Source: Pseudobutyrivibrio sp. (GTDB lineage Bacteria > Bacillota > Clostridia > Lachnospirales > Lachnospiraceae). From it: a stretch of DNA of 64,000 bases. The DNA is taken from contig JAFYYR010000029.1 of NCBI GenBank assembly GCA_017557435.1, positions 1 to 64,000 of the forward strand, read 5' to 3'. Both the position numbers and the translations under genes were made by a program. Position 1 is the first letter of the stretch. Each line of letters starts with the position of its first letter. The notes beneath the pieces are model-generated. The model was not told where the DNA came from and made no database searches. It saw only the letters and a program-made list of their open reading frames with translations. Of this stretch, positions 1 to 64,000 are shown one piece after another.

Positions 1-1
1 G

Positions 2-76
2 GCGGCAGCAGTGGTCACGCTGAGACACGATGTCGAATGTGCCACGGTGCAGATATATACAAAACCTGCTTTTTAA
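2..76 (+). CDS. Possible 3' end of an upstream gene (partial)
   Basis: A reading frame open from the window edge gives 24 residues ending in TKPAF before a TAA stop at 74-76. Base composition of this stretch is richer in GC than the following AT-rich leader, as expected if coding ends here. The fragment is too short to assign a family, and another frame is also open through this stretch, so this is only a possibility. Confidence 0.25.
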   Translation, partial: AAAVVTLRHDVECATVQIYTKPAF

Positions 77-383
77 TTTTTCTTAGCGAATGTATCATGA
101 GCCCTAAACACCCTCTTAAGAATCATTTTGTAAAACTGCCATTGTTACCAAATAGGTGTCCACACAGCTTAGCTACATTTTTGAAAACAATGTATTCTTA
201 AAAAGACACATGCTAGATGTTCACTCTTTGCATATTGAAAAACTATAATATCCGCAAAAATTGTTACCAGCCAGGGGTGCCGGCAGGGCATGGGGCCAGG
301 GCCTAAGAGTGGGGAAATAGAGGATTTGCTGTGAATCATTTTTACCCTGTGGAATTATAGCCTCGGAGGACGGAGGGAGCGGT
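77..383. other. Long leader/intergenic stretch with an unexplained G-rich block
   Basis: No convincing gene is seen here. An open frame on the minus strand at 221-505 runs across the riboswitch and has no ribosome binding site, so it is not treated as a gene. From about 272 to 380 the plus strand is strongly G-rich, with runs such as GGGG and GGAGG, unlike the AT-rich surroundings. I could not fold it into a known riboswitch class by eye. Confidence 0.4.
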
Positions 384-412
384 TTGACAGAGGGGTATAA
401 ATGTGCTAAGTT
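384..412 (+). promoter_or_regulatory. Candidate promoter of the cobalamin operon
   Basis: TTGACA at 384-389 is followed after 17 bases by TAAGTT at 407-412, which is preceded by a TG dinucleotide as in extended -10 promoters. It lies about 30 bases before the riboswitch aptamer, the expected position. The -10 matches the consensus only partly. Confidence 0.4.
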
Positions 413-435
413 GTTGCTGAATTTAATAGTTTCAT

Positions 436-588
436 ATGGATTAGGTGCCCATGGAGAGCATGGGTGAAAAGGGAATCTGGTGAGAATCCAGAGCGAAGCC
501 GTCACTGTGTTAGGGAGTCTGCTTTTATGTCACTGATTAGTCGGGAAGAGAAAGCAGATGTTGATCGAAGTCAGGAGACCTGCCTATT
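436..588 (+). promoter_or_regulatory. Cobalamin (B12) riboswitch aptamer
   Basis: The conserved elements occur in order: GGTGCC near 444, TGAAAAGGGAA near 464-474, GGTGAGAATCC near 479-489, the GCCGTCACTGT core near 498-508, GGGAGTCTGC near 513-522, CACTG near 531, CGGGAAG near 542 and the B12 box with CAGGAGACCTGCC near 572-584. AGGT at the 5' side pairs with ACCT at the 3' side. Adenosylcobalamin or a related corrinoid is expected to bind and lower expression of the downstream cob operon. Confidence 0.95.
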
Positions 589-606
589 CTTTATAATTAA
601 TGATTT

Positions 607-684
607 GCGGACCTTCGAATCTTAATTCATGATTTTTGTGAATTAGGGTCGCTTTGTGCGATCCTTTTGATTTTATGTCCGCGG
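607..684 (+). terminator. Riboswitch expression platform, candidate terminator hairpin
   Basis: GGGTCGC at 646-652 pairs with GCGATCC at 658-664 around a 5-base loop and is followed by TTTTGATTTT, which looks like an intrinsic terminator. An outer stem GCGGAC (607-612) with GTCCGC (677-682) encloses it, ending just before the ribosome binding site at 690-694. Either termination or occlusion of the start region could therefore be used; which one dominates cannot be told by eye. Confidence 0.6.
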
Positions 685-705
685 AAAATGGAGGAAATGA
701 AAGAC

Positions 706-1917
706 ATGAAGAAAAGACTAGCTTTGGGCTTAGCACTTGTTATGAGTGCAAGTATGGCATTTTCAGCTTGTGGCGGACAGAAGGCTGACACAGCAGCAAC
801 TGATGATGCTAAGGAAGAAGTAGTTGAGACAGCTGAGGAGGATGCAGATCAGGTGGCAGCAGATAATTGTGCAGCGCTTATCGACGCTATTTACGTGCAG
901 GAGCGCACAGATGAGACAGATGCTCAGTGTGCAGCTGCAAAAGAGGCATGGGATGGTCTTACAGATGCTCAGAAGGAGCTTGTAGAGGGTGAGAACGCAG
1001 ATCCAGATTACTTTGGTAGAGATACAGGTGATGCTAGCCAGGATGATCCTTTGAATCAGGATGAGATTGGCGAGAATGAGATTCTTGTTGTAAGTTTTGG
1101 TACTTCATTTAATACTAGCCGTGTTCAGGATATCGGTGGTATTGAGAAGGCTATTGCTGAGGCTAATCCAGATTGGTCAGTACGTCGTGCATTTACATCA
1201 CAGATTATCATTAATCATATTCAGGCACGTGACGAGGAGAAGATTGATAACGTAGAGCAGGCTCTTGATAGAGCAGTAGATAATGGTGTTAAGAACCTTG
1301 TTGTTCAGCCTACACACCTTATGCATGGTGCAGAGTACGATGATCTTATCGCAGCTGTAGATGCTTATGCTGATAATTTTGAGTCTGTAAAGATTGCTGA
1401 GCCACTTCTTGGTGAGGTAGGTGCAGATGCTACAGAGATCAACTCAGATAAGGAAGCTGTTGCTAAGGCAGTAGTTGCTGAGGCTGTTGCTACTACAGAT
1501 TACGATGCTTTAGATGCTGCAGCTGAGGATGGTGTTGCATTTGTATTCATGGGACATGGTACAAGCCACACTGCAAAGGTTACATACTCACAGATGCAGA
1601 CACAGATGAATAAGCTTGGCTACGATAATGTATTTATTGGTACAGTAGAGGGTGAGCCAGAGGAGACATCTTGCGAGAATATTATCGCTGCTGTTAAGGA
1701 AGCTGGTTACACAAAGGTTGTAATTCGCCCACTTATGGTTGTTGCTGGTGATCACGCTAACAACGATATGGCTGGTGACGATGATGATTCATGGAAGTCA
1801 ATGTTCACAGCTGATGGAAGCTTTGAATCAGTAGATTGCCAGATTGCAGGCCTTGGTGAGATTGAGGACGTTCAGAAGATTTACGTTGCTCATACAGCTG
1901 ATGCAATTGCAGAATAA
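706..1917 (+). CDS. cbiK: Exported lipoprotein sirohydrochlorin cobaltochelatase, CbiK family
   Basis: CbiK-type chelatases insert cobalt (or iron) into sirohydrochlorin. The ATG at 706 is chosen because GGAGG lies at 690-694 and the resulting 403-residue protein starts with a lipoprotein signal whose lipobox ends at Cys22 (FSAC), so the enzyme should be anchored outside the membrane. Residues about 50-95 form a helical module with DAI and GLTDAQKELV motifs seen in clostridial surface proteins. The chelatase domain begins near 125 (ILVVSFGTSFNTSR) and keeps the metal-site histidines in FMGHGT (about 284) and AGDH (about 350), plus Glu near 315. It is the first gene after the B12 riboswitch. 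An extracytoplasmic chelatase cannot simply supply the cytosolic pathway, so a role in tetrapyrrole or metal capture is possible. Confidence 0.88.
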   Translation: MKKRLALGLALVMSASMAFSACGGQKADTAATDDAKEEVVETAEEDADQVAADNCAALIDAIYVQERTDETDAQCAAAKEAWDGLTDAQKELVEGENADPDYFGRDTGDASQDDPLNQDEIGENEILVVSFGTSFNTSRVQDIGGIEKAIAEANPDWSVRRAFTSQIIINHIQARDEEKIDNVEQALDRAVDNGVKNLVVQPTHLMHGAEYDDLIAAVDAYADNFESVKIAEPLLGEVGADATEINSDKEAVAKAVVAEAVATTDYDALDAAAEDGVAFVFMGHGTSHTAKVTYSQMQTQMNKLGYDNVFIGTVEGEPEETSCENIIAAVKEAGYTKVVIRPLMVVAGDHANNDMAGDDDDSWKSMFTADGSFESVDCQIAGLGEIEDVQKIYVAHTADAIAE

Positions 1918-1932
1918 TTAGATTTAAAATAA

Positions 1933-1956
1933 TGTGCTGGCTTTTATGCCAGCACA
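1933..1956 (+). terminator. Intergenic hairpin between cbiK and the next lipoprotein gene
   Basis: TGTGCTGGC and GCCAGCACA form a perfect 9-bp stem with a 6-base loop. No U tract follows, so it is more likely a weak terminator, processing or mRNA-stabilising element that sets the level of cbiK relative to the transporter genes. Confidence 0.55.
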
Positions 1957-1980
1957 ATTAATAATGGAGATATATCACTA

Positions 1981-2508
1981 ATGAAAAAGAAGTTTTTTAG
2001 TTTAATGCTTGTTGCAGCTATGGCTTTTTCTATGGTGGCTTGCGGCGCTGATAAGGAAGCTGACGCTTCTGCTGAGACAGTGGTAGAAACTGTAGAAGAG
2101 CCAGCAGAAGAGTCTGTAGAAGAGCCTGAGGTTGCTAAACTTGATTTAGAGGATGGAGAGTACACTGTAGATTTTACAACTGACAGTAGCATGTTCCACA
2201 TCAATGAGACTCTTAATAACAAGGCAACTCTTACAGTAGAGGACGGTGTGGGAACTGTTCATATTACTCTTGCAGGAACAGGCATTATCAATCTTTATGT
2301 TGGTCTTGCTGCTGATGCTGAGTCTGATGAGGCTAATTGGCTTAACTATACTGAGGATGAAGTAACATATGATGATGGTATGACTGAGACAGTTTATGGT
2401 TTTGATGTGCCAGTATCAGTATTAAATGAAGAGTTTGATTTGGCCCTTCTTGGAACAAAGGGAACTTGGTATGATCATAAAGTAAAGGTTACATATGAAG
2501 CGAACTAA
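1981..2508 (+). CDS. Small exported lipoprotein with a NEAT-like beta domain (tentative)
   Basis: This 175-residue protein has a lipoprotein signal with lipobox MVAC (Cys21), an acidic linker rich in Glu, Val and Ala (about 22-55), and one beta-rich domain (about 58-175) that starts LEDGEYTVDF and contains FDVPVSVLNEEFDLALLG. The domain resembles the iron-transport-associated/NEAT-like domains found beside tetrapyrrole importers, and resembles the N-terminal part of the next protein. The heme-type Tyr motif is not obvious, so ligand binding is inferred from context. It sits between cbiK and the substrate-binding protein and overlaps the latter by 14 bases, so the two are probably co-translated. 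Confidence 0.75.
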   Translation: MKKKFFSLMLVAAMAFSMVACGADKEADASAETVVETVEEPAEESVEEPEVAKLDLEDGEYTVDFTTDSSMFHINETLNNKATLTVEDGVGTVHITLAGTGIINLYVGLAADAESDEANWLNYTEDEVTYDDGMTETVYGFDVPVSVLNEEFDLALLGTKGTWYDHKVKVTYEAN

Positions 2509-4024
2509 AATTCTTAAAGCTGCAGTGCTGCTGGCTTGCTTAGCAGCCTGCGGCTTTTTTATTAAACAAATATTTTTCAAAACTACAAATCAGGATGAGC
2601 CAGGCATATATTCCTGCTATGTAAATCTTGAAGGTGGAAGTGGCAGGGCTTCTGTAGATTCTCCTGCTCAGGTAATTGTAAAAAAGGATTCGAAGACTGT
2701 TGAGCTTGTATGGTCTAGTCCAAATTATGACTACATGATTGTGGATGGAGAACGCTTCGACAACGAGGCAGCCCCTGGAGATAATTCCGTATTTACCATA
2801 CCGTTTGATAGCTTTGATGAGCCATTTAAAGTGATTGGTGATACTACAGCTATGAGTACACCTCACGAGATTGAGTATACCCTCACGGTTATCAGTCCTG
2901 AGGTTAATAGTGTAGTCGATGCTATTACCACAAATACAGGGGTAGAGGATGCAGGAGAGGTAACTCTTGGAGACCTGAAATTTGTCTCATCTATGGAGCT
3001 TGATTATGCAAAAGAATTTTCAGTTTCTTACTATGAGGATGAGGATAAGAATACATATACTCTTATCACTATAGGTTCGGAGGGCAGCCGCCAATATTTC
3101 ATGATTAGTGAAAATGGCAAGATTCCTTCTGGTGTTTCAGATAATGTAGTGCTACTTAAGGATCTTGATAAGACATATCTTGTATCTACATCTGTAATGG
3201 ATTTAATGGCTGAAATTGATGGTCTTTCTAGTATCAGATTTTCAGGAACTGATGTGGCTGACTGGTATATTCCTGCGGCAAAAGAAAAGATGAATTCAGG
3301 AGATATTTTATATGCAGGCAAATATTCAGCTCCTGACTATGAGCTTTTGATTTCAGAGAAATGTAATTTTGCCATCGAAAATACCATGATTTATCACAAT
3401 CCAGAGGTGAAAGAGAAGCTTGAAAGTCTTGGTATACCTGTTATGGTAGAACGCTCTAGTTATGAGAATGATCCACTGGGACGTTTAGAGTGGATAAAGC
3501 TTTATGGTCTTTTATATGGAAAAGAGCATGAGGCCAATGAATTTTTCGAAGAGCAAAAGGCCAGGGCTAAGGCTATTTCAGATATGGAAAGCACTGGACT
3601 TAAGGTGGCAGTTTTCTCAATTGATTCAAATGGCATGATTTCTATTAGAAAGCCTGGTGACTATATTTCATCTATGATTGAGATGGCAGGCGGAAGCTAC
3701 GTGCCTGCAAATATTGCAGTCTCAGATGATAATGCACTGTCCACTATGAAAATCACAATGGAAGATTTCTATGTTGAAGCAGTTGATGCTGATATATTGA
3801 TTTATAACAGTACAATTGAAGGCGAGATTAAATCTGTGGATGAGCTTATTAAAAAGGCAGAAGTCCTAGGAGATTTTAAGGCTGTAAAATCTGGAAATGT
3901 TTATTGTCTGTCTAAAGGCTATTTTCAACAAAGCTCTGATGTGGCAGAATTTATAGAAGACGTACATATTATTTTGACTGGGGAGAATGGCTCCCTACAA
4001 CACCTTTTCAAACTTAAGGAGTAA
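2495..4024 (+). CDS. Substrate-binding protein of a corrinoid/tetrapyrrole or metal ABC importer, with N-terminal beta domain
   Basis: This 509-residue exported protein has an N-terminal hydrophobic segment with Cys15 and Cys19 in lipobox-like settings (LLAC, LAAC). A beta-rich domain (about 35-140; SPNYDYMIVDG, FTIPFDSFDEPFKVIG) resembles the preceding lipoprotein. The rest (about 160-505) is a FecB/BtuF-like binding protein with the typical helix-linked lobes (SEKCNFAIENTMIYHN, LGIPVMVERSSYENDPLGR, GNVYCLSKG). Two fused binding domains on one component suggest capture and hand-over of a ligand to the FecCD permease immediately downstream. The ligand could be a corrinoid, a metallo-tetrapyrrole or a metal complex; the B12 riboswitch favours the first two. 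Confidence 0.85.
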   Translation: MKRTKILKAAVLLACLAACGFFIKQIFFKTTNQDEPGIYSCYVNLEGGSGRASVDSPAQVIVKKDSKTVELVWSSPNYDYMIVDGERFDNEAAPGDNSVFTIPFDSFDEPFKVIGDTTAMSTPHEIEYTLTVISPEVNSVVDAITTNTGVEDAGEVTLGDLKFVSSMELDYAKEFSVSYYEDEDKNTYTLITIGSEGSRQYFMISENGKIPSGVSDNVVLLKDLDKTYLVSTSVMDLMAEIDGLSSIRFSGTDVADWYIPAAKEKMNSGDILYAGKYSAPDYELLISEKCNFAIENTMIYHNPEVKEKLESLGIPVMVERSSYENDPLGRLEWIKLYGLLYGKEHEANEFFEEQKARAKAISDMESTGLKVAVFSIDSNGMISIRKPGDYISSMIEMAGGSYVPANIAVSDDNALSTMKITMEDFYVEAVDADILIYNSTIEGEIKSVDELIKKAEVLGDFKAVKSGNVYCLSKGYFQQSSDVAEFIEDVHIILTGENGSLQHLFKLKE

Positions 4025-4027
4025 ATA

Positions 4028-5044
4028 GTGGAGAATAAAAGTAGAAAGTATATAACCATAATGGCAGTTATGTTTATCCTTCTTGTGGGACTTTTCTTTT
4101 TGTGTCTTGGCTGGGGAAGTGCAGATATCACTTTAAAAGAAATATTTGGTTCCCTGCTAAATCCTGGAGATGTGCACATGGGAAGAATAGTGGTATCTAT
4201 TAGATTGCCTAGAATTACTGCTGCTATTTTACTTGGTGGAGCCCTTTCGGTTTCAGGCTTTTTACTTCAGATATTCTTTGGAAATCCAATTGCAGGGCCT
4301 TATGTGCTGGGTATTTCATCAGGAGCAAAGCTTATTGTTGCCATTGTTATGGTATTTATGCTAAGCCAGGGTAAATACATAAGTGCTCTTGGCATGGTAG
4401 CAGCAGCCTTTATTGGTTCTTTGATTGCCATGGGAATAGTAATGCTTTTATCTAACAAGGTAAAGAATATGTCTTTGCTTGTTGTTTGTGGTGTTATGAT
4501 TGGATATCTTTGCTCTGCAATTACAGAATTTATTATCGCATTTGCGGATGACACTAATATTGTTAACCTTCACAACTGGTCTCTTGGAAGCTTTTCAGGA
4601 ATCAGTTGGGAAGATGTGGCAATTTCAGCGATTATCGTTATTGTGGCTTTTGTTTTTTCATTTGTGCTCTCAAAGCCTATTGGGGCCTATCAGTTGGGAG
4701 AGAGCTATGCTAGGAATATGGGTGTAAATATTAAGCATCTTAGAATTCTTTTGATTTTACTTTCTAGCATTTTGTCGGCTACTGTTACAGCTTTTGCTGG
4801 GCCTATTTCTTTTGTGGGAATAGCAGTGCCTCATATTTTGAGAACAATTTTGAAAACATCAAAGCCAATTGTTATGATACCTGGTTGTTTTTTAGGGGGC
4901 GCTATAATTACACTTTTATGTGATGGAATTGCAAGAAGCGCATTTTCACCAAGAGAGATTAGTATCAGTGCTGTAACTGCAATTGGTTTGTCCCCTATAG
5001 TTATTTATTTACTTATAAAACGTAAAGAGGTTTCCCATGGTTAG
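4028..5044 (+). CDS. FecCD/BtuC-family ABC transporter permease
   Basis: A 338-residue integral membrane protein with about nine or ten hydrophobic segments and FecCD signatures: RLPRITAAILLGGALSVSG near 55-75, NPIAGPYVLGISSGA near 90, and FVGIAVPHILR near 265. Translation starts at GTG 4028, with AAGGAG six bases upstream. It lies directly between the binding protein and the ATPase and overlaps the ATPase gene by 8 bases. The family moves iron-siderophore, heme or cobalamin inwards; the substrate here is inferred from the cobalamin operon. Confidence 0.92.
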   Translation: MENKSRKYITIMAVMFILLVGLFFLCLGWGSADITLKEIFGSLLNPGDVHMGRIVVSIRLPRITAAILLGGALSVSGFLLQIFFGNPIAGPYVLGISSGAKLIVAIVMVFMLSQGKYISALGMVAAAFIGSLIAMGIVMLLSNKVKNMSLLVVCGVMIGYLCSAITEFIIAFADDTNIVNLHNWSLGSFSGISWEDVAISAIIVIVAFVFSFVLSKPIGAYQLGESYARNMGVNIKHLRILLILLSSILSATVTAFAGPISFVGIAVPHILRTILKTSKPIVMIPGCFLGGAIITLLCDGIARSAFSPREISISAVTAIGLSPIVIYLLIKRKEVSHG

Positions 5045-5834
5045 TAGCATAGATTTAGAATCCCTAGTAGTAGGCTATAAGAGTCCGGTAATTGAAAATG
5101 TTAATCTAACTGTGAATTCTGGAGAAATAGTTGCCCTTATAGGTCCAAATGGCGCCGGTAAATCCACTGTTTTAAAGACAATTACTAGACAGATTCAAAA
5201 GATGGATGGCAAGATTGTCATTATGGGTCAGGATGAGGATGGTATTTCAGAAGACAATCTGGCTAAAAAGCTTTCCATGGTTACCACAGAAAGGATTCAC
5301 CCAGAGCTTATGAGCTGCTTTGAGGTGGTGTCCACAGGTAGATATCCATATACCGGTCGACTTGGAATCTTATCAAAAGAAGACATTAAGATAGTTAAAA
5401 AAGCAATTGAGATGGTTGGAGCTAAGGATGTGGCTAACAAGGATTTTTCCAAGGTAAGTGACGGCCAGAGACAGCGAGTAATGCTGGCTCGAGCAATTTG
5501 TCAGGAGCCAGAGATTTTAATTCTGGATGAGCCTACATCATTTCTTGATATTCAGTTTAAGATAGACATTTTATCTGTAATAAAAAATCTTGCTAAGGAG
5601 AAAAATATTGCTGTATTAATGTCTATTCATGAGCTTGAATTTGTTCCTGCTGTTGCAGACAAAGTGGTGGCAGTGTCAGATGGAAAAGTATTTAAAATTG
5701 GCACACCAGATGAGATCTTAACAGGAGAAAATCTGGCATCTTTGTATCACATGTCGCTGGATGAAAGCAATGTACTTGCAACAGGTTTGATTGATTATTC
5801 TAATTCATTAAAGAGAGTATTATGTCAAAAGTAA
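5037..5834 (+). CDS. ABC transporter ATPase, BtuD/FecE type
   Basis: The 265-residue ATPase has Walker A GPNGAGKST near 37-45, a degenerate signature VSDGQRQR near 140, and Walker B ILILDEPTSFLD near 160, followed by the H-loop SIHELEF near 198. Signature Ser is kept although the usual SGGQ reads SDGQ, as is common in this subfamily. It overlaps the permease by 8 bases and cbiP by 13 bases, so importer and biosynthesis genes are translationally linked. Confidence 0.93.
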   Translation: MVSSIDLESLVVGYKSPVIENVNLTVNSGEIVALIGPNGAGKSTVLKTITRQIQKMDGKIVIMGQDEDGISEDNLAKKLSMVTTERIHPELMSCFEVVSTGRYPYTGRLGILSKEDIKIVKKAIEMVGAKDVANKDFSKVSDGQRQRVMLARAICQEPEILILDEPTSFLDIQFKIDILSVIKNLAKEKNIAVLMSIHELEFVPAVADKVVAVSDGKVFKIGTPDEILTGENLASLYHMSLDESNVLATGLIDYSNSLKRVLCQK

Positions 5835-7348
5835 TTATGATTCAAGGCACCATGTCAAATGTAGGCAAAAGCCTGCTTGTTGGTGGACTTTGTAGAGTTT
5901 TAAAACAGGATGGTTTAAAGGTAGCACCATTTAAATCACAAAATATGGCCCTCAATTCTTTTGTCACAAAGGATGGGTTGGAACTTGGCAGAGCTCAGGC
6001 TATGCAGGCTGAGTGTGCCGGGGTGGAGCCTAGCGTCTATATGAATCCTATTTTGCTTAAGCCTACCAATGATATTGGCAGTCAGGTGATTGTAAATGGT
6101 GAGGCCATAGGCAATATGTCTGCAAGGGATTATTTTGCCTATAAGAAAAAGCTGATTCCTGATATTCTTCACGCGTACCACAAATTAGAAGAGTGGGCAG
6201 ATGTGATTGTAATCGAGGGAGCTGGTTCTCCAGCGGAGATTAATCTTAAATCTGATGACATAGTAAATATGGGCATGGCAAAACTTGTAGATGCACCTGT
6301 TCTTTTAGTTGGAGATATTGATAGAGGCGGAGTTTTTGCTCAGCTATTAGGCACACTTGAGCTTCTTGAGGCTGATGAGAGGGATAGAGTAAAGGGACTT
6401 ATAATTAACAAGTTTCGCGGTGATAAGAGTCTTCTTGATTCAGGAATAGAGATGCTTGAGGAGAGAGGTCATGTTCCTGTTGTGGGAACTATTCCATATG
6501 CCCATCTTATGATTGATGATGAGGATAGCCTAAGCGAGAGACTTGGCAATGAATTTGATTATGGCGATAACGTAAATACGGTAGAGATTGCTGTAGTTAG
6601 ATTGCCTAGAATTTCTAATTTTACAGATGTGGCTCCATTTGAGAGCATTCCAGGGGTACGAGTTTCTTTTGTTTCAAACCCTAGAGAGCTTGAAGGGGCA
6701 GATATGGTGATTATCCCTGGCAGCAAAAATACCATCGGTGATATGAATTGGCTTAGGACATCAGGCTTTGAGCCTGCTATAAAAAGATTTGCAATGAATA
6801 AGCCAGTGGTAGGAATCTGCGGTGGATTCCAGATGATGGGAAATGAGATTTTTGATCCAGAGGGTATAGAAAATGAGGATGTGGACAGCATCCATGGACT
6901 TGATTTATTCCCTATAGTTACAAGCCTTCAGCCTATGAAACATCGCAGTCAGACAGAGGATTGCTTTGACGATTTAACAGGAGTATTTTCTAGCCTTTCA
7001 AATGAAGAGTTTGTGGGATATGAGATTCACAACGGAAATACAGAGCTTTCTGCAGAAGATGACAGAGATTATGATGGCCTTGTTGTAGAAAGAGATGAGG
7101 AGGGGCAGATTATTCTTTTGCAAAAGGATAATCTCTTTGGAACCTATGTCCATGGAATATTTGACCATGAGGATATTGCATTTAAGCTGGTTTCAAAGCT
7201 GGCTGAGAATAAGGGCGTAAGTATAGGAGATGCTAGTTTTGACTATCAGGCCTTTAAGGAGGGAGAATATGATAAGCTGGCAGATATCATAAGAGAGAAC
7301 TTGGATATGTCACTTATTAGAAGGCTCCTTGATTTGCCTACAGTATAG
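5822..7348 (+). CDS. cbiP: Cobyric acid synthase CbiP (CobQ)
   Basis: CbiP amidates the b, d, e and g carboxylates of adenosylcobyrinate a,c-diamide using glutamine and ATP. The 508-residue length is normal. The N-terminal dethiobiotin-synthetase-like ATPase opens with MIQGTMSNVGKSLLVGG. The C-terminal type I glutamine amidotransferase carries VVGICGGFQMMG with the nucleophilic Cys near 334, and the HGIFDHE histidine region near 437. Its ATG overlaps the end of the ABC ATPase gene. It acts in the cytosol, late in the pathway, although it is first among the biosynthetic genes here. Confidence 0.97.
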   Translation: MSKVIMIQGTMSNVGKSLLVGGLCRVLKQDGLKVAPFKSQNMALNSFVTKDGLELGRAQAMQAECAGVEPSVYMNPILLKPTNDIGSQVIVNGEAIGNMSARDYFAYKKKLIPDILHAYHKLEEWADVIVIEGAGSPAEINLKSDDIVNMGMAKLVDAPVLLVGDIDRGGVFAQLLGTLELLEADERDRVKGLIINKFRGDKSLLDSGIEMLEERGHVPVVGTIPYAHLMIDDEDSLSERLGNEFDYGDNVNTVEIAVVRLPRISNFTDVAPFESIPGVRVSFVSNPRELEGADMVIIPGSKNTIGDMNWLRTSGFEPAIKRFAMNKPVVGICGGFQMMGNEIFDPEGIENEDVDSIHGLDLFPIVTSLQPMKHRSQTEDCFDDLTGVFSSLSNEEFVGYEIHNGNTELSAEDDRDYDGLVVERDEEGQIILLQKDNLFGTYVHGIFDHEDIAFKLVSKLAENKGVSIGDASFDYQAFKEGEYDKLADIIRENLDMSLIRRLLDLPTV

Positions 7349-7369
7349 TATTAATCAGACGAGGATTAT

Positions 7370-8002
7370 ATGAAAATAGATTTTATTCTACCATCAGAAA
7401 TTGAAAAGCGAAGCTTTGAGATTATTTCAGAAGAGCTTGATAAAATGGGAATTTCTATCCCAGCGGAAGAGGAGCCGATCACAAAGAGAGTTATCCATAC
7501 AAGTGCTGATTTTGATTATGCTTCCACAATGAGTTATTCAAAAGGTTCCATAGCAAGAGCTAAGGAGCTTATTAAAAATGGTGCTCATATTGTGACAGAT
7601 ACTAATATGGCATTATCTGGAATTAATAAAAAAAGGCTGGCAGAGTATGGCGGTCAGGTTCACTGCTTTATGGCAGATGAGGATGTGGCAAAGGAAGCTA
7701 AAGAACGACAGGTTACTAGAGCTACAGTTTCCATGGAAAGAGCAGCAGGTCTCAATGTGCCGGTTATATTTGCCATAGGTAATGCTCCTACAGCACTTAT
7801 ATGCCTTCATGAGATGATGGAGGCAGGGCGATTTACGCCGGAGTTTGTTATTGGAGTTCCTGTTGGATTTGTAAATGTGGTGGCAGCAAAGAAACTGTTT
7901 TTAAACTCTGATGTGCCTTATATTATAAATAAGGGTAGAAAAGGCGGCAGCAACATAGCTGCGGCTATCGTAAATGCGATACTTTATAATATTGATAAAT
8001 AG
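7370..8002 (+). CDS. cbiC: Cobalt-precorrin-8 methylmutase CbiC
   Basis: CbiC moves the C11 methyl group to C12, giving cobyrinate. The 210-residue protein has the diagnostic catalytic histidine motif RVIHTSADFDY near 45-55, the DTNMALSGI loop near 80, and the GFVNVVAAK segment near 163. GAGG sits five bases before the ATG. The gene follows cbiP by 21 bases and is followed by cbiD after 8 bases. An alternative name is CobH in the aerobic pathway, but the neighbours fix it as the anaerobic enzyme. Confidence 0.96.
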   Translation: MKIDFILPSEIEKRSFEIISEELDKMGISIPAEEEPITKRVIHTSADFDYASTMSYSKGSIARAKELIKNGAHIVTDTNMALSGINKKRLAEYGGQVHCFMADEDVAKEAKERQVTRATVSMERAAGLNVPVIFAIGNAPTALICLHEMMEAGRFTPEFVIGVPVGFVNVVAAKKLFLNSDVPYIINKGRKGGSNIAAAIVNAILYNIDK

Positions 8003-8010
8003 GAGTTTTC

Positions 8011-9129
8011 ATGAGAAAAGGTTTTACAACCGGAAGCTGTGCAGCTGCGGCGGCCAAGGCAGCAGCTTTCATGCTTTTAACAGGTCAAGAAAAACTTAAT
8101 ATAGAAATTGAGACTCCTGCAGGTGTGATGTTTGCAGCTGAGATAGTGGATGTCATAAGAAATGAAAGACAGGTGACATGTGCTGTTATTAAGGATGGGG
8201 GAGATGACCCGGATGTTACAACAGGTGCACATGTAACTGCCACTGTTTCCATAGCAAGAGATACTATAGAGCAATCATTTGATGAGCCTGATGTCTTAAT
8301 AGATGGAGGAGTAGGAGTTGGTAGAGTTACTTTACCAGGTCTTGATCAGCCAGTTGGCAATGCAGCTATTAACAGTGTACCACGTGAGATGATTGCCAAG
8401 GAAGTTGTTGAAGTCTGCAAGCTTCTTGATTTCAATGGAATTCTCAATGTGGAGATTTCTGTGCCAGAGGGAATAGAGCTTGCAAACAAGACATTTAACC
8501 CACGTCTTGGCATAACAGATGGTATCTCAATACTTGGTACCACAGGAATAGTAGAGCCTATGAGTAATAAGGCTATTATTGATACTATAAATGTAGAACT
8601 TTCTCAAAAGAAGGCCCTGGGATTTAAATACGCAGCTGTAACTCCAGGCAATTACGGTCTTAAATTTATGAAAGACACCTTCGACTATGATTTGGATGCC
8701 AGTGTAAAATGCTCCAACTTCATAGGCGAGACAGTTGATAAAGTAATAGAGCTTGGATTTGAGGGTATGATTATAACTGGCCATATAGGAAAGCTTATAA
8801 AGGTGGCCGGAGGAATTATGAATACCCATTCTCACGAGGCAGATGCCAGAATGGAGATTTTAGCATCCCAGGTCATTAGAGCTGGAGGGGATGCGGTCCT
8901 TGCAAGAAAAGTACTTGATTGCCTTAATACTGAAGAGGCACTTAATCTCATAAAAGGGGCTAATCTACTTGAGGCCACAATGGATATAGTCCTTGAAAAG
9001 ATTCTGTTCTATCTGAATTTTAGAGCAGGAAATAAAATCAATATTCAGTGTATTTTATATTCCAATGAATTTGGCATATTAGCACAGTCTCATGGGGCAT
9101 TAAATATGTTAAAATGTTTACATGAGTAG
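8011..9129 (+). CDS. cbiD: Cobalt-precorrin-5B C1-methyltransferase CbiD
   Basis: CbiD methylates C1 of cobalt-precorrin-5B with S-adenosylmethionine, in the anaerobic pathway only. The 372-residue protein begins with the family hallmark MRKGFTTGSCAAAAAKAA. It also carries DGGDDPDVTTGAH near 62 and the glycine-rich GGVGVGRVTLPGLDQPVGNAAIN region near 98-120, with the NTHSHEADAR segment near 270. CbiD has no similarity to the other methyltransferases, so the assignment rests on these motifs and on position. Confidence 0.96.
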   Translation: MRKGFTTGSCAAAAAKAAAFMLLTGQEKLNIEIETPAGVMFAAEIVDVIRNERQVTCAVIKDGGDDPDVTTGAHVTATVSIARDTIEQSFDEPDVLIDGGVGVGRVTLPGLDQPVGNAAINSVPREMIAKEVVEVCKLLDFNGILNVEISVPEGIELANKTFNPRLGITDGISILGTTGIVEPMSNKAIIDTINVELSQKKALGFKYAAVTPGNYGLKFMKDTFDYDLDASVKCSNFIGETVDKVIELGFEGMIITGHIGKLIKVAGGIMNTHSHEADARMEILASQVIRAGGDAVLARKVLDCLNTEEALNLIKGANLLEATMDIVLEKILFYLNFRAGNKINIQCILYSNEFGILAQSHGALNMLKCLHE

Positions 9130-9155
9130 TTGATTATAAAATTGGGGTGGGGGTT

Positions 9156-10988
9156 ATGAGCTTTAAGTCTAGATTCAGGAAATTTAAGCTACATCTATAT
9201 CTAAATATAATTCTTGGAATTGGATGTTTTATTTTCCTTTTGAATGCCTTTATATACAGGCGTAGTTTCCTATGGCTTTTTGGTGGGCTTTTTGCGGCAT
9301 GTCTTATTGCACTTATTATTTCTGAAATCCAAAGAAGGAAAAGTGCAGTAGGGTTACTTGAGAATGTAGACGAGCAGCTTATACCTTTTATACGACTTTT
9401 TGACAGATATAATAGAAGACTTATCAACTGGAGCCTTGTGGCTTTTTGGTGGGTGTTTTCATTTAGCTTTTCTCTTATTTCCATTGGCATTAACTCAAAG
9501 CCCTTTGAGTTTTTGGAAAAGATAAATATTAATCTGATAGTCTTTGAAGTAATAGCTTTTTTCATTATCAAGAATTACACATTGGTAGGGTGGTTTTCTA
9601 AGAACCACAATTTTGAAAATGCACAGGCCCTTAAGGGGCTTCATAAGAGAGTGATGATTCTCTCTTTGATTTACTGGGTCATTGCAAGTGTCATTTACTA
9701 TTACTTTGAGGAAGTCTTTGTTATAGACAGTGCGCCGTTTTTTAGCGGACTATACATTTTCATAGCACTTGTCTTTAACCTCTTTAAGTTAAACCAGTTT
9801 ACCCATTCTAAGAAAAAATATAACAGGCTGGTTATTGCAATGATTTTAATTGTTGCAATAGGTGTAGGTGGCTACAGTTTCTTATGCAGAGATATTTGGC
9901 TTACTCAGCCATATATAAATCATGTGCCAAATATTTACGATGGGCACAGTGAGATTTCTTATGATGAGGACACTGGTGTTTATACCATCACAAAGGAAAG
10001 TGGAGATTTTAAAATCCTTCAGCTGACAGATATTCATCTAGGAGGAAGTTTTCTATCCTACGACAAGGATTTAAAGGCATTCGACACTATATTCCAGCTT
10101 TTGGATGAGACCCGGCCGGACCTTGTAATAGTAACTGGCGATTTGGTTTTCCCTATAGGGTATGCATCATTTTCATTTAATAACACTGCGCCAGTCCAGC
10201 AGTTTGCAGCCTTTATGAGAAATACGGGAATACCTTGGGCATTTACTTACGGCAATCACGATACAGAAAGCTATGCCGCATCATCGAAAAGTGATTTGAA
10301 TGAGTTGTACAAATCCCTATCCTGGGATACAAGCAAGACTCTTATGTACCCATATGTGCAGCCAGATATTACAGGAAGAAACAATCAGCTTATAGAGCTA
10401 AGAAATCAAGATGGCACAATGGCACAGGCAATTTTTTTAATAGATTCCAATGCCTATACAGGTGAGGGGTTCAGCAGTGAATATGATTACATTCATGATG
10501 ACCAGGTACAGTGGTACAAAGATCAGGTTCTGAAAATAGAAGATGAAGAAGGAAAGATAGTACCATCTATGATATTTATCCATATTCCTCTTCAGGAGTA
10601 TGCTACAGCGGCTGATTTATATAATGCAGGAAGTAATGAAGTGACTTACTATTTTGGCGCTAATAAAGAATCCAAAGTAGGTAAGGTGTCATGCTCTGAG
10701 TATCCTAGTAAATTATTCGATACAGCAAAGGAGCTTAAAAGCACTAATGCAATTTTTTGCGGACATGACCACTATAACAATATGTCCCTTGAATATCAGG
10801 GGATTAGGCTTACCTATGGCATGAGTATTGATTATCTTGCCATGTCAGGTATAGCAAGAGATATTGAACAAAGAGGTGCTACTCTTATAACCATCCATGA
10901 TGATGGTACTTCAGATGTGGAGCAGGTACCTTTTGGAAATAGAAATTTTACTTTTTTTGATGACTTTAAAAGGATGGGACAGAAATAA
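9156..10988 (+). CDS. Membrane-anchored calcineurin-like metallophosphoesterase inside the cob operon
   Basis: About 610 residues starting at ATG 9156, with a G-rich ribosome binding site just upstream (a GTG at 9147 is also in frame). Residues 1-250 hold several hydrophobic segments. From about 285 there is a metallophosphoesterase domain facing outwards by prediction: ILQLTDIHLGG, LVIVTGDLVF, FTYGNHDTE and IFCGHDHYNN supply the metal-binding Asp, His and Asn residues. Such enzymes hydrolyse phosphomono- or diesters. It is not a known cobalamin enzyme, yet it lies within the operon, 26 bases after cbiD, and its stop overlaps the start of cbiF by one base (TAATG). Its substrate is unknown; a nucleotide-loop or lipid-linked phosphate role would be speculation. 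Confidence 0.85.
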   Translation: MSFKSRFRKFKLHLYLNIILGIGCFIFLLNAFIYRRSFLWLFGGLFAACLIALIISEIQRRKSAVGLLENVDEQLIPFIRLFDRYNRRLINWSLVAFWWVFSFSFSLISIGINSKPFEFLEKININLIVFEVIAFFIIKNYTLVGWFSKNHNFENAQALKGLHKRVMILSLIYWVIASVIYYYFEEVFVIDSAPFFSGLYIFIALVFNLFKLNQFTHSKKKYNRLVIAMILIVAIGVGGYSFLCRDIWLTQPYINHVPNIYDGHSEISYDEDTGVYTITKESGDFKILQLTDIHLGGSFLSYDKDLKAFDTIFQLLDETRPDLVIVTGDLVFPIGYASFSFNNTAPVQQFAAFMRNTGIPWAFTYGNHDTESYAASSKSDLNELYKSLSWDTSKTLMYPYVQPDITGRNNQLIELRNQDGTMAQAIFLIDSNAYTGEGFSSEYDYIHDDQVQWYKDQVLKIEDEEGKIVPSMIFIHIPLQEYATAADLYNAGSNEVTYYFGANKESKVGKVSCSEYPSKLFDTAKELKSTNAIFCGHDHYNNMSLEYQGIRLTYGMSIDYLAMSGIARDIEQRGATLITIHDDGTSDVEQVPFGNRNFTFFDDFKRMGQK

Positions 10989-11749
10989 TGGTTTATTTTG
11001 TAGGAGCAGGCTGCGGGGCAGCAGATTTGATTACAATTAGAGGAATGAGAATATTAACTAGAGCTGATACTATTATTTACACCGGCTCCTTAGTTAACGA
11101 CGAACTTTTGGGATATGCTAAGGATTCTTGTTTTTGTTATGACAGCTCCCGTATGACTCTTGATGAGGTTATGGAAGTTATGATAAGGGATGCTGAAAAA
11201 GGTGAAGAGGTAGTTAGACTTCATACTGGTGACCCTAGTCTTTATGGAGCTATCCAGGAGCAGATGCGTATATTAGATCAGCGCGGAATACATTATGAGA
11301 CATGTCCAGGAGTCAGCGCTTGCTTTGGTGCAGCAGCTAGCTTGAATTTGGAGTTTACACTTCCTGATATTAGCCAGTCTCTTATTATTACTAGGATGGC
11401 GGGACGTACACCGGTACCAGAAAAAGAGTCCATAGAGAGTTTCGCAAAGCATGGAGCTACAATGGCTATCTATTTAAGCTCGGGCATGTTACAGGAGCTT
11501 CAAGAGAGACTTATAGCTGGTGGATATTCTCAAAGTACAAAGGCAGCAATTGTGTATAGAGCAACCTGGCCACAGGAGAAAAAGTTTATATGTACAGTAG
11601 GCACTTTGGCTAAGACAGCTGCTGAAAATGGTATTGATAGATTCGCAGTTATATTGGTGGGGGATGTAATAGGAAAAGCGGATTATTCTTTATCGAAGCT
11701 ATATGATCCGACTTTTGAAACGGGATACAGAAAGAGTTATGAAAACTAA
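10988..11749 (+). CDS. cbiF: Cobalt-precorrin-4 C11-methyltransferase CbiF
   Basis: CbiF methylates C11 of cobalt-precorrin-4. The 253-residue protein has the tetrapyrrole methylase fold: N-terminal VYFVGAGCGAADLITIRG, LHTGDPSLYGA near 78, CPGVSACFGAAA near 105, and the CbiF-typical Q(S)LIITRMAGRTPVP near 130-145 and IYLSSGM near 160. Start and stop overlap with both neighbours, indicating tight coupling. CobM is the name used in the aerobic pathway. Confidence 0.96.
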   Translation: MVYFVGAGCGAADLITIRGMRILTRADTIIYTGSLVNDELLGYAKDSCFCYDSSRMTLDEVMEVMIRDAEKGEEVVRLHTGDPSLYGAIQEQMRILDQRGIHYETCPGVSACFGAAASLNLEFTLPDISQSLIITRMAGRTPVPEKESIESFAKHGATMAIYLSSGMLQELQERLIAGGYSQSTKAAIVYRATWPQEKKFICTVGTLAKTAAENGIDRFAVILVGDVIGKADYSLSKLYDPTFETGYRKSYEN

Positions 11750-12668
11750 GAAAATTATTAGAGTTGCATATTTTACAGATAATGGAAAGGAGCTGGCCTT
11801 AAGGCTATTTGATGGCTGGGATGAGGCTATCCCTGAATACAGAAATGAAGAGCTTTCTCTAAATGATTGGGTTGAGGATTCCTTCAAAAATCATTTGCCT
11901 ATTTTATTTATTGGAGCAGTTGGAATAGCAGTTAGAGCTATAGCTCCATTTGTTAATAATAAACTTAAGGATTCTGCAGTAATAGTAACAGATGAGCTTG
12001 GACTTAATGTTATTCCGATTTTGTCAGGCCATTTTGGTGGAGCCAATGACTGGGCGAGAGTTATTGCAGAAAAGATAGATTCCAATGCTGTTATTACAAC
12101 TGCCACAGATATTAATAACGTATTTGCGGTAGATGTTTTCGCCAGAGAAAACGGTTTTAAAATCAAGAACAAGGAAATGATTAAAGAGGTCTCTAGAAAG
12201 GTACTTAATGGGGAAAAGCTTAATGCCATAGAGACTCAGGATTATCTTGATATTGATGGACTTTGGCTGGTGCCAAAGAGACTTACTCTTGGAATTGGCT
12301 GTAAAAAGGGCAAGACCTTCAAGGAGATTTTTCAGTTTGTAACTAGCATATATGATGAGGATTATCTATACGACAATCTCTATGCTATTTCGTCTATTGA
12401 TGTTAAATCATCAGAAATTGGTCTTATTAAGCTTGCCCAGTACTTTGGAGTTCCTTTTGTTACATATTCTGCTGATGAGCTTTCAGCGGTAGAGGGGGAC
12501 TTTAATGAATCTGATTTTGTAAAAGAAAATGTAGGCGTAGGAAATGTTTGTGAGAGGGCAGCCCTCCTTGCAGCAGGAGAAGAATCCACAATTATTAAGG
12601 CCAAGGAAGCCTTTGATGGCATGACTCTTGCAGCAGCAAAACGAGAAAAATTAGTTATAGAATGGTAG
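11739..12668 (+). CDS. cbiG: Cobalt-precorrin-5A hydrolase CbiG
   Basis: CbiG opens the delta-lactone ring and removes C20 as acetaldehyde. Start ATG 11739 overlaps the end of cbiF by 11 bases; the open frame extends further upstream, but that extension lies inside cbiF. The 309-residue protein shows the N-terminal domain with RVAYFTDNGKELA, the conserved PILFIGAVGIAVRAIAP, LSGHFGGANDWAR near 100, and a C-terminal LGIGCKKGK motif near 187 with EGDFNESDFVKENVGVGNVCERAAL. It has the usual three-part architecture. Confidence 0.95.
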   Translation: MKTKKIIRVAYFTDNGKELALRLFDGWDEAIPEYRNEELSLNDWVEDSFKNHLPILFIGAVGIAVRAIAPFVNNKLKDSAVIVTDELGLNVIPILSGHFGGANDWARVIAEKIDSNAVITTATDINNVFAVDVFARENGFKIKNKEMIKEVSRKVLNGEKLNAIETQDYLDIDGLWLVPKRLTLGIGCKKGKTFKEIFQFVTSIYDEDYLYDNLYAISSIDVKSSEIGLIKLAQYFGVPFVTYSADELSAVEGDFNESDFVKENVGVGNVCERAALLAAGEESTIIKAKEAFDGMTLAAAKREKLVIEW

Positions 12669-13429
12669 AAAAAATGGCAGGAAAGATATACATAGTTGGC
12701 ATGGGGCCAGGATTTAAATCAATGATGACAGAGGATGCTTTTAAGGCAATGGAGCAGGCTGATGTTATCGTTGGATATACAGTATATATTGATTTGGTGA
12801 AGGAACATTTCCCTGATAAGGATTTTTTCACCACCCCAATGAAAAAGGAAATAGAGCGATGCAGAGCATGCTTTGACTTTGCTCTTGAAGGCAAGACAGT
12901 TGCATTTATCTGCAGTGGTGATGCTGGAATATACGGTATGGCTGCGCCTATGTATGAGCTTTTGCCTGAATACATGGAGGCTAATTCTGATTTAACCGAG
13001 GATAATCTTATAGTGATTCCTGGTGTGACTTCAGCTATTTCTGGAGCGGCAGTTTTAGGTGCACCTATCAATCATGATTTTTGCCTAATAAGCCTTAGCG
13101 ATTTGCTTACACCATGGGAAGTGATTGAAAAGAGATTAAAGGCTGCTGTTATGGGAGATTTTTCAATTGTTTTATACAATCCATCCAGCAAAAAAAGACA
13201 TGATTATCTGGAGAAGGCTTGCAATATTTTGATTGAAGCAGGTGCCAGTGGAGACAGAGCCTGTGGCTATGTGGAGAACATTGGAAGAGTAGGGGAGAAT
13301 TCTCACGTATGTACCCTTTCACAGCTTAAAAATACTCAGGTTAATATGTTTACAACTGTGTTTATTGGAAACTCAAATACAAGGATAATCTCAGATAAGC
13401 TTGTAACACCTAGAGGATATAAAATATGA
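12662..13429 (+). CDS. cbiH: Cobalt-factor III / precorrin-3B C17-methyltransferase CbiH
   Basis: CbiH methylates C17 and drives ring contraction of cobalt-factor III. The protein starts at ATG 12662, overlapping cbiG by 7 bases; a second ATG at 12674 (MAGKIYIVGMGPG) is equally plausible. Diagnostic motifs are FICSGDAGIYGMAAPMYEL near 80, IPGVTSAISGAAVLGAPINHDF near 115-140, SLSDLLTPWEVIEKR and VLYNPSSKKR near 172. Length of about 255 residues is standard for the single-domain form (no CbiG fusion). Confidence 0.96.
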   Translation: MVEKMAGKIYIVGMGPGFKSMMTEDAFKAMEQADVIVGYTVYIDLVKEHFPDKDFFTTPMKKEIERCRACFDFALEGKTVAFICSGDAGIYGMAAPMYELLPEYMEANSDLTEDNLIVIPGVTSAISGAAVLGAPINHDFCLISLSDLLTPWEVIEKRLKAAVMGDFSIVLYNPSSKKRHDYLEKACNILIEAGASGDRACGYVENIGRVGENSHVCTLSQLKNTQVNMFTTVFIGNSNTRIISDKLVTPRGYKI

Positions 13430-15501
13430 ACAAGGTAATTATATTTGGTGGAACTACAGAAGGAAGAAAGTTGGCCCAGACTCTGGCGAAAAAGGAAGTT
13501 TTTTGCGTGTACTGTGTGGCTACAGACTACGGCAAGGACCCTATAGAGGAGTCTGATTATATTGAGGTTAGGACAGGACGCTTGGATTCTACAGCTATGG
13601 TTGAGATGTTTGAATGTGAGATGCCTGACGGAATTATAGATGCCACTCATCCTTTTGCTACAGCAGTTAAGGCTGAGATTGAAGATGCACTTTTTAGATA
13701 TAAAACAGTTCCATTTTATCGCTTGGCAAGAGAAGAAGATAAGGTGGACGTCAGTGGCTGTACCTTTTTTGATTCAGCACTTGATGTGGCTAGAGCCCTT
13801 GAGAACACCACAGGCAAAGTGTTTCTTACTACAGGAAGCAAGGAACTGCCTGTCTTTTGCGCAAGCGAGTCTTTAAGAGAGAGAATAATAGCTCGTGTTA
13901 TTCCCAATATCGAAAGTCTTGAAATCTGCAAGGAGCAGGGACTAAAGGGCAATCAGATTATTGCTATGCAGGGACCATTTTCAAAGGCAATGAATGTGGC
14001 CTTTTTAAAGGAAGCTGGTGCTAGTATTCTTGTTTTGAAGGAGGGGGGCCAGGCTTCGGGTGAGGCAGAGCGTATAGAGGCTGCAAATGCCCTTGGAATA
14101 AAGTGTTTTGTTATTAAAAGACCACAGGAAAAGGTTGAAGGGCTCACATTTGAGCAGGTGAGAGACAGGCTATTTAATTTATTTAGAATAGATAGTTCTA
14201 ATGAGGAAGAGGAGTCACATGATATTTCTGCTGTGACACCTGACAATAATCTAGAGAATAAAATCCATGTGATACTTGCAGGCTATGGAATGGGACCAGC
14301 TAGCCAGACTAGAGAGGTGCTTGAGGCCATAGAGGAGGCTGACTATCTTTTTGGCGCCCCAAGAATGCTTGTTGGATTTGAGTCTAAGGCTAAAAAGTAT
14401 CCACATTATCTGGCGGAGGATATAGTGCCTCTTCTTCAGCAGATTGCTCTTGATTTAAAATATGGCACTAAAAAAGTAGTTATACTTATGTCCGGGGATA
14501 CGGGATTTTACAGCGGAGCGGCTAAGCTTGGCAAGGCATTAGATGAGCTTAATTTCTGCAAGACTAAAATTCTACCTGGCATTTCATCAATAAGTGCAAT
14601 TGCAGCCAGGGCCAAGGAAAACTGGCAGGATGGTGTGATTCTTAGTACCCATGGAATTAAGGAATCTACATGGAAGCAGCAGGTATTACAGGGGGCTGTT
14701 CATAATAGAAAGACTTTTGTTATTACCTCTGGTGCCAAGGATGTGCGCCTTATAGGCGAGATGCTTGTGGCTGCTGAAAAAGAGTATGATATTAGATTTA
14801 AAATATTTGTTGCCACTAATCTCTATACAGATGAGAGGTTAGAGTGGCTGACAGCAGATAAGTGTTCTAGCTTTAATAGAGATGGTCTTGTTACCATTTT
14901 GATTAAAAATGATAATGTGATTCCAAAGAAGTTATCGCCTTCCCTTTTGGATTCTCAGTTCATCCGGGATAAGGTTCCAATGTCAAAGGAAGAAATCAGA
15001 GCTCTTTCTGTATGCAAATTACAGCCTACTAAAAATTCTGTGATTTACGATATTGGAAGCGGAAGTGGCTCAGTGGCAGTGGAGCTTGCTCTTTTAGATT
15101 CCTCTGTAAAGGTATACGCAGTGGAGATAAAGCCTGAGGCCTGCAGTCTTATTAAGAAAAATATCGAGAAATTTAAGGCTTCAAATATAGAGCTGATTGA
15201 GGGGGCTGCCCCAGATGTAATAAGAGACCTACCAGCGCCAACACATGTATTTATAGGAGGCAGTGGAGGAAGGCTTGAGGATATTTTATCTGAGCTTAAA
15301 AGTAGAAATTCGCATATACGGATTGTAATTAATGCAGTTACATTAGAGACAATCAGCGAGATAAATAGTGTATTAAAGAAATTTGAGATTGATGATGCGG
15401 ATATTGTCCAGGTGACTGTAAGCAAGTCTAAAAAGGCTGGTGAATACTCACTTATGCAGGGACAAAATCCAGTATATATCGTTTCTTTTGGGGTTAATTA
15501 A
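13426..15501 (+). CDS. cbiJET: Trifunctional fusion CbiJ-CbiE-CbiT (precorrin-6A reductase and precorrin-6B/7 methyltransferases)
   Basis: Three pathway enzymes are joined in 691 residues. CbiJ (about 1-255) reduces cobalt-precorrin-6A: VIIFGGTTEGRKLAQ, DATHPFA near 70, and TTGSKELP near 135. CbiE (about 282-480) methylates C5: AGYGMGPASQTR, MSGDTGFYSG near 357 and LPGISSISAIAA. CbiT (about 500-690) methylates C15 and decarboxylates: VIYDIGSGSGSVAVELAL at about 537 is the S-adenosylmethionine site, and FIGGSGG lies near 608. CbiET fusions are common, whereas an added N-terminal CbiJ is less so. The linker at 262-280 is acidic and low complexity. The gene overlaps cbiH by 4 bases (ATGA) and abuts cbiA. 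Confidence 0.94.
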   Translation: MNKVIIFGGTTEGRKLAQTLAKKEVFCVYCVATDYGKDPIEESDYIEVRTGRLDSTAMVEMFECEMPDGIIDATHPFATAVKAEIEDALFRYKTVPFYRLAREEDKVDVSGCTFFDSALDVARALENTTGKVFLTTGSKELPVFCASESLRERIIARVIPNIESLEICKEQGLKGNQIIAMQGPFSKAMNVAFLKEAGASILVLKEGGQASGEAERIEAANALGIKCFVIKRPQEKVEGLTFEQVRDRLFNLFRIDSSNEEEESHDISAVTPDNNLENKIHVILAGYGMGPASQTREVLEAIEEADYLFGAPRMLVGFESKAKKYPHYLAEDIVPLLQQIALDLKYGTKKVVILMSGDTGFYSGAAKLGKALDELNFCKTKILPGISSISAIAARAKENWQDGVILSTHGIKESTWKQQVLQGAVHNRKTFVITSGAKDVRLIGEMLVAAEKEYDIRFKIFVATNLYTDERLEWLTADKCSSFNRDGLVTILIKNDNVIPKKLSPSLLDSQFIRDKVPMSKEEIRALSVCKLQPTKNSVIYDIGSGSGSVAVELALLDSSVKVYAVEIKPEACSLIKKNIEKFKASNIELIEGAAPDVIRDLPAPTHVFIGGSGGRLEDILSELKSRNSHIRIVINAVTLETISEINSVLKKFEIDDADIVQVTVSKSKKAGEYSLMQGQNPVYIVSFGVN

Positions 15502-16851
15502 ATGAATTATTCGAGAGTAATGTTGGCTGCCAGCAAAAGCGGCAGCGGAAAAACTACTATAACATGTGGAATTCTAGGTGCACTTAAGGAAAGGGGACTT
15601 AGTCCTTGCAGTTTCAAATGTGGACCGGATTACATTGATCCAATGTTTCATAGAAATGTTCTTGGAATTCCATCAGGGAATCTGGATACATTTTTTACAG
15701 AGGATGATGTTACAAGGGAATTATTTATCAATGAATTCTCAGGCGATATAGCCGTTATAGAAGGTGTTATGGGACTTTTTGATGGCATAGGTGGAGTGGA
15801 GCTTACTGGCTCATCCTACGATTTGGCCAGAGTTTTAAGGACTCCTATAATCCTTGTTATAGATGCAAAGGGGGCAGGACGTTCTGTCCTTGCAGAGATT
15901 AGAGGTTTTCTTGACTACGACAGTGAGCATCTTATAAAGGGAGTTATCCTCAATAGAACAAGCAAGGCCTTTGGAGAAAAGCTTGCAGGATTAATTGAAG
16001 ATGAGCTTCATATCAAATGCTTTGGTACTGTTGCAGAAGAGAAAAATATAGAGCTATCCTCTAGACATTTGGGACTTTTACTTCCTCAGGAGGTTGAGGA
16101 TATTAATAAAAAATTAGAAAGACAAAAGAATCTAGTTTTGGATGGGGTAGATATTGATGGAATAATTGCCCTTTCAAAGGAGATGGAGGATATAAATGAT
16201 TCTTCTTCTCAGGTTCTTACAGGCCCATCCACATCTAGTGAAAAGACCATTCGCTTAGCTGTAGCAAGGGATGAGGCATTTTGTTTTTATTACAGAGAAA
16301 ACCTCACCATGCTTCAGGCAAGAGGTGTGGAGCTTGTAGAGTTTTCACCTTTGAGAGATGAGCATTTACCAGAGGATATATCAGGCATTTTACTTGGTGG
16401 TGGTTACCCTGAAAACTACTTGAAGGCTCTTTCTGGTAACACCCAGATTAAGTCAGAAATCAAAAAGGCCATGGATAGAGGTATTCCAATGCTAGCTGAG
16501 TGCGGAGGATTTATGTACCTTTTAGACACCATTAAAAATGATCAGGAAAAGACCTATAGCATGATTGGTGCAATTAATGGCAGTGCTTTTTGGACTGGCA
16601 AATTAGTGAGATTTGGGTATGTGACCATTGAAGCTGATGGCTTTGAAATCAAGGGCCATGAGTTCCATTACTACGACACAGACAATAATGGTTCATCATT
16701 TACAGCTAAGAAACCAACTGGTAATAGAAGCTGGCAGTGTATTCATAAGGTGGGACCATCTTATATTGGATTCCCACATTTGTACTATCCATCAGCACCA
16801 GTATTTGTAGATAAATTTGTGGAGGCTATGAAAAACTATGGCGGAAACTAG
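15502..16851 (+). CDS. cbiA: Cobyrinate a,c-diamide synthase CbiA
   Basis: CbiA amidates the a and c side chains of cobyrinate with glutamine and ATP. The 449-residue protein has an N-terminal P-loop MLAASKSGSGKTTITCG, then FKCGPDYIDPMFH and EGVMGLFDG, and a C-terminal glutamine amidotransferase with GILLGGGYPE near 295 and MLAECGGFMYL (nucleophilic Cys near 333). GHEFHYYD near 388 and the final FPHLYYPSAP also match the family. It starts directly after the cbiJET stop and overlaps cobT by 14 bases. Confidence 0.97.
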   Translation: MNYSRVMLAASKSGSGKTTITCGILGALKERGLSPCSFKCGPDYIDPMFHRNVLGIPSGNLDTFFTEDDVTRELFINEFSGDIAVIEGVMGLFDGIGGVELTGSSYDLARVLRTPIILVIDAKGAGRSVLAEIRGFLDYDSEHLIKGVILNRTSKAFGEKLAGLIEDELHIKCFGTVAEEKNIELSSRHLGLLLPQEVEDINKKLERQKNLVLDGVDIDGIIALSKEMEDINDSSSQVLTGPSTSSEKTIRLAVARDEAFCFYYRENLTMLQARGVELVEFSPLRDEHLPEDISGILLGGGYPENYLKALSGNTQIKSEIKKAMDRGIPMLAECGGFMYLLDTIKNDQEKTYSMIGAINGSAFWTGKLVRFGYVTIEADGFEIKGHEFHYYDTDNNGSSFTAKKPTGNRSWQCIHKVGPSYIGFPHLYYPSAPVFVDKFVEAMKNYGGN

Positions 16852-17914
16852 ATATTTATTTGATGATATTTTAGAAAACAAGCTTGTTGTAGAACCTTTA
16901 GATAAGGGGCTCTATGGAAAAGTTAAGTTAGAATGGGATAGAGTCTCTAAGCCAATTAATAGCTTTGGGGCCTTGGAGGATTTACATTCTAAAATAGCAG
17001 CCATACAGGGATTTGAGGCTCCTGATTTATCCCACATGCGACTTATTGTATGTTGTGGAGACCACGGCATTGTGGAGGAGGGAGTTACCCAGACTAGCCA
17101 GGAGGTTACTAGAATCTGTGCTACTAATATAGGCAAGGGCCTTACCACTGCAGGCACTATGGCTAGGCATCTTGGCATTGATATTATGGCTGTAGATGTG
17201 GGAATTAATTACGAAAGGGAAGTGCCTTGTACTCTAAACAGAAGAGTGAAATATGGCACTTGTAATTTCCTTAAGCAGCCAGCCATGTCGGTAGAGGAAT
17301 TTTCTCGTGCTGTGCAGGTGGGTATGGATCTGGTTAAGGAGAGTAAGGAGCAGGGATTTACTGCACTTTTACTTGGAGAGATGGGCATAGGCAATACCAC
17401 ATCAGCAGCGGTGGTTGCAGGATATTTGCTTGATTTAAATGCTGAGCAGGTTACAGGACGAGGCGCTGGACTTGATGATGAGGGATTCAGTAGAAAAAGA
17501 GCTGTTGTTTCCATGGCCCTTTCTAAGTATTCTGGATTATCACCAGTGGAGATATGTGCCAATTTTGGCGGGCTGGAGCTTGCAGCCATGACAGGAGTTG
17601 TCATAGGTGGTGGCCTTTATAAGGTGCCAATTATAATTGACGGCATGTTAACACAGGTATCTGCACTGGTGGCAGAGCGTTTAATTGAGAATGTTAAGGA
17701 TTATTTGATTCCTTCCCATATCAGCAAGGAACCTGTTGCTGTAAAGCTTGCAAGCAAGCTGAATCTTCCAACTGTCCTTGAAGCTAATATGGCAGTTGGA
17801 GAAGGAGCAGGTGCAGTTATGATGGCGCAGATTCTCAGACTGACAGATACAGTATTTCATGATGCACTTAAATTCGGAGAGTCTGGTGTAGAGCAATATG
17901 AGAAATTTCAATAA
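16838..17914 (+). CDS. cobT: Nicotinate-nucleotide--dimethylbenzimidazole phosphoribosyltransferase CobT
   Basis: CobT activates the lower-ligand base as alpha-ribazole phosphate, from nicotinate mononucleotide. The 358-residue protein carries VCCGDHGIVEEGVTQTSQEVT near 68-90, LLLGEMGIGNTTSAAVV near 180, TGRGAGLDD near 205, and the catalytic Glu in MAVGEGAGAVMM near 325. No bluB or bza genes for making dimethylbenzimidazole are in the window, so the base may be imported or made by genes elsewhere. Starts inside the cbiA 3' end. Confidence 0.97.
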   Translation: MAETRYLFDDILENKLVVEPLDKGLYGKVKLEWDRVSKPINSFGALEDLHSKIAAIQGFEAPDLSHMRLIVCCGDHGIVEEGVTQTSQEVTRICATNIGKGLTTAGTMARHLGIDIMAVDVGINYEREVPCTLNRRVKYGTCNFLKQPAMSVEEFSRAVQVGMDLVKESKEQGFTALLLGEMGIGNTTSAAVVAGYLLDLNAEQVTGRGAGLDDEGFSRKRAVVSMALSKYSGLSPVEICANFGGLELAAMTGVVIGGGLYKVPIIIDGMLTQVSALVAERLIENVKDYLIPSHISKEPVAVKLASKLNLPTVLEANMAVGEGAGAVMMAQILRLTDTVFHDALKFGESGVEQYEKFQ

Positions 17915-17916
17915 CT

Positions 17917-18501
17917 ATGATTACATTAATTTACGGTGGTAGCAGCAGCGGCAAATCTTCCTATGCAGAGGATTACGTATGCAAGCTCAATTTCAAAAAT
18001 CGATATTATCTTGCCACTATGGTGGCCTATGACGAGGAGTCAAAGGAAAGAGTTAAGCGCCATAGAAATCTTAGAGCAGGAAAGGATTTTGTCACTCTAG
18101 AGCATTCGGTTGATATTACTGAGGCAATACCTGAGATATTAACAGTTGATTCAGGAGATTTTTCTACTGATAGCAGCTTGCCCCAGGAGGACATTATTCT
18201 TCTTGAGTGTATGTCTAATCTGGTGGCTAATGAAATGTTCAGAGATGGACAGGTTTTTTCTTCTGATTATTGCCTCAGTAAGATAATAGATGATCTTAAG
18301 GAACTTCATGAAAAGGTTAGCAATATTGTTATTGTTACCAATAATGTTTTTGAAGATAGCACAGAATATGATGAGGGAACAAAAGACTATCTTAGAGCTC
18401 TTGGCAAGATTAATCAGAGAATCTCAGCTATAGCTGATGAGGTGTATGAAGTAGTTGTAGGAATAGCCATTCCCGTTAAAGAAAAAGGTAGGATGTTATG
18501 A
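17917..18501 (+). CDS. cobU: Adenosylcobinamide kinase / adenosylcobinamide-phosphate guanylyltransferase CobU
   Basis: CobU phosphorylates adenosylcobinamide and transfers GMP to it. The 194-residue protein has the P-loop GGSSSGKSS at residues 6-14 and the RVKRHRNLR segment near 48, whose His is the guanylylated residue in the family. LLECMSNLVANEMF near 95 and VTNNVFEDSTEYDEGTKDYLRALGKINQ near 140-168 match the C-terminal half. It follows cobT by two bases and overlaps cobS by four (ATGA). It is the full-length copy; a short paralogue lies two genes downstream. Confidence 0.94.
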   Translation: MITLIYGGSSSGKSSYAEDYVCKLNFKNRYYLATMVAYDEESKERVKRHRNLRAGKDFVTLEHSVDITEAIPEILTVDSGDFSTDSSLPQEDIILLECMSNLVANEMFRDGQVFSSDYCLSKIIDDLKELHEKVSNIVIVTNNVFEDSTEYDEGTKDYLRALGKINQRISAIADEVYEVVVGIAIPVKEKGRML

Positions 18502-19259
18502 GTATTATTAAGTCAATTATTGTGGCCTTTTCCATGTATTCAAGGATTCCAATGCCACGATTTAACTGGAATAGCAAGGATATGAGATATCATTTGATTT
18601 TCTTTCCTTGGGTAGGTGCAGTTATAGGCGCTCTAGAGTGGGGCTGGCAGAAGCTTTCCTACCAGTTTAATATTTCATATATCGTATTTACGTTAATTGC
18701 TATAGTTATTCCAGTTATTGTAACTGGTGGCTTTCATGTAGATGGATATATGGATACAAGCGACGCCCTAGCCTCATGGGGTGATAAGGAAAAGCGCCTG
18801 GAGATACTTAAGGATTCCCATGTGGGAGCCTTTGCTGTAATTAGATTGATTACTCTTGGGATTATCCTTTTTTCTGCAATTTATTCCATGGATGAGCTTG
18901 GATTTATGGCATGGACATTCACCTTTTTTGTCTCTAGGGCAATAAGTGGTATTTGTGTTATTAAATATAAAAAGGGAAAGGCAGAGGGCATTTTAAATAC
19001 AAGTGCTGAGACTGCAGATGATAAAAAGGTTGTATTTTTCCTTGCATTGCAGTTCATTCTCTGGGCTATGATGGCAGGAGCTATTTTTCAGTTTTACTGG
19101 ACAGCAGCACTTTTGGCCCTTGTTATTTCAGTTGTTTATTATGTATTTACCGCATATTCGAAATTTGGCGGAATCACAGGAGACTTGGCAGGCTGGTTTG
19201 TCTGCATTGCTGAGACTCTGATGGCGGTAGCTATAGCTATATTTTCAAAACTGGGGTAG
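18498..19259 (+). CDS. cobS: Adenosylcobinamide-GDP ribazoletransferase CobS
   Basis: CobS joins GDP-cobinamide with alpha-ribazole (phosphate) in the membrane, finishing cobalamin. The 253-residue integral membrane protein has the hallmarks SMYSRIPMPRFNW near 13, GGFHVDGYMDTSDALASW near 75-92, and LKDSHVGAFAVI near 104. About six hydrophobic segments follow. The start ATG overlaps the cobU stop, and the next gene begins three bases after its stop. Confidence 0.96.
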   Translation: MSIIKSIIVAFSMYSRIPMPRFNWNSKDMRYHLIFFPWVGAVIGALEWGWQKLSYQFNISYIVFTLIAIVIPVIVTGGFHVDGYMDTSDALASWGDKEKRLEILKDSHVGAFAVIRLITLGIILFSAIYSMDELGFMAWTFTFFVSRAISGICVIKYKKGKAEGILNTSAETADDKKVVFFLALQFILWAMMAGAIFQFYWTAALLALVISVVYYVFTAYSKFGGITGDLAGWFVCIAETLMAVAIAIFSKLG

Positions 19260-19262
19260 ATT

Positions 19263-19595
19263 ATGATTCTTATTATCGGTGGAAGTTATCAAGGTAAAAC
19301 AGCATATGCAAGGGAGAATTTTCCTGAGTACAGGTATCTGAATCAGCTTCATCTATTTGTAAAAAAGAGACTGGATGAGGGGAAAAAACCAGATGATATA
19401 ATGGCCGAGATTTTAGAGATAATAAAAGAAGGTGACTGGGCAATTATATCAGATGAGATTGGAAATGGAGTGGTACCTTTAGAGCCTGAGGATAGAAGAT
19501 GGCGAGAGATTACAGGTAGTATTCTTACAGCGTTAGCAAAGGAAGCCGCAGAGGTTCACAGAGTAGTTTGTGGTATAGGTCAGAGAATAAAATGA
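19263..19595 (+). CDS. Short CobU-like P-loop protein
   Basis: A 110-residue protein with a P-loop GGSYQGKTAYAR at residues 6-17 and a C-terminal half typical of CobU: ISDEIGNGVVPLEPEDRRWREITG then VVCGIGQRIK. The central guanylylation segment with the RxxxHR histidine found in full-length CobU is missing. It may be a cobinamide-kinase-only or regulatory paralogue of the full-length CobU encoded two genes upstream. Its stop overlaps the cobC start (ATGA), so it is translated and clearly belongs to the operon. Function is inferred from similarity and place only. Confidence 0.8.
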   Translation: MILIIGGSYQGKTAYARENFPEYRYLNQLHLFVKKRLDEGKKPDDIMAEILEIIKEGDWAIISDEIGNGVVPLEPEDRRWREITGSILTALAKEAAEVHRVVCGIGQRIK

Positions 19596-20170
19596 TAGAT
19601 AAGACAATCACATTAATTCGTCATGGCAAAACCAGAGGTAATTACGAGAAGCGCTATATTGGCATAACCGACGAGCAGATGACTCTAGAGGGGGAGCAGG
19701 AAATATATATGAGAAAATACCCTGAGGCTGATATAGTTTTTTCCAGTCCTCTTGCCAGGTGTGTTCGAACAGCTAAAATTATTTATCCTGGCATGGATAT
19801 TCTTGTAATAGATGATTTGCGAGAGACTGATTTTGGAATTTTCGAGGGTAAAAATTATAAGGACCTTTCCGGTAATCCAGACTATCAGGCTTGGATTGAT
19901 GGGGGAGGAGTAGATGCTTTCCCTGGTGGAGAAAGCAGAGATGCTGCAAGCAAGCGAGCCTTAAGAGGATTTCAAAGTCTTATAGAGCAGGCCACGGATT
20001 ATAAAAATATCTCCGTTATATGTCACGGTGGCACAATAATGGCCATACTCAGTGAGATTTTTGGCGGAGAATATTATTCATATCATATAGAAAATAGTGA
20101 GGGATATACATTTGATTTATCATCTGACGGCGTTTATAGCGGGCTTCATCCTAGATCTTTTCTTAGGTGA
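19592..20170 (+). CDS. cobC: Alpha-ribazole phosphatase CobC (histidine phosphatase family)
   Basis: CobC removes phosphate from alpha-ribazole-5'-phosphate or cobalamin-5'-phosphate. Starting at ATG 19592, which overlaps the preceding stop, it gives 192 residues with the catalytic LIRHGKTRGN near 7-16 (phosphohistidine), VFSSPLARCVRTA near 50, FGIFEGKNYKDL near 82 and VICHGGTIM near 140. An earlier in-frame TTG at 19568 would lie inside the short CobU-like gene and is not favoured. Its 3' end overlaps cbiB by roughly 60 bases. Confidence 0.93.
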   Translation: MIDKTITLIRHGKTRGNYEKRYIGITDEQMTLEGEQEIYMRKYPEADIVFSSPLARCVRTAKIIYPGMDILVIDDLRETDFGIFEGKNYKDLSGNPDYQAWIDGGGVDAFPGGESRDAASKRALRGFQSLIEQATDYKNISVICHGGTIMAILSEIFGGEYYSYHIENSEGYTFDLSSDGVYSGLHPRSFLR

Positions 20171-21098
20171 TCCAATGGGCTGGCCTCATCCAATTAGATG
20201 GATTGGGTCAATGATTGGTGCCCTTACAGATTCATTTTTAAAAAGAGCAGACAGAAGTCTTGATATAGAGGCTATTTCAAAGAGAAAAAGAATTATGGGT
20301 ATGTGGCTGGTCGTTATTGTAATTTCAGTGACGGCTGCTACATCTTTTTTAATACTTTACTTCGCATACACGGTAAATTCATTATTAGGAGTTATAATAG
20401 AAGCTGTAATGACATACTATTGTCTTGCTGCCAAGTCACTTTGCGTGGAGAGTATGAAAGTATCCCATGCTCTTAGGGATGATGGCTTGCAGGCAGGCCG
20501 TAAGGCTGTTTCTATGATTGTAGGTCGCGACACTGCAGAGCTTACAGAAAAGGGCGTTATAAAGGCAGCTGTTGAGACTGTTGCGGAAAATACTTCAGAT
20601 GGTGTGATAGCACCAATGATTTATCTTGCCATTGGTGGACCGGTTCTTGGATTTGTTTACAAGGCAATTAACACAATGGACTCTATGGTGGGATATAAGA
20701 ATGATAAATATATGGATTTTGGCAGGGTGGCTGCAAAACTTGATGATGTGGTCAACTACATCCCCGCTAGATTAAGTGCCATACTTATGATTATAAGTTG
20801 CCTTTTCTTAGGGAAAAAATATAGCGCCATTGATGCATTTAAAATATTTAGAAGAGATAGATACAATCATGCAAGTCCAAATTCAGCTCAGACAGAAAGC
20901 GCTTGCTCAGGAGCTTTGGGCCTTAGGCTTGCAGGGCCAGCTAGCTATTTTGGCAAGGTAATTGATAAAAAGTACATAGGTGACAGTGTAAGAAATATTG
21001 AACTAGAAGATATAAAAAGAGCCAATGTTCTTATGTTTGCCACAGCAGTTTTGTGTGAAATTATATGTGCTTTGATTATGGTAATAATTGTTTTATGA
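20112..21098 (+). CDS. cbiB: Adenosylcobinamide-phosphate synthase CbiB
   Basis: CbiB attaches aminopropanol phosphate to adenosylcobyric acid at the membrane. A TTG at 20112 is preferred because GAGGG lies eight bases upstream and the protein then begins MIYHLTAFIAGFILDLFLGDP, the usual CbiB N-terminus; a GTG at 20097 is the alternative. Further marks are WPHPIRWIG near 30, ETVAENTSDGVIAPM near 155, NTMDSMVGYKN near 188 and NHASPNSAQTESACSGALG near 255. Several membrane segments are evident. The overlap with cobC is unusually long. Confidence 0.94.
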   Translation: MIYHLTAFIAGFILDLFLGDPMGWPHPIRWIGSMIGALTDSFLKRADRSLDIEAISKRKRIMGMWLVVIVISVTAATSFLILYFAYTVNSLLGVIIEAVMTYYCLAAKSLCVESMKVSHALRDDGLQAGRKAVSMIVGRDTAELTEKGVIKAAVETVAENTSDGVIAPMIYLAIGGPVLGFVYKAINTMDSMVGYKNDKYMDFGRVAAKLDDVVNYIPARLSAILMIISCLFLGKKYSAIDAFKIFRRDRYNHASPNSAQTESACSGALGLRLAGPASYFGKVIDKKYIGDSVRNIELEDIKRANVLMFATAVLCEIICALIMVIIVL

Positions 21099-21111
21099 AA
21101 GGTGTGTTGAC

Positions 21112-22155
21112 ATGCACGGCGGAGACATTTATAGAAATAACATACAATTCGATTTCTCTGTAAACATTAACCCAATGGGAGTTCCACAAGAGGTCCAGTG
21201 GGTTTTGACAGAGGCGGCTCTTCATGCCAATAAATATCCTGATATTATCCATGAGAGACTGATTATGGATACTGCAGATGTTTTTTCTGTGGCAGAGGAT
21301 AGAATTGTTTATGGCAATGGGGCTTCAGAGATAATTATGGCCATTTGCCACGGCATTCAACCTAAAAAAGCAATGCTTGTAGCTCCTGGTTTTTTAGGCT
21401 ACAGCAATTGTTTAATAGGGGCAGTTCCTAAATGTCAGATTGTCTATCATTACCTTCAGGAGGATAATGATTTTCAGCTTCACCATAATATTGTTGAGCA
21501 GATTCTTGTTGAAAAGCCACAGCTTCTTTTCCTTACCAATCCTAACAATCCAAATGGTGCCTTGATAGATAAGGATCTTTTAGATGACATAATTGAGGCT
21601 GCTGAAACTGTTAATACTACAGTTGTGGTGGATGAGTGCTTTTTGCCTCTTACTGGACAGGAAAAGGATAGGTCACTTGCATATCATATAGATAAATACA
21701 CCAATGTAATTGTTCTTAGAGCATTTACTAAGACATTTGCCATTCCAGGTGTGAGAGTTGGCTATGCTATTTGCTCTAAAAAGGCGCAGGCGGATTTGCT
21801 TAAAAAGCAGCTCCCTGAATGGAATCTTTCGATTTTTGCCCAGATGGCAGGAGCAGAGTGCTTGAAGCATTTTGATTATATTGATGAGGCGGTAAAGCTT
21901 ATCAGATGGGAGCGAGAATATTTACTGGAGGAGCTTAAAGAACTTTCTCTAAAGACATTTTTATCAGATGCCAATTATATTTTATTCAAATCCAAAAACT
22001 TAGATTTGGCAAAGGAGCTTTTGGAGTATAAAATAATGATTAGAGACTGTAGTGATTACGTTGGTCTCGACAGGGGCTTCTATCGAATAGCGGTAAAGCA
22101 ACACAATGAAAATGAGGGATTGATTTTAGCTTTGGGAGATATAGTTGGAAAATAG
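21112..22155 (+). CDS. cobD: PLP-dependent L-threonine-O-3-phosphate decarboxylase-like CobD
   Basis: CobD makes aminopropanol phosphate for CbiB. The ATG at 21112 gives 347 residues starting MHGGDIYRN, the standard opening; upstream in-frame TTG 21088 lies in the cbiB end. The aminotransferase fold I features are DFSVNINPMG near 17, LLFLTNPNNPNGALI near 143, VVVDECFLPLTG near 175, and the PLP-lysine in RAFTKTFAIPGVRVGYA near 210. Histidinol-phosphate aminotransferases are relatives, but the operon supports CobD. Confidence 0.92.
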   Translation: MHGGDIYRNNIQFDFSVNINPMGVPQEVQWVLTEAALHANKYPDIIHERLIMDTADVFSVAEDRIVYGNGASEIIMAICHGIQPKKAMLVAPGFLGYSNCLIGAVPKCQIVYHYLQEDNDFQLHHNIVEQILVEKPQLLFLTNPNNPNGALIDKDLLDDIIEAAETVNTTVVVDECFLPLTGQEKDRSLAYHIDKYTNVIVLRAFTKTFAIPGVRVGYAICSKKAQADLLKKQLPEWNLSIFAQMAGAECLKHFDYIDEAVKLIRWEREYLLEELKELSLKTFLSDANYILFKSKNLDLAKELLEYKIMIRDCSDYVGLDRGFYRIAVKQHNENEGLILALGDIVGK

Positions 22156-23389
22156 ATTGGTTTTTCACATCGATGTTAATAGTGCATTTGTATCATGGTC
22201 CGCAGTAGAGCAGTTAGCTCTAGGCGGGCCTGATTTGCGTGAAGTTCCATCTATTGTAGGTGGTGACCCTAATACCAGAACCGGAATAGTGGCTGCCAAA
22301 TCAATTCCTGCTAAGAAATACGGGATAGTAACAGGTGAGCCTGTAAGTGCGGCCATAAGAAAGTGCCCTAATTTGGTAATTGCCAGATCTAATTTTGATT
22401 GGTATGTAAAATGTTCTAGAGCTTTCAAGGCAATATGTCAGGAGTATACGCCTACAATGCAGTCATTTTCCATTGATGAGGTGTTTTTAGATATGACTGG
22501 TATGGGTAAGATATATCCTGACCCAATAGCTACAGCCTATGAAATCAAGGATAGAATATATAGAGAGTTGGGCTTTACAGTAAATGTGGGAGTGGCATCA
22601 AATAAACTCTGCGCTAAGATGGCCAGTGATTTTGAAAAGCCTAATAAAGTACATACTCTTTTTATGGATGAAATTCCTGAGAAGATGTGGCCCCTTCCTG
22701 TGGGAGATCTTTTTACCTGCGGTAAGGCTTCTGCAATAAAACTAAAAAGCCTTAACATTGACACTATTGGTCAGTTGGCAAAAACTCCTATGGAGCAGCT
22801 GCAGATGATTTTTTCTGAAAGGGGAGCACTTCATTTTCATAATTATGCTAATGGAATAGATGATTCTCCAGTTTTAGACGAAAGAGAAGATGCTAAGGGA
22901 TATTCAGCTGAGACCACTGTGGAGGAGGATCTTGTTGATTTAGATGCTATACTTCAGGTGATTTTAGCTCAGGCGGATATTGTGGCAGCCAGGATGCGAG
23001 CTGATGGTGGCAAATGCAGATGCATTGGTGTGACCTTTAGAAATCTGGATTTTGTTAATAAGTCGCATCAGATTAAGCTAAAGGAGTCCACTGACGTTAC
23101 AGATGTTATATTTAAGACTGCTAAGGAACTTATTAAGGAAAGCTGGCATGGCGAGGCTCTAAGACTTGTGGGGCTTTCTCTATCTGATATAGATAGAGAC
23201 GGATTTGAGCAGATTTCACTTTTTGAGGACCCCGATAAGGAAAAAAGAAAGGCCCTTGACGCCTCACTTGATTCAATTAGGGGAAGATTTGGAAATGCTG
23301 CTGTTCAAAGAGCCAGCACTTTAAATACCTCAGACCGCATAAATAAGCGCTTTAAAGCGGAGCAGGAAAATGATAGAATGAAAAAGTAA
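22145..23389 (+). CDS. dinB: DNA polymerase IV, Y family (DinB)
   Basis: This is an error-prone translesion polymerase of 414 residues. TTG 22145 is preferred because GGGAG lies six bases upstream. Y-family marks are FHIDVNSAFVSWSA near 7-20, IVAAKSIPAKKYGI near 46-60, and the catalytic acidic pair SFSIDEVFLDMTGMG near 106-120; VNVGVASNKLCAKMASDFEKP follows. It overlaps cobD by 11 bases, so it is probably read with the cob operon although it has no known role there. The C-terminus lacks an obvious beta-clamp motif other than QISLFED near 357. Confidence 0.95.
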   Translation: MENRLVFHIDVNSAFVSWSAVEQLALGGPDLREVPSIVGGDPNTRTGIVAAKSIPAKKYGIVTGEPVSAAIRKCPNLVIARSNFDWYVKCSRAFKAICQEYTPTMQSFSIDEVFLDMTGMGKIYPDPIATAYEIKDRIYRELGFTVNVGVASNKLCAKMASDFEKPNKVHTLFMDEIPEKMWPLPVGDLFTCGKASAIKLKSLNIDTIGQLAKTPMEQLQMIFSERGALHFHNYANGIDDSPVLDEREDAKGYSAETTVEEDLVDLDAILQVILAQADIVAARMRADGGKCRCIGVTFRNLDFVNKSHQIKLKESTDVTDVIFKTAKELIKESWHGEALRLVGLSLSDIDRDGFEQISLFEDPDKEKRKALDASLDSIRGRFGNAAVQRASTLNTSDRINKRFKAEQENDRMKK

Positions 23390-23411
23390 AAATATTTAGG
23401 CAGAAATGTTA

Positions 23412-23440
23412 TTGACTGCTTATTTAAAATGTTATATCAT
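23412..23440 (+). promoter_or_regulatory. Vegetative promoter for the 140-residue gene
   Basis: TTGACT (23412-23417), a 17-base spacer and TATCAT (23435-23440) sit about 50 bases before the next start, between dinB and the unknown gene, so that gene is likely transcribed independently. Confidence 0.7.
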
Positions 23441-23491
23441 ATTGCGGACTTTTAGATATATGATTTTTTGTAACATATATGGGAGATTTCT

Positions 23492-23914
23492 ATGATTACC
23501 GTAAGGACTAGAAGAAAGTCGTTTATGACCCAAGAACAATTTGCAGGAAGACACGAAGCAGAATTTATCCTTTCCTTAGGAAAAAATTTTTTAGCCTTTG
23601 TTGATAGATATTCAGATTCAGATGATTATGAAGCATCAGCACTATATTCTACTATTGAGAATTTAGTTAAGGAGAATGATGTGGAGGGCATCAGAAAGAT
23701 ATTAGCTTCCATTCAGGTTTTTGGCACATACGATAAAGTTTCAAAGATAACTACAAAATATAAAAATATAGTAACAGCCGTGGGCCCTACATACAATGGG
23801 ACAGTTTACTATGAGAATCCAGACGAGAAGAATGAGCTAGACAGGATTATTTCTCAGACCTGTTCACTTTGTTCACCAGATGGTGATGAGCAGTTAGGGA
23901 ATCTACTTGCATAA
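23492..23914 (+). CDS. Unknown soluble protein, 140 residues
   Basis: I do not recognise a family. The protein starts MITVRTRRKSFMTQEQF, is mixed alpha and beta by composition, has no signal peptide or membrane segment, and ends with a cysteine pair in SQTCSLCSPDGDEQ near 125-138. GGGAG lies about ten bases before the ATG. It has its own promoter and terminator, which supports a real single-gene unit. A DNA-interacting role is possible given the basic N-terminus but is not supported otherwise. Confidence 0.75.
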   Translation: MITVRTRRKSFMTQEQFAGRHEAEFILSLGKNFLAFVDRYSDSDDYEASALYSTIENLVKENDVEGIRKILASIQVFGTYDKVSKITTKYKNIVTAVGPTYNGTVYYENPDEKNELDRIISQTCSLCSPDGDEQLGNLLA

Positions 23915-23918
23915 AATT

Positions 23919-23945
23919 AATGCCAGCATTTCGCTGGCATTTTCT
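23919..23945. terminator. Terminator shared by convergent genes
   Basis: AATGCCAGC and GCTGGCATT form a 9-bp stem with a 5-base loop, followed by TTCTATT. It lies between the converging unknown gene and the MocR gene. Confidence 0.8.
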
Positions 23946-23946
23946 A

Positions 23947-25365
23947 TTATGTATTCCATGCTTTTTTTAGTCGGCTTATACAATCATCGATATCTTCAAT
24001 TGGAATTTTGCTAAATCCAAGGAAAATGCTGTTGCTAGGGCAGGAGTACTTTTCGTGCCAAAACAGCATTGAATCGTAAACTCTAACACCCTGTTTTAAT
24101 GCCTTTTCAATAAGAATGTCCTTATCAACATTTTCCGGAAACTCAATTAGAAAGTACTGTCCACTTACATTTGGTGTGATGCTCAGTGGTAGGGTAAATG
24201 AATTGAATCCATCTTTGAAAGCTTCAAATCGTTTTTTGAAAATGTAGTTCATTTTGCGAACTAGGCGATCATAATCACCAGAAGAAAGTAAATCCGCCAA
24301 AGCAATTTGATTAATAAGATTTACTGTACTATTGTAGTTCTCAAATTTCTCTAAGAAATCCTCTGTAAGTTTTTGCGGTAAAACTATATATCCCATTCTA
24401 AATGATGGCGCTAGAATTTTAGAAAATGTACCAAGGTAGATTACTTTTTCATAGTAATCGATAGCCTTAAGTGCAGGTATTGGTTTTTGGTAATATCGTA
24501 ATTCACTGTCATAATCATCCTCAATGATAAATGTATCATTTTCCTTAGCATATTTAAGTAATTCATATCTGCGTTCTAAGGACATGCACATTCCAAGAGG
24601 AAACTGGTGAGATGGAGTGGTGTAGATGAAATCCAAGTGTTTATTGTGGTAGGTTTCATCAATCAGTAATCCATCAGTGTCTACTTCACCGTATGAAATA
24701 TCATAATTATTCTTTTGAAAGATTTCTCTGGCCTTAGGATATGTAGGATTTTCCATTAATACATTGGCCTTGGAATTGCCTATATAAGTACACAATAAAT
24801 CAATGGATTGTTGAAGACCACTTGTAATAAATATCTGATCAGGTGTGCATTTTACACCACGTATTCGCTCCACATATCTGCTGATTTCATTTCTTAGAGA
24901 ATAATCACCCTGAAAAGACTGAAGAGATGTTATTTCTTCTTTTAAAGAAATAGAATCAAGGGCATTAAGGTAGTGTTTTTTCCAGATTTTTGCAGGGAAA
25001 AGATTATTGGTATAGCTGTTGTTTGTTAGGTCATATTTTATCCCTTGAGTTTTCTTAGGTATTGCCTTAGATTGAATTTTTCTAATATGATTACTTTCAT
25101 TTTTATTTACAGATTCAAAAAAATCAAAAGGCAAGTCAGCTATAAAAAATCCAGCAGATTGTTTGCTGGTTATGTAACCCTCTGTTGATAATTGCTGATA
25201 AGCTCTGTCAACTGTATTTCTACTAACTTCAAGTAGGTTGGCAAGAGAGCGGGTGCCCATGATTTTTTCTCCTGGTTTTAGGTAGCCATGGAGTATATCA
25301 TTTTTTATCTGCTCATAGATTTGCTCATAAAATGGAGATTTAATATCACTTCTTAATGTAATCAT
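23947..25365 (-). CDS. MocR-family regulator (GntR HTH plus aminotransferase-like domain)
   Basis: The 472-residue protein has a winged-helix GntR domain (about 8-78; YEQIKNDILHGYLKPGEKI, SRNTVDRAYQQLSTEGYI) and a fold-I aminotransferase-like domain from about 110, with the likely PLP-lysine in LGTFSKILAPSFRMGY near 316. PLP-binding MocR regulators control vitamin B6, GABA, D-alanine or transporter genes. It is divergent from an EamA transporter with 105 bases between starts, making that transporter its most likely target. The minus-strand ribosome binding site GAGG precedes the ATG. Confidence 0.92.
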   Translation of the reverse strand: MITLRSDIKSPFYEQIYEQIKNDILHGYLKPGEKIMGTRSLANLLEVSRNTVDRAYQQLSTEGYITSKQSAGFFIADLPFDFFESVNKNESNHIRKIQSKAIPKKTQGIKYDLTNNSYTNNLFPAKIWKKHYLNALDSISLKEEITSLQSFQGDYSLRNEISRYVERIRGVKCTPDQIFITSGLQQSIDLLCTYIGNSKANVLMENPTYPKAREIFQKNNYDISYGEVDTDGLLIDETYHNKHLDFIYTTPSHQFPLGMCMSLERRYELLKYAKENDTFIIEDDYDSELRYYQKPIPALKAIDYYEKVIYLGTFSKILAPSFRMGYIVLPQKLTEDFLEKFENYNSTVNLINQIALADLLSSGDYDRLVRKMNYIFKKRFEAFKDGFNSFTLPLSITPNVSGQYFLIEFPENVDKDILIEKALKQGVRVYDSMLFWHEKYSCPSNSIFLGFSKIPIEDIDDCISRLKKAWNT

Positions 25366-25470
25366 TTCAATCCTCTTTAACTGGCACTAAAAAATAAACA
25401 TCTACTGGTACTATGCAGCACCTGAGAATTACTATACATTCTATAAAAAACGAGGCGAGGTGACAATAAT

Positions 25471-26394
25471 ATGAGAAAAAATGAAACGAAGTATTTTATA
25501 TTAATTTTTGTAGCCATATGTTTTTTAGCTACAGGAGGGATTTTTGTTAAATTAAGTGAACTTCCGCCAATCAATACTGGCTTTTATAGAGTGTTGTTTT
25601 CAATTCCTATGCTTATGCCTTTTTTAAAGAAGGAAGATTTGAAACTCACTAAAAAACAGGTGATTACTATTGTACTTGCTGGTGTTTTTTTAGCAGGAGA
25701 TTTGGCTCTTTGGAATATTTCTTTCTCTTATACAAGTGTTGCTAATGCAAACCTACTTGCCAATCTTACTCCATTTACTGTAATTCCTTGCAGCTATTTC
25801 TTATTCAAGGAGAAGATGACTAAGAGATTTTTACTTGGTGGATTTATTACATTGCTTGGTGTGTTTGTACTTATGTCAAACAAAGTGACACTTTCAAGAG
25901 AGAGAATGATTGGAGATTTATTATGTCTTGCAACTTCAGTATTCTATGGAATGTTTATGCTTACTGTATATAAGCTTAGAGATTATGTAAAAAGTAATGT
26001 AATTATGTTTATTAGTGCTTTTGGTAGTTTGATTGTTTTGGCATTTGCTATTTTCTTTACAGAAGGCTTCCATGCTCCAACATCCTTTAGAGCTATTTGG
26101 CCACTTCTTGCACTTGCACTTGTATCACAGATTTTGGGCCAGGGATTACTTGCTCATTGCTTGGGCAAAGTAAATGCCAGTCTTTCATCTTTGCTTACAT
26201 TATCTCAGCCAGTAGTTGCAGCAATATATGCATGGCTAATTTTTGGCGAGGAATTATCTACACAGGCAGTAATTGCTATTGGCATCACACTTGTAGGTGT
26301 ATATTTAGCAAAAACACAGTCAAAAACAAAAGAAGATGATGAAATAGTAGCCAAATGTGTTAAAGTATGTAGTAAAGAATTAAGGGAGGGTTAA
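25471..26394 (+). CDS. EamA/DMT-family transporter
   Basis: A 307-residue inner-membrane protein with about ten hydrophobic helices in two similar EamA halves. The first half contains ATGGIFVKLSELPP and GVFLAGDLALWNISFSYTSVANA, and the second contains QILGQGLLAHCLGKVNAS and SLLTLSQPVVAAIYAWLIFGEELS. The C-terminus is short and basic. The family exports metabolites or amino acids. It is divergent from the MocR gene and is followed by an HD-domain gene only two bases after its stop. Confidence 0.92.
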   Translation: MRKNETKYFILIFVAICFLATGGIFVKLSELPPINTGFYRVLFSIPMLMPFLKKEDLKLTKKQVITIVLAGVFLAGDLALWNISFSYTSVANANLLANLTPFTVIPCSYFLFKEKMTKRFLLGGFITLLGVFVLMSNKVTLSRERMIGDLLCLATSVFYGMFMLTVYKLRDYVKSNVIMFISAFGSLIVLAFAIFFTEGFHAPTSFRAIWPLLALALVSQILGQGLLAHCLGKVNASLSSLLTLSQPVVAAIYAWLIFGEELSTQAVIAIGITLVGVYLAKTQSKTKEDDEIVAKCVKVCSKELREG

Positions 26395-26396
26395 TT

Positions 26397-26990
26397 ATGA
26401 TTTCAAGAGATGATGCTTTTGAGTTATTAAAAAAATACAACAAAGAGTCCTTTCATATTCAGCATGCCCTTACTGTTGAAGAGGTTATGAAGTGGTTCGC
26501 TAATAAGTTAGAATACGGTGATGAGGCTGAATATTGGGGTATAGTTGGACTCCTTCATGATATTGATTTTGAATTATATCCAGAGGAGCATTGCATAAAG
26601 GCGCCTGAATTGCTTAAGGATGCTGGGGTAGATGAGGATATTATCCATGCTGTTTGTTCCCATGGCTATGGTATTACTGTTGGATGTGGTGAGACTATAG
26701 ATGTGGAGCCTACTAGAGAGATGGAGAAAGTTCTTTTTGCAGTTGATGAATTAACAGGTTTAATTGGAGCTGCAGCTTTGATGCGCCCTTCTAAGAGTAC
26801 AAAGGATATGGAACTTAAATCTTTGAAAAAGAAGTACAAAAGTAAAGGCTTTGCTGCAGGTTGCTCCAGAGAAGTTATCGAGCGTGGGGCAGATCAGTTA
26901 GGCTGGGAATTGAATCAGCTTTTAGACATGACACTTCAAGCTATGGCTGAATGTGAAGATACCATTAATGAAAAATTAGAGATTGCATAA
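26397..26990 (+). CDS. HD-domain phosphohydrolase-like protein
   Basis: The 197-residue cytosolic protein has the HDIG-type pattern: HIQHALTVEEVM near 21, LLHDIDFELYPEEHC near 53, a further His in AVCSHGYGI near 83, and VDELTGLIGA near 105. These place the metal ligands of an HD phosphohydrolase. Substrate is unknown; similar clostridial proteins are often annotated simply as hydrolases. It is co-transcribed with the EamA transporter and ends at a strong terminator. Confidence 0.85.
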   Translation: MISRDDAFELLKKYNKESFHIQHALTVEEVMKWFANKLEYGDEAEYWGIVGLLHDIDFELYPEEHCIKAPELLKDAGVDEDIIHAVCSHGYGITVGCGETIDVEPTREMEKVLFAVDELTGLIGAAALMRPSKSTKDMELKSLKKKYKSKGFAAGCSREVIERGADQLGWELNQLLDMTLQAMAECEDTINEKLEIA

Positions 26991-26991
26991 T

Positions 26992-27018
26992 AAAAGACGA
27001 GCGTAAAGCTCGTCTTTT
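26992..27018. terminator. Bidirectional terminator
   Basis: AAAAGACGAGC pairs with GCTCGTCTTTT (11 bp, loop GTAAA), with U-rich runs on both strands, between the converging HD-domain and HAD genes. Confidence 0.9.
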
Positions 27019-27024
27019 TACTTT

Positions 27025-27822
27025 CTATACTTCGCCGAATTTTTCCGCTAAAACTTGATATACGCCTTTTTCTTTCCAAGAAGGGCAGATGTGCTTGGCG
27101 TGGGCCTTAACTACTTCTGGTGCAGTTGCAACTGCGTAGCTTTCAGTTGCTGCATCTAGCATGCCGATGTCATTGTTATTATCTCCAAAAACAATGGTCT
27201 CATCAGGACTAATATGGAAGAAATCCTGGATGGTCTTTAAGGCATTACCTTTATCAACTGACTTATCCATAAAGTCAACCCAATCCTCGCCGGCCATAAC
27301 AGCCTTGAGTCTGTCGCTCCATTCAGGGATAAGTTTTTCTTCCCCAAGTTTTCTAATAGAAGGGCGATTGAAGATGGAAATCTTAACAAGGTCAACATTC
27401 TCAGCTAGAACATCATCTACAAAAGCTACATCGTTTCTATATTGATCTCTTAGTACATGGATGAAGTCTTCGTTATTTGTCTCAAGATATGTAACACCGG
27501 CACCTTCGTATGCTTTTTCACAATCTGTAATCTGTCGAAGTTCCTTTGTAAGCTCTTCTACATAAGGGCGGTCAATTTTTGAAATGTGCATATCCACACC
27601 GCGGCATTTGATGTGGGCGCCATTATTGGCAATGAAAATCAAATCATTGGCCACTTCCTTAAACATCTTTGAGATACTGCCGTATTGGCGTCCGCTTGCA
27701 ATGCAGACGATTATATCCTGCGCACGGAGCTTTTTAATCATTTCTATCATTTCTGAATACACTTCAGGAGAAGAGTCCTTTACAAGTGTACCATCTACAT
27801 CTGTCGCTACTAATTTAATCAT
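27025..27822 (-). CDS. HAD-superfamily Cof-type phosphatase
   Basis: The 265-residue protein starts MIKLVATDVDGTLVKDSS (motif I, DxDGT), continues with CIASGRQYGS (motif II) and ends with the motif IV GDNNNDIGMLDAATESYAVATAP near 217-240, plus a conserved Lys region DKGNAL near 195. This is the HAD IIB/Cof family, usually acting on sugar phosphates or other small phosphates. ATG at 27822 is preferred; an in-frame TTG 12 bases upstream is possible. It stands alone, divergent from the PTS unit. Confidence 0.92.
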   Translation of the reverse strand: MIKLVATDVDGTLVKDSSPEVYSEMIEMIKKLRAQDIIVCIASGRQYGSISKMFKEVANDLIFIANNGAHIKCRGVDMHISKIDRPYVEELTKELRQITDCEKAYEGAGVTYLETNNEDFIHVLRDQYRNDVAFVDDVLAENVDLVKISIFNRPSIRKLGEEKLIPEWSDRLKAVMAGEDWVDFMDKSVDKGNALKTIQDFFHISPDETIVFGDNNNDIGMLDAATESYAVATAPEVVKAHAKHICPSWKEKGVYQVLAEKFGEV

Positions 27823-27834
27823 AGATAATCTCAA

Positions 27835-28026
27835 TCTTTCTTTATAATAAACAAAATGTACTTGCTAATTATACTCTGAGAAAGGAGCCCTGTGAAGTTA
27901 TTTTTATTATGTTTATCAATCGTTGTGAGGGGGGATAAGATGATGGTCAACGAATTAGAAATGGTGCTGTAGTAGTGGGTTTTCTAAAAAAGTTACTTAA
28001 ACGTTTACGAAAATTACGAAAAACTA
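27835..28026. other. Intergenic region before the PTS promoter
   Basis: AT-rich spacer between divergent genes. It contains a short G-rich run near 27926-27935 but no open frame with a ribosome binding site and no recognisable motif other than the promoter and leader annotated separately. Confidence 0.5.
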
Positions 28027-28055
28027 TTGACAGTATTAGAATTACATGCTAAATT
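28027..28055 (+). promoter_or_regulatory. Promoter of the PTS glucose operon
   Basis: TTGACA (28027-28032), 17-base spacer, TAAATT (28050-28055). Transcription would start near 28062, directly ahead of the antiterminator-binding site. Confidence 0.75.
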
Positions 28056-28065
28056 CTTTAATCGT

Positions 28066-28143
28066 AGTGTGTAACTTGTAACCAATCAAGGCACGAACTA
28101 TACATAATAACTTTTTGTATTTATGTGGGTTCGTGTCTTTTTT
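28066..28143 (+). promoter_or_regulatory. Ribonucleic antiterminator (RAT-like) site overlapping an intrinsic terminator
   Basis: A BglG/LicT-type target resembling GTGTAACTTGTAACCAATCA-GGCACG spans about 28068-28096 and overlaps the 5' arm of a terminator: GGCACGAAC (28090-28098) pairs with GTTCGTGTC (28129-28137), followed by seven or eight T residues. Binding by the antiterminator encoded downstream should prevent termination and permit ptsG expression when glucose is present. Confidence 0.8.
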
Positions 28144-28227
28144 TATGCCCAAAACCCATCTAGTGGCAAAAAAGACATAATACCTATGTAAGTGCGACAA
28201 AATTTTTCATGTATAGGAGATTAAAAA

Positions 28228-30351
28228 ATGAAAGACAAAATTTTTGGTGTTTTGCAGCGTGTAGGTAGATCCTTCATGCTCCCAATCGCTCTTCTTCCAG
28301 TAGCAGGTTTGCTTCTTGGAATCGGTGGTTCGTTCACAAACGCAACAATGCTTGAGACTTATCACCTCACTTCAGTTTTAGGCCCTGGCACAGTAGGTAA
28401 CGCTATCCTTACTGTTATGTCAGACGCAGGTAACATTGTATTTGCTAACTTACCAATTATCTTCGCTATCGGTGTTGCAATTGGTATGGCAAAGAAAGAG
28501 AAAGAAGTAGCAGCTCTTGCTGGTGCAATCGCTTTCTTAATCATGCATGCTTCAATCGGCGCTATGATCACAATTCACGGTGGCCCAGAGGCATTACTTG
28601 AAGGTGCAACAACTTCAGTTTGCGGTATCACTTCATTACAGATGGGTGTATTCGGTGGTATGATCGTAGGTCTTGGTGTTGCAGCACTTCACAACCGTTT
28701 CTATAAGATTCAGCTTCCACAGGTATTATCATTCTTCGGTGGTACAAGATTCGTTCCTATCATCTCAGGTTTGACATATACAGTTGTTGGTATTGCTATG
28801 TTCTTCGTATGGCCATTCGTACAGCAGGGTATCGCTGCAGTAGGTGGTATCGTTATGGAGTCTGGTTACGCAGGAACATGGATCTATGGTATCATGGAAA
28901 GACTTCTTATCCCATTTGGTCTTCACCACGTATTCTATCTTCCATTCTGGCAGACATCACTTGGTGGAACACTTGAGGTTGCAGGTCAGACAATCGAAGG
29001 TGCTCAGAACATCTTCTTTGCACAGCTTGGTGCACAGGATACAATTAGCCACTTTGCAGTATCAGCTACACGTTTCATGTCTGGTAAGTTCCCATTCATG
29101 ATCCTTGGTCTTCCAGGTGCAGCTCTTGCTATGTACAGAACAGCTCTTCCTGAGAAGAGAAAAGAAGTAGGTGGTCTTCTTCTTTCTGCAGCTCTTACAT
29201 CAATGCTTACAGGTATCACAGAGCCAATCGAGTTCACATTCTTATTCGTAGCTCCAGCTCTTTATGGTATCCACTGTATCTTCGCAGGTGCATCTTACAT
29301 GTTAATGCACATCCTTGGCGTTGGTGTTGGTATGACATTCTCAGGCGGTATCATCGACTTAATTCTTTTCGGTGTTCTTCCTGGAAACAAGCTTACTAGC
29401 TGGGTATGGGTACCAGTAGTAGGTGTTGGTTACTTCATCGTTTACTACTTCTTGTTCTCATTCCTTATCAAGAAGTTTGATCTTAAGACACCAGGTCGTG
29501 ACGCTGACGAGGAAGTTAAGCTTTACAGACGTTCTGATTACAATGCTAAGAAGGAGTCTATGGGTGACCAGACTTCTGAGAAGATTTGTAACGGTCTTGG
29601 TGGTAAGGCTAACATCTCTGATGTTGACTGCTGTGCAACAAGACTTCGTGTAACAGTACACAAGTCAGAGCTCGTAAATGACGCTATGCTTAAGTCTACA
29701 GGTGCTTCAGGTGTAGTTCACAAGGGTAACGGTGTTCAGGTTATTTACGGACCACACGTTACAGTTATCAAGTCTAATCTTGAAGATTATCTTGAGACAG
29801 CTCCAAATGTAGAATATAATGGAGCAGATGAGACAGTTGCAGATGAGGCAGCTGCTTCTACTTCAGCTGAGCCAACAGGCGAGGTTGTAAAGACTGTTGT
29901 TCTTGGTAGCCCTATCTCAGGTGTTGCAGCTGATTTAGCTGAGACTCCAGATGAGGTTTTCGCTCAGAAGATGATGGGTGATGGTGCAGTTGTTACTCCT
30001 AACGATGGTAAGGTAGTAGCTCCAGCAGACGGAACAGTAGTTTTCGTATTTGATACAAAGCACGCTATCGGATTCAAGACTGATGACGATGTAGCTATGC
30101 TTCTTCACTTTGGTATTGATACAGTTAAGCTTAAGGGTGAAGGCTTCAATGTTCATGTAACAAATGGACAGAAGGTTAAGAAGGGAGACTTACTTATGGA
30201 GGCAGACTTAGATTACATTTCTAAGAACGCACCTTCAATTGCAACTCCTGTACTTTGCACTGAGCTTAAGGGTAACCAGAAGCTTCGTCGTCTTGCTGAT
30301 GGCGAAATCAAGGCTGGTGAAGATTTACTTGCAGTAGATTTTTACGAGTAA
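28228..30351 (+). CDS. ptsG: PTS glucose-type permease, EIICBA
   Basis: A single 707-residue polypeptide imports and phosphorylates glucose or a related hexosamine. IIC membrane domain (about 1-410) includes FMLPIALLPVAGLLLGIGG and the ITEPIEFTFLFVAP motif near 330. The IIB domain (about 440-525) has the phosphorylated Cys in SDVDCCATRLRV near 467. The IIA domain (about 560-705) has the active His in MLLHFGIDTVKLKG near 627. Codon choice is more biased than in neighbours, consistent with high expression. Regulation is by the leader terminator and the antiterminator gene 20 bases downstream. Glucose versus N-acetylglucosamine cannot be settled by eye. Confidence 0.95.
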   Translation: MKDKIFGVLQRVGRSFMLPIALLPVAGLLLGIGGSFTNATMLETYHLTSVLGPGTVGNAILTVMSDAGNIVFANLPIIFAIGVAIGMAKKEKEVAALAGAIAFLIMHASIGAMITIHGGPEALLEGATTSVCGITSLQMGVFGGMIVGLGVAALHNRFYKIQLPQVLSFFGGTRFVPIISGLTYTVVGIAMFFVWPFVQQGIAAVGGIVMESGYAGTWIYGIMERLLIPFGLHHVFYLPFWQTSLGGTLEVAGQTIEGAQNIFFAQLGAQDTISHFAVSATRFMSGKFPFMILGLPGAALAMYRTALPEKRKEVGGLLLSAALTSMLTGITEPIEFTFLFVAPALYGIHCIFAGASYMLMHILGVGVGMTFSGGIIDLILFGVLPGNKLTSWVWVPVVGVGYFIVYYFLFSFLIKKFDLKTPGRDADEEVKLYRRSDYNAKKESMGDQTSEKICNGLGGKANISDVDCCATRLRVTVHKSELVNDAMLKSTGASGVVHKGNGVQVIYGPHVTVIKSNLEDYLETAPNVEYNGADETVADEAAASTSAEPTGEVVKTVVLGSPISGVAADLAETPDEVFAQKMMGDGAVVTPNDGKVVAPADGTVVFVFDTKHAIGFKTDDDVAMLLHFGIDTVKLKGEGFNVHVTNGQKVKKGDLLMEADLDYISKNAPSIATPVLCTELKGNQKLRRLADGEIKAGEDLLAVDFYE

Positions 30352-30371
30352 ACTTATTTTAGGAGTTTAAG

Positions 30372-31205
30372 ATGTACAGAGTTGAAAAAGTGTTAAATCA
30401 CAACGCTCTTATCGGTATTCCTGAGAATACTACACAGGAATTTCTGATTATGGGCAAGGGAGTGGGTTTTGGAAAGCACGTCAGTGAAACAATAGAAGTA
30501 GCTGATGACTGTATGATTTATTCCCTAAAAGAGTCCACAGAGCGCGGAGATAAAAAGGATTTAGCGACAAGTATTGATCCTGTATATCTTGAAATTGCAA
30601 ATGAACTTTTAGATGGGGCCGAGGCAGAATTCCATACCATTGATAGGGATGTAATGCTGCCTCTGGCAGACCATATTGAATATGCTGTAAAGAGAAGTAG
30701 AAATAACGAGCAACTTAGAAACCCCTTGACCGATGATATAAGAGTATTATTTCATACTGAGTTTAAGGTAGCAGAAAGAGCTAAGGATATCATTTTAGAT
30801 CGTCTTGGTGTTCAGTTGACCGATGACGAAATTGGATATATAGCCCTACATATACATTCATCTATTATGGATCAGGCTGTTTCACAGGCTATGCAAATGG
30901 CAGAAGCCGTTAGGCAGTGTGTGACATTGGTAGAGGCTGAGACCAGTAAGAAAATTGACATCAAATCATTGTCATATAATAGGTTGCTTAATCATATTAG
31001 GTATATGATTGCCCGTACGTTAAAGGGAGAGATTATAAAGCTTGATATGAATGACTACATCAATGCAACTGCAGCCAACTCATTCAAGATGGCAACAAAC
31101 ATTTGCAAGGAACTTAGTAAGAGTCTAGGCAAAGATATCGACAGTGCCGAAATAGGATATCTCGCAATGCATATCGAAAGAATTGCACTTGATGAGATGG
31201 ATTAA
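30372..31205 (+). CDS. BglG/LicT/GlcT-family transcription antiterminator
   Basis: The 277-residue regulator has an N-terminal RNA-binding CAT domain (about 1-57; VEKVLNHNALIG) and two PRD domains (about 65-170 and 175-277) with the phosphorylatable histidines in LADHIEYAVKR, IALHIHSSIM, LLNHIRYMI and LAMHIERIAL. It should bind the RAT site in the ptsG leader. PTS phosphorylation of the PRDs sets its activity. It is co-transcribed with ptsG and ends at a strong terminator. Confidence 0.94.
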   Translation: MYRVEKVLNHNALIGIPENTTQEFLIMGKGVGFGKHVSETIEVADDCMIYSLKESTERGDKKDLATSIDPVYLEIANELLDGAEAEFHTIDRDVMLPLADHIEYAVKRSRNNEQLRNPLTDDIRVLFHTEFKVAERAKDIILDRLGVQLTDDEIGYIALHIHSSIMDQAVSQAMQMAEAVRQCVTLVEAETSKKIDIKSLSYNRLLNHIRYMIARTLKGEIIKLDMNDYINATAANSFKMATNICKELSKSLGKDIDSAEIGYLAMHIERIALDEMD

Positions 31206-31227
31206 TTGAAAAATTAAATCAATAAGG

Positions 31228-31262
31228 ATAGCCCGCTTTTTGCAAGTGGGCTATTTTTTTTT
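31228..31262 (+). terminator. Intrinsic terminator of the PTS operon
   Basis: ATAGCCCGCTT pairs with AAGTGGGCTAT (11 bp including one G-U) and is followed by a run of eight or nine T residues. Confidence 0.92.
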
Positions 31263-31329
31263 GCATTTATATGTTAGAATATCTTGTTGGTGAATTCAAA
31301 ATTATTCTTTGAGAAAAGAGGTATTACTA

Positions 31330-32454
31330 ATGACAAAGATTGATATAATATCAGGTTTTTTAGGCGCAGGTAAGACTACTTATATTAAGAAAATGCTTGA
31401 GGAAGCATATAAGGGCGAGAAGGTAGTTCTTATTGAAAACGAGTTTGGTGAAGTTGGTATCGACGGTGGTTTCCTTAAGGATGCAGGTATCACTATTTCA
31501 GAGATGAATTCTGGATGTATTTGCTGCTCACTTGTAGGTGATTTTGACAAGAATCTTCACGAAGTACTTGAGAAGTTTAGCCCAGACAGAATTCTTATTG
31601 AGCCATCTGGCGTAGGTAAGCTTTCAGACGTTATGACTTCAGTTATTAAGTTAGAGGAGACAGCAGATGTTAAACTTTGCGGTCTTGTTACAGTAGTTAA
31701 TGCACTTAAGGCATCTAAGCAGATGAAGGCATTTGGCGAGTTCTTCAATAATCAGATTGAGTTCGCTACTACAGTTGTTCTTTCACGTTCACAGACAGCT
31801 ACTGAGGATCAGCTTGAGTTTTGTGTTAAGCAGATTCAGAAGCTTAATCCAAAGGCTGCTATTATTACTACACCATGGGATGAGATTACCGGCGAGAAGC
31901 TCCTTTCAGTAATGGAGGGACAGGATAATTTAGCTTCTGAGATGAAGCATCTTGCCGAAGAGGCTCATGAGCATGAGGAAGAGGAGCACGAGCACCATCA
32001 TCATGATCACGACCACGAGGAGCACGAGCACCATCATCATGACCATGACCACGAGGAGCACGAGCACCATCATCACGATCATGACCACGAGGAGCATGAG
32101 CACCATCACCATCATGACCATGGCGAGAATTGCACATGCGGTTGCCATGATCACGATCATCACCACCATCACCATGCTGATGAAGTATTTGATACTTGGG
32201 GAATCGAGACACCTCACAAGTTTGAGAAGTCAGTTATTGAGAAGGCTATGAAGGCGTTTGCTAATACAAATGACTATGGTACAGTCCTTCGTTCAAAGGG
32301 TATGGTTGAGTCTGTAGAAGGCGGCTGGATTTACTTCGATTTTGTTGATGGAGAGTATGAGCTTCGTTCAGGTGAGCCAGATTACACAGGTCGTCTTGTA
32401 GTAATTGGTGCAGACATTGATGAGCATAAGTTAGAGGAGCTCTTCGGATTATAA
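31330..32454 (+). CDS. COG0523 (CobW/YeiR-type) GTPase with long histidine-rich metal-binding stretch
   Basis: A 374-residue GTPase metallochaperone. It has P-loop GFLGAGKTTY near 9-18, the metal motif GCICC near 59-63, and the SRSQTAT segment near 154 at the guanine-specificity position. The CobW C-terminal domain covers about 290-374. Residues about 213-285 are almost entirely His, Glu and Asp, in repeats of HEEHEHHHHDHD, followed by CTCGCHDHD, a potential sink for Zn, Co or Ni. The ATG at 31330 is taken; TTG 31309 is possible. It is likely co-transcribed with the next GTPase gene 51 bases downstream. The metal is not deducible; cobalt is tempting given the cob operon, but zinc is the commoner cargo. 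Confidence 0.92.
   Translation: MTKIDIISGFLGAGKTTYIKKMLEEAYKGEKVVLIENEFGEVGIDGGFLKDAGITISEMNSGCICCSLVGDFDKNLHEVLEKFSPDRILIEPSGVGKLSDVMTSVIKLEETADVKLCGLVTVVNALKASKQMKAFGEFFNNQIEFATTVVLSRSQTATEDQLEFCVKQIQKLNPKAAIITTPWDEITGEKLLSVMEGQDNLASEMKHLAEEAHEHEEEEHEHHHHDHDHEEHEHHHHDHDHEEHEHHHHDHDHEEHEHHHHHDHGENCTCGCHDHDHHHHHHADEVFDTWGIETPHKFEKSVIEKAMKAFANTNDYGTVLRSKGMVESVEGGWIYFDFVDGEYELRSGEPDYTGRLVVIGADIDEHKLEELFGL
31981..32124 (+). repeat. 36-bp in-frame tandem repeat encoding the His-rich region
   Basis: Three near-identical 36-bp units (31981-32016, 32017-32052, 32053-32088) and a diverged fourth unit follow one another, each coding for EEHEHHHHDHDH-type residues. Differences are silent, so the repeat is kept at the protein level. 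Long open frames on the other strands here are by-products of this composition. Confidence 0.9.
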
Positions 32455-32505
32455 TCTGAGGGTTATTTTGTTCAGATTGTTAGATTTAGATAGTTAGAGG
32501 TTTTT

Positions 32506-33462
32506 ATGGCTAGAGATATACCAGTTTATGTTTTTACTGGATTTATGGATAGTGGTAAGACTACCCTTATTCAGGAGACATTATTTGAAAATGATTTCGC
32601 TGCAGGTGGAGAGGATAAAATCCTTATTCTCTCTTGCGAGGATGGCGATGTAGAATACGATATTGAAAAGCTTAAGACAGTTAATGCTCAGGTTGTTTCT
32701 ATCGATTCTGAAGAAGAGTTTAATCTTGAGAATCTTACTCGTATTTCTAAGGAGTATAATCCAGACGTTATTTTCCTTGAGTACAATGGTACTTGGGGCG
32801 TTGATAAGATTTATGATGAGCCTCTTCCAGAAGGATGGGTTCCAGCCCAGTCACTTGCAACAGTAGATGCTACTACATTTGAGATGTACCTTAATAATAT
32901 GCGTACTATGATTATGGAGCAGATTTTTAAGGCAGAGGTAGTTATTATTAATCGTTGTACTGATGCTACACCAAAGACTAAGTTCAGAGGTCAGATTAAA
33001 TCTATGAATAGACCAGCTCAGATTGTATATGAGAGAGCAGATGGTACTATTGATGATTCACCAGAGGAGCTTCCATTTGATATTAATGCTGATGTTATTG
33101 AGATAACAGATGCTGATTATGCCCTTTGGTTTATGGATTGCATGGAGACACCAAAGAAATATGACGGTAAGACAATTCATTTCCTTGGTCTTGTTTACAA
33201 TCCTAATGATGGCAAGTTAAGACGTGACGTGTTTATTCCAGGAAGATTTGCTATGACATGTTGTGTAGAAGATATTCAGTTCCTTGGCATGAAATGCAAA
33301 TGGGATAAGGCATCTACACTTGGTCATCGTAGCTGGATTGATATTACAGCACAGATTAAAGTGGAATTTGCAAAGGAATATAAGGGTAAGGGGCCGGTCC
33401 TTTATCCAGTCAGTGTTGAACCTGCTGAGAAGCCAGAGGATGAGTTAGTTTATTTTAGTTAA
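32506..33462 (+). CDS. COG0523-like GTPase fused to a DUF1980/YcgQ-like C-terminal domain
   Basis: A 318-residue protein whose first ~190 residues resemble a COG0523 GTPase: VFTGFMDSGKTTLIQET near 8, FLEYNGTWG near 88 and VVIINRCTDAT near 147. The canonical CxCC metal motif is replaced by ILSCEDGDVEYD. From about 215 the chain changes to a domain with FLGLVYNPNDGK, VFIPGRFAMTCCVEDIQFLGMKCKW and SWIDITAQIKVEF, which matches the C-terminal part of DUF1980/TIGR03943 (YcgQ) proteins, usually partnered with a YcgR-type permease. No such permease gene is nearby. Likely a metal-handling protein co-expressed with the upstream His-rich GTPase. Confidence 0.78.
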   Translation: MARDIPVYVFTGFMDSGKTTLIQETLFENDFAAGGEDKILILSCEDGDVEYDIEKLKTVNAQVVSIDSEEEFNLENLTRISKEYNPDVIFLEYNGTWGVDKIYDEPLPEGWVPAQSLATVDATTFEMYLNNMRTMIMEQIFKAEVVIINRCTDATPKTKFRGQIKSMNRPAQIVYERADGTIDDSPEELPFDINADVIEITDADYALWFMDCMETPKKYDGKTIHFLGLVYNPNDGKLRRDVFIPGRFAMTCCVEDIQFLGMKCKWDKASTLGHRSWIDITAQIKVEFAKEYKGKGPVLYPVSVEPAEKPEDELVYFS

Positions 33463-33467
33463 TTTTG

Positions 33468-33502
33468 AAAGTTACTATTCATTTTCGGATAGTAACTTTT
33501 TT
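33468..33502 (+). terminator. Terminator after the COG0523 pair
   Basis: AAAGTTACTAT pairs with ATAGTAACTTT (11 bp, 10-base loop), followed by a T run. Confidence 0.88.
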
Positions 33503-33535
33503 GCTACATTAATATACGATTCTTTTACTTTAGCA

Positions 33536-33565
33536 CTTTACAACGCGACAGTGTAAAGATATAAT
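33536..33565 (+). promoter_or_regulatory. Promoter of nfnAB overlapped by an inverted repeat
   Basis: TTTACA (33537-33542), 17 bases, TATAAT (33560-33565). A dyad CTTTACA (33536-33542) and TGTAAAG (33552-33558) covers the -35 and spacer, a position from which a bound regulator would block or modulate RNA polymerase. The regulator is unknown. Confidence 0.75.
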
Positions 33566-33606
33566 ACAATACTAAAAGGAAGAAAAAGGGAAGGGAGTCT
33601 AGTTTT

Positions 33607-34497
33607 ATGTATCCAATTCTTAAAAAGGAAAAGCTTTCAGATAAGATTTTCCTTATGGTGGTTAAGGCACCACGTGTTGCTGACGGATGTTTACCTGGTC
33701 AGTTTATCATTGTAAAGATTGATGAGGAGGGCGAGAGAATCCCTCTTACTATTTGCGATTATGATAGAGCTGAGGGCACTATTACTATAGTTTTCCAGAC
33801 AGTAGGCGCTTCTACTGAGAGAATGGCAGAGCTTAGTGAGGGTGATGCTTTTGCTGACTTTGTTGGACCTCTTGGACAGCCATCAGAGTTATGTATCGAG
33901 GCAGATCTTGAAGAGACTAAAAAGAAGAACATAGTATTTATCGCTGGTGGTGTTGGTACTGCACCAGTTTACCCACAGGTTAAGTGGCTTAAGGAACACG
34001 GAGTTAAGACTACAGTTATTATCGGTGCTCGTTCAAAGGACATTCTTTTCTACGAGGATGAGATGCGAGCAGTAGCTGATGAGCTTTATCTTGCCACAGA
34101 TGATGGTAGCTATGGCTTCCACGGTAACGGTTGCCAGCAGCTTCAGGCCCTTGTTGATGAGGGTAAGAAATATGACCACTGCGTAGCAATCGGTCCTATG
34201 ATTATGATGAAATTTGTTTGCCTTCTTACTAAGGAGCTTGGCATTCCAACAGTTGTTTCTATGAACCCTATCATGGTTGATGGAACTGGTATGTGCGGTG
34301 CTTGCCGTCTTGTTGTTGGAGATGAGGTTAAGTTCGCTTGTGTAGATGGTCCAGAGTTTGATGGTCACCTTGTTGATTTTGATCAGGCTATGGCTAGAGC
34401 AAAGCAGTATAAGACTGAAGAGGGTAGAGCACTTCTTAAGCAGCAGGAGGGCGATACACATCACGGTGGCTGCGGAAATTGTGGAGGTGACAAATAA
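33607..34497 (+). CDS. nfnA: NADH-dependent reduced ferredoxin:NADP+ oxidoreductase subunit A (NfnA)
   Basis: NfnA is the FAD and [2Fe-2S] subunit of the electron-bifurcating transhydrogenase that couples NADH, ferredoxin and NADPH. The 296-residue protein starts PILKKEKLSDKIFLM, has FAD-site IPLTICDYD near 52, the pyridine-nucleotide segment IVFIAGGVGTAPVYPQVKWL near 112, and cluster cysteines in GTGMCGACRLVVGDEVKFACVDGP near 230-253. The C-terminus has an additional GGCGNCGG motif. The gene joins nfnB by one overlapping base. Sulfide dehydrogenase subunit is an older name for the same family. Confidence 0.93.
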   Translation: MYPILKKEKLSDKIFLMVVKAPRVADGCLPGQFIIVKIDEEGERIPLTICDYDRAEGTITIVFQTVGASTERMAELSEGDAFADFVGPLGQPSELCIEADLEETKKKNIVFIAGGVGTAPVYPQVKWLKEHGVKTTVIIGARSKDILFYEDEMRAVADELYLATDDGSYGFHGNGCQQLQALVDEGKKYDHCVAIGPMIMMKFVCLLTKELGIPTVVSMNPIMVDGTGMCGACRLVVGDEVKFACVDGPEFDGHLVDFDQAMARAKQYKTEEGRALLKQQEGDTHHGGCGNCGGDK

Positions 34498-35885
34498 TGG
34501 CAGATATGATGGTTAGAGTACCTATTTCAGAGCAGGACCCAAAGGTTCGTGCTACAAACTTTGAAGAGGTATGTCTTGGATATACAGAGGAAGAGGCAGT
34601 TGCAGAGGCAACACGTTGTCTTAACTGTAAGAAGCCTATGTGTGTAGGCGGTTGTCCTGTTTCTATTAATATTCCTGCTTTCATTCAGGAAGTTAAGGAG
34701 AGAAATTTCGAGAAGGCTTACGAGATTATTTCTGAGTCATCAGCACTTCCTGCAGTTTGCGGTCGTGTATGCCCACAGGAGTCACAGTGCGAGGGCAAGT
34801 GTATTCGCGGAATTAAGGGCGAGGCAGTTGCTATTGGTAAGCTTGAGAGATTCGTAGCTGACTGGGCTAGAGAGAATGGTATCAAGCCTAAGAACACATC
34901 TACTCCTAACGGACATAAGGTAGCAGTTATCGGTTCAGGCCCTTCAGGTCTTACAGCAGCTGGTGACCTTGCTAAGGCTGGTTATGATGTTACTGTATTT
35001 GAGGCACTTCACGAGATGGGTGGTGTACTTGTATATGGTATCCCAGAATTCAGACTTCCAAAAGAGAAGGTAGTAAAGGCTGAGGTTGAGAATGTTAAGG
35101 CTCTCGGCGTTAAGTTCGAAAAGAACGTTATCATCGGTCGTTCAATTACAATCGATGAGCTTATGGAGAAGGAAGGCTTTGAGGCTGTATTCATCGGCTC
35201 AGGTGCTGGACTTCCAATGTTTATGCATATTCCTGGCGAGCAGGCTAATGGAGTATTCTCTGCAAACGAATACCTTACAAGAAACAATCTTATGAAGGCA
35301 TTCAAAGAGGGTTATGATACACCAATCGCTCGCGGTAAGAAAGTAGTTGTTGTTGGTGGTGGTAACGTAGCTATGGATGCTGCTCGTACAGCACTTCGTC
35401 TTGGAGCTGAGGTACATGTAGTATATCGTCGTAGTGAAGCAGAGCTTCCAGCACGTGCTGAGGAAGTACATCACGCTAAGGAAGAGGGCGTTATCTTTGA
35501 TCTTCTCCAGAATCCAGTTGAGATTCTTGTTAATGAAGAGGGAAGCGTTCGCGGTTGCAAGATTATCAAGATGGAACTTGGCGAGCCAGATGCTTCAGGT
35601 CGTCGTCGTCCAGTTGAGATTCCAGGTAGTGAGTATGAGATTGACTGTGATACAGTTATTATGTCACTTGGTACATCTCCAAACCCACTTATCTCTAGCA
35701 CAACAGTTGGTCTTGAGACTAACAAGAAGGGGTGCCTCATTGCTACAGAGCAGGGCGCTACTACAAAGGATGCTGTATACGCAGGTGGTGATGCTGTAAC
35801 AGGTGCAGCAACTGTTATTCTTGCTATGGGCGCTGGTAAGACAGCCGCAGCAGCTATTGATGAGTATTTTAAGAATAAGAACTAG
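34497..35885 (+). CDS. nfnB: NfnB / GltD-like FAD and iron-sulfur oxidoreductase subunit
   Basis: The 462-residue subunit has N-terminal cysteine motifs CLNCKKPMCVGGCP near 42-55 and CGRVCPQESQCEGKC near 89-103 for two [4Fe-4S] clusters. The first dinucleotide fold is VAVIGSGPSGLTAAGDLAKAGYDVTVFEA near 142 and the second is KVVVVGGGNVAMDAARTALRLG near 282, with AGGDAVTGAATVILAMGAGK near 430. It resembles glutamate synthase small subunit; no GltB large subunit is adjacent, and the nfnA neighbour decides in favour of Nfn. Confidence 0.93.
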   Translation: MADMMVRVPISEQDPKVRATNFEEVCLGYTEEEAVAEATRCLNCKKPMCVGGCPVSINIPAFIQEVKERNFEKAYEIISESSALPAVCGRVCPQESQCEGKCIRGIKGEAVAIGKLERFVADWARENGIKPKNTSTPNGHKVAVIGSGPSGLTAAGDLAKAGYDVTVFEALHEMGGVLVYGIPEFRLPKEKVVKAEVENVKALGVKFEKNVIIGRSITIDELMEKEGFEAVFIGSGAGLPMFMHIPGEQANGVFSANEYLTRNNLMKAFKEGYDTPIARGKKVVVVGGGNVAMDAARTALRLGAEVHVVYRRSEAELPARAEEVHHAKEEGVIFDLLQNPVEILVNEEGSVRGCKIIKMELGEPDASGRRRPVEIPGSEYEIDCDTVIMSLGTSPNPLISSTTVGLETNKKGCLIATEQGATTKDAVYAGGDAVTGAATVILAMGAGKTAAAAIDEYFKNKN

Positions 35886-35905
35886 TCAGTATTAATGAAA
35901 TATAA

Positions 35906-35940
35906 AAGGCCTTGATTCAAAATGAATCAAGGCCTTGTTT
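35906..35940. terminator. Strong bidirectional terminator
   Basis: AAGGCCTTGATTCA pairs with TGAATCAAGGCCTT (14 bp, loop AAA). T-rich sequence follows on the plus strand and A-rich on the other side, so it can end both nfnAB and the small minus-strand gene. Confidence 0.93.
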
Positions 35941-35951
35941 TATATTTGCTA

Positions 35952-36077
35952 TTAGTACTGTCCAAAAGCGTACTTGAAAAATGATACTGGCTCTTTGCCT
36001 TCCTTTTTCTGCTTGTGGCAGTATTTCTCATAATCTGAATAAATAGTGTACATCTGGAATGATACTTCTTCGAACAT
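35952..36077 (-). CDS. Small unannotated protein, 41 residues
   Basis: ATG at 36077 is preceded on its strand by GGAGG with seven bases of spacing, and by a clear promoter at 36116-36144, and it ends 12 bases before the bidirectional terminator. The product begins MFEEVSFQMYTIYSDYEKYC and ends FFKYAFGQY: soluble, rich in aromatic residues and Lys, with one Cys and a KKEGKEP turn. I do not recognise it. Promoter, ribosome site and terminator together make it a convincing gene despite its size. Confidence 0.85.
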   Translation of the reverse strand: MFEEVSFQMYTIYSDYEKYCHKQKKEGKEPVSFFKYAFGQY

Positions 36078-36115
36078 TCTTATTTCCTCCTTAATCTCTT
36101 TTTTTTCCGAAGGTT

Positions 36116-36144
36116 ATGATAAGGCCTAAACTGTAATTTGTCAA
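36116..36144 (-). promoter_or_regulatory. Promoter of the 41-residue gene
   Basis: Reading the minus strand, TTGACA (36144-36139), a 17-base spacer and TATCAT (36121-36116). Nearly perfect consensus; suggests strong expression. Confidence 0.85.
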
Positions 36145-36196
36145 CAAAATCCTTGTAAAGAAATTGTGAAATTTGTATAAACGAGTTATTATTGAG

Positions 36197-36240
36197 ATAG
36201 TTTCCTCACTTTGTTAAAATTTAAGTGTGGAAACTATAAC
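36197..36240 (+). promoter_or_regulatory. Operator and promoter of the galactoside operon
   Basis: Arms ATAGTTTCCTCACTT (36197-36211) and AAGTGTGGAAACTAT (36223-36237) match in 14 of 15 positions as an inverted repeat with an 11-base centre. A promoter TTGTTA (36211-36216), 18 bases, TATAAC (36235-36240) lies within it. The adjacent TetR protein is the likely ligand-controlled repressor. Confidence 0.85.
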
Positions 36241-36269
36241 TCACTAAAATAGTTTTGGGAGAACGAGAG

Positions 36270-36821
36270 ATGAACGAGAGAATTTTAGAAGGCGCCCTTA
36301 ATGTGTTTAGAGCAAAGGGACCTAAGTTTACAATGGATGACCTGGCTTCAGAAATGAAGATGAGTAAGAAGACCATCTATACTGTTTTTAGAGATAAGAA
36401 CGAGTTGATGTGTGAGATGCTTGATTATGCATTTGATCTTATCAAAGAAGCAGAGGATAAGATTTACTATGATGACAGTCTTTCTACTATAGAAAAAATC
36501 AGAGGGATACTGGCTGTGCTTCCAGATTCTCATTATGGTTTTGATTATACAGCCATGCATCAGTTGGCTGAAAAGTATCCTATGGCCTATGAAAAGCTTA
36601 TTTATAGATTGGATAGTGGCTGGGATAAGACTTTTGATTTAATTAAAAAAGGCATGGACAATGGGGAAATACGTAAAATTGATGAGAATATCATTAAGCT
36701 TATGTATGAAGCCTGCATTGATAAGCTTTTAATGGGAGATTTCCTTCAGAAAAATGGCAAGGGATATCCTCAGGCTTTGGCGGAAGTTGTTGACGTTATG
36801 GTAGATGGTATTGCTAAATAA
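36270..36821 (+). CDS. TetR/AcrR-family transcriptional regulator
   Basis: The 183-residue regulator begins with the helix-turn-helix ILEGALNVFRAKGPKFTMDDL...MSKKTIYTVFRDKNELM (about 4-50). The remaining ligand-binding part is all helical. ATG 36270 is used with GGGAGAACGAGAG upstream; TTG 36255 is the alternative. The gene is first in an apparent operon with a GH2 enzyme 11 bases downstream and has its own operator in the promoter, so autoregulation is likely. The inducer may be a galactoside or breakdown product. Confidence 0.92.
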   Translation: MNERILEGALNVFRAKGPKFTMDDLASEMKMSKKTIYTVFRDKNELMCEMLDYAFDLIKEAEDKIYYDDSLSTIEKIRGILAVLPDSHYGFDYTAMHQLAEKYPMAYEKLIYRLDSGWDKTFDLIKKGMDNGEIRKIDENIIKLMYEACIDKLLMGDFLQKNGKGYPQALAEVVDVMVDGIAK

Positions 36822-36832
36822 AGGGATGGATA

Positions 36833-39289
36833 ATGGGACAGAGAATTTACTTAGACCGAAAATGGAAATTCAATGAGAATTTTACGGAGGACATGATAAA
36901 AGTTCCTATGAGGGATAGCCAGACTGTTAGCATTCCTCATACGGTGAAGGAGACACCACTTTCGTATTTTGATGAGTCCATTTATCAGATGGTGTCTTGC
37001 TATCAGAAGGTTATAGTAGCACCACCTCAATGGGAAAAGCAGGTTATTAAGCTTACCTTTGAGGGAGTGGGACATCAGGCTGATGTGTATATTAATGGTC
37101 AGCATGTATACCATCATGAATGTGGTTATACAGCATTTACCTGTGATGTTTCTAAGGTGCTTAAATATGGGGATGAAAATCTAATCACTGTTAAGGTGGA
37201 TTCTAATGAGACTCTTGATCAACCACCTTTTGGTTATGTGATTGACTATATGACTTACGGGGGAATCTATCGAGACGTTTATTTTGAGGTAATGGAGAAG
37301 GTTCATTTCAAAGACGTTTTTCTACAACCAGCTCTTCTTGAAAGAATTTCTACCAATAAGCGTTCACCTAAGCAGATTAAAATGATGAAAGTTCAGGGCA
37401 TTCTTAAGACAGAGTGTCTTTTGACAAAGAATATTTTTAAGCTTTCAGAGAAAGAGCAGATATTTGTTCGACAGTATTTAGATGACACTCTTTTACTTTC
37501 TCAGCCAATTGGAAATATTGAAGAAATTGGGGATGGCTATTTAATTAATATTACATCGGCTCCAACTACAGTTAAGCTATGGGACATTGAAAGCCCTCAG
37601 TTATATCAGGTTAAGACTCAGATTGTATATGAGGAGAGGGTACTTGATGAGCATAGGGCTACAATTGGATTTAGAAGTTCAGAGTTTAAAAAGACAGGCT
37701 ACTTTTTAAATGGTCGCAGGGTAAAGCTAAGAGGCTTAAATAGACATCAGTCCTATCCTTATGTAGGCTATGCCATGCCTGAGTCAATGCAGCGACTTGA
37801 TGCAAAGATTTTAAAGGAAGAATTAGCTGTTAATGCAGTGCGCACTTCCCACTACCCACAGTCTCAATATTTTATAGATGAGTGTGATAGACTTGGTCTT
37901 TTAGTGTTTACAGAGATACCTGGATGGCAGCATATTGGTGGAGAAAAGTGGCAGGACATAGCTGTAGATACGGTAAAGGAAATGATTCTCCAATATCGCA
38001 ATCATCCGTCCATTATATTGTGGGGAGTTCGTATAAACGAATCTGTGGACAATGATGAATTTTATAAGAGAACAAATGAGATGGCTCATAAGTATGACCC
38101 AACTCGTCCAACAGGTGGTGTTAGAGTACATGCTAAGAGTTCCCTATTAGAGGATGTATATACCTACAATGACTTTGTTCATTCTGGAGATAATAAGGGC
38201 TGCTCTAAAAAGGCGGATATTACCTCAGATGAAGACAAGCCTTATCTTGTAAGCGAATACAATGGCCATATGTATCCTACAAAAGCTTATGATGACGAGG
38301 AGCATAGGCAGGAGCATGCAATTAGACATGCCAATGTTTTGGACGCTATAGCAGGGGAGATAGACATAGCAGGCTCATTTGGTTGGTGTATGTTTGATTA
38401 CAATACCCACAAGGATTTTGGCTCAGGCGACAGGATTTGTTACCATGGGGTCATGGATATGTTTAGAAATCAAAAGCTTGCTGCTTCTGTATATTCTGCT
38501 TTTTCAGAGTCAGAAAATGTTCTTGAGGTTACAAGCAGCTTTGACATTGGTGAGCATCCTGCATCTAGCAGAGGTCGTTCATACATAATTACAAATGCTG
38601 ACTCTGTAAAGATGTATAAGAACAATCAATTAATTAAGGAATATTTCCCTGAGGATAGTCAGTACAAAAACCTTAAGCATGGTCCAATATTAATTGATGA
38701 CTATGTGGGAGATGCCCTTGAGAAAGAAGGAAACTATACAAAGAGACAGGCGAAGCTTATTAAAAAAGCTCTTAATGAAGTGGCTGTAAAGGGATATAAG
38801 ATTACACCTTCACTGGCATGGCTTGCCTTTAGGATTGTGGTTCTTCATAGAATTAGCCCTTCTCAAGTTGTGCCAATTTATAACAAATATATTGGTGATT
38901 GGGGCGGAAAATCGAGAGAATATCGTTTTGAGGCAATTAAAAATGATCAGGTTGTAAAGACTGTTACAAAGGCTTCTGTTACCAGTCCAAAGATTGAAGT
39001 AAGAGCAAGTCATACACTTTTGACAGAGCTTCATACCTATGATGTATCCCATGTGAGAATAAAAATAGTTGATCAAAATGATAATCAGCTATACTACTTT
39101 AACCAGCCAATTTCATTTGAGGTTGAGGGGCCTCTTGAGATAATTGGACCAAAGGTGGTTACTGCTGCCGGGGGATGTGCTGGAGTATATATTAAATCCC
39201 TGGGCAAGGACGGAGATGGACAACTGATTATTACTTCTGATGGGCTTGAGCCAGTTAAGATTAGTATGTCAGTTGAATGCTTAAATTAA
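36833..39289 (+). CDS. Glycoside hydrolase family 2, beta-galactosidase-like
   Basis: The 818-residue enzyme has no signal peptide and should be cytosolic. Sugar-binding beta domain (about 1-175) contains ADVYINGQHVYHHECGYTAFT; the immunoglobulin-like domain follows; the TIM barrel (about 290-580) holds RGLNRHQSYPYVG, AVRTSHYPQS, the acid/base Glu in WGVRINESVDN near 402 and the probable nucleophile Glu in LVSEYNGHMYP near 476. The last ~230 residues are extra beta domains. Substrate could be beta-galactoside or beta-glucuronide-like; the GH36 and GPH neighbours favour galactosides. Confidence 0.9.
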   Translation: MGQRIYLDRKWKFNENFTEDMIKVPMRDSQTVSIPHTVKETPLSYFDESIYQMVSCYQKVIVAPPQWEKQVIKLTFEGVGHQADVYINGQHVYHHECGYTAFTCDVSKVLKYGDENLITVKVDSNETLDQPPFGYVIDYMTYGGIYRDVYFEVMEKVHFKDVFLQPALLERISTNKRSPKQIKMMKVQGILKTECLLTKNIFKLSEKEQIFVRQYLDDTLLLSQPIGNIEEIGDGYLINITSAPTTVKLWDIESPQLYQVKTQIVYEERVLDEHRATIGFRSSEFKKTGYFLNGRRVKLRGLNRHQSYPYVGYAMPESMQRLDAKILKEELAVNAVRTSHYPQSQYFIDECDRLGLLVFTEIPGWQHIGGEKWQDIAVDTVKEMILQYRNHPSIILWGVRINESVDNDEFYKRTNEMAHKYDPTRPTGGVRVHAKSSLLEDVYTYNDFVHSGDNKGCSKKADITSDEDKPYLVSEYNGHMYPTKAYDDEEHRQEHAIRHANVLDAIAGEIDIAGSFGWCMFDYNTHKDFGSGDRICYHGVMDMFRNQKLAASVYSAFSESENVLEVTSSFDIGEHPASSRGRSYIITNADSVKMYKNNQLIKEYFPEDSQYKNLKHGPILIDDYVGDALEKEGNYTKRQAKLIKKALNEVAVKGYKITPSLAWLAFRIVVLHRISPSQVVPIYNKYIGDWGGKSREYRFEAIKNDQVVKTVTKASVTSPKIEVRASHTLLTELHTYDVSHVRIKIVDQNDNQLYYFNQPISFEVEGPLEIIGPKVVTAAGGCAGVYIKSLGKDGDGQLIITSDGLEPVKISMSVECLN

Positions 39290-39314
39290 CTAATATAATA
39301 AGGGGATGGTTTAA

Positions 39315-41156
39315 ATGGGAGAGAGAAGAAATTTAACGGGTAGAGAAAAATTTGCCTATGGAATAGGTGCAGTTGGCAAGGATATGGTATACATGCTTTC
39401 TGCATCCTATGTACTTTATTATTTTCAGGATATTATGGGAGTAAGCGCCATAGCCATGGGAATCATACTTCTTGTGGCAAGAGTGTTTGATGCCTTCAAT
39501 GATCCAATTATGGGTGTTATTGTTGCCAAAACTAAAACCCAATGGGGTAAGTTTAGGCCATGGCTTATGATTGGAACAATAACAAATGCAGTTCTTTTGA
39601 TATTGATGTTTGCAGCACCGCCTTCAGCTACAGCTGGCGGTATGATTGCCTATGCAGCTGTCACATATATTATGTGGGGCGTGACCTATACGATGATGGA
39701 TATTCCTTATTGGTCAATGGTTCCTGCATTTACAGAAAGTGGCAAGGAGAGAGAGGGGCTTTCTGCACTTGCACGTTCTTGTGCTGGCGTTGGCTCTGCG
39801 ATTATCACAATTGTGACAGTTATGGCGGTTGCTTCCCTTGGTTCTATGATGGCCGCTAAAAGCACTGACAATATCGTAAATGTATATTCGGGAAAATCTT
39901 CTGATATTGATTATTATGTGGTGTGTAGGGATGAGGATGGCAATCCAACAGACAACTATATGCAAATGGATGGAACCAAAGTTACTTTAAATGTAACGGG
40001 AACTGAGCGTTTCTTTGAGGGAGCCCATGATTCTGAGGAGGGTCTTGATGGTGCCATTTATTTGAAAAATGATAATTCAGATTACTCGTTCAAGACAGAT
40101 GATGTGAGTTTTGAAAAATCTGATGGTGATTCTGATATTGAAGTTGCAATAGATTCAAAAGACTCTTCAAATGTGACTGTTGCACTTTATGTGCCAGTAG
40201 AAGAGTACTGGACTATGACAGAAAACCTAGATAGCGAAGTGGTTATAGATGTTAAGTCTAACCAGGAGGTAGAGAGACTAGGTTTCAAGTATTTCACTAT
40301 CATAATTGGAATTCTATTTGTTTTATTTATTACCATTACCTGTGTTTGTATCAAGGAAAAATCTACTGTTGATATGCAGGCAGCATCAATTGGAGAGATG
40401 TTTAGAGCTTTAATCCAAAATGATCAGGCCATGACAATAGTTGCCACAATTGTTCTTGTAAATACAGCCCTTTTTATTACATCAAATCTTTTGATTTATT
40501 TCTTTAAATATGATTTGGCTGGTAGTAACTGGAGGGGCAATTACACCCTGTTTAACACCTTTGCGGGAGGAATGCAGATTCTTGCTATGATGATAATGTT
40601 TCCTTTGCTTCGCAAGGCATTTACCACTTTGAAGATTTTTTATATCTGTGTATTTGCAGAGATTGTAGGATATATTGTGCTTTTGGCAATGGTTATATCA
40701 GGAGTGACCAATGTATTTGCATTCTTTGTCCCAGGATTCTTTATTATGTCGGGATTTGGATTGTTAAATGTTGTGGTTACTGTTTTTCTTGCCAACACTG
40801 TAGATTACGGTGAGCTTAAAAACAATCGAAGAGATGAGTCGGTTATCTTTTCAATGCAGACTTTTGTGGTGAAGCTTGCTTCAGGTATAGCAGCCCTTGT
40901 TGCATCAATTTGTCTTGCTGTATTTAATATCCAGGCAGATAGTGCGTCGGTTCTAGACGCTAAGGGGCTTGCTTACAAAATGTCTTCTTTGGGAGAGCCT
41001 CAGCTAATTGATAACAGTTCAGTGATGGGCCTTAGAATGGTTATGACTGTTGGACCAATTGCAGTACTTGTGATTGCATATTTAATATTTAAAAGAAAAT
41101 ACATATTAACAGATGAAAAGCTTCAGGAGATTGGAGAGGAACTTAGTTTACGTTAG
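39315..41156 (+). CDS. GPH-family sugar:cation symporter with large extracellular insertion
   Basis: MelB-type transporters have about 460 residues; this one has 613. The N-terminal half shows the GPH signature DAFNDPIMGVIVAKTKTQWGKFRPW near 57-82 and WGVTYTMMDIPYWSM near 120. After about residue 175, where a short external loop is expected, roughly 140 residues of acidic, beta-prone sequence are inserted (SSDIDYYVVCRDEDG to VIDVKSNQEVERLG), then helices resume at FKYFTIIIGILFVLF. The reading frame and codon use run straight through, so it is not a frameshift artefact. It probably imports galactosides for the two flanking hydrolases. Confidence 0.9.
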   Translation: MGERRNLTGREKFAYGIGAVGKDMVYMLSASYVLYYFQDIMGVSAIAMGIILLVARVFDAFNDPIMGVIVAKTKTQWGKFRPWLMIGTITNAVLLILMFAAPPSATAGGMIAYAAVTYIMWGVTYTMMDIPYWSMVPAFTESGKEREGLSALARSCAGVGSAIITIVTVMAVASLGSMMAAKSTDNIVNVYSGKSSDIDYYVVCRDEDGNPTDNYMQMDGTKVTLNVTGTERFFEGAHDSEEGLDGAIYLKNDNSDYSFKTDDVSFEKSDGDSDIEVAIDSKDSSNVTVALYVPVEEYWTMTENLDSEVVIDVKSNQEVERLGFKYFTIIIGILFVLFITITCVCIKEKSTVDMQAASIGEMFRALIQNDQAMTIVATIVLVNTALFITSNLLIYFFKYDLAGSNWRGNYTLFNTFAGGMQILAMMIMFPLLRKAFTTLKIFYICVFAEIVGYIVLLAMVISGVTNVFAFFVPGFFIMSGFGLLNVVVTVFLANTVDYGELKNNRRDESVIFSMQTFVVKLASGIAALVASICLAVFNIQADSASVLDAKGLAYKMSSLGEPQLIDNSSVMGLRMVMTVGPIAVLVIAYLIFKRKYILTDEKLQEIGEELSLR

Positions 41157-41185
41157 AGAAATCCATATCTAATAGGAGAAGAAAA

Positions 41186-43522
41186 ATGATAAAGGCAGAT
41201 GGAAAATACTTTTTCTTAAATACCAAAAATACCACCTATGCTTTCAGAGTGATGGAGACAGGTCAGCTTGAGCATTTATACTATGGTGGTTTGATTGACA
41301 GTGAGGATGGAGCGATGTTTGCTGAAAAGCGCGCATTTGCCCCAGGAAATACTGTTTTATACGATGATGATCATCCAGAAATGACTCTTGAAGATGTAAG
41401 ACTTGAGACGTCTGCTATAGGCAAGGGTGATTTTAGAGAGCCTATGATTGAGGTAATCTGCGGTGATGGAAGCACTTCTCTTGATTTTGTATATGACAGT
41501 TACGAGACCTTTTCTGGTAAAAAAGAGTTTAAAACATTACCTAGCTCATATGGATTAGATAGTGAGGTGGAGACTCTAAATATAAAAATGGTAGATGGGA
41601 ATAATGGATTTACTTTAATTCTTTCGTACTACGTATATGCGGATTGCGATGTGATATGCCGCAGTGCTAAATTTATTAATTCATCATCTAAGCAGGTGAA
41701 GTTAACTCGTATGTTGTCTATGCTTATGGATTTTGACCATGCAGGAATGAAGATTACATCCTTCCATGGTAAATGGACAAGCGAGATGAATAGATCAGAT
41801 ACGATTCTTTCTGCAGGAAAATACGTAAATTCATCATTTACAGGAACTAGCTCTAATAGATGCAATCCATTTTTTATAGTATCAGATGCAGATTCTACTG
41901 AGACAGCAGGAAATGTGTATGGCTACAATTTGATTTATTCAGGCAATCATTACGGAGCAGTTGAGGTATCTCCATGGGAGAAGACTAGGGTAGCCTATGG
42001 TATTAATCCTCAGAATTTTGCATGGACTCTGGAACCATCAGAGGAATTTGAAGCACCAGAGGCTGTTATGACCTATTCCGATGCAGGCTACAGACAGATG
42101 AGTCTTAACATGCACAAGTTTGTTAGGGAGCATATTACAAGAGGTAAGTGGAAAGAGAAGGAGCGTCCAATTCTTATTAACAGTTGGGAGGCTGCATATT
42201 TTGATTTTAATGAATCATCTCTATTGAAACTTGCTAAGGCAGCTAGAAATGTTGGTATCGAGTTATTTGTAATGGATGATGGATGGTTCGGTGAGAGAAA
42301 TGATGATAAAAGGGGCCTTGGTGACTGGGATATTGTAAATAAAAAGAAGCTTCCAAGCGGCCTAGAGGGAATGGCTAAAAAGGTTAATGACCTAGGGCTT
42401 ATGTTTGGTCTTTGGGTTGAGCCTGAGATGATAAATGTGGATTCTGAGCTTTATAAGAGACATCCTGAGTGGACAATAGATATTCCTGGAAAGAATCACT
42501 CAGAGGGACGAAATCAGAGGATTTTAGACCTATGTAATCCTAAGGTGGTGGATTATCTAATTGATGTAATGAGCGGTGTATTTTCTACCCCAGGCCTATC
42601 TTATGTAAAGTGGGATATGAATAGAAATTTCTCCGATTACTATTCAAAATATCTTCCTGCAGAAAAGCAGCAGGAGGTTTCTCACAGATATGTTTTGGGA
42701 CTGTATAGACTTCTTAAGACTTTGACAGAGAGTTTCCCTGAACTTTTGATAGAGGGATGTGCTTCTGGCGGCAATAGATTTGATTTAGGAGTTCTATGCT
42801 ATTATCCTCAGATTTGGGCCAGCGATAATACAGATGCAGTTAGCCGACTTGATATTCAAAATGGCTATTCTTATGGATATCCACAGAGTACTTATACTGC
42901 GCACGTTTCATCCTGTCCTAATCATCAGACTCTTAGAATTACACCTATGGAATCTAGATTTGCAGTTGCAAGCTTTGGAGTATTAGGATATGAGCTTAAT
43001 TTAAATGATGCTAAGTCTGAAGATGTGGCATCTGTAAAGGCGCAGATAGAGCTTTATAAGCAATATAGAAAAACACTTCAGTTTGGAGATTTCTATAGAC
43101 TAAAAAGTGGAAATATATGTGAGTGGAGCATTGTCTCTAGGGATAAATCACAAGCGGTTACCATGGTAATGCAGCGAGAGGTTCAGCCTAACAATCCGTA
43201 TTTACGAATTGAACAGGCAGGACTTGATGAAAATGCTAAATACCATTTTTATGGCCGTAAGCTAGAATACAATCTAAAAGGATTTGGAGATTTGGTAAAT
43301 ACAGTTGCTCCAATTCATATAAAGCAGGATGGTATCCTTCACAATGTGGTAGCAAAATTTGTTAAGATGCCTGGGGAGACAGAGGATGTTGAGGCAAGTG
43401 GTGCTACTTTAAATAATGCTGGAGTGAAGCTTGCCCAGAGCTTTATTGGCACAGGCTATGATGATAGGGTGAGATATTTCCCTGACTTTGGCGCCAGACT
43501 TTATTTTGCAGAAAAGATATAA
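41186..43522 (+). CDS. Alpha-galactosidase, glycoside hydrolase family 36
   Basis: The 778-residue cytosolic enzyme hydrolyses alpha-galactosides such as melibiose and raffinose sugars. It has the N-terminal beta-supersandwich, WEAAYFDFNESSLLKLAKAA near 335, ELFVMDDGWFGERNDD near 360, FGLWVEPEMIN near 410, the nucleophile Asp in LSYVKWDMNRNFSDYY near 476, EGCASGGNRFDLG near 525 and the acid/base Asp in IWASDNTDAVSR near 550. It is about 40 residues longer than many relatives. It is the last gene of the galactoside operon and is followed by a hairpin. Confidence 0.95.
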   Translation: MIKADGKYFFLNTKNTTYAFRVMETGQLEHLYYGGLIDSEDGAMFAEKRAFAPGNTVLYDDDHPEMTLEDVRLETSAIGKGDFREPMIEVICGDGSTSLDFVYDSYETFSGKKEFKTLPSSYGLDSEVETLNIKMVDGNNGFTLILSYYVYADCDVICRSAKFINSSSKQVKLTRMLSMLMDFDHAGMKITSFHGKWTSEMNRSDTILSAGKYVNSSFTGTSSNRCNPFFIVSDADSTETAGNVYGYNLIYSGNHYGAVEVSPWEKTRVAYGINPQNFAWTLEPSEEFEAPEAVMTYSDAGYRQMSLNMHKFVREHITRGKWKEKERPILINSWEAAYFDFNESSLLKLAKAARNVGIELFVMDDGWFGERNDDKRGLGDWDIVNKKKLPSGLEGMAKKVNDLGLMFGLWVEPEMINVDSELYKRHPEWTIDIPGKNHSEGRNQRILDLCNPKVVDYLIDVMSGVFSTPGLSYVKWDMNRNFSDYYSKYLPAEKQQEVSHRYVLGLYRLLKTLTESFPELLIEGCASGGNRFDLGVLCYYPQIWASDNTDAVSRLDIQNGYSYGYPQSTYTAHVSSCPNHQTLRITPMESRFAVASFGVLGYELNLNDAKSEDVASVKAQIELYKQYRKTLQFGDFYRLKSGNICEWSIVSRDKSQAVTMVMQREVQPNNPYLRIEQAGLDENAKYHFYGRKLEYNLKGFGDLVNTVAPIHIKQDGILHNVVAKFVKMPGETEDVEASGATLNNAGVKLAQSFIGTGYDDRVRYFPDFGARLYFAEKI

Positions 43523-43524
43523 AA

Positions 43525-43548
43525 AAGCTGCAGGGCTTCCTGCAGCTT
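43525..43548 (+). terminator. Hairpin after the galactoside operon
   Basis: AAGCTGCAGG pairs with CCTGCAGCTT (10 bp, loop GCTT), preceded by an A run. There is almost no U tract before the tRNA begins, so read-through into the tRNA is possible; on the minus strand, the A run gives a U tail. Confidence 0.7.
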
Positions 43549-43550
43549 CA

Positions 43551-43623
43551 CGGGGTGTGGCTCAGATGGTAGAGCGCTACATTCGGGATGTAGAGGCCGC
43601 GCGTTCGAATCGCGTCACTCCGA
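43551..43623 (+). tRNA. tRNA-Pro (anticodon CGG)
   Basis: Cloverleaf: acceptor CGGGGTG with CACTCCG, D arm GCTC..GAGC, anticodon stem CTACA/TGTAG around the loop TTCGGGA giving anticodon CGG (codon CCG), variable loop AGGCC, T arm with TTCGAAT. The 3' CCA is not encoded. Sits three bases after the hairpin and converges on a COG0523 gene. Confidence 0.96.
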
Positions 43624-43633
43624 TTAAATGAAA

Positions 43634-44563
43634 TTATTCCATAAATGCTTTGATTTTTTCTGAGTCTAAATCTTCACCGATTACTATAAATACCTCCTGG
43701 CCTACTGGCATGGTACTTAGCTCAAATTGAGATTTAGTGGCATTAAATTGATACCACTGTTCATCTTCCTTGAAAAATCCCTTGGCACGAAGAATCTTTC
43801 CGAAGGAATCATCAGTCATTAGAGTGGTTATTTTATCTTTTATTGTCTCCCTGTTCATTTTAAGCTCCAGGAAGTAGACAGTTTTATAGCCGCTGTCATC
43901 AGTTCCAAGCTTTTTAATGTATGAATGGGTAGAGTATCCGCAATTAGACAACTTCTCAAAGTCTGTGTCTTCAAGTTCATCCCAGTTTTTATCAAATATA
44001 ATGCTGTCTATATCCTTAGATAGCTTTGCTTTTTCAGCAGCTGCCTTTAGATGGGAGATGGTGTTACTGATTATCTCTGATGTGGCAAGCTGAGTTTTGC
44101 TTAGTACAATGACTCCAGCATTAGCAATTTGGGATGCCAAAAAGAAGTCAGAGTCCTCGGATAAATCCTTATCTAAATTACTGTCAACGATAGTGATTAC
44201 ATTGCCGATTTCATACCATCTATCCAGTGGGTCTTCTCGAAGCGCATCGAAAAATTCATCCACGTCAAAAATACCGGATGGTTCAATAATAACTCTATTG
44301 TAGCCGCTCATTCCCATGGAGATAAGTTTAGTCTTGAATCGACGTCTGTGGCAATCAGCATCACATCCACCGGCAACCATTTCAAGCTCACAGTTTTCTC
44401 CTCTTAGCTCATTAAGTAAAAGCATATCTACATTAACTGCACCGTAGTCATTTTCAAGTATTCCAACCTTTTGTCCCTGGTCCATGAAATACCTAGCATA
44501 TTTTTTTAAGAAAGTGGTTTTACCACTTCCTAAGAAGCCTGTTATCAAATCAACTTTAATCAT
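43634..44563 (-). CDS. COG0523 GTPase with altered cysteine motif
   Basis: The 309-residue protein opens VDLITGFLGSGKTTFLKKYA (P-loop) and has LENDYGAVNVD near 37, VIIEPSGIFDVDEFFDAL near 92, and a CobW C-terminal domain from about 220 (GKILRAKGFFKED). In place of the CxCC metal motif it has GGCDADCHRRRFK, with Cys-x3-Cys-His. This is a third, distinct COG0523 member in the window, on the opposite strand and single-gene. Its target metalloprotein is unknown. Minus-strand AGGA lies upstream of the ATG. Confidence 0.9.
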   Translation of the reverse strand: MIKVDLITGFLGSGKTTFLKKYARYFMDQGQKVGILENDYGAVNVDMLLLNELRGENCELEMVAGGCDADCHRRRFKTKLISMGMSGYNRVIIEPSGIFDVDEFFDALREDPLDRWYEIGNVITIVDSNLDKDLSEDSDFFLASQIANAGVIVLSKTQLATSEIISNTISHLKAAAEKAKLSKDIDSIIFDKNWDELEDTDFEKLSNCGYSTHSYIKKLGTDDSGYKTVYFLELKMNRETIKDKITTLMTDDSFGKILRAKGFFKEDEQWYQFNATKSQFELSTMPVGQEVFIVIGEDLDSEKIKAFME

Positions 44564-44701
44564 TTTTTAGTCCTTACCTGTATTTATATAGCTTTAAGTA
44601 TCAATAATTGTACACAAATATTTGCTATTATGCTATTCATAAATCTTTTTTAATGCTATGATATTAGCGAAAAATTTTCATTAAAGGAGTATTTATACAA
44701 T

Positions 44702-45625
44702 ATGGGAATCGTAGTTTTAGGTGCGGTATTTATAGATATAAAGGGACATTCTACTTCTAGTTACATACCAGCTGGTAGAAATGTTGGTACAGTAGAAGAA
44801 GTTCATGGCGGTGTTAGTAGAAATGTAGTTGAAGATATTGCAAATGTGGAGCTTCGTCCAAAGTTTGTAAGTCTTGTGGATGAGAGCGGTATCGGTACAG
44901 GGGTACTTGAGAAGCTTAATAATCACAAGGTAGACACTCGCTATGTCCGCAGAACTCCTGATGGAATGGGCAAGTGGCTTGCTGTTTTTGATAACCATGG
45001 TGATGTGGTTGCCTCTATTTCTAAGAGACCTGACCTTTCTGCTATCAATGATATTCTTGATGAGCAGGGAGATGAGATCTTTGGCGATGCAGATAGCATA
45101 GCTCTTGAAATCGATATGGAAAAGGACACTATTAAGCGTGTCTTTAAATATGCTGAAAAGTACAATCTTAAGGTATATGCTGCAGTTTCTAATATGAGTA
45201 TTGCTGTAGAGCGCAGAGATTTCCTTAAGAATGTTGAATGTTTTGTATGTAATCAGCAGGAGGCAGGAATCCTCTTTATGGATGATTATTCTGAAAAATC
45301 ACCGGAGGAGATGCAGGAAATTCTTGCTAAGAAAATTCAGGGCGCCCAGATTCAAAAGATGATTGTAACTTTAGGAGGTAAGGGTGCCGTATATGCGGAT
45401 ATTAATGGCAAGACAGGATTTGTTCCAGCCAGAAAGGTAGATGTTAAGGATACAACAGGTGCAGGAGATTCTTTCTTTGCAGGCGTTACAATTGGTCTTA
45501 CATATGGCAAGACACTTGAAGAAGCTTGCGAAATCGGATCAACACTTGCTGCATCAGTTATCGTTACATCTGATAATGTGTGTCCTAGATTTTTACCAAG
45601 TGAATTTGGCATAGAACTTCCTTAG
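44702..45625 (+). CDS. PfkB-family carbohydrate or pseudouridine kinase
   Basis: The 307-residue kinase starts MGIVVLGAVFIDIKGHSTSSY, has EEVHGGVSRNVVEDIAN near 34 (substrate loop), VTLGGKGAVYADI near 222, and the C-terminal PfkB signature DTTGAGDSFFAGVTIG near 248 with the catalytic Asp. The opening and GGVSRNV motif resemble pseudouridine kinase, but no pseudouridine glycosidase gene is adjacent, so ribokinase-family kinase is the safe call. AAAGGAG lies upstream of the ATG. Confidence 0.9.
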   Translation: MGIVVLGAVFIDIKGHSTSSYIPAGRNVGTVEEVHGGVSRNVVEDIANVELRPKFVSLVDESGIGTGVLEKLNNHKVDTRYVRRTPDGMGKWLAVFDNHGDVVASISKRPDLSAINDILDEQGDEIFGDADSIALEIDMEKDTIKRVFKYAEKYNLKVYAAVSNMSIAVERRDFLKNVECFVCNQQEAGILFMDDYSEKSPEEMQEILAKKIQGAQIQKMIVTLGGKGAVYADINGKTGFVPARKVDVKDTTGAGDSFFAGVTIGLTYGKTLEEACEIGSTLAASVIVTSDNVCPRFLPSEFGIELP

Positions 45626-45719
45626 AAATTAACAACTACATTGAAAATTTCTCCTATTATGATAAAATTGTTCTTGGCTGAGTTTTTGGCCTACTACTAT
45701 ATAGATTGGGCAATGGACA

Positions 45720-45893
45720 ATGTTTGAGGACAAAGACATTTCATATAGACAATTGTTTTTTGATATGGATGGTTCAATTCACCAAGAGACCTATGTTTTT
45801 CATAGGGAACTCACTGAAGAGGAGAAAGAACAGTACAATAACTTGGTGGCAGATGCCAATCAGATGACTATATTTGATTATATTCAGGAATGA
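45720..45893 (+). CDS. Possible small protein, 57 residues
   Basis: The frame from ATG 45720 to TGA 45893 encodes an acidic, soluble protein starting MFEDKDISYRQLFFDMDGSI and ending FDYIQE. Codon use is like that of neighbours and a terminator follows three bases after its stop, which argues for a real gene. The ribosome binding site is weak (TTGGG only), and a candidate promoter (TTGGCT, 18 bases, TATATA at 45698) would leave a very short leader. I do not recognise it. Confidence 0.55.
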   Translation: MFEDKDISYRQLFFDMDGSIHQETYVFHRELTEEEKEQYNNLVADANQMTIFDYIQE

Positions 45894-45895
45894 GT

Positions 45896-45938
45896 GACTC
45901 CACGGCATTGATTATTCAATGCTTTGGGGTCTTGTTTT
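45896..45938 (+). terminator. Terminator before fchA
   Basis: GACTCC pairs with GGGGTC and GCATTGA with TCAATGC, separated by a small internal loop, followed by TTGTTTT. It sits between the 57-residue ORF and fchA, only about 20 bases before the fchA start. Confidence 0.75.
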
Positions 45939-45956
45939 ATTTATAGGAGAATAATT

Positions 45957-46571
45957 ATGGATTTTAAGAAAATGACATGTACTGAGTTTACTGAAGCCCT
46001 TGCATCAAAGACATCTGTCCCAGGAGGCGGTGGAGCATCTGCTCTTGTAGGAGCTGTTGCCATAGCTTTAGGGGATATGGTTGGAGAGTTTACTATTGGC
46101 AAGAAAAAGTATGCTGAGGTAGAAGATGAAATTAAGGCACTGATGGAGAGGGCACAGACACTTAGAGTGGAGCTTCTTAAGTGTATCGAGGAGGATGCTA
46201 TCGCATTTGAGCCACTGTCAAAGGCTTACTCTATCCCAGCTGATGACTCATCAAGAGCTGAGATAATGGAAAAATGTCTTAAGGATGCTGCGGCAGTTCC
46301 TTTTAAGATTTTAGAGCTTTCATGTGAGGCTGTTGATTTGCAGAGAGATTTTGCAGACAAGGGCTCTGTGATAATGATTAGTGATGCTGCAACTGGTGCG
46401 GCCATGCTTGAGGGGGCAATCAAGGGTGCTGCTATCAATGTTAGAATTAATACTAAATCCATGAAGGATAGAGCCTATGCGGAGGATTTAAATCAAAAGG
46501 TAGATTCCCTTGTGGCTGAGTATACAAAAAAGGCTGCTGAAATCTATTCTGATGTGTTTAAAAGACTATAG
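45957..46571 (+). CDS. fchA: Methenyltetrahydrofolate cyclohydrolase-like protein (FchA / cyclodeaminase family)
   Basis: The 204-residue cytosolic protein belongs to the formiminotransferase-cyclodeaminase/FchA family, which acts on one-carbon tetrahydrofolates. Marks are TCTEFTEALASKTSVPGGGGASALVGA near 6-31, MVGEFTIGKKKY near 40, a central EEDAIAFEPLSKAYSIP near 80 and ISDAATGAAMLEGAIKGAAINVRIN near 138-162. ATG 45957 has GGAG just upstream; earlier in-frame codons lie within the terminator. folD follows 15 bases downstream, so the two act in the same pathway and operon. Confidence 0.92.
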   Translation: MDFKKMTCTEFTEALASKTSVPGGGGASALVGAVAIALGDMVGEFTIGKKKYAEVEDEIKALMERAQTLRVELLKCIEEDAIAFEPLSKAYSIPADDSSRAEIMEKCLKDAAAVPFKILELSCEAVDLQRDFADKGSVIMISDAATGAAMLEGAIKGAAINVRINTKSMKDRAYAEDLNQKVDSLVAEYTKKAAEIYSDVFKRL

Positions 46572-46586
46572 TTTACTGGAGGTTTT

Positions 46587-47435
46587 ATGGCGACATTATT
46601 AAAGGGAAAAGAAGTTGTTGAAGCTCTTAATGCAAAGATGATTGAAGATGTAACTGCTCTTAAAGCAAAGGGAGTTAATCCTACACTTGCAATTCTTAGA
46701 GTGGGAGAGAGAGCAGATGATATCTCTTATGAGAAGGGTGCAATTAAAAGATGTGAGCTAGTTGGAGTTGAGGCTAGAGTAGTTGCTTTACCTGCTGATG
46801 TGTCTGAAGCAGACTTCTTTAAGAAATTAGAAGAATTAAATAAGGATATAACTATACATGGTATTCTCATGTTTAGACCACTTCCAAAGCATATTAATGA
46901 GGAGAAGGCTAGAAAGCTACTTTCTCCAAGTAAGGATATAGACGGATGTACAGATATTTCTCTTGCAGGTGTATTTACTGGAACAGGTGAGGGTTTTGCT
47001 CCATGTACAGCAGAGGCAGCAGTAGAAATACTTAAGTATTACAATATTCCACTTTCTGGAAAGAAGATCACTGTTATAGGACGTTCTCTTGTAATTGGTC
47101 GTCCTGTGGCTATGATGCTTATGCATGAGAATGCCACTGTTACAATTTGTCACACTAGAACTGTAGATGTGCCAGCTGAGGCTAAAAATGCCGATATTCT
47201 CGTGGTTGCATCTGGCCAGATGGAAAGCGTAGGAGCAGAGTATTTAAGGGCTGGACAGGTGGTTATTGATGTTGGAATTGGCTGGAACGATGAAAAAGGT
47301 AAGCTTTGCGGAGATGTTAAATTTGATGAAGCAGAGCAGATAGTAGATGCTATTACACCAGTTCCAGGTGGAGTTGGTGGGGTTACCACTAGTATTTTAG
47401 TGAAGCATGTTGTTGAGGCAGCTAAAAAATTATAA
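46587..47435 (+). CDS. folD: Bifunctional methylenetetrahydrofolate dehydrogenase / cyclohydrolase FolD
   Basis: The 282-residue enzyme interconverts methylene-, methenyl- and formyl-tetrahydrofolate with NADP. It has ATLAILRVG-like PTLAILRVGERADDISYEKGA (about 30-50) with the catalytic Lys region, GILMFRPLPKHI near 90, SPSKDIDGCTD near 110, the Rossmann segment ITVIGRSLVIGRPVAMMLMHENATVT near 160, and TPVPGGVGGVTTSILVKHV near 258. Standard length. It is downstream of fchA. Confidence 0.97.
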   Translation: MATLLKGKEVVEALNAKMIEDVTALKAKGVNPTLAILRVGERADDISYEKGAIKRCELVGVEARVVALPADVSEADFFKKLEELNKDITIHGILMFRPLPKHINEEKARKLLSPSKDIDGCTDISLAGVFTGTGEGFAPCTAEAAVEILKYYNIPLSGKKITVIGRSLVIGRPVAMMLMHENATVTICHTRTVDVPAEAKNADILVVASGQMESVGAEYLRAGQVVIDVGIGWNDEKGKLCGDVKFDEAEQIVDAITPVPGGVGGVTTSILVKHVVEAAKKL

Positions 47436-47512
47436 AAAATAACCGAAAATAAATGAAAGCAAGCGGGTTTTAAGTATAATTAGAGTATTAATAATATAAG
47501 GGGTTATGAAAT

Positions 47513-48187
47513 ATGACAATCGATCAGTTAACAGCGGGTCAAGAGGTTACTCTTGAAGTACTAATCGGTGGATCTTCTTTTGAGATTAAAACTGAAGTGG
47601 TGGGCACCAACGATAATACAGGTGTCTTACTGAAGCCATACATATACAATGGCACTGTAGTGGATTTTACTGCAGGTTCGCCTAAGAGTATGAGCTTTAA
47701 TTTGCATTGCATTGATCCAGAGTCAAGTGGAAGAGTTGTGTGGAAAAATGTCCTTGTAAAGCTTATAAATTACAGAGATGTTGATTATTATGTGGTTGAT
47801 TCCAAAAATTTTGGAACTATAGCAGCATCTAGCGAGCGAAGAGTTGATGAGAGGGTAAATGTGCATAAGCCAGGCTCTGCAGCCAAGGATGATTTAAAGC
47901 GCATGTCCATCTCTGTTATTGATATTAGCGACGCTGGTATTTCATTTATAGGCAATCAGAACTTATTTACAATTGGAGATGTGGTAGAGGTTAATTTTGC
48001 TGATACTGCTAATGATTCTGATTTCAGTCTTTGTGTGGTTGCTAAAATCAATAGGGCCGAGGTCATAAAAGAAGGAATCTTTTTTGCAGGAAAGATTCGA
48101 GAGCGTGATAACAAGTTACTTGCATATTTGTGCTTTAAAGGAATGGATGATCGCACAAATGATTATTTGAATAACGAGGAAAACTAA
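47513..48187 (+). CDS. PilZ-domain protein, probable cyclic-di-GMP receptor
   Basis: A 224-residue protein with a YcgR-like N-terminal beta domain (about 1-100) and a C-terminal PilZ domain carrying ERRVDERVNV near 105 (the arginine-rich loop) and SVIDISDAGISFIG near 138 (the D/N-x-S-x-x-G loop), the two cyclic-di-GMP binding elements. No flagellar genes are near. The stop shares one base with the start of the next gene (TAATGG), so the following membrane protein could be a partner. Confidence 0.85.
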   Translation: MTIDQLTAGQEVTLEVLIGGSSFEIKTEVVGTNDNTGVLLKPYIYNGTVVDFTAGSPKSMSFNLHCIDPESSGRVVWKNVLVKLINYRDVDYYVVDSKNFGTIAASSERRVDERVNVHKPGSAAKDDLKRMSISVIDISDAGISFIGNQNLFTIGDVVEVNFADTANDSDFSLCVVAKINRAEVIKEGIFFAGKIRERDNKLLAYLCFKGMDDRTNDYLNNEEN

Positions 48188-49110
48188 TGGCAGATGATAA
48201 ATTAAGGCAGGAGTTGTACTATATTGCCAAGCTTGCAACTAAATATGATTTTAAAGACATGGCTATAGTGGAGGAGATTCTTCGCCAGGAAAATGAGCGT
48301 AAGCTGTTGACCTCTGTCTTTGGCACTAGATTTAAAAGCAGGATTTTTGATATTGCTTCCGATGCAAAGCATGATAGCAACTGCGTTATATGTGGTAAGC
48401 CTGCCGATAATGGAGTGGTATGTGCTGAGTGCTTGAAATCCATATTAGAAAGCAAATACGCTGAAAGTAAAAACGAGATTAAAGAAAATAAACGATTTGA
48501 TTTTAAGCGCATTTTTGATAATAAACTATTCCATGGGATTAAAAATTTCTTTAGTTATTTGATATCTAAATCAAAAAAAATTGATGAGACTACAGAGTCT
48601 AAAGATACTAGAGGACGACATGAAAAAAGCAAGGCTAAGCGTGCATTTCAGTACAGTTGCATAGTATGTTTAACCTTGATTTTATTTATTCAAATATATA
48701 TTTTAAGTGTATGGCTTAGCCTTCCTACATATAATAAAAAGGAAGCAGTCAGAGAAAGTCAGTATAAGGCTACAGCGGTGGCTGATGAAAATGCAGCACT
48801 TAAGGAGCTTCAAAAGGAATTCCCAGAGGATGATGGATACACAATTACTTACAGTAGACAAGATAGAGAATATGTGGGAAGATTCCTTATAGATATTGGA
48901 GCCTGCTGTGAAGAAGTAGAGGAGGGGCTTTCTCCAGAGGAGAGATACGATTATTTCTTCCAAGAGGATGTTTATGTTTTCTATATAACAAACATTTCTG
49001 ACTACTCAGCTATTGTGGGCAAGGCCGAGATTAATGCTGATGGGGCCATTATTCTTACCGGGTCATTTAATGACGGAAGAGATACTAATCGCCTATATAG
49101 ATTTAGATAA
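48187..49110 (+). CDS. Membrane protein with N-terminal zinc-ribbon-like motif, unknown function
   Basis: I do not recognise the family. The 307-residue protein has a cytosolic part with a CVICGKPADNGVVCAECL motif near 63-80 (paired Cys-x2-Cys), a lysine-rich region (about 95-155), one membrane helix near 158-182 (IVCLTLILFIQIYILSVWL) and an external C-terminal part with CCEEVEEGLSPEERY near 238. It is translationally coupled to the PilZ gene. A link to cyclic-di-GMP output is inferred only from that coupling. Confidence 0.75.
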   Translation: MADDKLRQELYYIAKLATKYDFKDMAIVEEILRQENERKLLTSVFGTRFKSRIFDIASDAKHDSNCVICGKPADNGVVCAECLKSILESKYAESKNEIKENKRFDFKRIFDNKLFHGIKNFFSYLISKSKKIDETTESKDTRGRHEKSKAKRAFQYSCIVCLTLILFIQIYILSVWLSLPTYNKKEAVRESQYKATAVADENAALKELQKEFPEDDGYTITYSRQDREYVGRFLIDIGACCEEVEEGLSPEERYDYFFQEDVYVFYITNISDYSAIVGKAEINADGAIILTGSFNDGRDTNRLYRFR

Positions 49111-49199
49111 TTTTTAACCAATGATTCACAACATAGTCATAATTCTTTGATAGTATTCTGCCTAGCTTCAAGGGAAATGATGTGTTATAAGAGGTATTT

Positions 49200-49658
49200 A
49201 TGAAGCTAAAGCCAGAAGAAATCAATAGATTGGAGACAATCTTAGAGCCTTTCAGAAATGATGAGAGGACTCAGAAAATGAAGCAGTTTATTCAGCATGG
49301 TAAAATCACTACATATGAGCATGCTGAAAGTGTTACAAAGCTTTCCTATTGGATTAATAAGAGATTGCACCTTCATGCAGACGAGCATGTTCTTACAGTA
49401 GGTGCATTCCTTCACGATTATTATTTGTACGATTGGCATGAGACAGATGAAGGCAATGGACTACATGGTTTTTCTCATTCCCGTACTGCAAGAAGAAATG
49501 CAGTGGCACATTTTGGTATCTGCAAGAAAACACAATCTGTAATAGAGACTCATATGTGGCCACTTACCTTTACTAAGGTACCAAAAAGCCGTGAGGCTTG
49601 GATTGTATGTCTTGCAGACAAGTGGGTTTCTACTAGAGAAACATTGCTTTGTAGATAA
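49200..49658 (+). CDS. HD-domain protein, short
   Basis: A 152-residue cytosolic protein with HD-domain metal ligands: the first His in YEHAESVTKLSYWINK near 40, GAFLHDYYLYDWHE near 69, HGFSHSRTARRNAVAHFG near 90 and ETHMWPLTF near 112, then CLADKWVSTRE near 138. Lachnospiraceae carry many of these single-domain HD proteins, usually annotated as phosphohydrolases. The substrate is unknown. A terminator follows, so it is at the end of a unit. Confidence 0.88.
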   Translation: MKLKPEEINRLETILEPFRNDERTQKMKQFIQHGKITTYEHAESVTKLSYWINKRLHLHADEHVLTVGAFLHDYYLYDWHETDEGNGLHGFSHSRTARRNAVAHFGICKKTQSVIETHMWPLTFTKVPKSREAWIVCLADKWVSTRETLLCR

Positions 49659-49686
49659 GATTTATATTGGATTTAATATTTTACAC

Positions 49687-49723
49687 AAGGGGTAATGTTT
49701 GTATTGCATTACCCCTTTAATAA
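49687..49723 (+). terminator. Terminator after the HD gene
   Basis: AAGGGGTAATG pairs with CATTACCCCTT (11 bp, 9-base loop), with TTAATAA following. Confidence 0.8.
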
Positions 49724-49792
49724 TGTTATAACTGTATTAGTGGAGATAGAACAGTTGCGGATGTAATTTTATAAATTGAAAGGAATAATGTT

Positions 49793-50989
49793 ATGAAGAA
49801 AAAAATAATTGTGCTAATTGTTGCAGCACTATTAGTTGGTGGAGGCTGTTTTGTTGCGTACAAAAAGGGATTATTTAAGGGAGGTTCGAAGTCTGTAGAC
49901 AGTTCTGCGGAAGTCTATGTTATGACTCTTGATGAAATTATGGGGGCTAATAGCAGCTATTCATCAGATGTTTTCATGGGCGTTGTTGAGGGCCAGGAGA
50001 CTAGTAGTGTAACTAAGAGTACAGAAAGAGAATTGGATACCATCTATGTATCAGAGGGAGATACAGTTGAGGAGGGCACTCCACTTTTTTCTTATAAGAC
50101 AGATAATTTAGAAGCTGAAAATGTACAATATGGGTTCGATATAGAAGGATTCAATCTTTCAATCCAAGAGTACAATGATGATATTACTAAAAAGCAAAAA
50201 GAGCTTGATAAGATAACAGGGGATACAGACGAGGATAAGGATAAAAAGGAAGCCCTTGCAAATGAGATAGCAGGTCTTAATACTGACATCCAAATCGCCC
50301 AGAACAATATAGACCAGACTAATGCCAAAATTGAGGAGAATAATAAAAAAATCAACAATTCTGTTGTAAAGTCTTCCGTTTCTGGAGTAGTTACCAAAAT
50401 TGCAGATGATACTAATCCATACACCACAGATGGTTCATTTATAACTATCCTTGGTGCTAGTGAGATGCGCGTAAAGGGCCAGATTAATGAGCAAAATGTG
50501 TGGGCTATTAATGTGGATGAGCCTGTTACTCTTAGATCACGTGTGGATGCATCTCAGACATGGACAGGTGTCATTACAAAGATAGATACAGAGTCTAAGC
50601 AGGAAAATACTGATTCAATGTATTCTTACGGTGGAAGCAGCGAGAACTCATCTACAAAATATCCATTCTACATTACACTTGATGATTCTGAAGGATTGAT
50701 GATGGGACAGCATGTTTATGTAGAATTAGGTAAGACAGATGCACCTGAGATGGATTTCTCTGATGGAACATATATTTACGAGTACTACATTTCATATGAA
50801 GAGGATGGCACTCCATTCCTTTGGGTAGAAGATGGCAATAGACTTGCAAAGCAGACTATAGAGCTTGGAGATTACTATGAGGAGCAGATGGTATATTCAG
50901 TAAGTGGTATTGACCATGATACTAAAATTGCTTACCCAATGGATGATTACAAAGAAGGAATGAAGACTGTCAGTGGACAAGAGGTGTAG
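49793..50989 (+). CDS. HlyD/MacA-like adaptor protein 1
   Basis: A 398-residue membrane-anchored adaptor of an ABC efflux system. The N-terminal segment IIVLIVAALLVGGGCFVAY is a signal anchor. Two lipoyl-like half motifs flank a coiled coil: VSEGDTVEEGTPLFSYKTDN near 83 and the return strand VKSSVSGVVTKIADDTNPY near 193; coiled coil about 125-190 (KKQKELDKITGDTDEDKD). The beta-barrel region follows. It is 2 bases before the ATPase gene. Firmicutes use such proteins without an outer-membrane channel. Confidence 0.87.
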   Translation: MKKKIIVLIVAALLVGGGCFVAYKKGLFKGGSKSVDSSAEVYVMTLDEIMGANSSYSSDVFMGVVEGQETSSVTKSTERELDTIYVSEGDTVEEGTPLFSYKTDNLEAENVQYGFDIEGFNLSIQEYNDDITKKQKELDKITGDTDEDKDKKEALANEIAGLNTDIQIAQNNIDQTNAKIEENNKKINNSVVKSSVSGVVTKIADDTNPYTTDGSFITILGASEMRVKGQINEQNVWAINVDEPVTLRSRVDASQTWTGVITKIDTESKQENTDSMYSYGGSSENSSTKYPFYITLDDSEGLMMGQHVYVELGKTDAPEMDFSDGTYIYEYYISYEEDGTPFLWVEDGNRLAKQTIELGDYYEEQMVYSVSGIDHDTKIAYPMDDYKEGMKTVSGQEV

Positions 50990-50991
50990 AC

Positions 50992-51699
50992 ATGATAGTA
51001 AAGTTGGAGAATATTTTTAAAGTGTATGGTGAATCTGGGACAGAGACATCGGTGCCAGCTTTAAACGACGTAAGCCTTACTGTAGATAAGGGGGAATACG
51101 TTGCAATCATGGGGCCGTCTGGTTCAGGTAAGAGTACACTTATGAACGTTATCGGATGTTTGGACAAGCCTACATCCGGAAAATATGTATTTGAGGATAA
51201 GGATGTGCTGAAGCTTAAGGATAGACAGATGTCTGACCTTAGACTTAATTCAATTGGATTCGTTTTCCAGAGTTTTTATCTTATGAATGAGGAAAACGCC
51301 ATCGAAAATGTGGCACTTCCACTTAGTTATGCAGGTGTTCCTAAAAAGGAGCGCGAAAAGAGAGCTATAGATGCCCTCACAAGAGTTGGTCTTGCAGACA
51401 GAGTGAAATTCAGACCAGACCAGCTTTCTGGTGGTCAAAAGCAGCGTGTTGCCATAGCAAGAGCCATTGTTAATAATCCAAAGGTTTTACTTGCTGATGA
51501 GCCAACAGGTGCCCTTGACCAAAAGAGCGGTGCTGCCATTATGGATCTTTTCCAGAAGCTTAATGACGAGGGAACTACAATTATCATGATTACTCATGAT
51601 GCTAACATAGCAAGCCACGCTAAAAAGACATATAGAATAGTTGATGGTCGACTTTATGATGGACTAGAACAGGAGGTGGATGATGAAGAAGATAATTAA
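50992..51699 (+). CDS. MacB/LolD-type ABC transporter ATPase
   Basis: The 235-residue ATPase has Walker A GPSGSGKSTLMNVIGCLD near 40, SIGFVFQSFYLM (Q-loop) near 88, the signature QLSGGQKQRVAIARAI near 142 and Walker B VLLADEPTGALDQKSG near 164, the form typical of MacB and LolD exporters. It overlaps the second adaptor gene by about 20 bases and is sandwiched between two adaptor genes. Confidence 0.95.
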   Translation: MIVKLENIFKVYGESGTETSVPALNDVSLTVDKGEYVAIMGPSGSGKSTLMNVIGCLDKPTSGKYVFEDKDVLKLKDRQMSDLRLNSIGFVFQSFYLMNEENAIENVALPLSYAGVPKKEREKRAIDALTRVGLADRVKFRPDQLSGGQKQRVAIARAIVNNPKVLLADEPTGALDQKSGAAIMDLFQKLNDEGTTIIMITHDANIASHAKKTYRIVDGRLYDGLEQEVDDEEDN

Positions 51700-53215
51700 G
51701 CCACTTATTGTTATAGTTGTTATTGTTGGCCTGGTGGTTGGCGGATTATATGGCTATTTCAGATATAACCGAGGCAAGAAAATAGCACAGGTTGTTTCCC
51801 TTGCCAGCTACGGAATGGATGGCTATTGGGGCGATTCCATTGAAAGCTACGGTACAGTTACATCTGAGAAATCACAGACTACATATTTAGCATCTGGTAC
51901 AGAGGTCCTCAGTGTTAATTTTGCAGAGGGAGACCATGTGGAGGCAGGAGATGTGCTTCTTACAGTAAAAAAGGAATCTCAGAATATCAGAGGTAAGGAG
52001 CTTGAGGTTGAAAAGGCCCGTCAGATTTACAATGCCAATGTCACTAGACTTGATAGACTTGAGAATACAACACCTATTCCAGAGCATATAGCATCGCAGG
52101 CAGATACTAGAGATGTAACTTATGTAATGGAAAAAACATATTATGCAAAGACTGACTGGAATGGCTATTCTTCGGGTGACATAGTTTTTGAGTGTTCATA
52201 TATGTATAATGGCGAGGAAGTATTTAAATCTTATTATTCCCACGAAGATCAAAAGCATCCTTTAAATGAGGAAGATGATGCAGATACTATAGAATCTATC
52301 AAATCTGCATTAGATGAGATAGAAGATTTAGAAGCAGTATTTGACATAGATGAATACGAGGTTACAGAGGAAATCACTGTAGGTAACTGGTATTACGATA
52401 CATCAAATGGCAATATTGTTGGCCATGAAGGAATTGGTCCACATGGCGAGATTAGAGAAGAATACATTGAGCCTAAGGGCTACACACCTACTCAGTTAGA
52501 AGAAGCCATTGATACCACTAAAAAGGAATTGGCTAGAGCTGATCTTGATCTTAGGGTTAAGAGTAACCAGCTTGAGGAAATGAAAAACACCAATGAAAAT
52601 GGTGAGATGATTGCCAAGGTATCAGGAACTGTCTCTAAGGTACAGAGCGCTGACAACTACAATAGTACACAGCCATTTATGATTGTATCTGCCACAGATG
52701 AGTACTTTATTTCTGGAACTATTGGAGAATTCTATCTAGATAATGTCCATGTGGGTGATACAGTAGCGGTAACCTCATGGGATAATGGTATGTCAGCCGA
52801 GGCAGTGATTACAGATATCAGTGACAATCCAGATACATCAGAGGAAAGCAACTACTATATGGGCGGCGGTAATACTAATGTTAGTAATTATGTATTTAAA
52901 GCTAGCTTTGACAGAAGTAGCGGAATTGAAATTGGTGCAGCTGTAGGCATTACTATTACACCAGACAATGTGGAAGCAGGTGGTATGTATATACCAAATT
53001 TCTTTATTAGAAAAGATTCTGGTGGAAACTATGTTATGAAAATGAATGACAAAAACAGACTTGAAAAGGTTTATGTGAGAATCGGCAAGTCCCTTTGGGG
53101 TGAGATGCTTGAAGTAAAGTCTGGACTTACAATGGATGACTGTCTTGCATTCCCTTATGGTAATGGTGCTATAGAGGGAATCAAATGCAAGAAAGTAGAA
53201 TCGCTTGATTATTAA
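51680..53215 (+). CDS. HlyD/MacA-like adaptor protein 2, extended
   Basis: A second adaptor of 511 residues. It has an N-terminal membrane helix (IVVIVGLVVGGLYGYF), the lipoyl-like VNFAEGDHVEAGDVLLTVKKES near 78, helices around 95-120 and 275-300, and a return strand IAKVSGTVSKVQSADN near 312. Between the helices sits an acidic insertion of about 140 residues (around 125-265: YYAKTDWNGYSSGD and EEDDADTIESIKSALDEIED). The start GTG/ATG region lies inside the ATPase gene, so the two are translationally coupled. Why one transporter has two adaptors is unclear; they may form a mixed ring. Confidence 0.85.
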   Translation: MMKKIIKPLIVIVVIVGLVVGGLYGYFRYNRGKKIAQVVSLASYGMDGYWGDSIESYGTVTSEKSQTTYLASGTEVLSVNFAEGDHVEAGDVLLTVKKESQNIRGKELEVEKARQIYNANVTRLDRLENTTPIPEHIASQADTRDVTYVMEKTYYAKTDWNGYSSGDIVFECSYMYNGEEVFKSYYSHEDQKHPLNEEDDADTIESIKSALDEIEDLEAVFDIDEYEVTEEITVGNWYYDTSNGNIVGHEGIGPHGEIREEYIEPKGYTPTQLEEAIDTTKKELARADLDLRVKSNQLEEMKNTNENGEMIAKVSGTVSKVQSADNYNSTQPFMIVSATDEYFISGTIGEFYLDNVHVGDTVAVTSWDNGMSAEAVITDISDNPDTSEESNYYMGGGNTNVSNYVFKASFDRSSGIEIGAAVGITITPDNVEAGGMYIPNFFIRKDSGGNYVMKMNDKNRLEKVYVRIGKSLWGEMLEVKSGLTMDDCLAFPYGNGAIEGIKCKKVESLDY

Positions 53216-53225
53216 GGGAGGACCT

Positions 53226-54479
53226 ATGTTTGAGAATTTAAGATTAGCATTCCGAGGAATCTGGACTCACAAGCTTAGATCATTCCTTACAATGCTAGGT
53301 ATTATTATTGGTATTGCTGCTATTATCGCAATCGTGTCTACTATCGAGGGTACAAATCAGCAAATTAAACAGAATCTTATTGGTTCAGGTTCTAACACAG
53401 TTGATATACAGCTATATGAGAATGATTGGCCAATTGATCTAAGCTATAGTGAAGCACCTTATGGTGTTCCACAGATTTCCGATGAGATTCTAAAAGAGAT
53501 TAAGGATCTTGAGGAAGTAAAATCTGCAAGTAAATATACTTGCAGGCAGATATATGATGGAGTGTATTATTTAAATAATTCCATGAGCGGCGGTTATGTT
53601 AAGGGCGTTGAGACAGATTATTTTGAGACAGCCAATATGACTGTTAAATCAGGAAGATTATTTACAGATGAAGAGGTAAAAGACTATAAAAAGGTCTGCA
53701 TTATTGATGACGGTATTATTTCAAGTGTTCTTCAGAATGAAGACCCTATTGGTAAGATTTTAGAGATTGGAGGAGACTCTTATGTAATTGTGGGTGTTGT
53801 AGCTTCCCGCTCAACATTTGAGCCGGTAATCAATTCTATTTCTGATTATCAGACTTACGCCCAGGATGAATCAGGAACAGTTTATATTCCGATTACTGAC
53901 TGGCCAATCAGCTACAAATATGATGAGCCAGAAAATGTTTTGGTTAGAGCTAAATCTACTGATGATATGACAGCAGCAGGAAAAAAGACAGCCGATATTT
54001 TAAATGGCAATATTCATCCTGATAGTGATGCTATTAAGTATCAGTCAAAGGATTTGCTTGAGCAGGCACAGCAGCTTCAACAGCTTGCATCATCTACAAA
54101 TTCAATGCTTATTTGGATTGCTGCAATATCACTTTTAGTTGGTGGTATTGGTGTTATGAATATTATGCTGGTTTCAGTTACAGAGCGTACTGCAGAAATC
54201 GGTCTTAAAAAAGCTATTGGTGCTAGAAAAGGCAAGATTATGGCACAGTTCTTAACTGAGGCAGCAGTGCTTACCTCCATGGGTGGTGTACTTGGTGTTG
54301 CATCAGGTATTGGTCTTGCAAAGGTTATATCTATGATGAGTGGAACTCCTGTTGCTATTTCATGGCCTGCAGCCTTTATTGCAGTTGCTTTTTCCATGGT
54401 TATTGGTATAGTATTTGGTATATTACCAAGTCATCAGGCGGCTAATCTTAATCCTATTGATGCCTTGAGGACTAACTAG
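53226..54479 (+). CDS. MacB-like ABC transporter permease
   Basis: The 417-residue permease has the MacB/FtsX layout: one N-terminal helix ([23 protein letters not shown]), an external periplasmic-type core domain (about 45-275) and three C-terminal helices with [31 protein letters not shown] near 315-345 and the final [18 protein letters not shown] 53226 follows GGGAGG; upstream in-frame codons lie in the adaptor gene. It is expected to export a peptide or antibiotic or to confer resistance together with the ATPase and adaptors. Confidence 0.93.
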
Positions 54480-54487
54480 GAGGCTAT

Positions 54488-55243
54488 ATGAGCAAATTCG
54501 TATCATGGAATGTGAATGGACTTAGAGCTGTTGTAGGAAAGGGATTTTGGGATTTCTTTGACAGCATTGATGCAGATATTATTGGACTTCAGGAGATTAA
54601 GTTGTCTGAGGGACAGTTTGATGAGACTAGAGATGGCTATCATGTTTACTGGAATTATGCCGAGAAAAAGGGATATTCTGGCACTGCAGTATTTACAAAA
54701 AAGGAGCCAATCTCAGTTAGCTATGGCATTGGAATAGAGGAGCATGACCACGAGGGTAGAGTAATTACACTTGAGTTCGAGGATTTCTATTTCATTACAT
54801 GCTACACTCCAAACTCTCAAAATGAGCTTAAAAGACTTGATTATCGTATGACTTGGGAATATGATTTCAGAGCATACCTTAAGAAGCTTAATGAGAAAAA
54901 AGGCGTCATTTTATGTGGCGATTTAAATGTTGCTCATGAGGAGATTGATATTAAAAATCCTAAGACCAACCGTCGTAATGCAGGTTTCACCGATGAAGAG
55001 CGTGAGAAGATGACTCAGCTTTTATCTGAGGGATTCATTGACAGCTTTAGATATTTCTATCCAGATCAGGCTGATATCTATTCTTGGTGGTCGTATCGCT
55101 TTAAGGCTAGAGAGAAAAATGCCGGATGGCGTATTGATTACTTTATAGTTTCTGAGGACCTTAAGGATAGAATGAAGGATGCCAAGATTCACACTGATAT
55201 ATTTGGCTCAGATCATTGTCCAATAGAGTTAGATTTTGAATAA
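54488..55243 (+). CDS. xth: Exodeoxyribonuclease III (ExoA/Xth family)
   Basis: The 251-residue AP endonuclease/exonuclease repairs abasic DNA. Motifs are [17 protein letters not shown] near 4-20, [12 protein letters not shown] near 35, [16 protein letters not shown] near 105, the catalytic [13 protein letters not shown] near 142 and [12 protein letters not shown] at the end. It starts 8 bases after the permease gene, with AGGAGG upstream, so it probably shares the efflux transcript without functional relation. Confidence 0.96.
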
Positions 55244-55327
55244 TAATTAATTATTGTTGGAAAAATATGATATTTTTGACGATGTATGTTATTATTTAAA
55301 AAGTACAGATAGTTGGAGGTGGGAGAA

Positions 55328-55498
55328 ATGGCAGATAATGGCAAAGAAGCAACATTTGTTGTACGTGTAAATAAATGCGAGAATGGAAGTTGGCAGGGGC
55401 AGGTCACATGGGCTGACCGAGATGAGAAGCTTAACTTCCGCAGCGCTATCGAGCTTGTATCCATAATGGATGGAGCACTTAATAGCGAGGAAAAATAA
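55328..55498 (+). CDS. Small conserved clostridial protein, 56 residues
   Basis: ATG 55328 is preceded by GGAGGTGGGAG. The product starts MADNGKEATFVVRVNKCENG and contains SWQGQVTWADRDEKLNFRS and ELVSIMDGAL, a pattern I know from small proteins of clostridia of unknown role; the WQG-x-V-x-W and NFRSAIEL motifs are the most recognisable parts. It is soluble, ends at a clear terminator and forms a short unit of its own. Confidence 0.85.
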   Translation: MADNGKEATFVVRVNKCENGSWQGQVTWADRDEKLNFRSAIELVSIMDGALNSEEK

Positions 55499-55511
55499 AA
55501 GAATTAAATGG

Positions 55512-55541
55512 GCTCTCCTCATTAATTGAGGAGAGCTTTTT
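55512..55541 (+). terminator. Intrinsic terminator
   Basis: GCTCTCCTCA pairs with TGAGGAGAGC (10 bp, 5-base loop), followed by five T residues. Confidence 0.93.
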
Positions 55542-55644
55542 GTATTTTGCTGGAAAAGAATATAAGGATATACACATTTTGTAGTTTTTTAATAGGTGTT
55601 AGTGCATAATAGTTGCAAATTTAAGGAATATGGGGGCATAATTT

Positions 55645-56592
55645 ATGATTTTAACAGTTACTTTAAATGCAGCTATTGATAAGCGCTACGTGGTAGAAAA
55701 CTTTGAGGAAGGCGAAGTAAATAGAGTGGTGGAGTGCGAATATGTACCAGGAGGAAAGGGCTTGAATGTTTCAAAACCACTTGCTATTGCAGGCGCTGAT
55801 GTGGTAGCCACCGGATTTGTAGGCGGTTATGCAGGAGATTATATCTGCGCTAGACTTTCTGATTATGGAGTAAGAGATGGATTCTATAAAGTGAAGGCAG
55901 AGAGCCGTTCTTGTATAAATATATGGGATTCAAAAAAGAAAAAGCAAACTGAGTTCTTAGAGCCAGGATTTGTCATTGATGAAAATGATTGGAAGGGGTT
56001 TGAGGAGAAGTTTAAGGAGCTGGCTAAAGACGCAGATATTATTACTATTTCTGGAAGCGTTCCAAAGGGACTTGACTCTAACAGTTATAGAAAGCTGATT
56101 GCAATAGGAAAAAGTCTTGGCAAAAAAGTGATTTTGGATACCAGTGGAAAGCTTCTTGTTGAAGCAGTTGAAGAAGTCCCATACATGATAAAGCCAAATA
56201 TTGATGAGATTGCCATGCTAACAGGAAGAAAAATATCTGTAGATGAGGAAGGCTTTTTTGTAGAGGTAATAGCTGCAGCAAAACAAATTCGAGACAAGGG
56301 AGTGGAGATAGTAGTTGTCTCATTAGGTGCAGATGGGTCTTTAATGGTCTGTGATGAAGGTGTATTTAGAGCTATCGTTCCAAGAATTGATGCCGTAAAT
56401 ACGGTAGGATGTGGTGACTCTATGATTGCAGGTTTTGCACTTTCATTTTCACAGGGACTAGAGTTTACAGAAGGGTTAAAAAAAGCCAGCGCAATCTCCG
56501 CTGCATCGGCGATGACAGAGGAGACCGGCCGGTTTAATATGTCTGATATGGAAAAACTAATTAATCAAATAACAATAGAAAAGATAGGCTAG
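55645..56592 (+). CDS. 1-phosphofructokinase / tagatose-6-phosphate kinase family enzyme
   Basis: The 315-residue sugar-phosphate kinase of the PfkB family begins MILTVTLNAAIDKRYVVENF, has YVPGGKGLNVSKPLAIAGADV near 34, ISGSVPKGL near 137, KPNIDEIAMLTGR near 188 and the catalytic VNTVGCGDSMIAGFALSF near 250. The substrate could be fructose-1-phosphate or tagatose-6-phosphate. No fructose PTS is adjacent, and the 56-residue gene upstream is separated by a terminator. It converges with and nearly touches the lipoprotein gene on the other strand. Confidence 0.9.
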   Translation: MILTVTLNAAIDKRYVVENFEEGEVNRVVECEYVPGGKGLNVSKPLAIAGADVVATGFVGGYAGDYICARLSDYGVRDGFYKVKAESRSCINIWDSKKKKQTEFLEPGFVIDENDWKGFEEKFKELAKDADIITISGSVPKGLDSNSYRKLIAIGKSLGKKVILDTSGKLLVEAVEEVPYMIKPNIDEIAMLTGRKISVDEEGFFVEVIAAAKQIRDKGVEIVVVSLGADGSLMVCDEGVFRAIVPRIDAVNTVGCGDSMIAGFALSFSQGLEFTEGLKKASAISAASAMTEETGRFNMSDMEKLINQITIEKIG

Positions 56593-56596
56593 TCTG

Positions 56597-57115
56597 TTAT
56601 TCTTCAATCTCTTCTTGGGATGTTGAATACTCAGGTGAGAGATAAGTAAACATGACTACATTGTAATCTGACGTAACTATAGCTGCCAACTCAATGTTGC
56701 CACTATCCAGACGCCAAATGTCTGCTAGATTGGTGACTGTGTTGGTGGCTTCTTTTGTCTTACCGAGACTGTTCTGTAACTGCTTGTGCAGGTCATTGTA
56801 AATATCTGTGATTTCTTCTCCATCCTCACTAAAGTATGCCCATGTCATGTTGGTCATATTTCCGTCTTCATCGAAGGCGTACTGAACATTACCCTCTAAA
56901 TCTAAATAATCAGATGAATAATTGTATGCATTACCATAATATGATTCCTTCTCAGAATCTGGCTCCCCTAATTCCTTAATCATATCATCATATGTTGTGT
57001 CAAAGGTAAAAGTGGTGAATGGAGGATCTGCGCTTAAATCCTTGCCGCAGGCGACAAAGCCCATAAGTGTAATAGTAAGAATTGAAATTGATGTGATTAA
57101 TTTTTTAGCATTCAT
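56597..57115 (-). CDS. Lipoprotein of unknown function
   Basis: The 172-residue protein has a signal with lipobox GFVACGKD (Cys near 23), so it should be membrane-anchored on the outside. The mature part contains FDTTYDDMIKELGEPDSEKESYYGNAYNYSS, similar in spirit to small clostridial SmpA/BamE-like repeats (a GEPD-type turn), and AYFSEDGEEITDIY. ATG 57115 follows a GGGGGG run. I do not recognise a named family. It converges with the phosphosugar kinase. Confidence 0.8.
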   Translation of the reverse strand: MNAKKLITSISILTITLMGFVACGKDLSADPPFTTFTFDTTYDDMIKELGEPDSEKESYYGNAYNYSSDYLDLEGNVQYAFDEDGNMTNMTWAYFSEDGEEITDIYNDLHKQLQNSLGKTKEATNTVTNLADIWRLDSGNIELAAIVTSDYNVVMFTYLSPEYSTSQEEIEE

Positions 57116-57253
57116 TTTTGTGCCCCCCATTAAGCATTTCGATAATTAAGCTATCATTTTCTATTTATTATAACAGTTAATAACTAAAGGTGTATTGTAA
57201 ATTTGAAAATAATAGAATTTTTTTGTAAATAGAATTTAGTTCGCGGAATGACT

Positions 57254-57274
57254 TTGACATAGATTAAATCTATG
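57254..57274 (+). promoter_or_regulatory. Perfect palindrome upstream of metE, candidate operator
   Basis: CATAGATTAAATCTATG (57258-57274) is a perfect 17-base palindrome about 85 bases before the metE start, overlapping a TTGACA-like -35 at 57254-57259. It could bind a LysR-type or other regulator. No B12 riboswitch or S-box is seen in this leader. Confidence 0.55.
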
Positions 57275-57358
57275 ATTGACCTATTGATTTTTATATTTTA
57301 CCTACATAATCACTAGGTTTATACTCTTTGTAATTATTAAAAAAGAAAGGGTAGAGAA

Positions 57359-59632
57359 ATGAAAACAGCAGTAGTAGGGTTTCCAAGAATTGGAAAAGAT
57401 AGAGAATTAAAGTTTGCCACAGAAAAATACTTTAGAAATGAAATTAGCGAATCTGATTTATATGATGTGGCTAATACTTGGAAGAATTTTAATATAACCA
57501 GTCAGAAAGAGGCAGGTATAGATTTTATTTCTTCAAATGATTTCTCTTTTTATGACAATGTGCTTGATACAGCAGTTTTATTTAATGTTATTCCAAAGAG
57601 ATATAAGGCATTAGGACTTTCAAATCTTGATACTTATTTTTCTATGGCAAGAGGATATCAGGGGGATAAGGGCAATGTGAAAGCTCTTGCTATGAAAAAA
57701 TGGTTCAATACAAATTATCACTATATTGTTCCAGAAATTGAGGATGATACAAAAATCCAGTTGGTAGGAACCAAGCTTTTTGATGAATACGATGCAGCTA
57801 AGGCTTCTGGAATAGAGACAAAGCCTGTAGTTGTTGGACCGTTTACATTTTTAAAGCTTGCCAGATATACAGGAGAGAAAAAGGCAGAGGATTTTGTGGA
57901 TGCTCTCACTGAAGAGTATATTAAGCTTATCAAGAAATTAGATGATAGATTAACTCACTGGTTGCAGATAGATGAGCCATATCTTGTTATGGATTTGTCT
58001 TTTGAGGACAAGGCATTATTTAAACGTATATACGATAAAATAACTGCTGCAAGTGGTGGCGTAAGACTTCTTCTTCAGACATATTTTGGAGATGTAAGAG
58101 ATATATATGATCAGTTGATTCAGTATGATTTTGATGGAATCGGATTAGACTTTGTAGAGGGCAAAAAGACACTTGATTTGGTGGAGACATTTGGCTTCCC
58201 TAAGAACAAATATTTATTTGCAGGTGTTGTAAATGGCAAGAATATTTGGAGAAATAACTATGAAAAATCCCTCGAGATAATAGAAAAGCTTAAGAATAAA
58301 ACTGATGCCAAGCTTGTTATTTCTACATCATGTTCTTTACTACATGTTCCTTACACACTTGAAAGTGAAACAGATCTTAAGGAAGAATATAAAAAGCATT
58401 TTTCTTTTGCAATCGAAAAGCTAACAGAACTTAAGGACCTTTCATTATTGGCAGAGGGTGAAGGAAATAGTGATATCTTAGAGCAAAATAAAGCATTATT
58501 TACAGGCAGAATAAATAGTGTTGATGAGGCGGTAAAAGAAAGAGTTGCAAATATTAAGGAGTCTGATTTTAGAAGAGCTCCTGAGTTTGATGCAAGGGCA
58601 GCAGCTCAGAGTAAATGCCTTAATTTGCCACTTTTTCCTACAACTACAATTGGCTCATTCCCTCAGACAGAAGATGTGAGACGTACAAGACAGCTATTTA
58701 GAAAGGGACAGGTAGCTAGGGAAGAGTATATTGAGTTTAACAAAAACAAGATTGCAGATTGCATAAAGCTCCAAGAGGAAATTGGCCTTGATGTTTTGGT
58801 TCATGGTGAGTATGAGCGAAACGACATGGTTGAGTATTTTGGAGAGCACTTAGAGGGCTATCTTTTTACAAAGAAGGCATGGGTACAGTCCTATGGAACT
58901 AGATGCGTTAAGCCACCTGTAATTTGGGGAGATGTGTCTCGAAAGAATCCTATTACAGTTGAATGGGCAAAATTCGCTTCTAGCTGTACTGATAAGCCAG
59001 TTAAGGGTATGCTTACTGGACCTGTTACTATATTGAACTGGTCATTCCCTAGAGAGGACATTTCCATTAAGGAAAGCATGCTTCAGATTGCTCTTGCTAT
59101 TCGTGATGAGGTTCTTGATTTAGAAGCTAATGGAATAAATATTATTCAGATTGATGAAGCAGCCTTAAGAGAAAAGCTTCCTCTTAGAAAGTCTGATTGG
59201 TACAAGGAATATTTGGATTTTGCTATTCCAGCATTTAGACTTGTGGCAAGTGGAGTTAAGGAGACAACTCAGATCCATACCCATATGTGCTATAGCGAAT
59301 TTACAGATATTATTCCTGCTATAGATGCTATGGATGCAGATGTAATTACATTTGAGGCTTCACGCTCTGATTTGCAGATTCTTGATTCACTCAAGGAAAA
59401 TCACTTTAGAACAGCAGTAGGACCAGGAGTTTATGATATTCATAGTCCTAGAATCCCTTCAGTTGATGAGATAGTAGCTGGTGTTGATAAGATGCTTAAG
59501 AGAGTTGATGATAAAAAGCTTTGGATTAATCCTGATTGTGGACTGAAGACAAGAGGAGAGACTGAGACAAAGGCAAGTCTTATAAATCTTGTTAAAGCTG
59601 CAAATGAACTTAGAACCAAATACTGCGGTTAA
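57359..59632 (+). CDS. metE: Cobalamin-independent methionine synthase MetE
   Basis: The 757-residue enzyme transfers methyl from methyltetrahydrofolate triglutamate to homocysteine. N-terminal domain starts [24 protein letters not shown]. The C-terminal catalytic domain begins near 420 ([19 protein letters not shown]) and has the zinc site [12 protein letters not shown] near 645 and [13 protein letters not shown] near 725. Length and both domains are intact. The organism also makes cobalamin, so keeping a B12-independent synthase is notable. It stands alone between an intergenic palindrome and a strong terminator. Confidence 0.96.
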
Positions 59633-59639
59633 ATTATTA

Positions 59640-59676
59640 AAGGTCACCTGGAAAGCCAGGTGACCTTAGTTTTTGG
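59640..59676. terminator. Strong terminator after metE
   Basis: AAGGTCACCTGG pairs with CCAGGTGACCTT (12 bp, loop AAAG), followed by AGTTTTT. The A-rich upstream flank allows it to act for the convergent PepSY gene as well. Confidence 0.92.
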
Positions 59677-59690
59677 TTATGAATTTGTAA

Positions 59691-60248
59691 TTAACTAACT
59701 TCATAGTTGATGATATTGCCTGTTTGAATTTCAATATCATAATTGTACTGATATCTACCAACTACGAATAGAACTTCATATATGCCCTTACCATCAACAT
59801 AGTTTTTGGTGACTTTAGAATATCTCAAATCATCTTTTGTGTAGCTGGCATCTTTAAGAGCAATTTCAAGGGCAGCATCCTCTGTTATATTTTTACCAGC
59901 TGCTGGATCAGTGTCATCCTGGGATTCTCTAGGATTTTCCTCTGCGTGAATTGACTCTAATTCAATTGCAGAAGAAATAATATCCCCTGTTTTGCTTATT
60001 TCATAAGAGTACTGGGTTGTTCCATAGTAGAAGATAATGTGGTATCGTTCTACCCCTACAACATATTCAGTTTTTGCCTTAGCAATTGTAACATCCTTTT
60101 CTTCCAATCCGGCATCATTTAGAGCTAATTCTCTGGCATCGGCCAAAGTGATTTTACTAGCGGCATAGACGGTATTGAAAGGAATGAAAGAAAAGATTGC
60201 AAGGAACAGTATAAGCGATAATGCTACTGCCGAGATTCTTTTTTTCAT
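59691..60248 (-). CDS. Exported protein with two PepSY domains
   Basis: The 185-residue protein has a signal peptide (MKKRISAVALSLILFLAIFSF, cleavage near VYAA) and two PepSY repeats: ITLADARELALNDAGLEEKDV...YHIIFYYGTTQYSYEIS (about 33-95) and ITEDAALEIALKDASYTKDDL...YEVLFVVGRYQYNYDIEI (about 120-182). A DTDP/ESQDD linker separates them. PepSY domains often inhibit peptidases or sense envelope conditions and are commonly governed by a two-component system. A GGAGGGTTGAG site precedes the ATG on this strand; three 11-bp direct repeats lie just upstream. Confidence 0.88.
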   Translation of the reverse strand: MKKRISAVALSLILFLAIFSFIPFNTVYAASKITLADARELALNDAGLEEKDVTIAKAKTEYVVGVERYHIIFYYGTTQYSYEISKTGDIISSAIELESIHAEENPRESQDDTDPAAGKNITEDAALEIALKDASYTKDDLRYSKVTKNYVDGKGIYEVLFVVGRYQYNYDIEIQTGNIINYEVS

Positions 60249-60315
60249 ATCTCAACCCTCCTTTAAACTTATTGCAAGTAGTTAAGTATGCCTCGCTCTA
60301 TAATTAAAGTAGCAC

Positions 60316-60348
60316 ATAAGTGTTAAGGAAGTGTAAAGGAAGTGTGAA
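60316..60348 (-). promoter_or_regulatory. Three 11-bp direct repeats upstream of the PepSY gene
   Basis: On the minus strand the sequence reads TTCACACTTCC, TTTACACTTCC, TTAACACTTAT in head-to-tail order with 11-base spacing, ending near a TATAG-like -10 at about 60296-60304. This layout is characteristic of OmpR/PhoB-family response-regulator binding boxes placed where the -35 would be. No regulator gene is adjacent. Confidence 0.75.
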
Positions 60349-60368
60349 TTGCAAAACCCTATAATATT

Positions 60369-61226
60369 CTAGGCTGAAAATGAGCGTTTCATATATTGCT
60401 TTGGCGTAATGCTCTTATATTTGTTAAATGTCTTAATAAAATAGCTCTCGTCGTTAAATCCGCAGGAAATAGCCACTTCTCTGATTGAAATATCTTTTGT
60501 AGAAAGCATTTCACAGGCACATTCCACTCGATAATAATTCAAATAATCGATAGGAGTTCTATCGGTCATAGATTTAAAATAGCGACAGAAATATTTTGGA
60601 TTCATTCCAGCTATGTGGGCTAAGTTGTCTAAGGTAATGTTGTTGGAATAGTTGTCTGAAATGTAGGAGAGCACTTCTTTTATTGAATTAAGGCGCTCTA
60701 ATGTCATATTATCCATTGGATTCTTGGTAAATATTTCGTTTCTAATAATTTCCCCAAACAAAATATATAGATATCCCTGGACATTAAATTCATAGCCAGG
60801 CTGTTTTCTGGCAAGAGTATTACATAGGTCCTGAACGATAGCGGAAATGATGTGATTGTTTTTAGAAAGATAAGTGTTGATTCGAATCCGGTGATTGATA
60901 ATGTCCTGAACCATTTTGCTGCAGGCATTATTGTTCTTAAGCAGTATTTTCAGGTCGAAAACAATGCAATCATACCAACAGTCAGTAGGTGTGCCGCCGT
61001 GTAGCATGCCATCAGAGATGAATACCACGTCGCCCTCGTGGTAAGTTTCAGTCTTGTCGTCTAGGGTCAGATTAAAGGAACCCTTTCTGATGTAGACAAT
61101 CTCGTAGTTGGTGTGCCAGTGGTAGGTCATAAGATATCTAGGCGTGTGTGGATTCTCATGATAATGAGCAATTGGAAAGTTAAATGTGCCGTGCTGGCGA
61201 TGTTCTTGATAATCGATATACTTCAT
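60369..61226 (-). CDS. AraC-family regulator with N-terminal cupin domain
   Basis: The 285-residue activator has an N-terminal cupin sensor (about 15-110; HYHENPHTPRYLMTYHWHTNYEIVYIRKGSFNL, with HGGTPTDCWYD) and a C-terminal double helix-turn-helix (about 185-283; LDNLAHIAGMNPKYFCRYFKSMTDRTPIDYLNYYRVECA and VAISCGFNDESYFIKTFNKYKSITPKQYM). It is divergent from fucI with 146 bases between starts, so it most likely regulates fucose isomerase according to sugar availability. GGGGGA precedes the minus-strand ATG. Confidence 0.92.
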   Translation of the reverse strand: MKYIDYQEHRQHGTFNFPIAHYHENPHTPRYLMTYHWHTNYEIVYIRKGSFNLTLDDKTETYHEGDVVFISDGMLHGGTPTDCWYDCIVFDLKILLKNNNACSKMVQDIINHRIRINTYLSKNNHIISAIVQDLCNTLARKQPGYEFNVQGYLYILFGEIIRNEIFTKNPMDNMTLERLNSIKEVLSYISDNYSNNITLDNLAHIAGMNPKYFCRYFKSMTDRTPIDYLNYYRVECACEMLSTKDISIREVAISCGFNDESYFIKTFNKYKSITPKQYMKRSFSA

Positions 61227-61325
61227 AATTATTCCCCCAAATACAAAAAGTGAATATCGTTATATTTTTATTCAGTATATCACTTTTTATGGAAAAAACC
61301 ATTCCCTATAATCAATTTATAACGT

Positions 61326-61337
61326 AACGGTTCGCTT
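61326..61337 (+). promoter_or_regulatory. Candidate half-operator in the fucI promoter region
   Basis: AACGGTTCGCTT here recurs exactly at 63253-63264, just before the LacI-family gene, where it is half of a full palindrome. Thus the LacI protein may act on both. Confidence 0.55.
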
Positions 61338-61372
61338 AAACAATAAATGAATCGCAAGGAGGGTAATGGAGT

Positions 61373-63181
61373 ATGAGTAAAAACAGGTACATTGGGGAAT
61401 ACCCTGTAATCGGTATCAGGCCATGTATTGACGGACGTCGTGGACCTCTTAAAGTTAGAGAATCTCTTGAGGATCAGACAATGAACATGGCTAAATCAGC
61501 AAAGAAACTTTTTGAGGAAAACTTGAAGTATTCAAATGGCGAACCGGTTAAAGTTGTCATTGCAGATACAACAATCGGACGAGTTGCAGAGTCAGCTGCA
61601 TGCGAGGCTAAGTTCAGAAAAGAGGGAGTAGCAATTACACTTTCTGTTACACCTTGCTGGTGCTACGGTTCAGAGACAATGGATATGAATCCTCTCACAA
61701 TCAAGGGTGTGTGGGGACTGAATGCAACAGAACGTCCTGGAGCAGTTTATCTGGCATCGGTTCTTGCAACACATGCACAGAAAGGTCTTCCAGCCTTTGG
61801 CATTTACGGCAAAGACGTGCAGGAGGCTGACGACACAGTAATACCTGATGATGTAAGAGAAAAGTTACTTCGATTCGGAAGAGCAGCAGTTGCTGCAGCA
61901 TCAATGAGAGATAAGTCATATCTACAGATTGGTTCAGTGACAATGGGTATTGGCGGTTCAATCATGGATCAAAACTTCCTTGAGGAATATCTAGGAATGA
62001 GAGTTGAATCCATTGATGAGGTAGAAATCTTAAGACGAATCGATGAAAAGATATATAACGAAGAGGATTATAAAAAGGCTCTTAACTGGATAAAGACTGA
62101 GTGCAAAAAGGGCTTTGATAAGAATCCAGATTTCGTAAAGAAAAGCGATGAGCAAAAGGAAAAGGATTGGGAATTTGTAGCCAAGATGGCAGTTATCATC
62201 GAGGATTTGTATCAGGGCAATCCAAATCTTCCAGAGGGAAGAGAGGAGGAAGCTGTTGGTCACAATGCTATCTGTGGTGGATTCCAGGGACAGAGACAGT
62301 GGACAGACCACTGGCCAAACTGTGATTTACCTGAGGCAGTTTTAAATACATCCTTTGACTGGAACGGAGCAAGAGAGCCATTTATTTTAGCAACTGAAAA
62401 TGATGCACTTAATGGTCTTGGAATGCTTTTCATGAAGCTTCTTACAAACAGGGCTCAAATGTTTGCAGATGTTAGAACCTGCTGGAATACAGACTCTGTA
62501 AAGAGAGTTACAGATTACACGCTTGAAGGCCATGCTAAGGAAGCTGATGGAATCATCCATCTTATTAACTCAGGAGCCTGCTGCTTAGATGCATCTGGCG
62601 TGTGCAATGACAAGGATGGAAATCCATGTATTAAGCCTTGGTATGAAATCACAGAGGAAGATCAAAAGAAGATTATGAACGCTGTGGAGTGGTGTGAAGC
62701 CGACAATGGTTACTTTAGAGGTGGCGGTTGGTCATCAAGATTTGAGACAAAGGTAGAGATGCCAGCCACAATGATCCGACTTAATCTTGTTAAAAACCTA
62801 GGACCAGTTCTTCAGATTGCAGAAGGATGGACAGTGGCGCTTCCAGAAAAGGTTTCAGACACTCTCTGGAAGAGAACAGATTACACATGGCCATGTACAT
62901 GGTTTACACCTAGATGTGACGGTAAAAAGGGAAGCCCATTTGAAAACGCATACAGCCTTATGAACAACTGGGGCGCAAATCATGGTGCTATTTCATACGG
63001 ACATATAGGCGCAGATATTATCACAATGGCTTCAATGCTTAGAATTCCAGTTTGCTTACACAATGTAGCAGATGAGGATATCTACAGACCAGCAGCTTGG
63101 AATGCATTTGGAGCAGATAAGGAAGGTCAGGATTTTAGAGCTTGTGCAGCTTATGGTCCACTTTACAAGACAGTTAGATAG
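61373..63181 (+). CDS. fucI: L-fucose isomerase
   Basis: FucI interconverts L-fucose and L-fuculose, the first step of fucose breakdown. The 602-residue length is standard. Marks include [22 protein letters not shown] near 10-31, [11 protein letters not shown] near 98, [21 protein letters not shown] near 183, the metal-ligand region [19 protein letters not shown] near 295, and ACGxGH-like C-terminal [15 protein letters not shown] near 540. The start ATG 61373 has GGAGGG upstream. No fuculokinase or aldolase is visible here, so the remainder of the pathway is downstream or elsewhere. Confidence 0.96.
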
Positions 63182-63208
63182 TTAAAGGGAGTTTATTTAA
63201 ATGAGTTT

Positions 63209-63232
63209 GCCGGAAGCGAAGATGCTTCCGGC
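63209..63232 (+). terminator. Hairpin after fucI
   Basis: GCCGGAAGC pairs with GCTTCCGGC (9 bp, loop GAAGAT) with no U tract, so it is a weak terminator or processing site. A 21-codon frame (ATG 63201 to TGA 63266) runs through it. Confidence 0.6.
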
Positions 63233-63246
63233 GGCTTTAAAAAGAA

Positions 63247-63264
63247 AAGCGAAACGGTTCGCTT
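63247..63264 (+). promoter_or_regulatory. Perfect operator-like palindrome before the LacI gene
   Basis: AAGCGAA and TTCGCTT flank ACGG, an 18-base perfect dyad with central CG as is usual for LacI-family operators. It lies 22 bases before the TTG start of the LacI gene, suggesting autoregulation. Confidence 0.7.
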
Positions 63265-63286
63265 GAGTTTCGGGGAGGAAGAGCAA

Positions 63287-64000
63287 TTGCCATCAACGAT
63301 TAGGGACATAAAGGAACGAACAGGATTATCACTTGCCACTATTTCAAAATATCTAAATGGTGGAAATGTTTTACCGGAAAACAAAGAGAAAATCGAGGAG
63401 GCCATTAAGGAGCTGAACTACCAGGTAAATGAAATGGCAAGGGGCCTGGTTACCAATAAGACCCGTTCCATTGGAGTGCTTGTTCACAATGTGGCCAGTA
63501 TATTCTGCGGATTGCTTCTTAGGTACATAGGAGATGTGCTTAAGGACAATGGCTACAGCATGATTATTTGTGACGCCAGAGATGATGAGGCTAATCAGGC
63601 TGAAAGCATACAGTTTCTCTTATCCAAGAAAGTGGATGGAATAATTGTGATTCCTGTTGCTGACAAGGGAGAATTTTTAAAGCCTGCAGTGTCGGCAAAA
63701 GTGCCCGTGGTTTTGCTGGATAGATCACTTCGTAATTGCGATTTTGACTGTGTGAGAATCAACAACAGAGAGGCAGCCTATAAAGCAACAAATGAGCTTT
63801 TGAAAAATGGACACAAGAAAAATGCAGTTATCTACTCGGCACATAATTACACAGGTTTGCAGAGATATAGGGGCTTTTTAGAAGCCCTAGAGGATGCAGG
63901 ACTTACTGTTGAAAAGGATTTTGACAAACCGGGATTTCATTCTATAGAGCATGGATATGAAAGCATGAAACAGCTTCTTGCTCTTAAGAACAAACCTACA
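63287..64000 (+). CDS. LacI-family transcriptional regulator (partial, cut by window end)
   Basis: Translation starts at TTG 63287 with GGGGAGG eight bases upstream; no better ATG exists in frame. The visible 238 residues contain the LacI HTH (IRDIKERTGLSLATISKYLNGGN) and hinge (LNYQVNEMARGLVTNKT), then the periplasmic-binding-protein-like sensor domain beginning SIGVLVHNVASIFCGLLLRYIG and including VDGIIVIPVADKG and VPVVLLDRSL. The C-terminus lies beyond the window. With the AraC protein, it is a candidate fucose regulator. Confidence 0.92.
   Translation, partial: MPSTIRDIKERTGLSLATISKYLNGGNVLPENKEKIEEAIKELNYQVNEMARGLVTNKTRSIGVLVHNVASIFCGLLLRYIGDVLKDNGYSMIICDARDDEANQAESIQFLLSKKVDGIIVIPVADKGEFLKPAVSAKVPVVLLDRSLRNCDFDCVRINNREAAYKATNELLKNGHKKNAVIYSAHNYTGLQRYRGFLEALEDAGLTVEKDFDKPGFHSIEHGYESMKQLLALKNKPT

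Follow-up and report, generated by a model that had tools for sequence, protein, structure and literature searches.

Desulfovibrio vulgaris carries a cytosolic CbiK beside the periplasmic CbiKP, and two functional CbiKs were reportedly described in this organism by Lobo et al. in 2008. In Desulfovibrio, a B12 element is stated to govern cbiK-cbiL and btuCDF, and the delta-proteobacteria of the CbiK type appear, in the passages on them, without known cobalt transporters (PMC545781). The Iht system of P. gingivalis, in the sections that deal with it, comprises a CbiK-like lipoprotein, a binding protein, a permease and an ATPase and is thought to extract iron from heme (PMC10913741), and a review mentions FetB-dependent manganese protoporphyrin at the cell surface (PMC13402209). 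The same species is listed without the steps to precorrin-2 in a survey whose reference 83 nevertheless credits it, by title, with “a functional corrin pathway” (PMC6461909). In the excerpts of that survey, the tetrapyrrole precursor salvagers of Shelton et al. keep the corrin-ring genes and miss the early tetrapyrrole steps; they are mostly Firmicutes, host association is recorded for 78% of those for which ecosystem data exist, their 5-aminolevulinate dependence was verified, and no ring-precursor transporter is named in those excerpts (PMC6461909). Removal of metal from tetrapyrroles by gut anaerobes is represented by HmuS, the heme de-chelatase of Bacteroides, as described in part of PMC12583661. 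Our searches of an open-access library listed no title on an exported CbiK accompanied by NEAT-like domains within a B12 operon.

The window analysed here is a 64,000-nucleotide stretch of a Pseudobutyrivibrio sp. genome, in which a cobalamin riboswitch is followed by genes for a lipid-anchored CbiK, a NEAT-fold lipoprotein, a binding protein, a FecCD permease and an ATPase, and then by a cbi/cob operon (Table 1). The initial annotation had singled out the riboswitch, CbiK, the beta-domain proteins and the FecCD importer as one module, and all of these parts are confirmed at the locus. Judged by reading, the operon includes no gene for a TonB receptor, and no cbiL was seen in the operon stretch that follows the ATPase gene. 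On balance we favour a B12-riboswitch-controlled acquisition of cobalt-tetrapyrrole, in which CbiK would load cobalt outside the cell and the NEAT-like and binding proteins, with FecCD, would import the ring.

Table 1. Features of the riboswitch-led locus in the Pseudobutyrivibrio sp. window.
Feature	Position	Strand	Remarks
Cobalamin riboswitch aptamer (RF00174)	426..601	+	105.3 bits against a gathering score of 31.5
Exported CbiK, predicted lipid-anchored class II chelatase	706..1917	+	lipobox at Cys22; linker containing a conserved helical segment; residues 126-401 form the CbiK domain
NEAT-fold lipoprotein	1981..2508	+	domain at residues about 50-175; invariant Trp-Tyr-Asp-His; Tyr-x-x-x-Tyr absent near the end
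Class III substrate-binding protein	2495..4024	+	residues 231-474; N-terminal all-beta domain; membrane anchor or lipobox (LAAC)
FecCD/BtuC-type ABC permease	4028..5044	+	PF01032, E 1e-77; top NCBIfam model BtuC, under cut-off
FecE/BtuD-type ABC ATPase	5037..5834	+	PF00005, E 5e-33; NCBIfam models under cut-off
Remaining operon	5822..22155	+	cbiP, cbiC, cbiD, metallophosphoesterase, cbiF, cbiG, cbiH, cbiJ-E-T fusion, cbiA, cobT, cobU, cobS, phosphatase, cbiB, cobD-like aminotransferase (cbiP, cbiC, cbiG, cbiH and cbiA named from sequence reading and gene order only)

The window CbiK scores 248.8 bits against PF06180 (cut-off 26.2) and 190 bits against the NCBIfam equivalog model, which is under that model's cut-off of 400. 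In a PDB sequence search its best match was FetB (E 3e-39), presumably the same protein as IhtB, and the entry 2xvx, which we take to be CbiKP of D. vulgaris, matched at E 8e-31. The conserved metal-site histidines noted in the initial annotation were borne out, as H284, H350 and E315 align with a His, His and Glu of Salmonella CbiK, 2xvx and FetB, the Glu presumably being a metal-site residue as well. The catalytic histidines of the Salmonella enzyme are given as 145 and 207 (PMC7689651, in the part seen). Exported-class CbiKs across the family likewise keep the catalytic histidines. By a pattern rule of our own, a lipobox is present in the window CbiK, in 62 of 66 E1 genes and in 15 of 19 E2 genes of the exported class, compared with none of 58 cytosolic-class genes serving as control. 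This supports the prediction, made from signal sequences, that the window CbiK and its exported-class relatives are extracytoplasmic lipoproteins, and agrees with the earlier placement of CbiK outside the cell. The CbiKs of G019 and G062 have no signal sequence, that of G186 is in frame with CbiD, and the signal-like matches in two cytosolic-class loci (L032 and L034) sit within fusion proteins. E1 is a single branch of the CbiK tree, so its genomes do not count as independent events.

A NEAT-like fold had been suggested for two beta domains. The lipoprotein was assigned the NEAT fold, and the fold search with the whole binding protein was taken up by matches to its PBP part; hhalign between the two domains gave a weak result. 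Against the Pfam NEAT model the lipoprotein domain scores 19.9 bits, under the cut-off of 32.8; of 46 relatives, 18 reach E 0.01 or lower, the strongest 1.6e-5. All 46 conserve the Trp-Tyr-Asp-His residues, and none has, within its last 40 residues, the Tyr-x-x-x-Tyr heme-iron motif of heme-binding NEAT domains. The permease reaches 209 bits against the BtuC equivalog (cut-off 334), and the ATPase 186 bits against the corrinoid ATPase equivalog (cut-off 537), its second-ranking model. The NEAT fold and the permease class do not reveal the identity of the ligand.

CbiKs of 250 Lachnospiraceae genomes were compared as exported (E1, E2) or cytosolic, and the genomes as exported-only, both-type or cytosolic-only. 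An exported CbiK occurs in 83 genomes and is the sole CbiK in 52, with 30 genomes carrying both kinds. Of 184 CbiK matches, 38 were classed as cytosolic from coordinates alone; among the cytosolic-only genomes 16 of 56 depend on such matches, and in 12 of the 30 both-type genomes they supply the cytosolic copy. Of the 38, 30 have open frames of at most 280 residues, which leaves no room for a signal and linker, and the other eight exceed that length, being fusions, fragments or frames of 281-295 residues. Excluded were three CbiK fragment rows in G063, G130 and G205, genomes that were represented already, a third G138 match absent from the list, duplicates of a CbiK where loci overlap, and any CbiM match that did not reach E 1e-50 (in G209 a split match at 1e-25, elsewhere 3e-7 or weaker).

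The co-occurrence across the family for which the initial annotation had proposed a search was found: a beta (NEAT-like) domain is either fused to CbiK or no more than 8 kb away in 82 of 86 exported-class genes versus 1 of 57 cytosolic ones, and FecCD is near 56/86 versus 1/57, CbiM near 0/86 versus 19/57 and a CbiO-like ATPase fused in 0/86 versus 8/57, of which cytosolic loci only 28 were at least 6 kb long. A NEAT-like domain is present at 78 of the 80 named loci and fused to CbiK in 32. All 22 loci scanned, the window included, have an RF00174 element upstream of the exported CbiK, with 14/14 among the named E1 loci scanned (14 of 80) and 7/7 among the E2 loci scanned. Exported-CbiK genomes have cbiD in 82 of 83 cases, versus 147 of 250 genomes overall, in keeping with the earlier suggestion that the module feeds the cobalamin pathway and is not a plain uptake system for B12.

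Such plain uptake, in which a BtuFCD-type system would import cobalamin or cobinamide and CbiK and the NEAT-like protein would serve as accessory binders of corrinoids at the surface, would suit the model rankings of permease and ATPase, both sub-cut-off, and the general experience that B12 riboswitches often govern uptake genes. We consider it unlikely, given the tracking of exported CbiK with cbiD, which is dispensable for plain salvage, the conserved active-site residues, and exported-only genomes without cytosolic CbiK/CbiX or cobalt-type CbiM. Among genomes with CbiD, cobalt-type CbiM, defined by an open frame of 250-320 residues (a length rule that misses at least one cytosolic-only genome, G021, with 367 residues near CbiK), is found in 0/52 exported-only versus 34/56 cytosolic-only genomes (Fisher 1.6e-13). 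Any clear CbiM, irrespective of length, gives 9/52 versus 39/56, and inclusion of weak matches 13/52 versus 40/56. CobA is present in 15 of 52 exported-only versus 26 of 28 cytosolic-only genomes tested, and SirC in 16/52 versus 26/28. In genomes of at least 95% completeness the corresponding counts are 10/33 versus 25/27 for CobA and 0/33 versus 19/27 for cobalt-type CbiM, and on a quick tree of the 52 CbiKs the presence of CobA takes a minimum of 11 changes.

Two cytosolic candidates for cobalt insertion were rejected. For CbiX, every PF01903 match over the cut-off coincides with a CbiK gene in the 80 genomes covered, of which 52 are exported-only and 28 cytosolic-only; matches under the cut-off comprise a handful in open frames near 350 residues long and a single one in a 1000-residue frame. 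Metalation by a Met8p/CysG-like SirC cannot be general, as 36 of 52 exported-only genomes have none.

For the favoured extracellular loading, we infer substrate, metal, direction and order of hand-over as follows. The change of metal content outside the cell, as proposed in the initial annotation, would be a putative insertion of Co2+, judging by gene content: the lipid-anchored CbiK, external to the membrane, would place it into a sirohydrochlorin-type ring that holds no metal, namely factor II or perhaps factor III. The adjacent or fused NEAT-fold domain would receive the ring and pass it to the two-domain binding protein for import via the FecCD permease and its ATPase. In the cytosol the ring would feed the anaerobic pathway ahead of CbiD, with CbiL or CbiH as its point of entry. 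With cobalt entering inside the ring, CbiM and a cytosolic cobaltochelatase would both be dispensable. Sirohydrochlorin synthesis requires CobA, so in a genome without it the ring must have an outside source. Several observations count against extracellular loading: among exported-only genomes, nine of 52 encode a clear CbiM/NikM of the long form that might import cobalt (four more have weak matches only, one a fragment at a contig end), 30 genomes hold both CbiK kinds, and 22 of the 52 are without CbiL and would need a ring already methylated at C20, which the model leaves unexplained.

The Pseudobutyrivibrio sp. genome has the exported CbiK as its sole CbiK and no CbiM match, and encodes CobA/HemD, HemC, SirC (210 residues) and CbiL elsewhere; reading of two stretches of it turned up no HemA, HemL or HemB. 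Exogenous ring capture, as first proposed, is supported by comparative genomics for the 37 exported-only genomes without CobA, and in Pseudobutyrivibrio sp. the ring may also be the cell's own. A sulfite reductase is present, the need for siroheme being judged by reading, and SirC or another cytosolic enzyme could metalate sirohydrochlorin in this genome, which counts against extracellular loading. Here cbiL stands side by side with an ABC-2 ATPase, a permease and a two-beta-domain membrane protein, and similar clusters accompany exported CbiK at L063 and L094. This cluster and the gene set just listed would fit a variant in which the cell's own sirohydrochlorin leaves through the ABC-2 transporter, is loaded with cobalt outside and is retaken. 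The ABC-2 permease, however, occurs in 1/34 exported-only, 13/30 both-type and 0/16 cytosolic-only genomes tested and adjoins a cytosolic-class CbiK in G154 and G230, so that it accompanies possession of both chelatases; the distribution lends no support to the variant as a general rule, and we hold it to be distinctly unlikely.

Still more improbable is a surface de-chelatase or metal exchanger acting on heme or siroheme, like IhtB/FetB, and supplying iron or metal-free ring: FetB is the top PDB match, Iht has equal parts in the sections describing it (PMC10913741) and titles on NEAT domains speak of heme binding, but the locus context is a B12 riboswitch and cbi operon, the Tyr-x-x-x-Tyr motif is missing from the last 40 residues of all 46 relatives, and import of a metal-free ring would still require a cytosolic cobaltochelatase in exported-only genomes, where no such CbiK or CbiX was found.

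Returning to extracellular loading, Lachnospiraceae of gut and rumen seem to load cobalt into a B12 precursor outside the cell before taking it up. This would account for a B12 pathway kept in species without the usual precursor-making or cobalt-import genes. If true, cobalt insertion, the first committed step of anaerobic B12 synthesis, shifts out of the cytosol, and the tetrapyrrole ring becomes a good exchangeable between gut bacteria. More tentatively, and with slightly less than even confidence, sirohydrochlorin-type rings, shared between species or self-exported, might act as an extracellular cobalt carrier (a “cobaltophore”), the surface chelatase and NEAT-FecCD relay replacing cobalt import and cytosolic metalation. 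A concrete mechanism is thereby offered for species with a corrin pathway and no starting-ring genes, a puzzle reportedly raised for P. gingivalis by Roper et al. in 2000 and widened by Shelton et al. Surveys with a CbiK/CbiX rule in which cbiK is a cytosolic producer gene, as in the passages seen of PMC6593275, may count some salvagers as B12 producers.

Among described systems, Iht/Fet and the periplasmic CbiKP of Desulfovibrio come closest. Iht/Fet shares with the window a CbiK-like lipoprotein, binding protein, permease and ATPase in one locus, but Iht has a TonB receptor (IhtA) and is read as a heme/iron system, whereas the window module heads a cobalamin operon; the B12 riboswitch, NEAT-like domain and cob operon, all in the window locus, go unmentioned in the passages on Iht. 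The periplasmic CbiKP resembles the window CbiK, itself predicted to be extracytoplasmic, and matches it through 2xvx, and we know of no NEAT-like partner for it. NEAT heme relays (Isd, Hbp2, IsdX) deliver to a FecCD-type permease and share the NEAT fold and a class III binding protein, whereas the window domain falls under the Pfam cut-off, has the invariant Trp-Tyr-Asp-His and no Tyr-x-x-x-Tyr, and is joined to a chelatase and B12 genes. HmuS, unlike exported CbiK, is a membrane enzyme of another, CobN-like chelatase class with heme as substrate. Where the excerpts on the salvagers of Shelton et al. name no ring-precursor transporter, a surface chelatase-importer is proposed here; CobA is absent in 37 of the 52 exported-only genomes.

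Behind a cobalamin riboswitch, the gene set placed by the initial annotation at 706–5834 was borne out: an exported CbiK, a lipoprotein, a binding protein, a FecCD permease and an ATPase. The observation of two beta domains, in the lipoprotein (a NEAT fold) and the N-terminal part of the binding protein, was right, but the similarity of the second is less firm, resting on a weak profile match. Downstream of the ATPase lie CbiP, CbiC, CbiD, CbiF, CbiG, CbiH, a CbiJ-E-T fusion, CbiA, CobT, CobU, CobS and CbiB, with CbiP, CbiC, CbiG, CbiH and CbiA named by reading alone. A 613-residue membrane metallophosphoesterase (9147–10985) sits between cbiD and cbiF, as does its orthologue in the Pseudobutyrivibrio locus L234; Pseudobutyrivibrio are also the nearest named relatives at the window locus (CbiK identity 83–91%).

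Riboswitch and first five genes of the window operon
Feature	Position	Place
Cobalamin riboswitch	426–601	upstream of operon
Exported CbiK	706–1917	operon gene 1
Lipoprotein	1981–2508	operon gene 2
Binding protein	2495–4024	operon gene 3
FecCD permease	4028–5044	operon gene 4
ATPase	5037–5834	operon gene 5

A PF06180 search of 250 Lachnospiraceae genomes from 249 genera found CbiK in 146. With three rows of fragments and an unlisted match set aside, the 184 listed matches from these genomes comprise 146 fetched proteins sorted by score against the window CbiK (two exported classes, E1 at 380 bits or more and E2 at about 230–300, and a cytosolic class at 211 or less) and 38 unfetched ones assigned to the cytosolic class by coordinates. 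By our own pattern rule, which is not a trained predictor, a lipobox was present in 62 of 66 E1 genes (the rest being one plain signal, two contig-end cuts and one with none), in 15 of 19 E2 genes (two plain signals, one cut, one with none) and in none of 58 cytosolic genes. In a quick tree of 145 CbiKs a branch with SH-aLRT 93 separated E1 from the rest, and E2, including three cytosolic rows, adjoined it. In 59 of 68 E1 entries, not made unique, the CbiK domain follows a conserved linker segment that ends in DYFGRDTG; the window copy (about 870–1080) has no Pfam match at E 1. Four loci (L198, L264, L293, L305) encode proteins of about 950–1100 residues whose scores resemble those of a pair of CbiK domains joined to a NEAT-like one; in L198 two CbiK matches lie within one frame.

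The association drawn from the window operon held across Lachnospiraceae. In 82/86 cases (1/57 for the cytosolic class) exported-class CbiK had a beta domain, either fused to it or encoded on the same strand no more than 8 kb away, and class III binding proteins (61/86 vs 0/57) and FecCD (56/86 vs 1/57) were distributed likewise; flank lengths differ, with loci of at least 6 kb making up 74/86 exported and only 28/57 cytosolic cases, and among those 28 a beta domain was found in one and FecCD in none. Of the four exported-class genes that lack a beta domain, L123 and L185 have no signal either. Cytosolic CbiK instead had CbiM nearby in 19/57 (14/28 among loci of at least 6 kb) and a fused CbiO-like ATPase in 8/57 (L184, L191, L032, L095–L099), each 0/86 in the exported class. 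These contrasting neighbours tie one kind of CbiK to cobalt import and the other to a set of genes for binding and importing a ring. Other cytosolic fusions are with CbiL (L113) and CbiH (L034), and in genome G186 CbiK and CbiD share one frame by coordinates. Among 80 named loci from an E1 profile search, selected by CbiK similarity and in some cases cut by contig ends, a NEAT-like domain was present in 78 (CbiK-fused in 32), a binding protein in 67 and FecCD in 64. A riboswitch preceded CbiK in all 14 of these loci that were scanned, and in 7/7 scanned E2 loci. Beyond Lachnospiraceae, the module with its riboswitch also occurs in Spirochaetaceae and Treponema MAGs, Faecalibacterium and Gemmiger (L285, L310, L241, L306, L301).

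CbiD was present in 82 of 83 genomes with exported-class CbiK, the sole exception (G063) being 89% complete, vs 147/250 overall. The 147 CbiD genomes divide into 52 with only exported CbiK, 56 with only cytosolic CbiK, 30 with both and 9 with none. Cobalt-type CbiM, taken as an open frame of 250–320 residues, was found in 0/52, 34/56 and 7/30 of the first three groups (Fisher 1.6e-13 for the first two). Long-form CbiM was found in 9/52, 13/56 and 6/30, with a weak match in four more exported-only genomes, and CbiL (TIGR01467, E 1e-22) in 30/52, 56/56 and 28/30. CobA (curated cut-off) and SirC (PF13241, at least 79 bits), sought in every exported-only genome and in 28 of the 56 cytosolic-only ones, were found in 15/52 vs 26/28 and 16/52 vs 26/28, respectively. 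Genomes at least 95% complete gave the same picture for exported-only vs cytosolic-only: CobA 10/33 vs 25/27, cobalt-type CbiM 0/33 vs 19/27 and CbiL 20/33 vs 27/27. The exported-only genomes comprise 11 with CobA, SirC and CbiL (including the window's own), 4 with CobA and SirC, 19 with CbiL alone, 1 with SirC alone and 17 with none; on a quick tree of their CbiKs the fewest changes were 11 for CobA and 13 for CbiL, so these differences recur within the group, whereas the exported state itself does not represent 52 independent events.

In the exported-only pattern the enzymes from CbiD on are kept, but genes for making the ring, for inserting metal in the cytosol and for the usual import of cobalt are often jointly missing, and a surface chelatase accompanied by ring-binding and import proteins is there instead. 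The simplest account is that the ring would gain cobalt at the cell surface and then enter the cell ahead of CbiD. The proposal that the module may capture exogenous tetrapyrroles and alter their metal is, by gene content, the best account across the family, with cobalt insertion the likely change at the exported CbiK. Import of a metal-free ring would need a cytosolic cobaltochelatase, and neither cytosolic CbiK nor CbiX was found in any of the 52 exported-only genomes searched, which argues against it. Import of a finished corrinoid would make CbiD needless, yet CbiD is kept.

Export is suggested by a cluster on contig 27 of the window's genome (L100, 9074–12493), where the genes for CbiL and an ABC-2 ATPase overlap and those for its permease and a membrane-anchored two-beta-domain protein come next; similar clusters contain exported CbiK itself in L063 and L094. 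However, of 80 genomes tested for the ABC-2 permease, the 14 positives were 1/34 exported-only, 13/30 both-type and 0/16 cytosolic-only. Export is therefore not general, and the cargo may be another compound where both chelatases exist.

Surface cobalt loading does not fit every genome equally well. CbiL is missing in 22 of the 52 exported-only genomes although CbiD is present, and these would have to import cobalt-factor III or something later. The exported-only genomes with long-form CbiM (nine with a clear match, four more with a weak one) also sit less well with it. The window's own genome (2.84 Mb, 29 contigs, 96.2% complete) has a single CbiK, and a search of it found no separate CbiX and no CbiM match at E 0.001. 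Contig 11 carries CobA/HemD with HemC and a 210-residue SirC, and CbiL is on contig 27. The steps from porphobilinogen to sirohydrochlorin are present. A sulfite reductase is encoded too and, judged by reading, ought to depend on siroheme; metal may therefore be put into the ring by an enzyme of the cytosol, perhaps SirC. The cluster next to sirC (L328, 3478–7336), which reads like an importer for iron or a siderophore, comprises a further binding protein, a pair of FecCD-type permeases and an ATPase, and adjoins an AraC-type regulator.

Searches of open-access papers listed no title describing a module of exported CbiK and NEAT-like domains in a B12 operon. Related systems are known. The Iht system of P. 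gingivalis, whose core parts are the same as those of the window module, has been proposed to remove iron from heme (PMC10913741), and according to a 2026 review manganese protoporphyrin occurs at the cell surface in a FetB-dependent manner (PMC13402209). There is therefore precedent for a CbiK relative that works as a chelatase at the surface, although with another metal and another ring than proposed here. Tetrapyrrole precursor salvagers were defined by Shelton et al., who also give P. gingivalis as being without precorrin-2 synthesis (PMC6461909). Desulfovibrio has a B12 element that governs cbiK-cbiL together with btuCDF, and delta-proteobacteria of the CbiK type are described as being without known cobalt transporters (PMC545781); this arrangement may follow the same logic in a Gram-negative.
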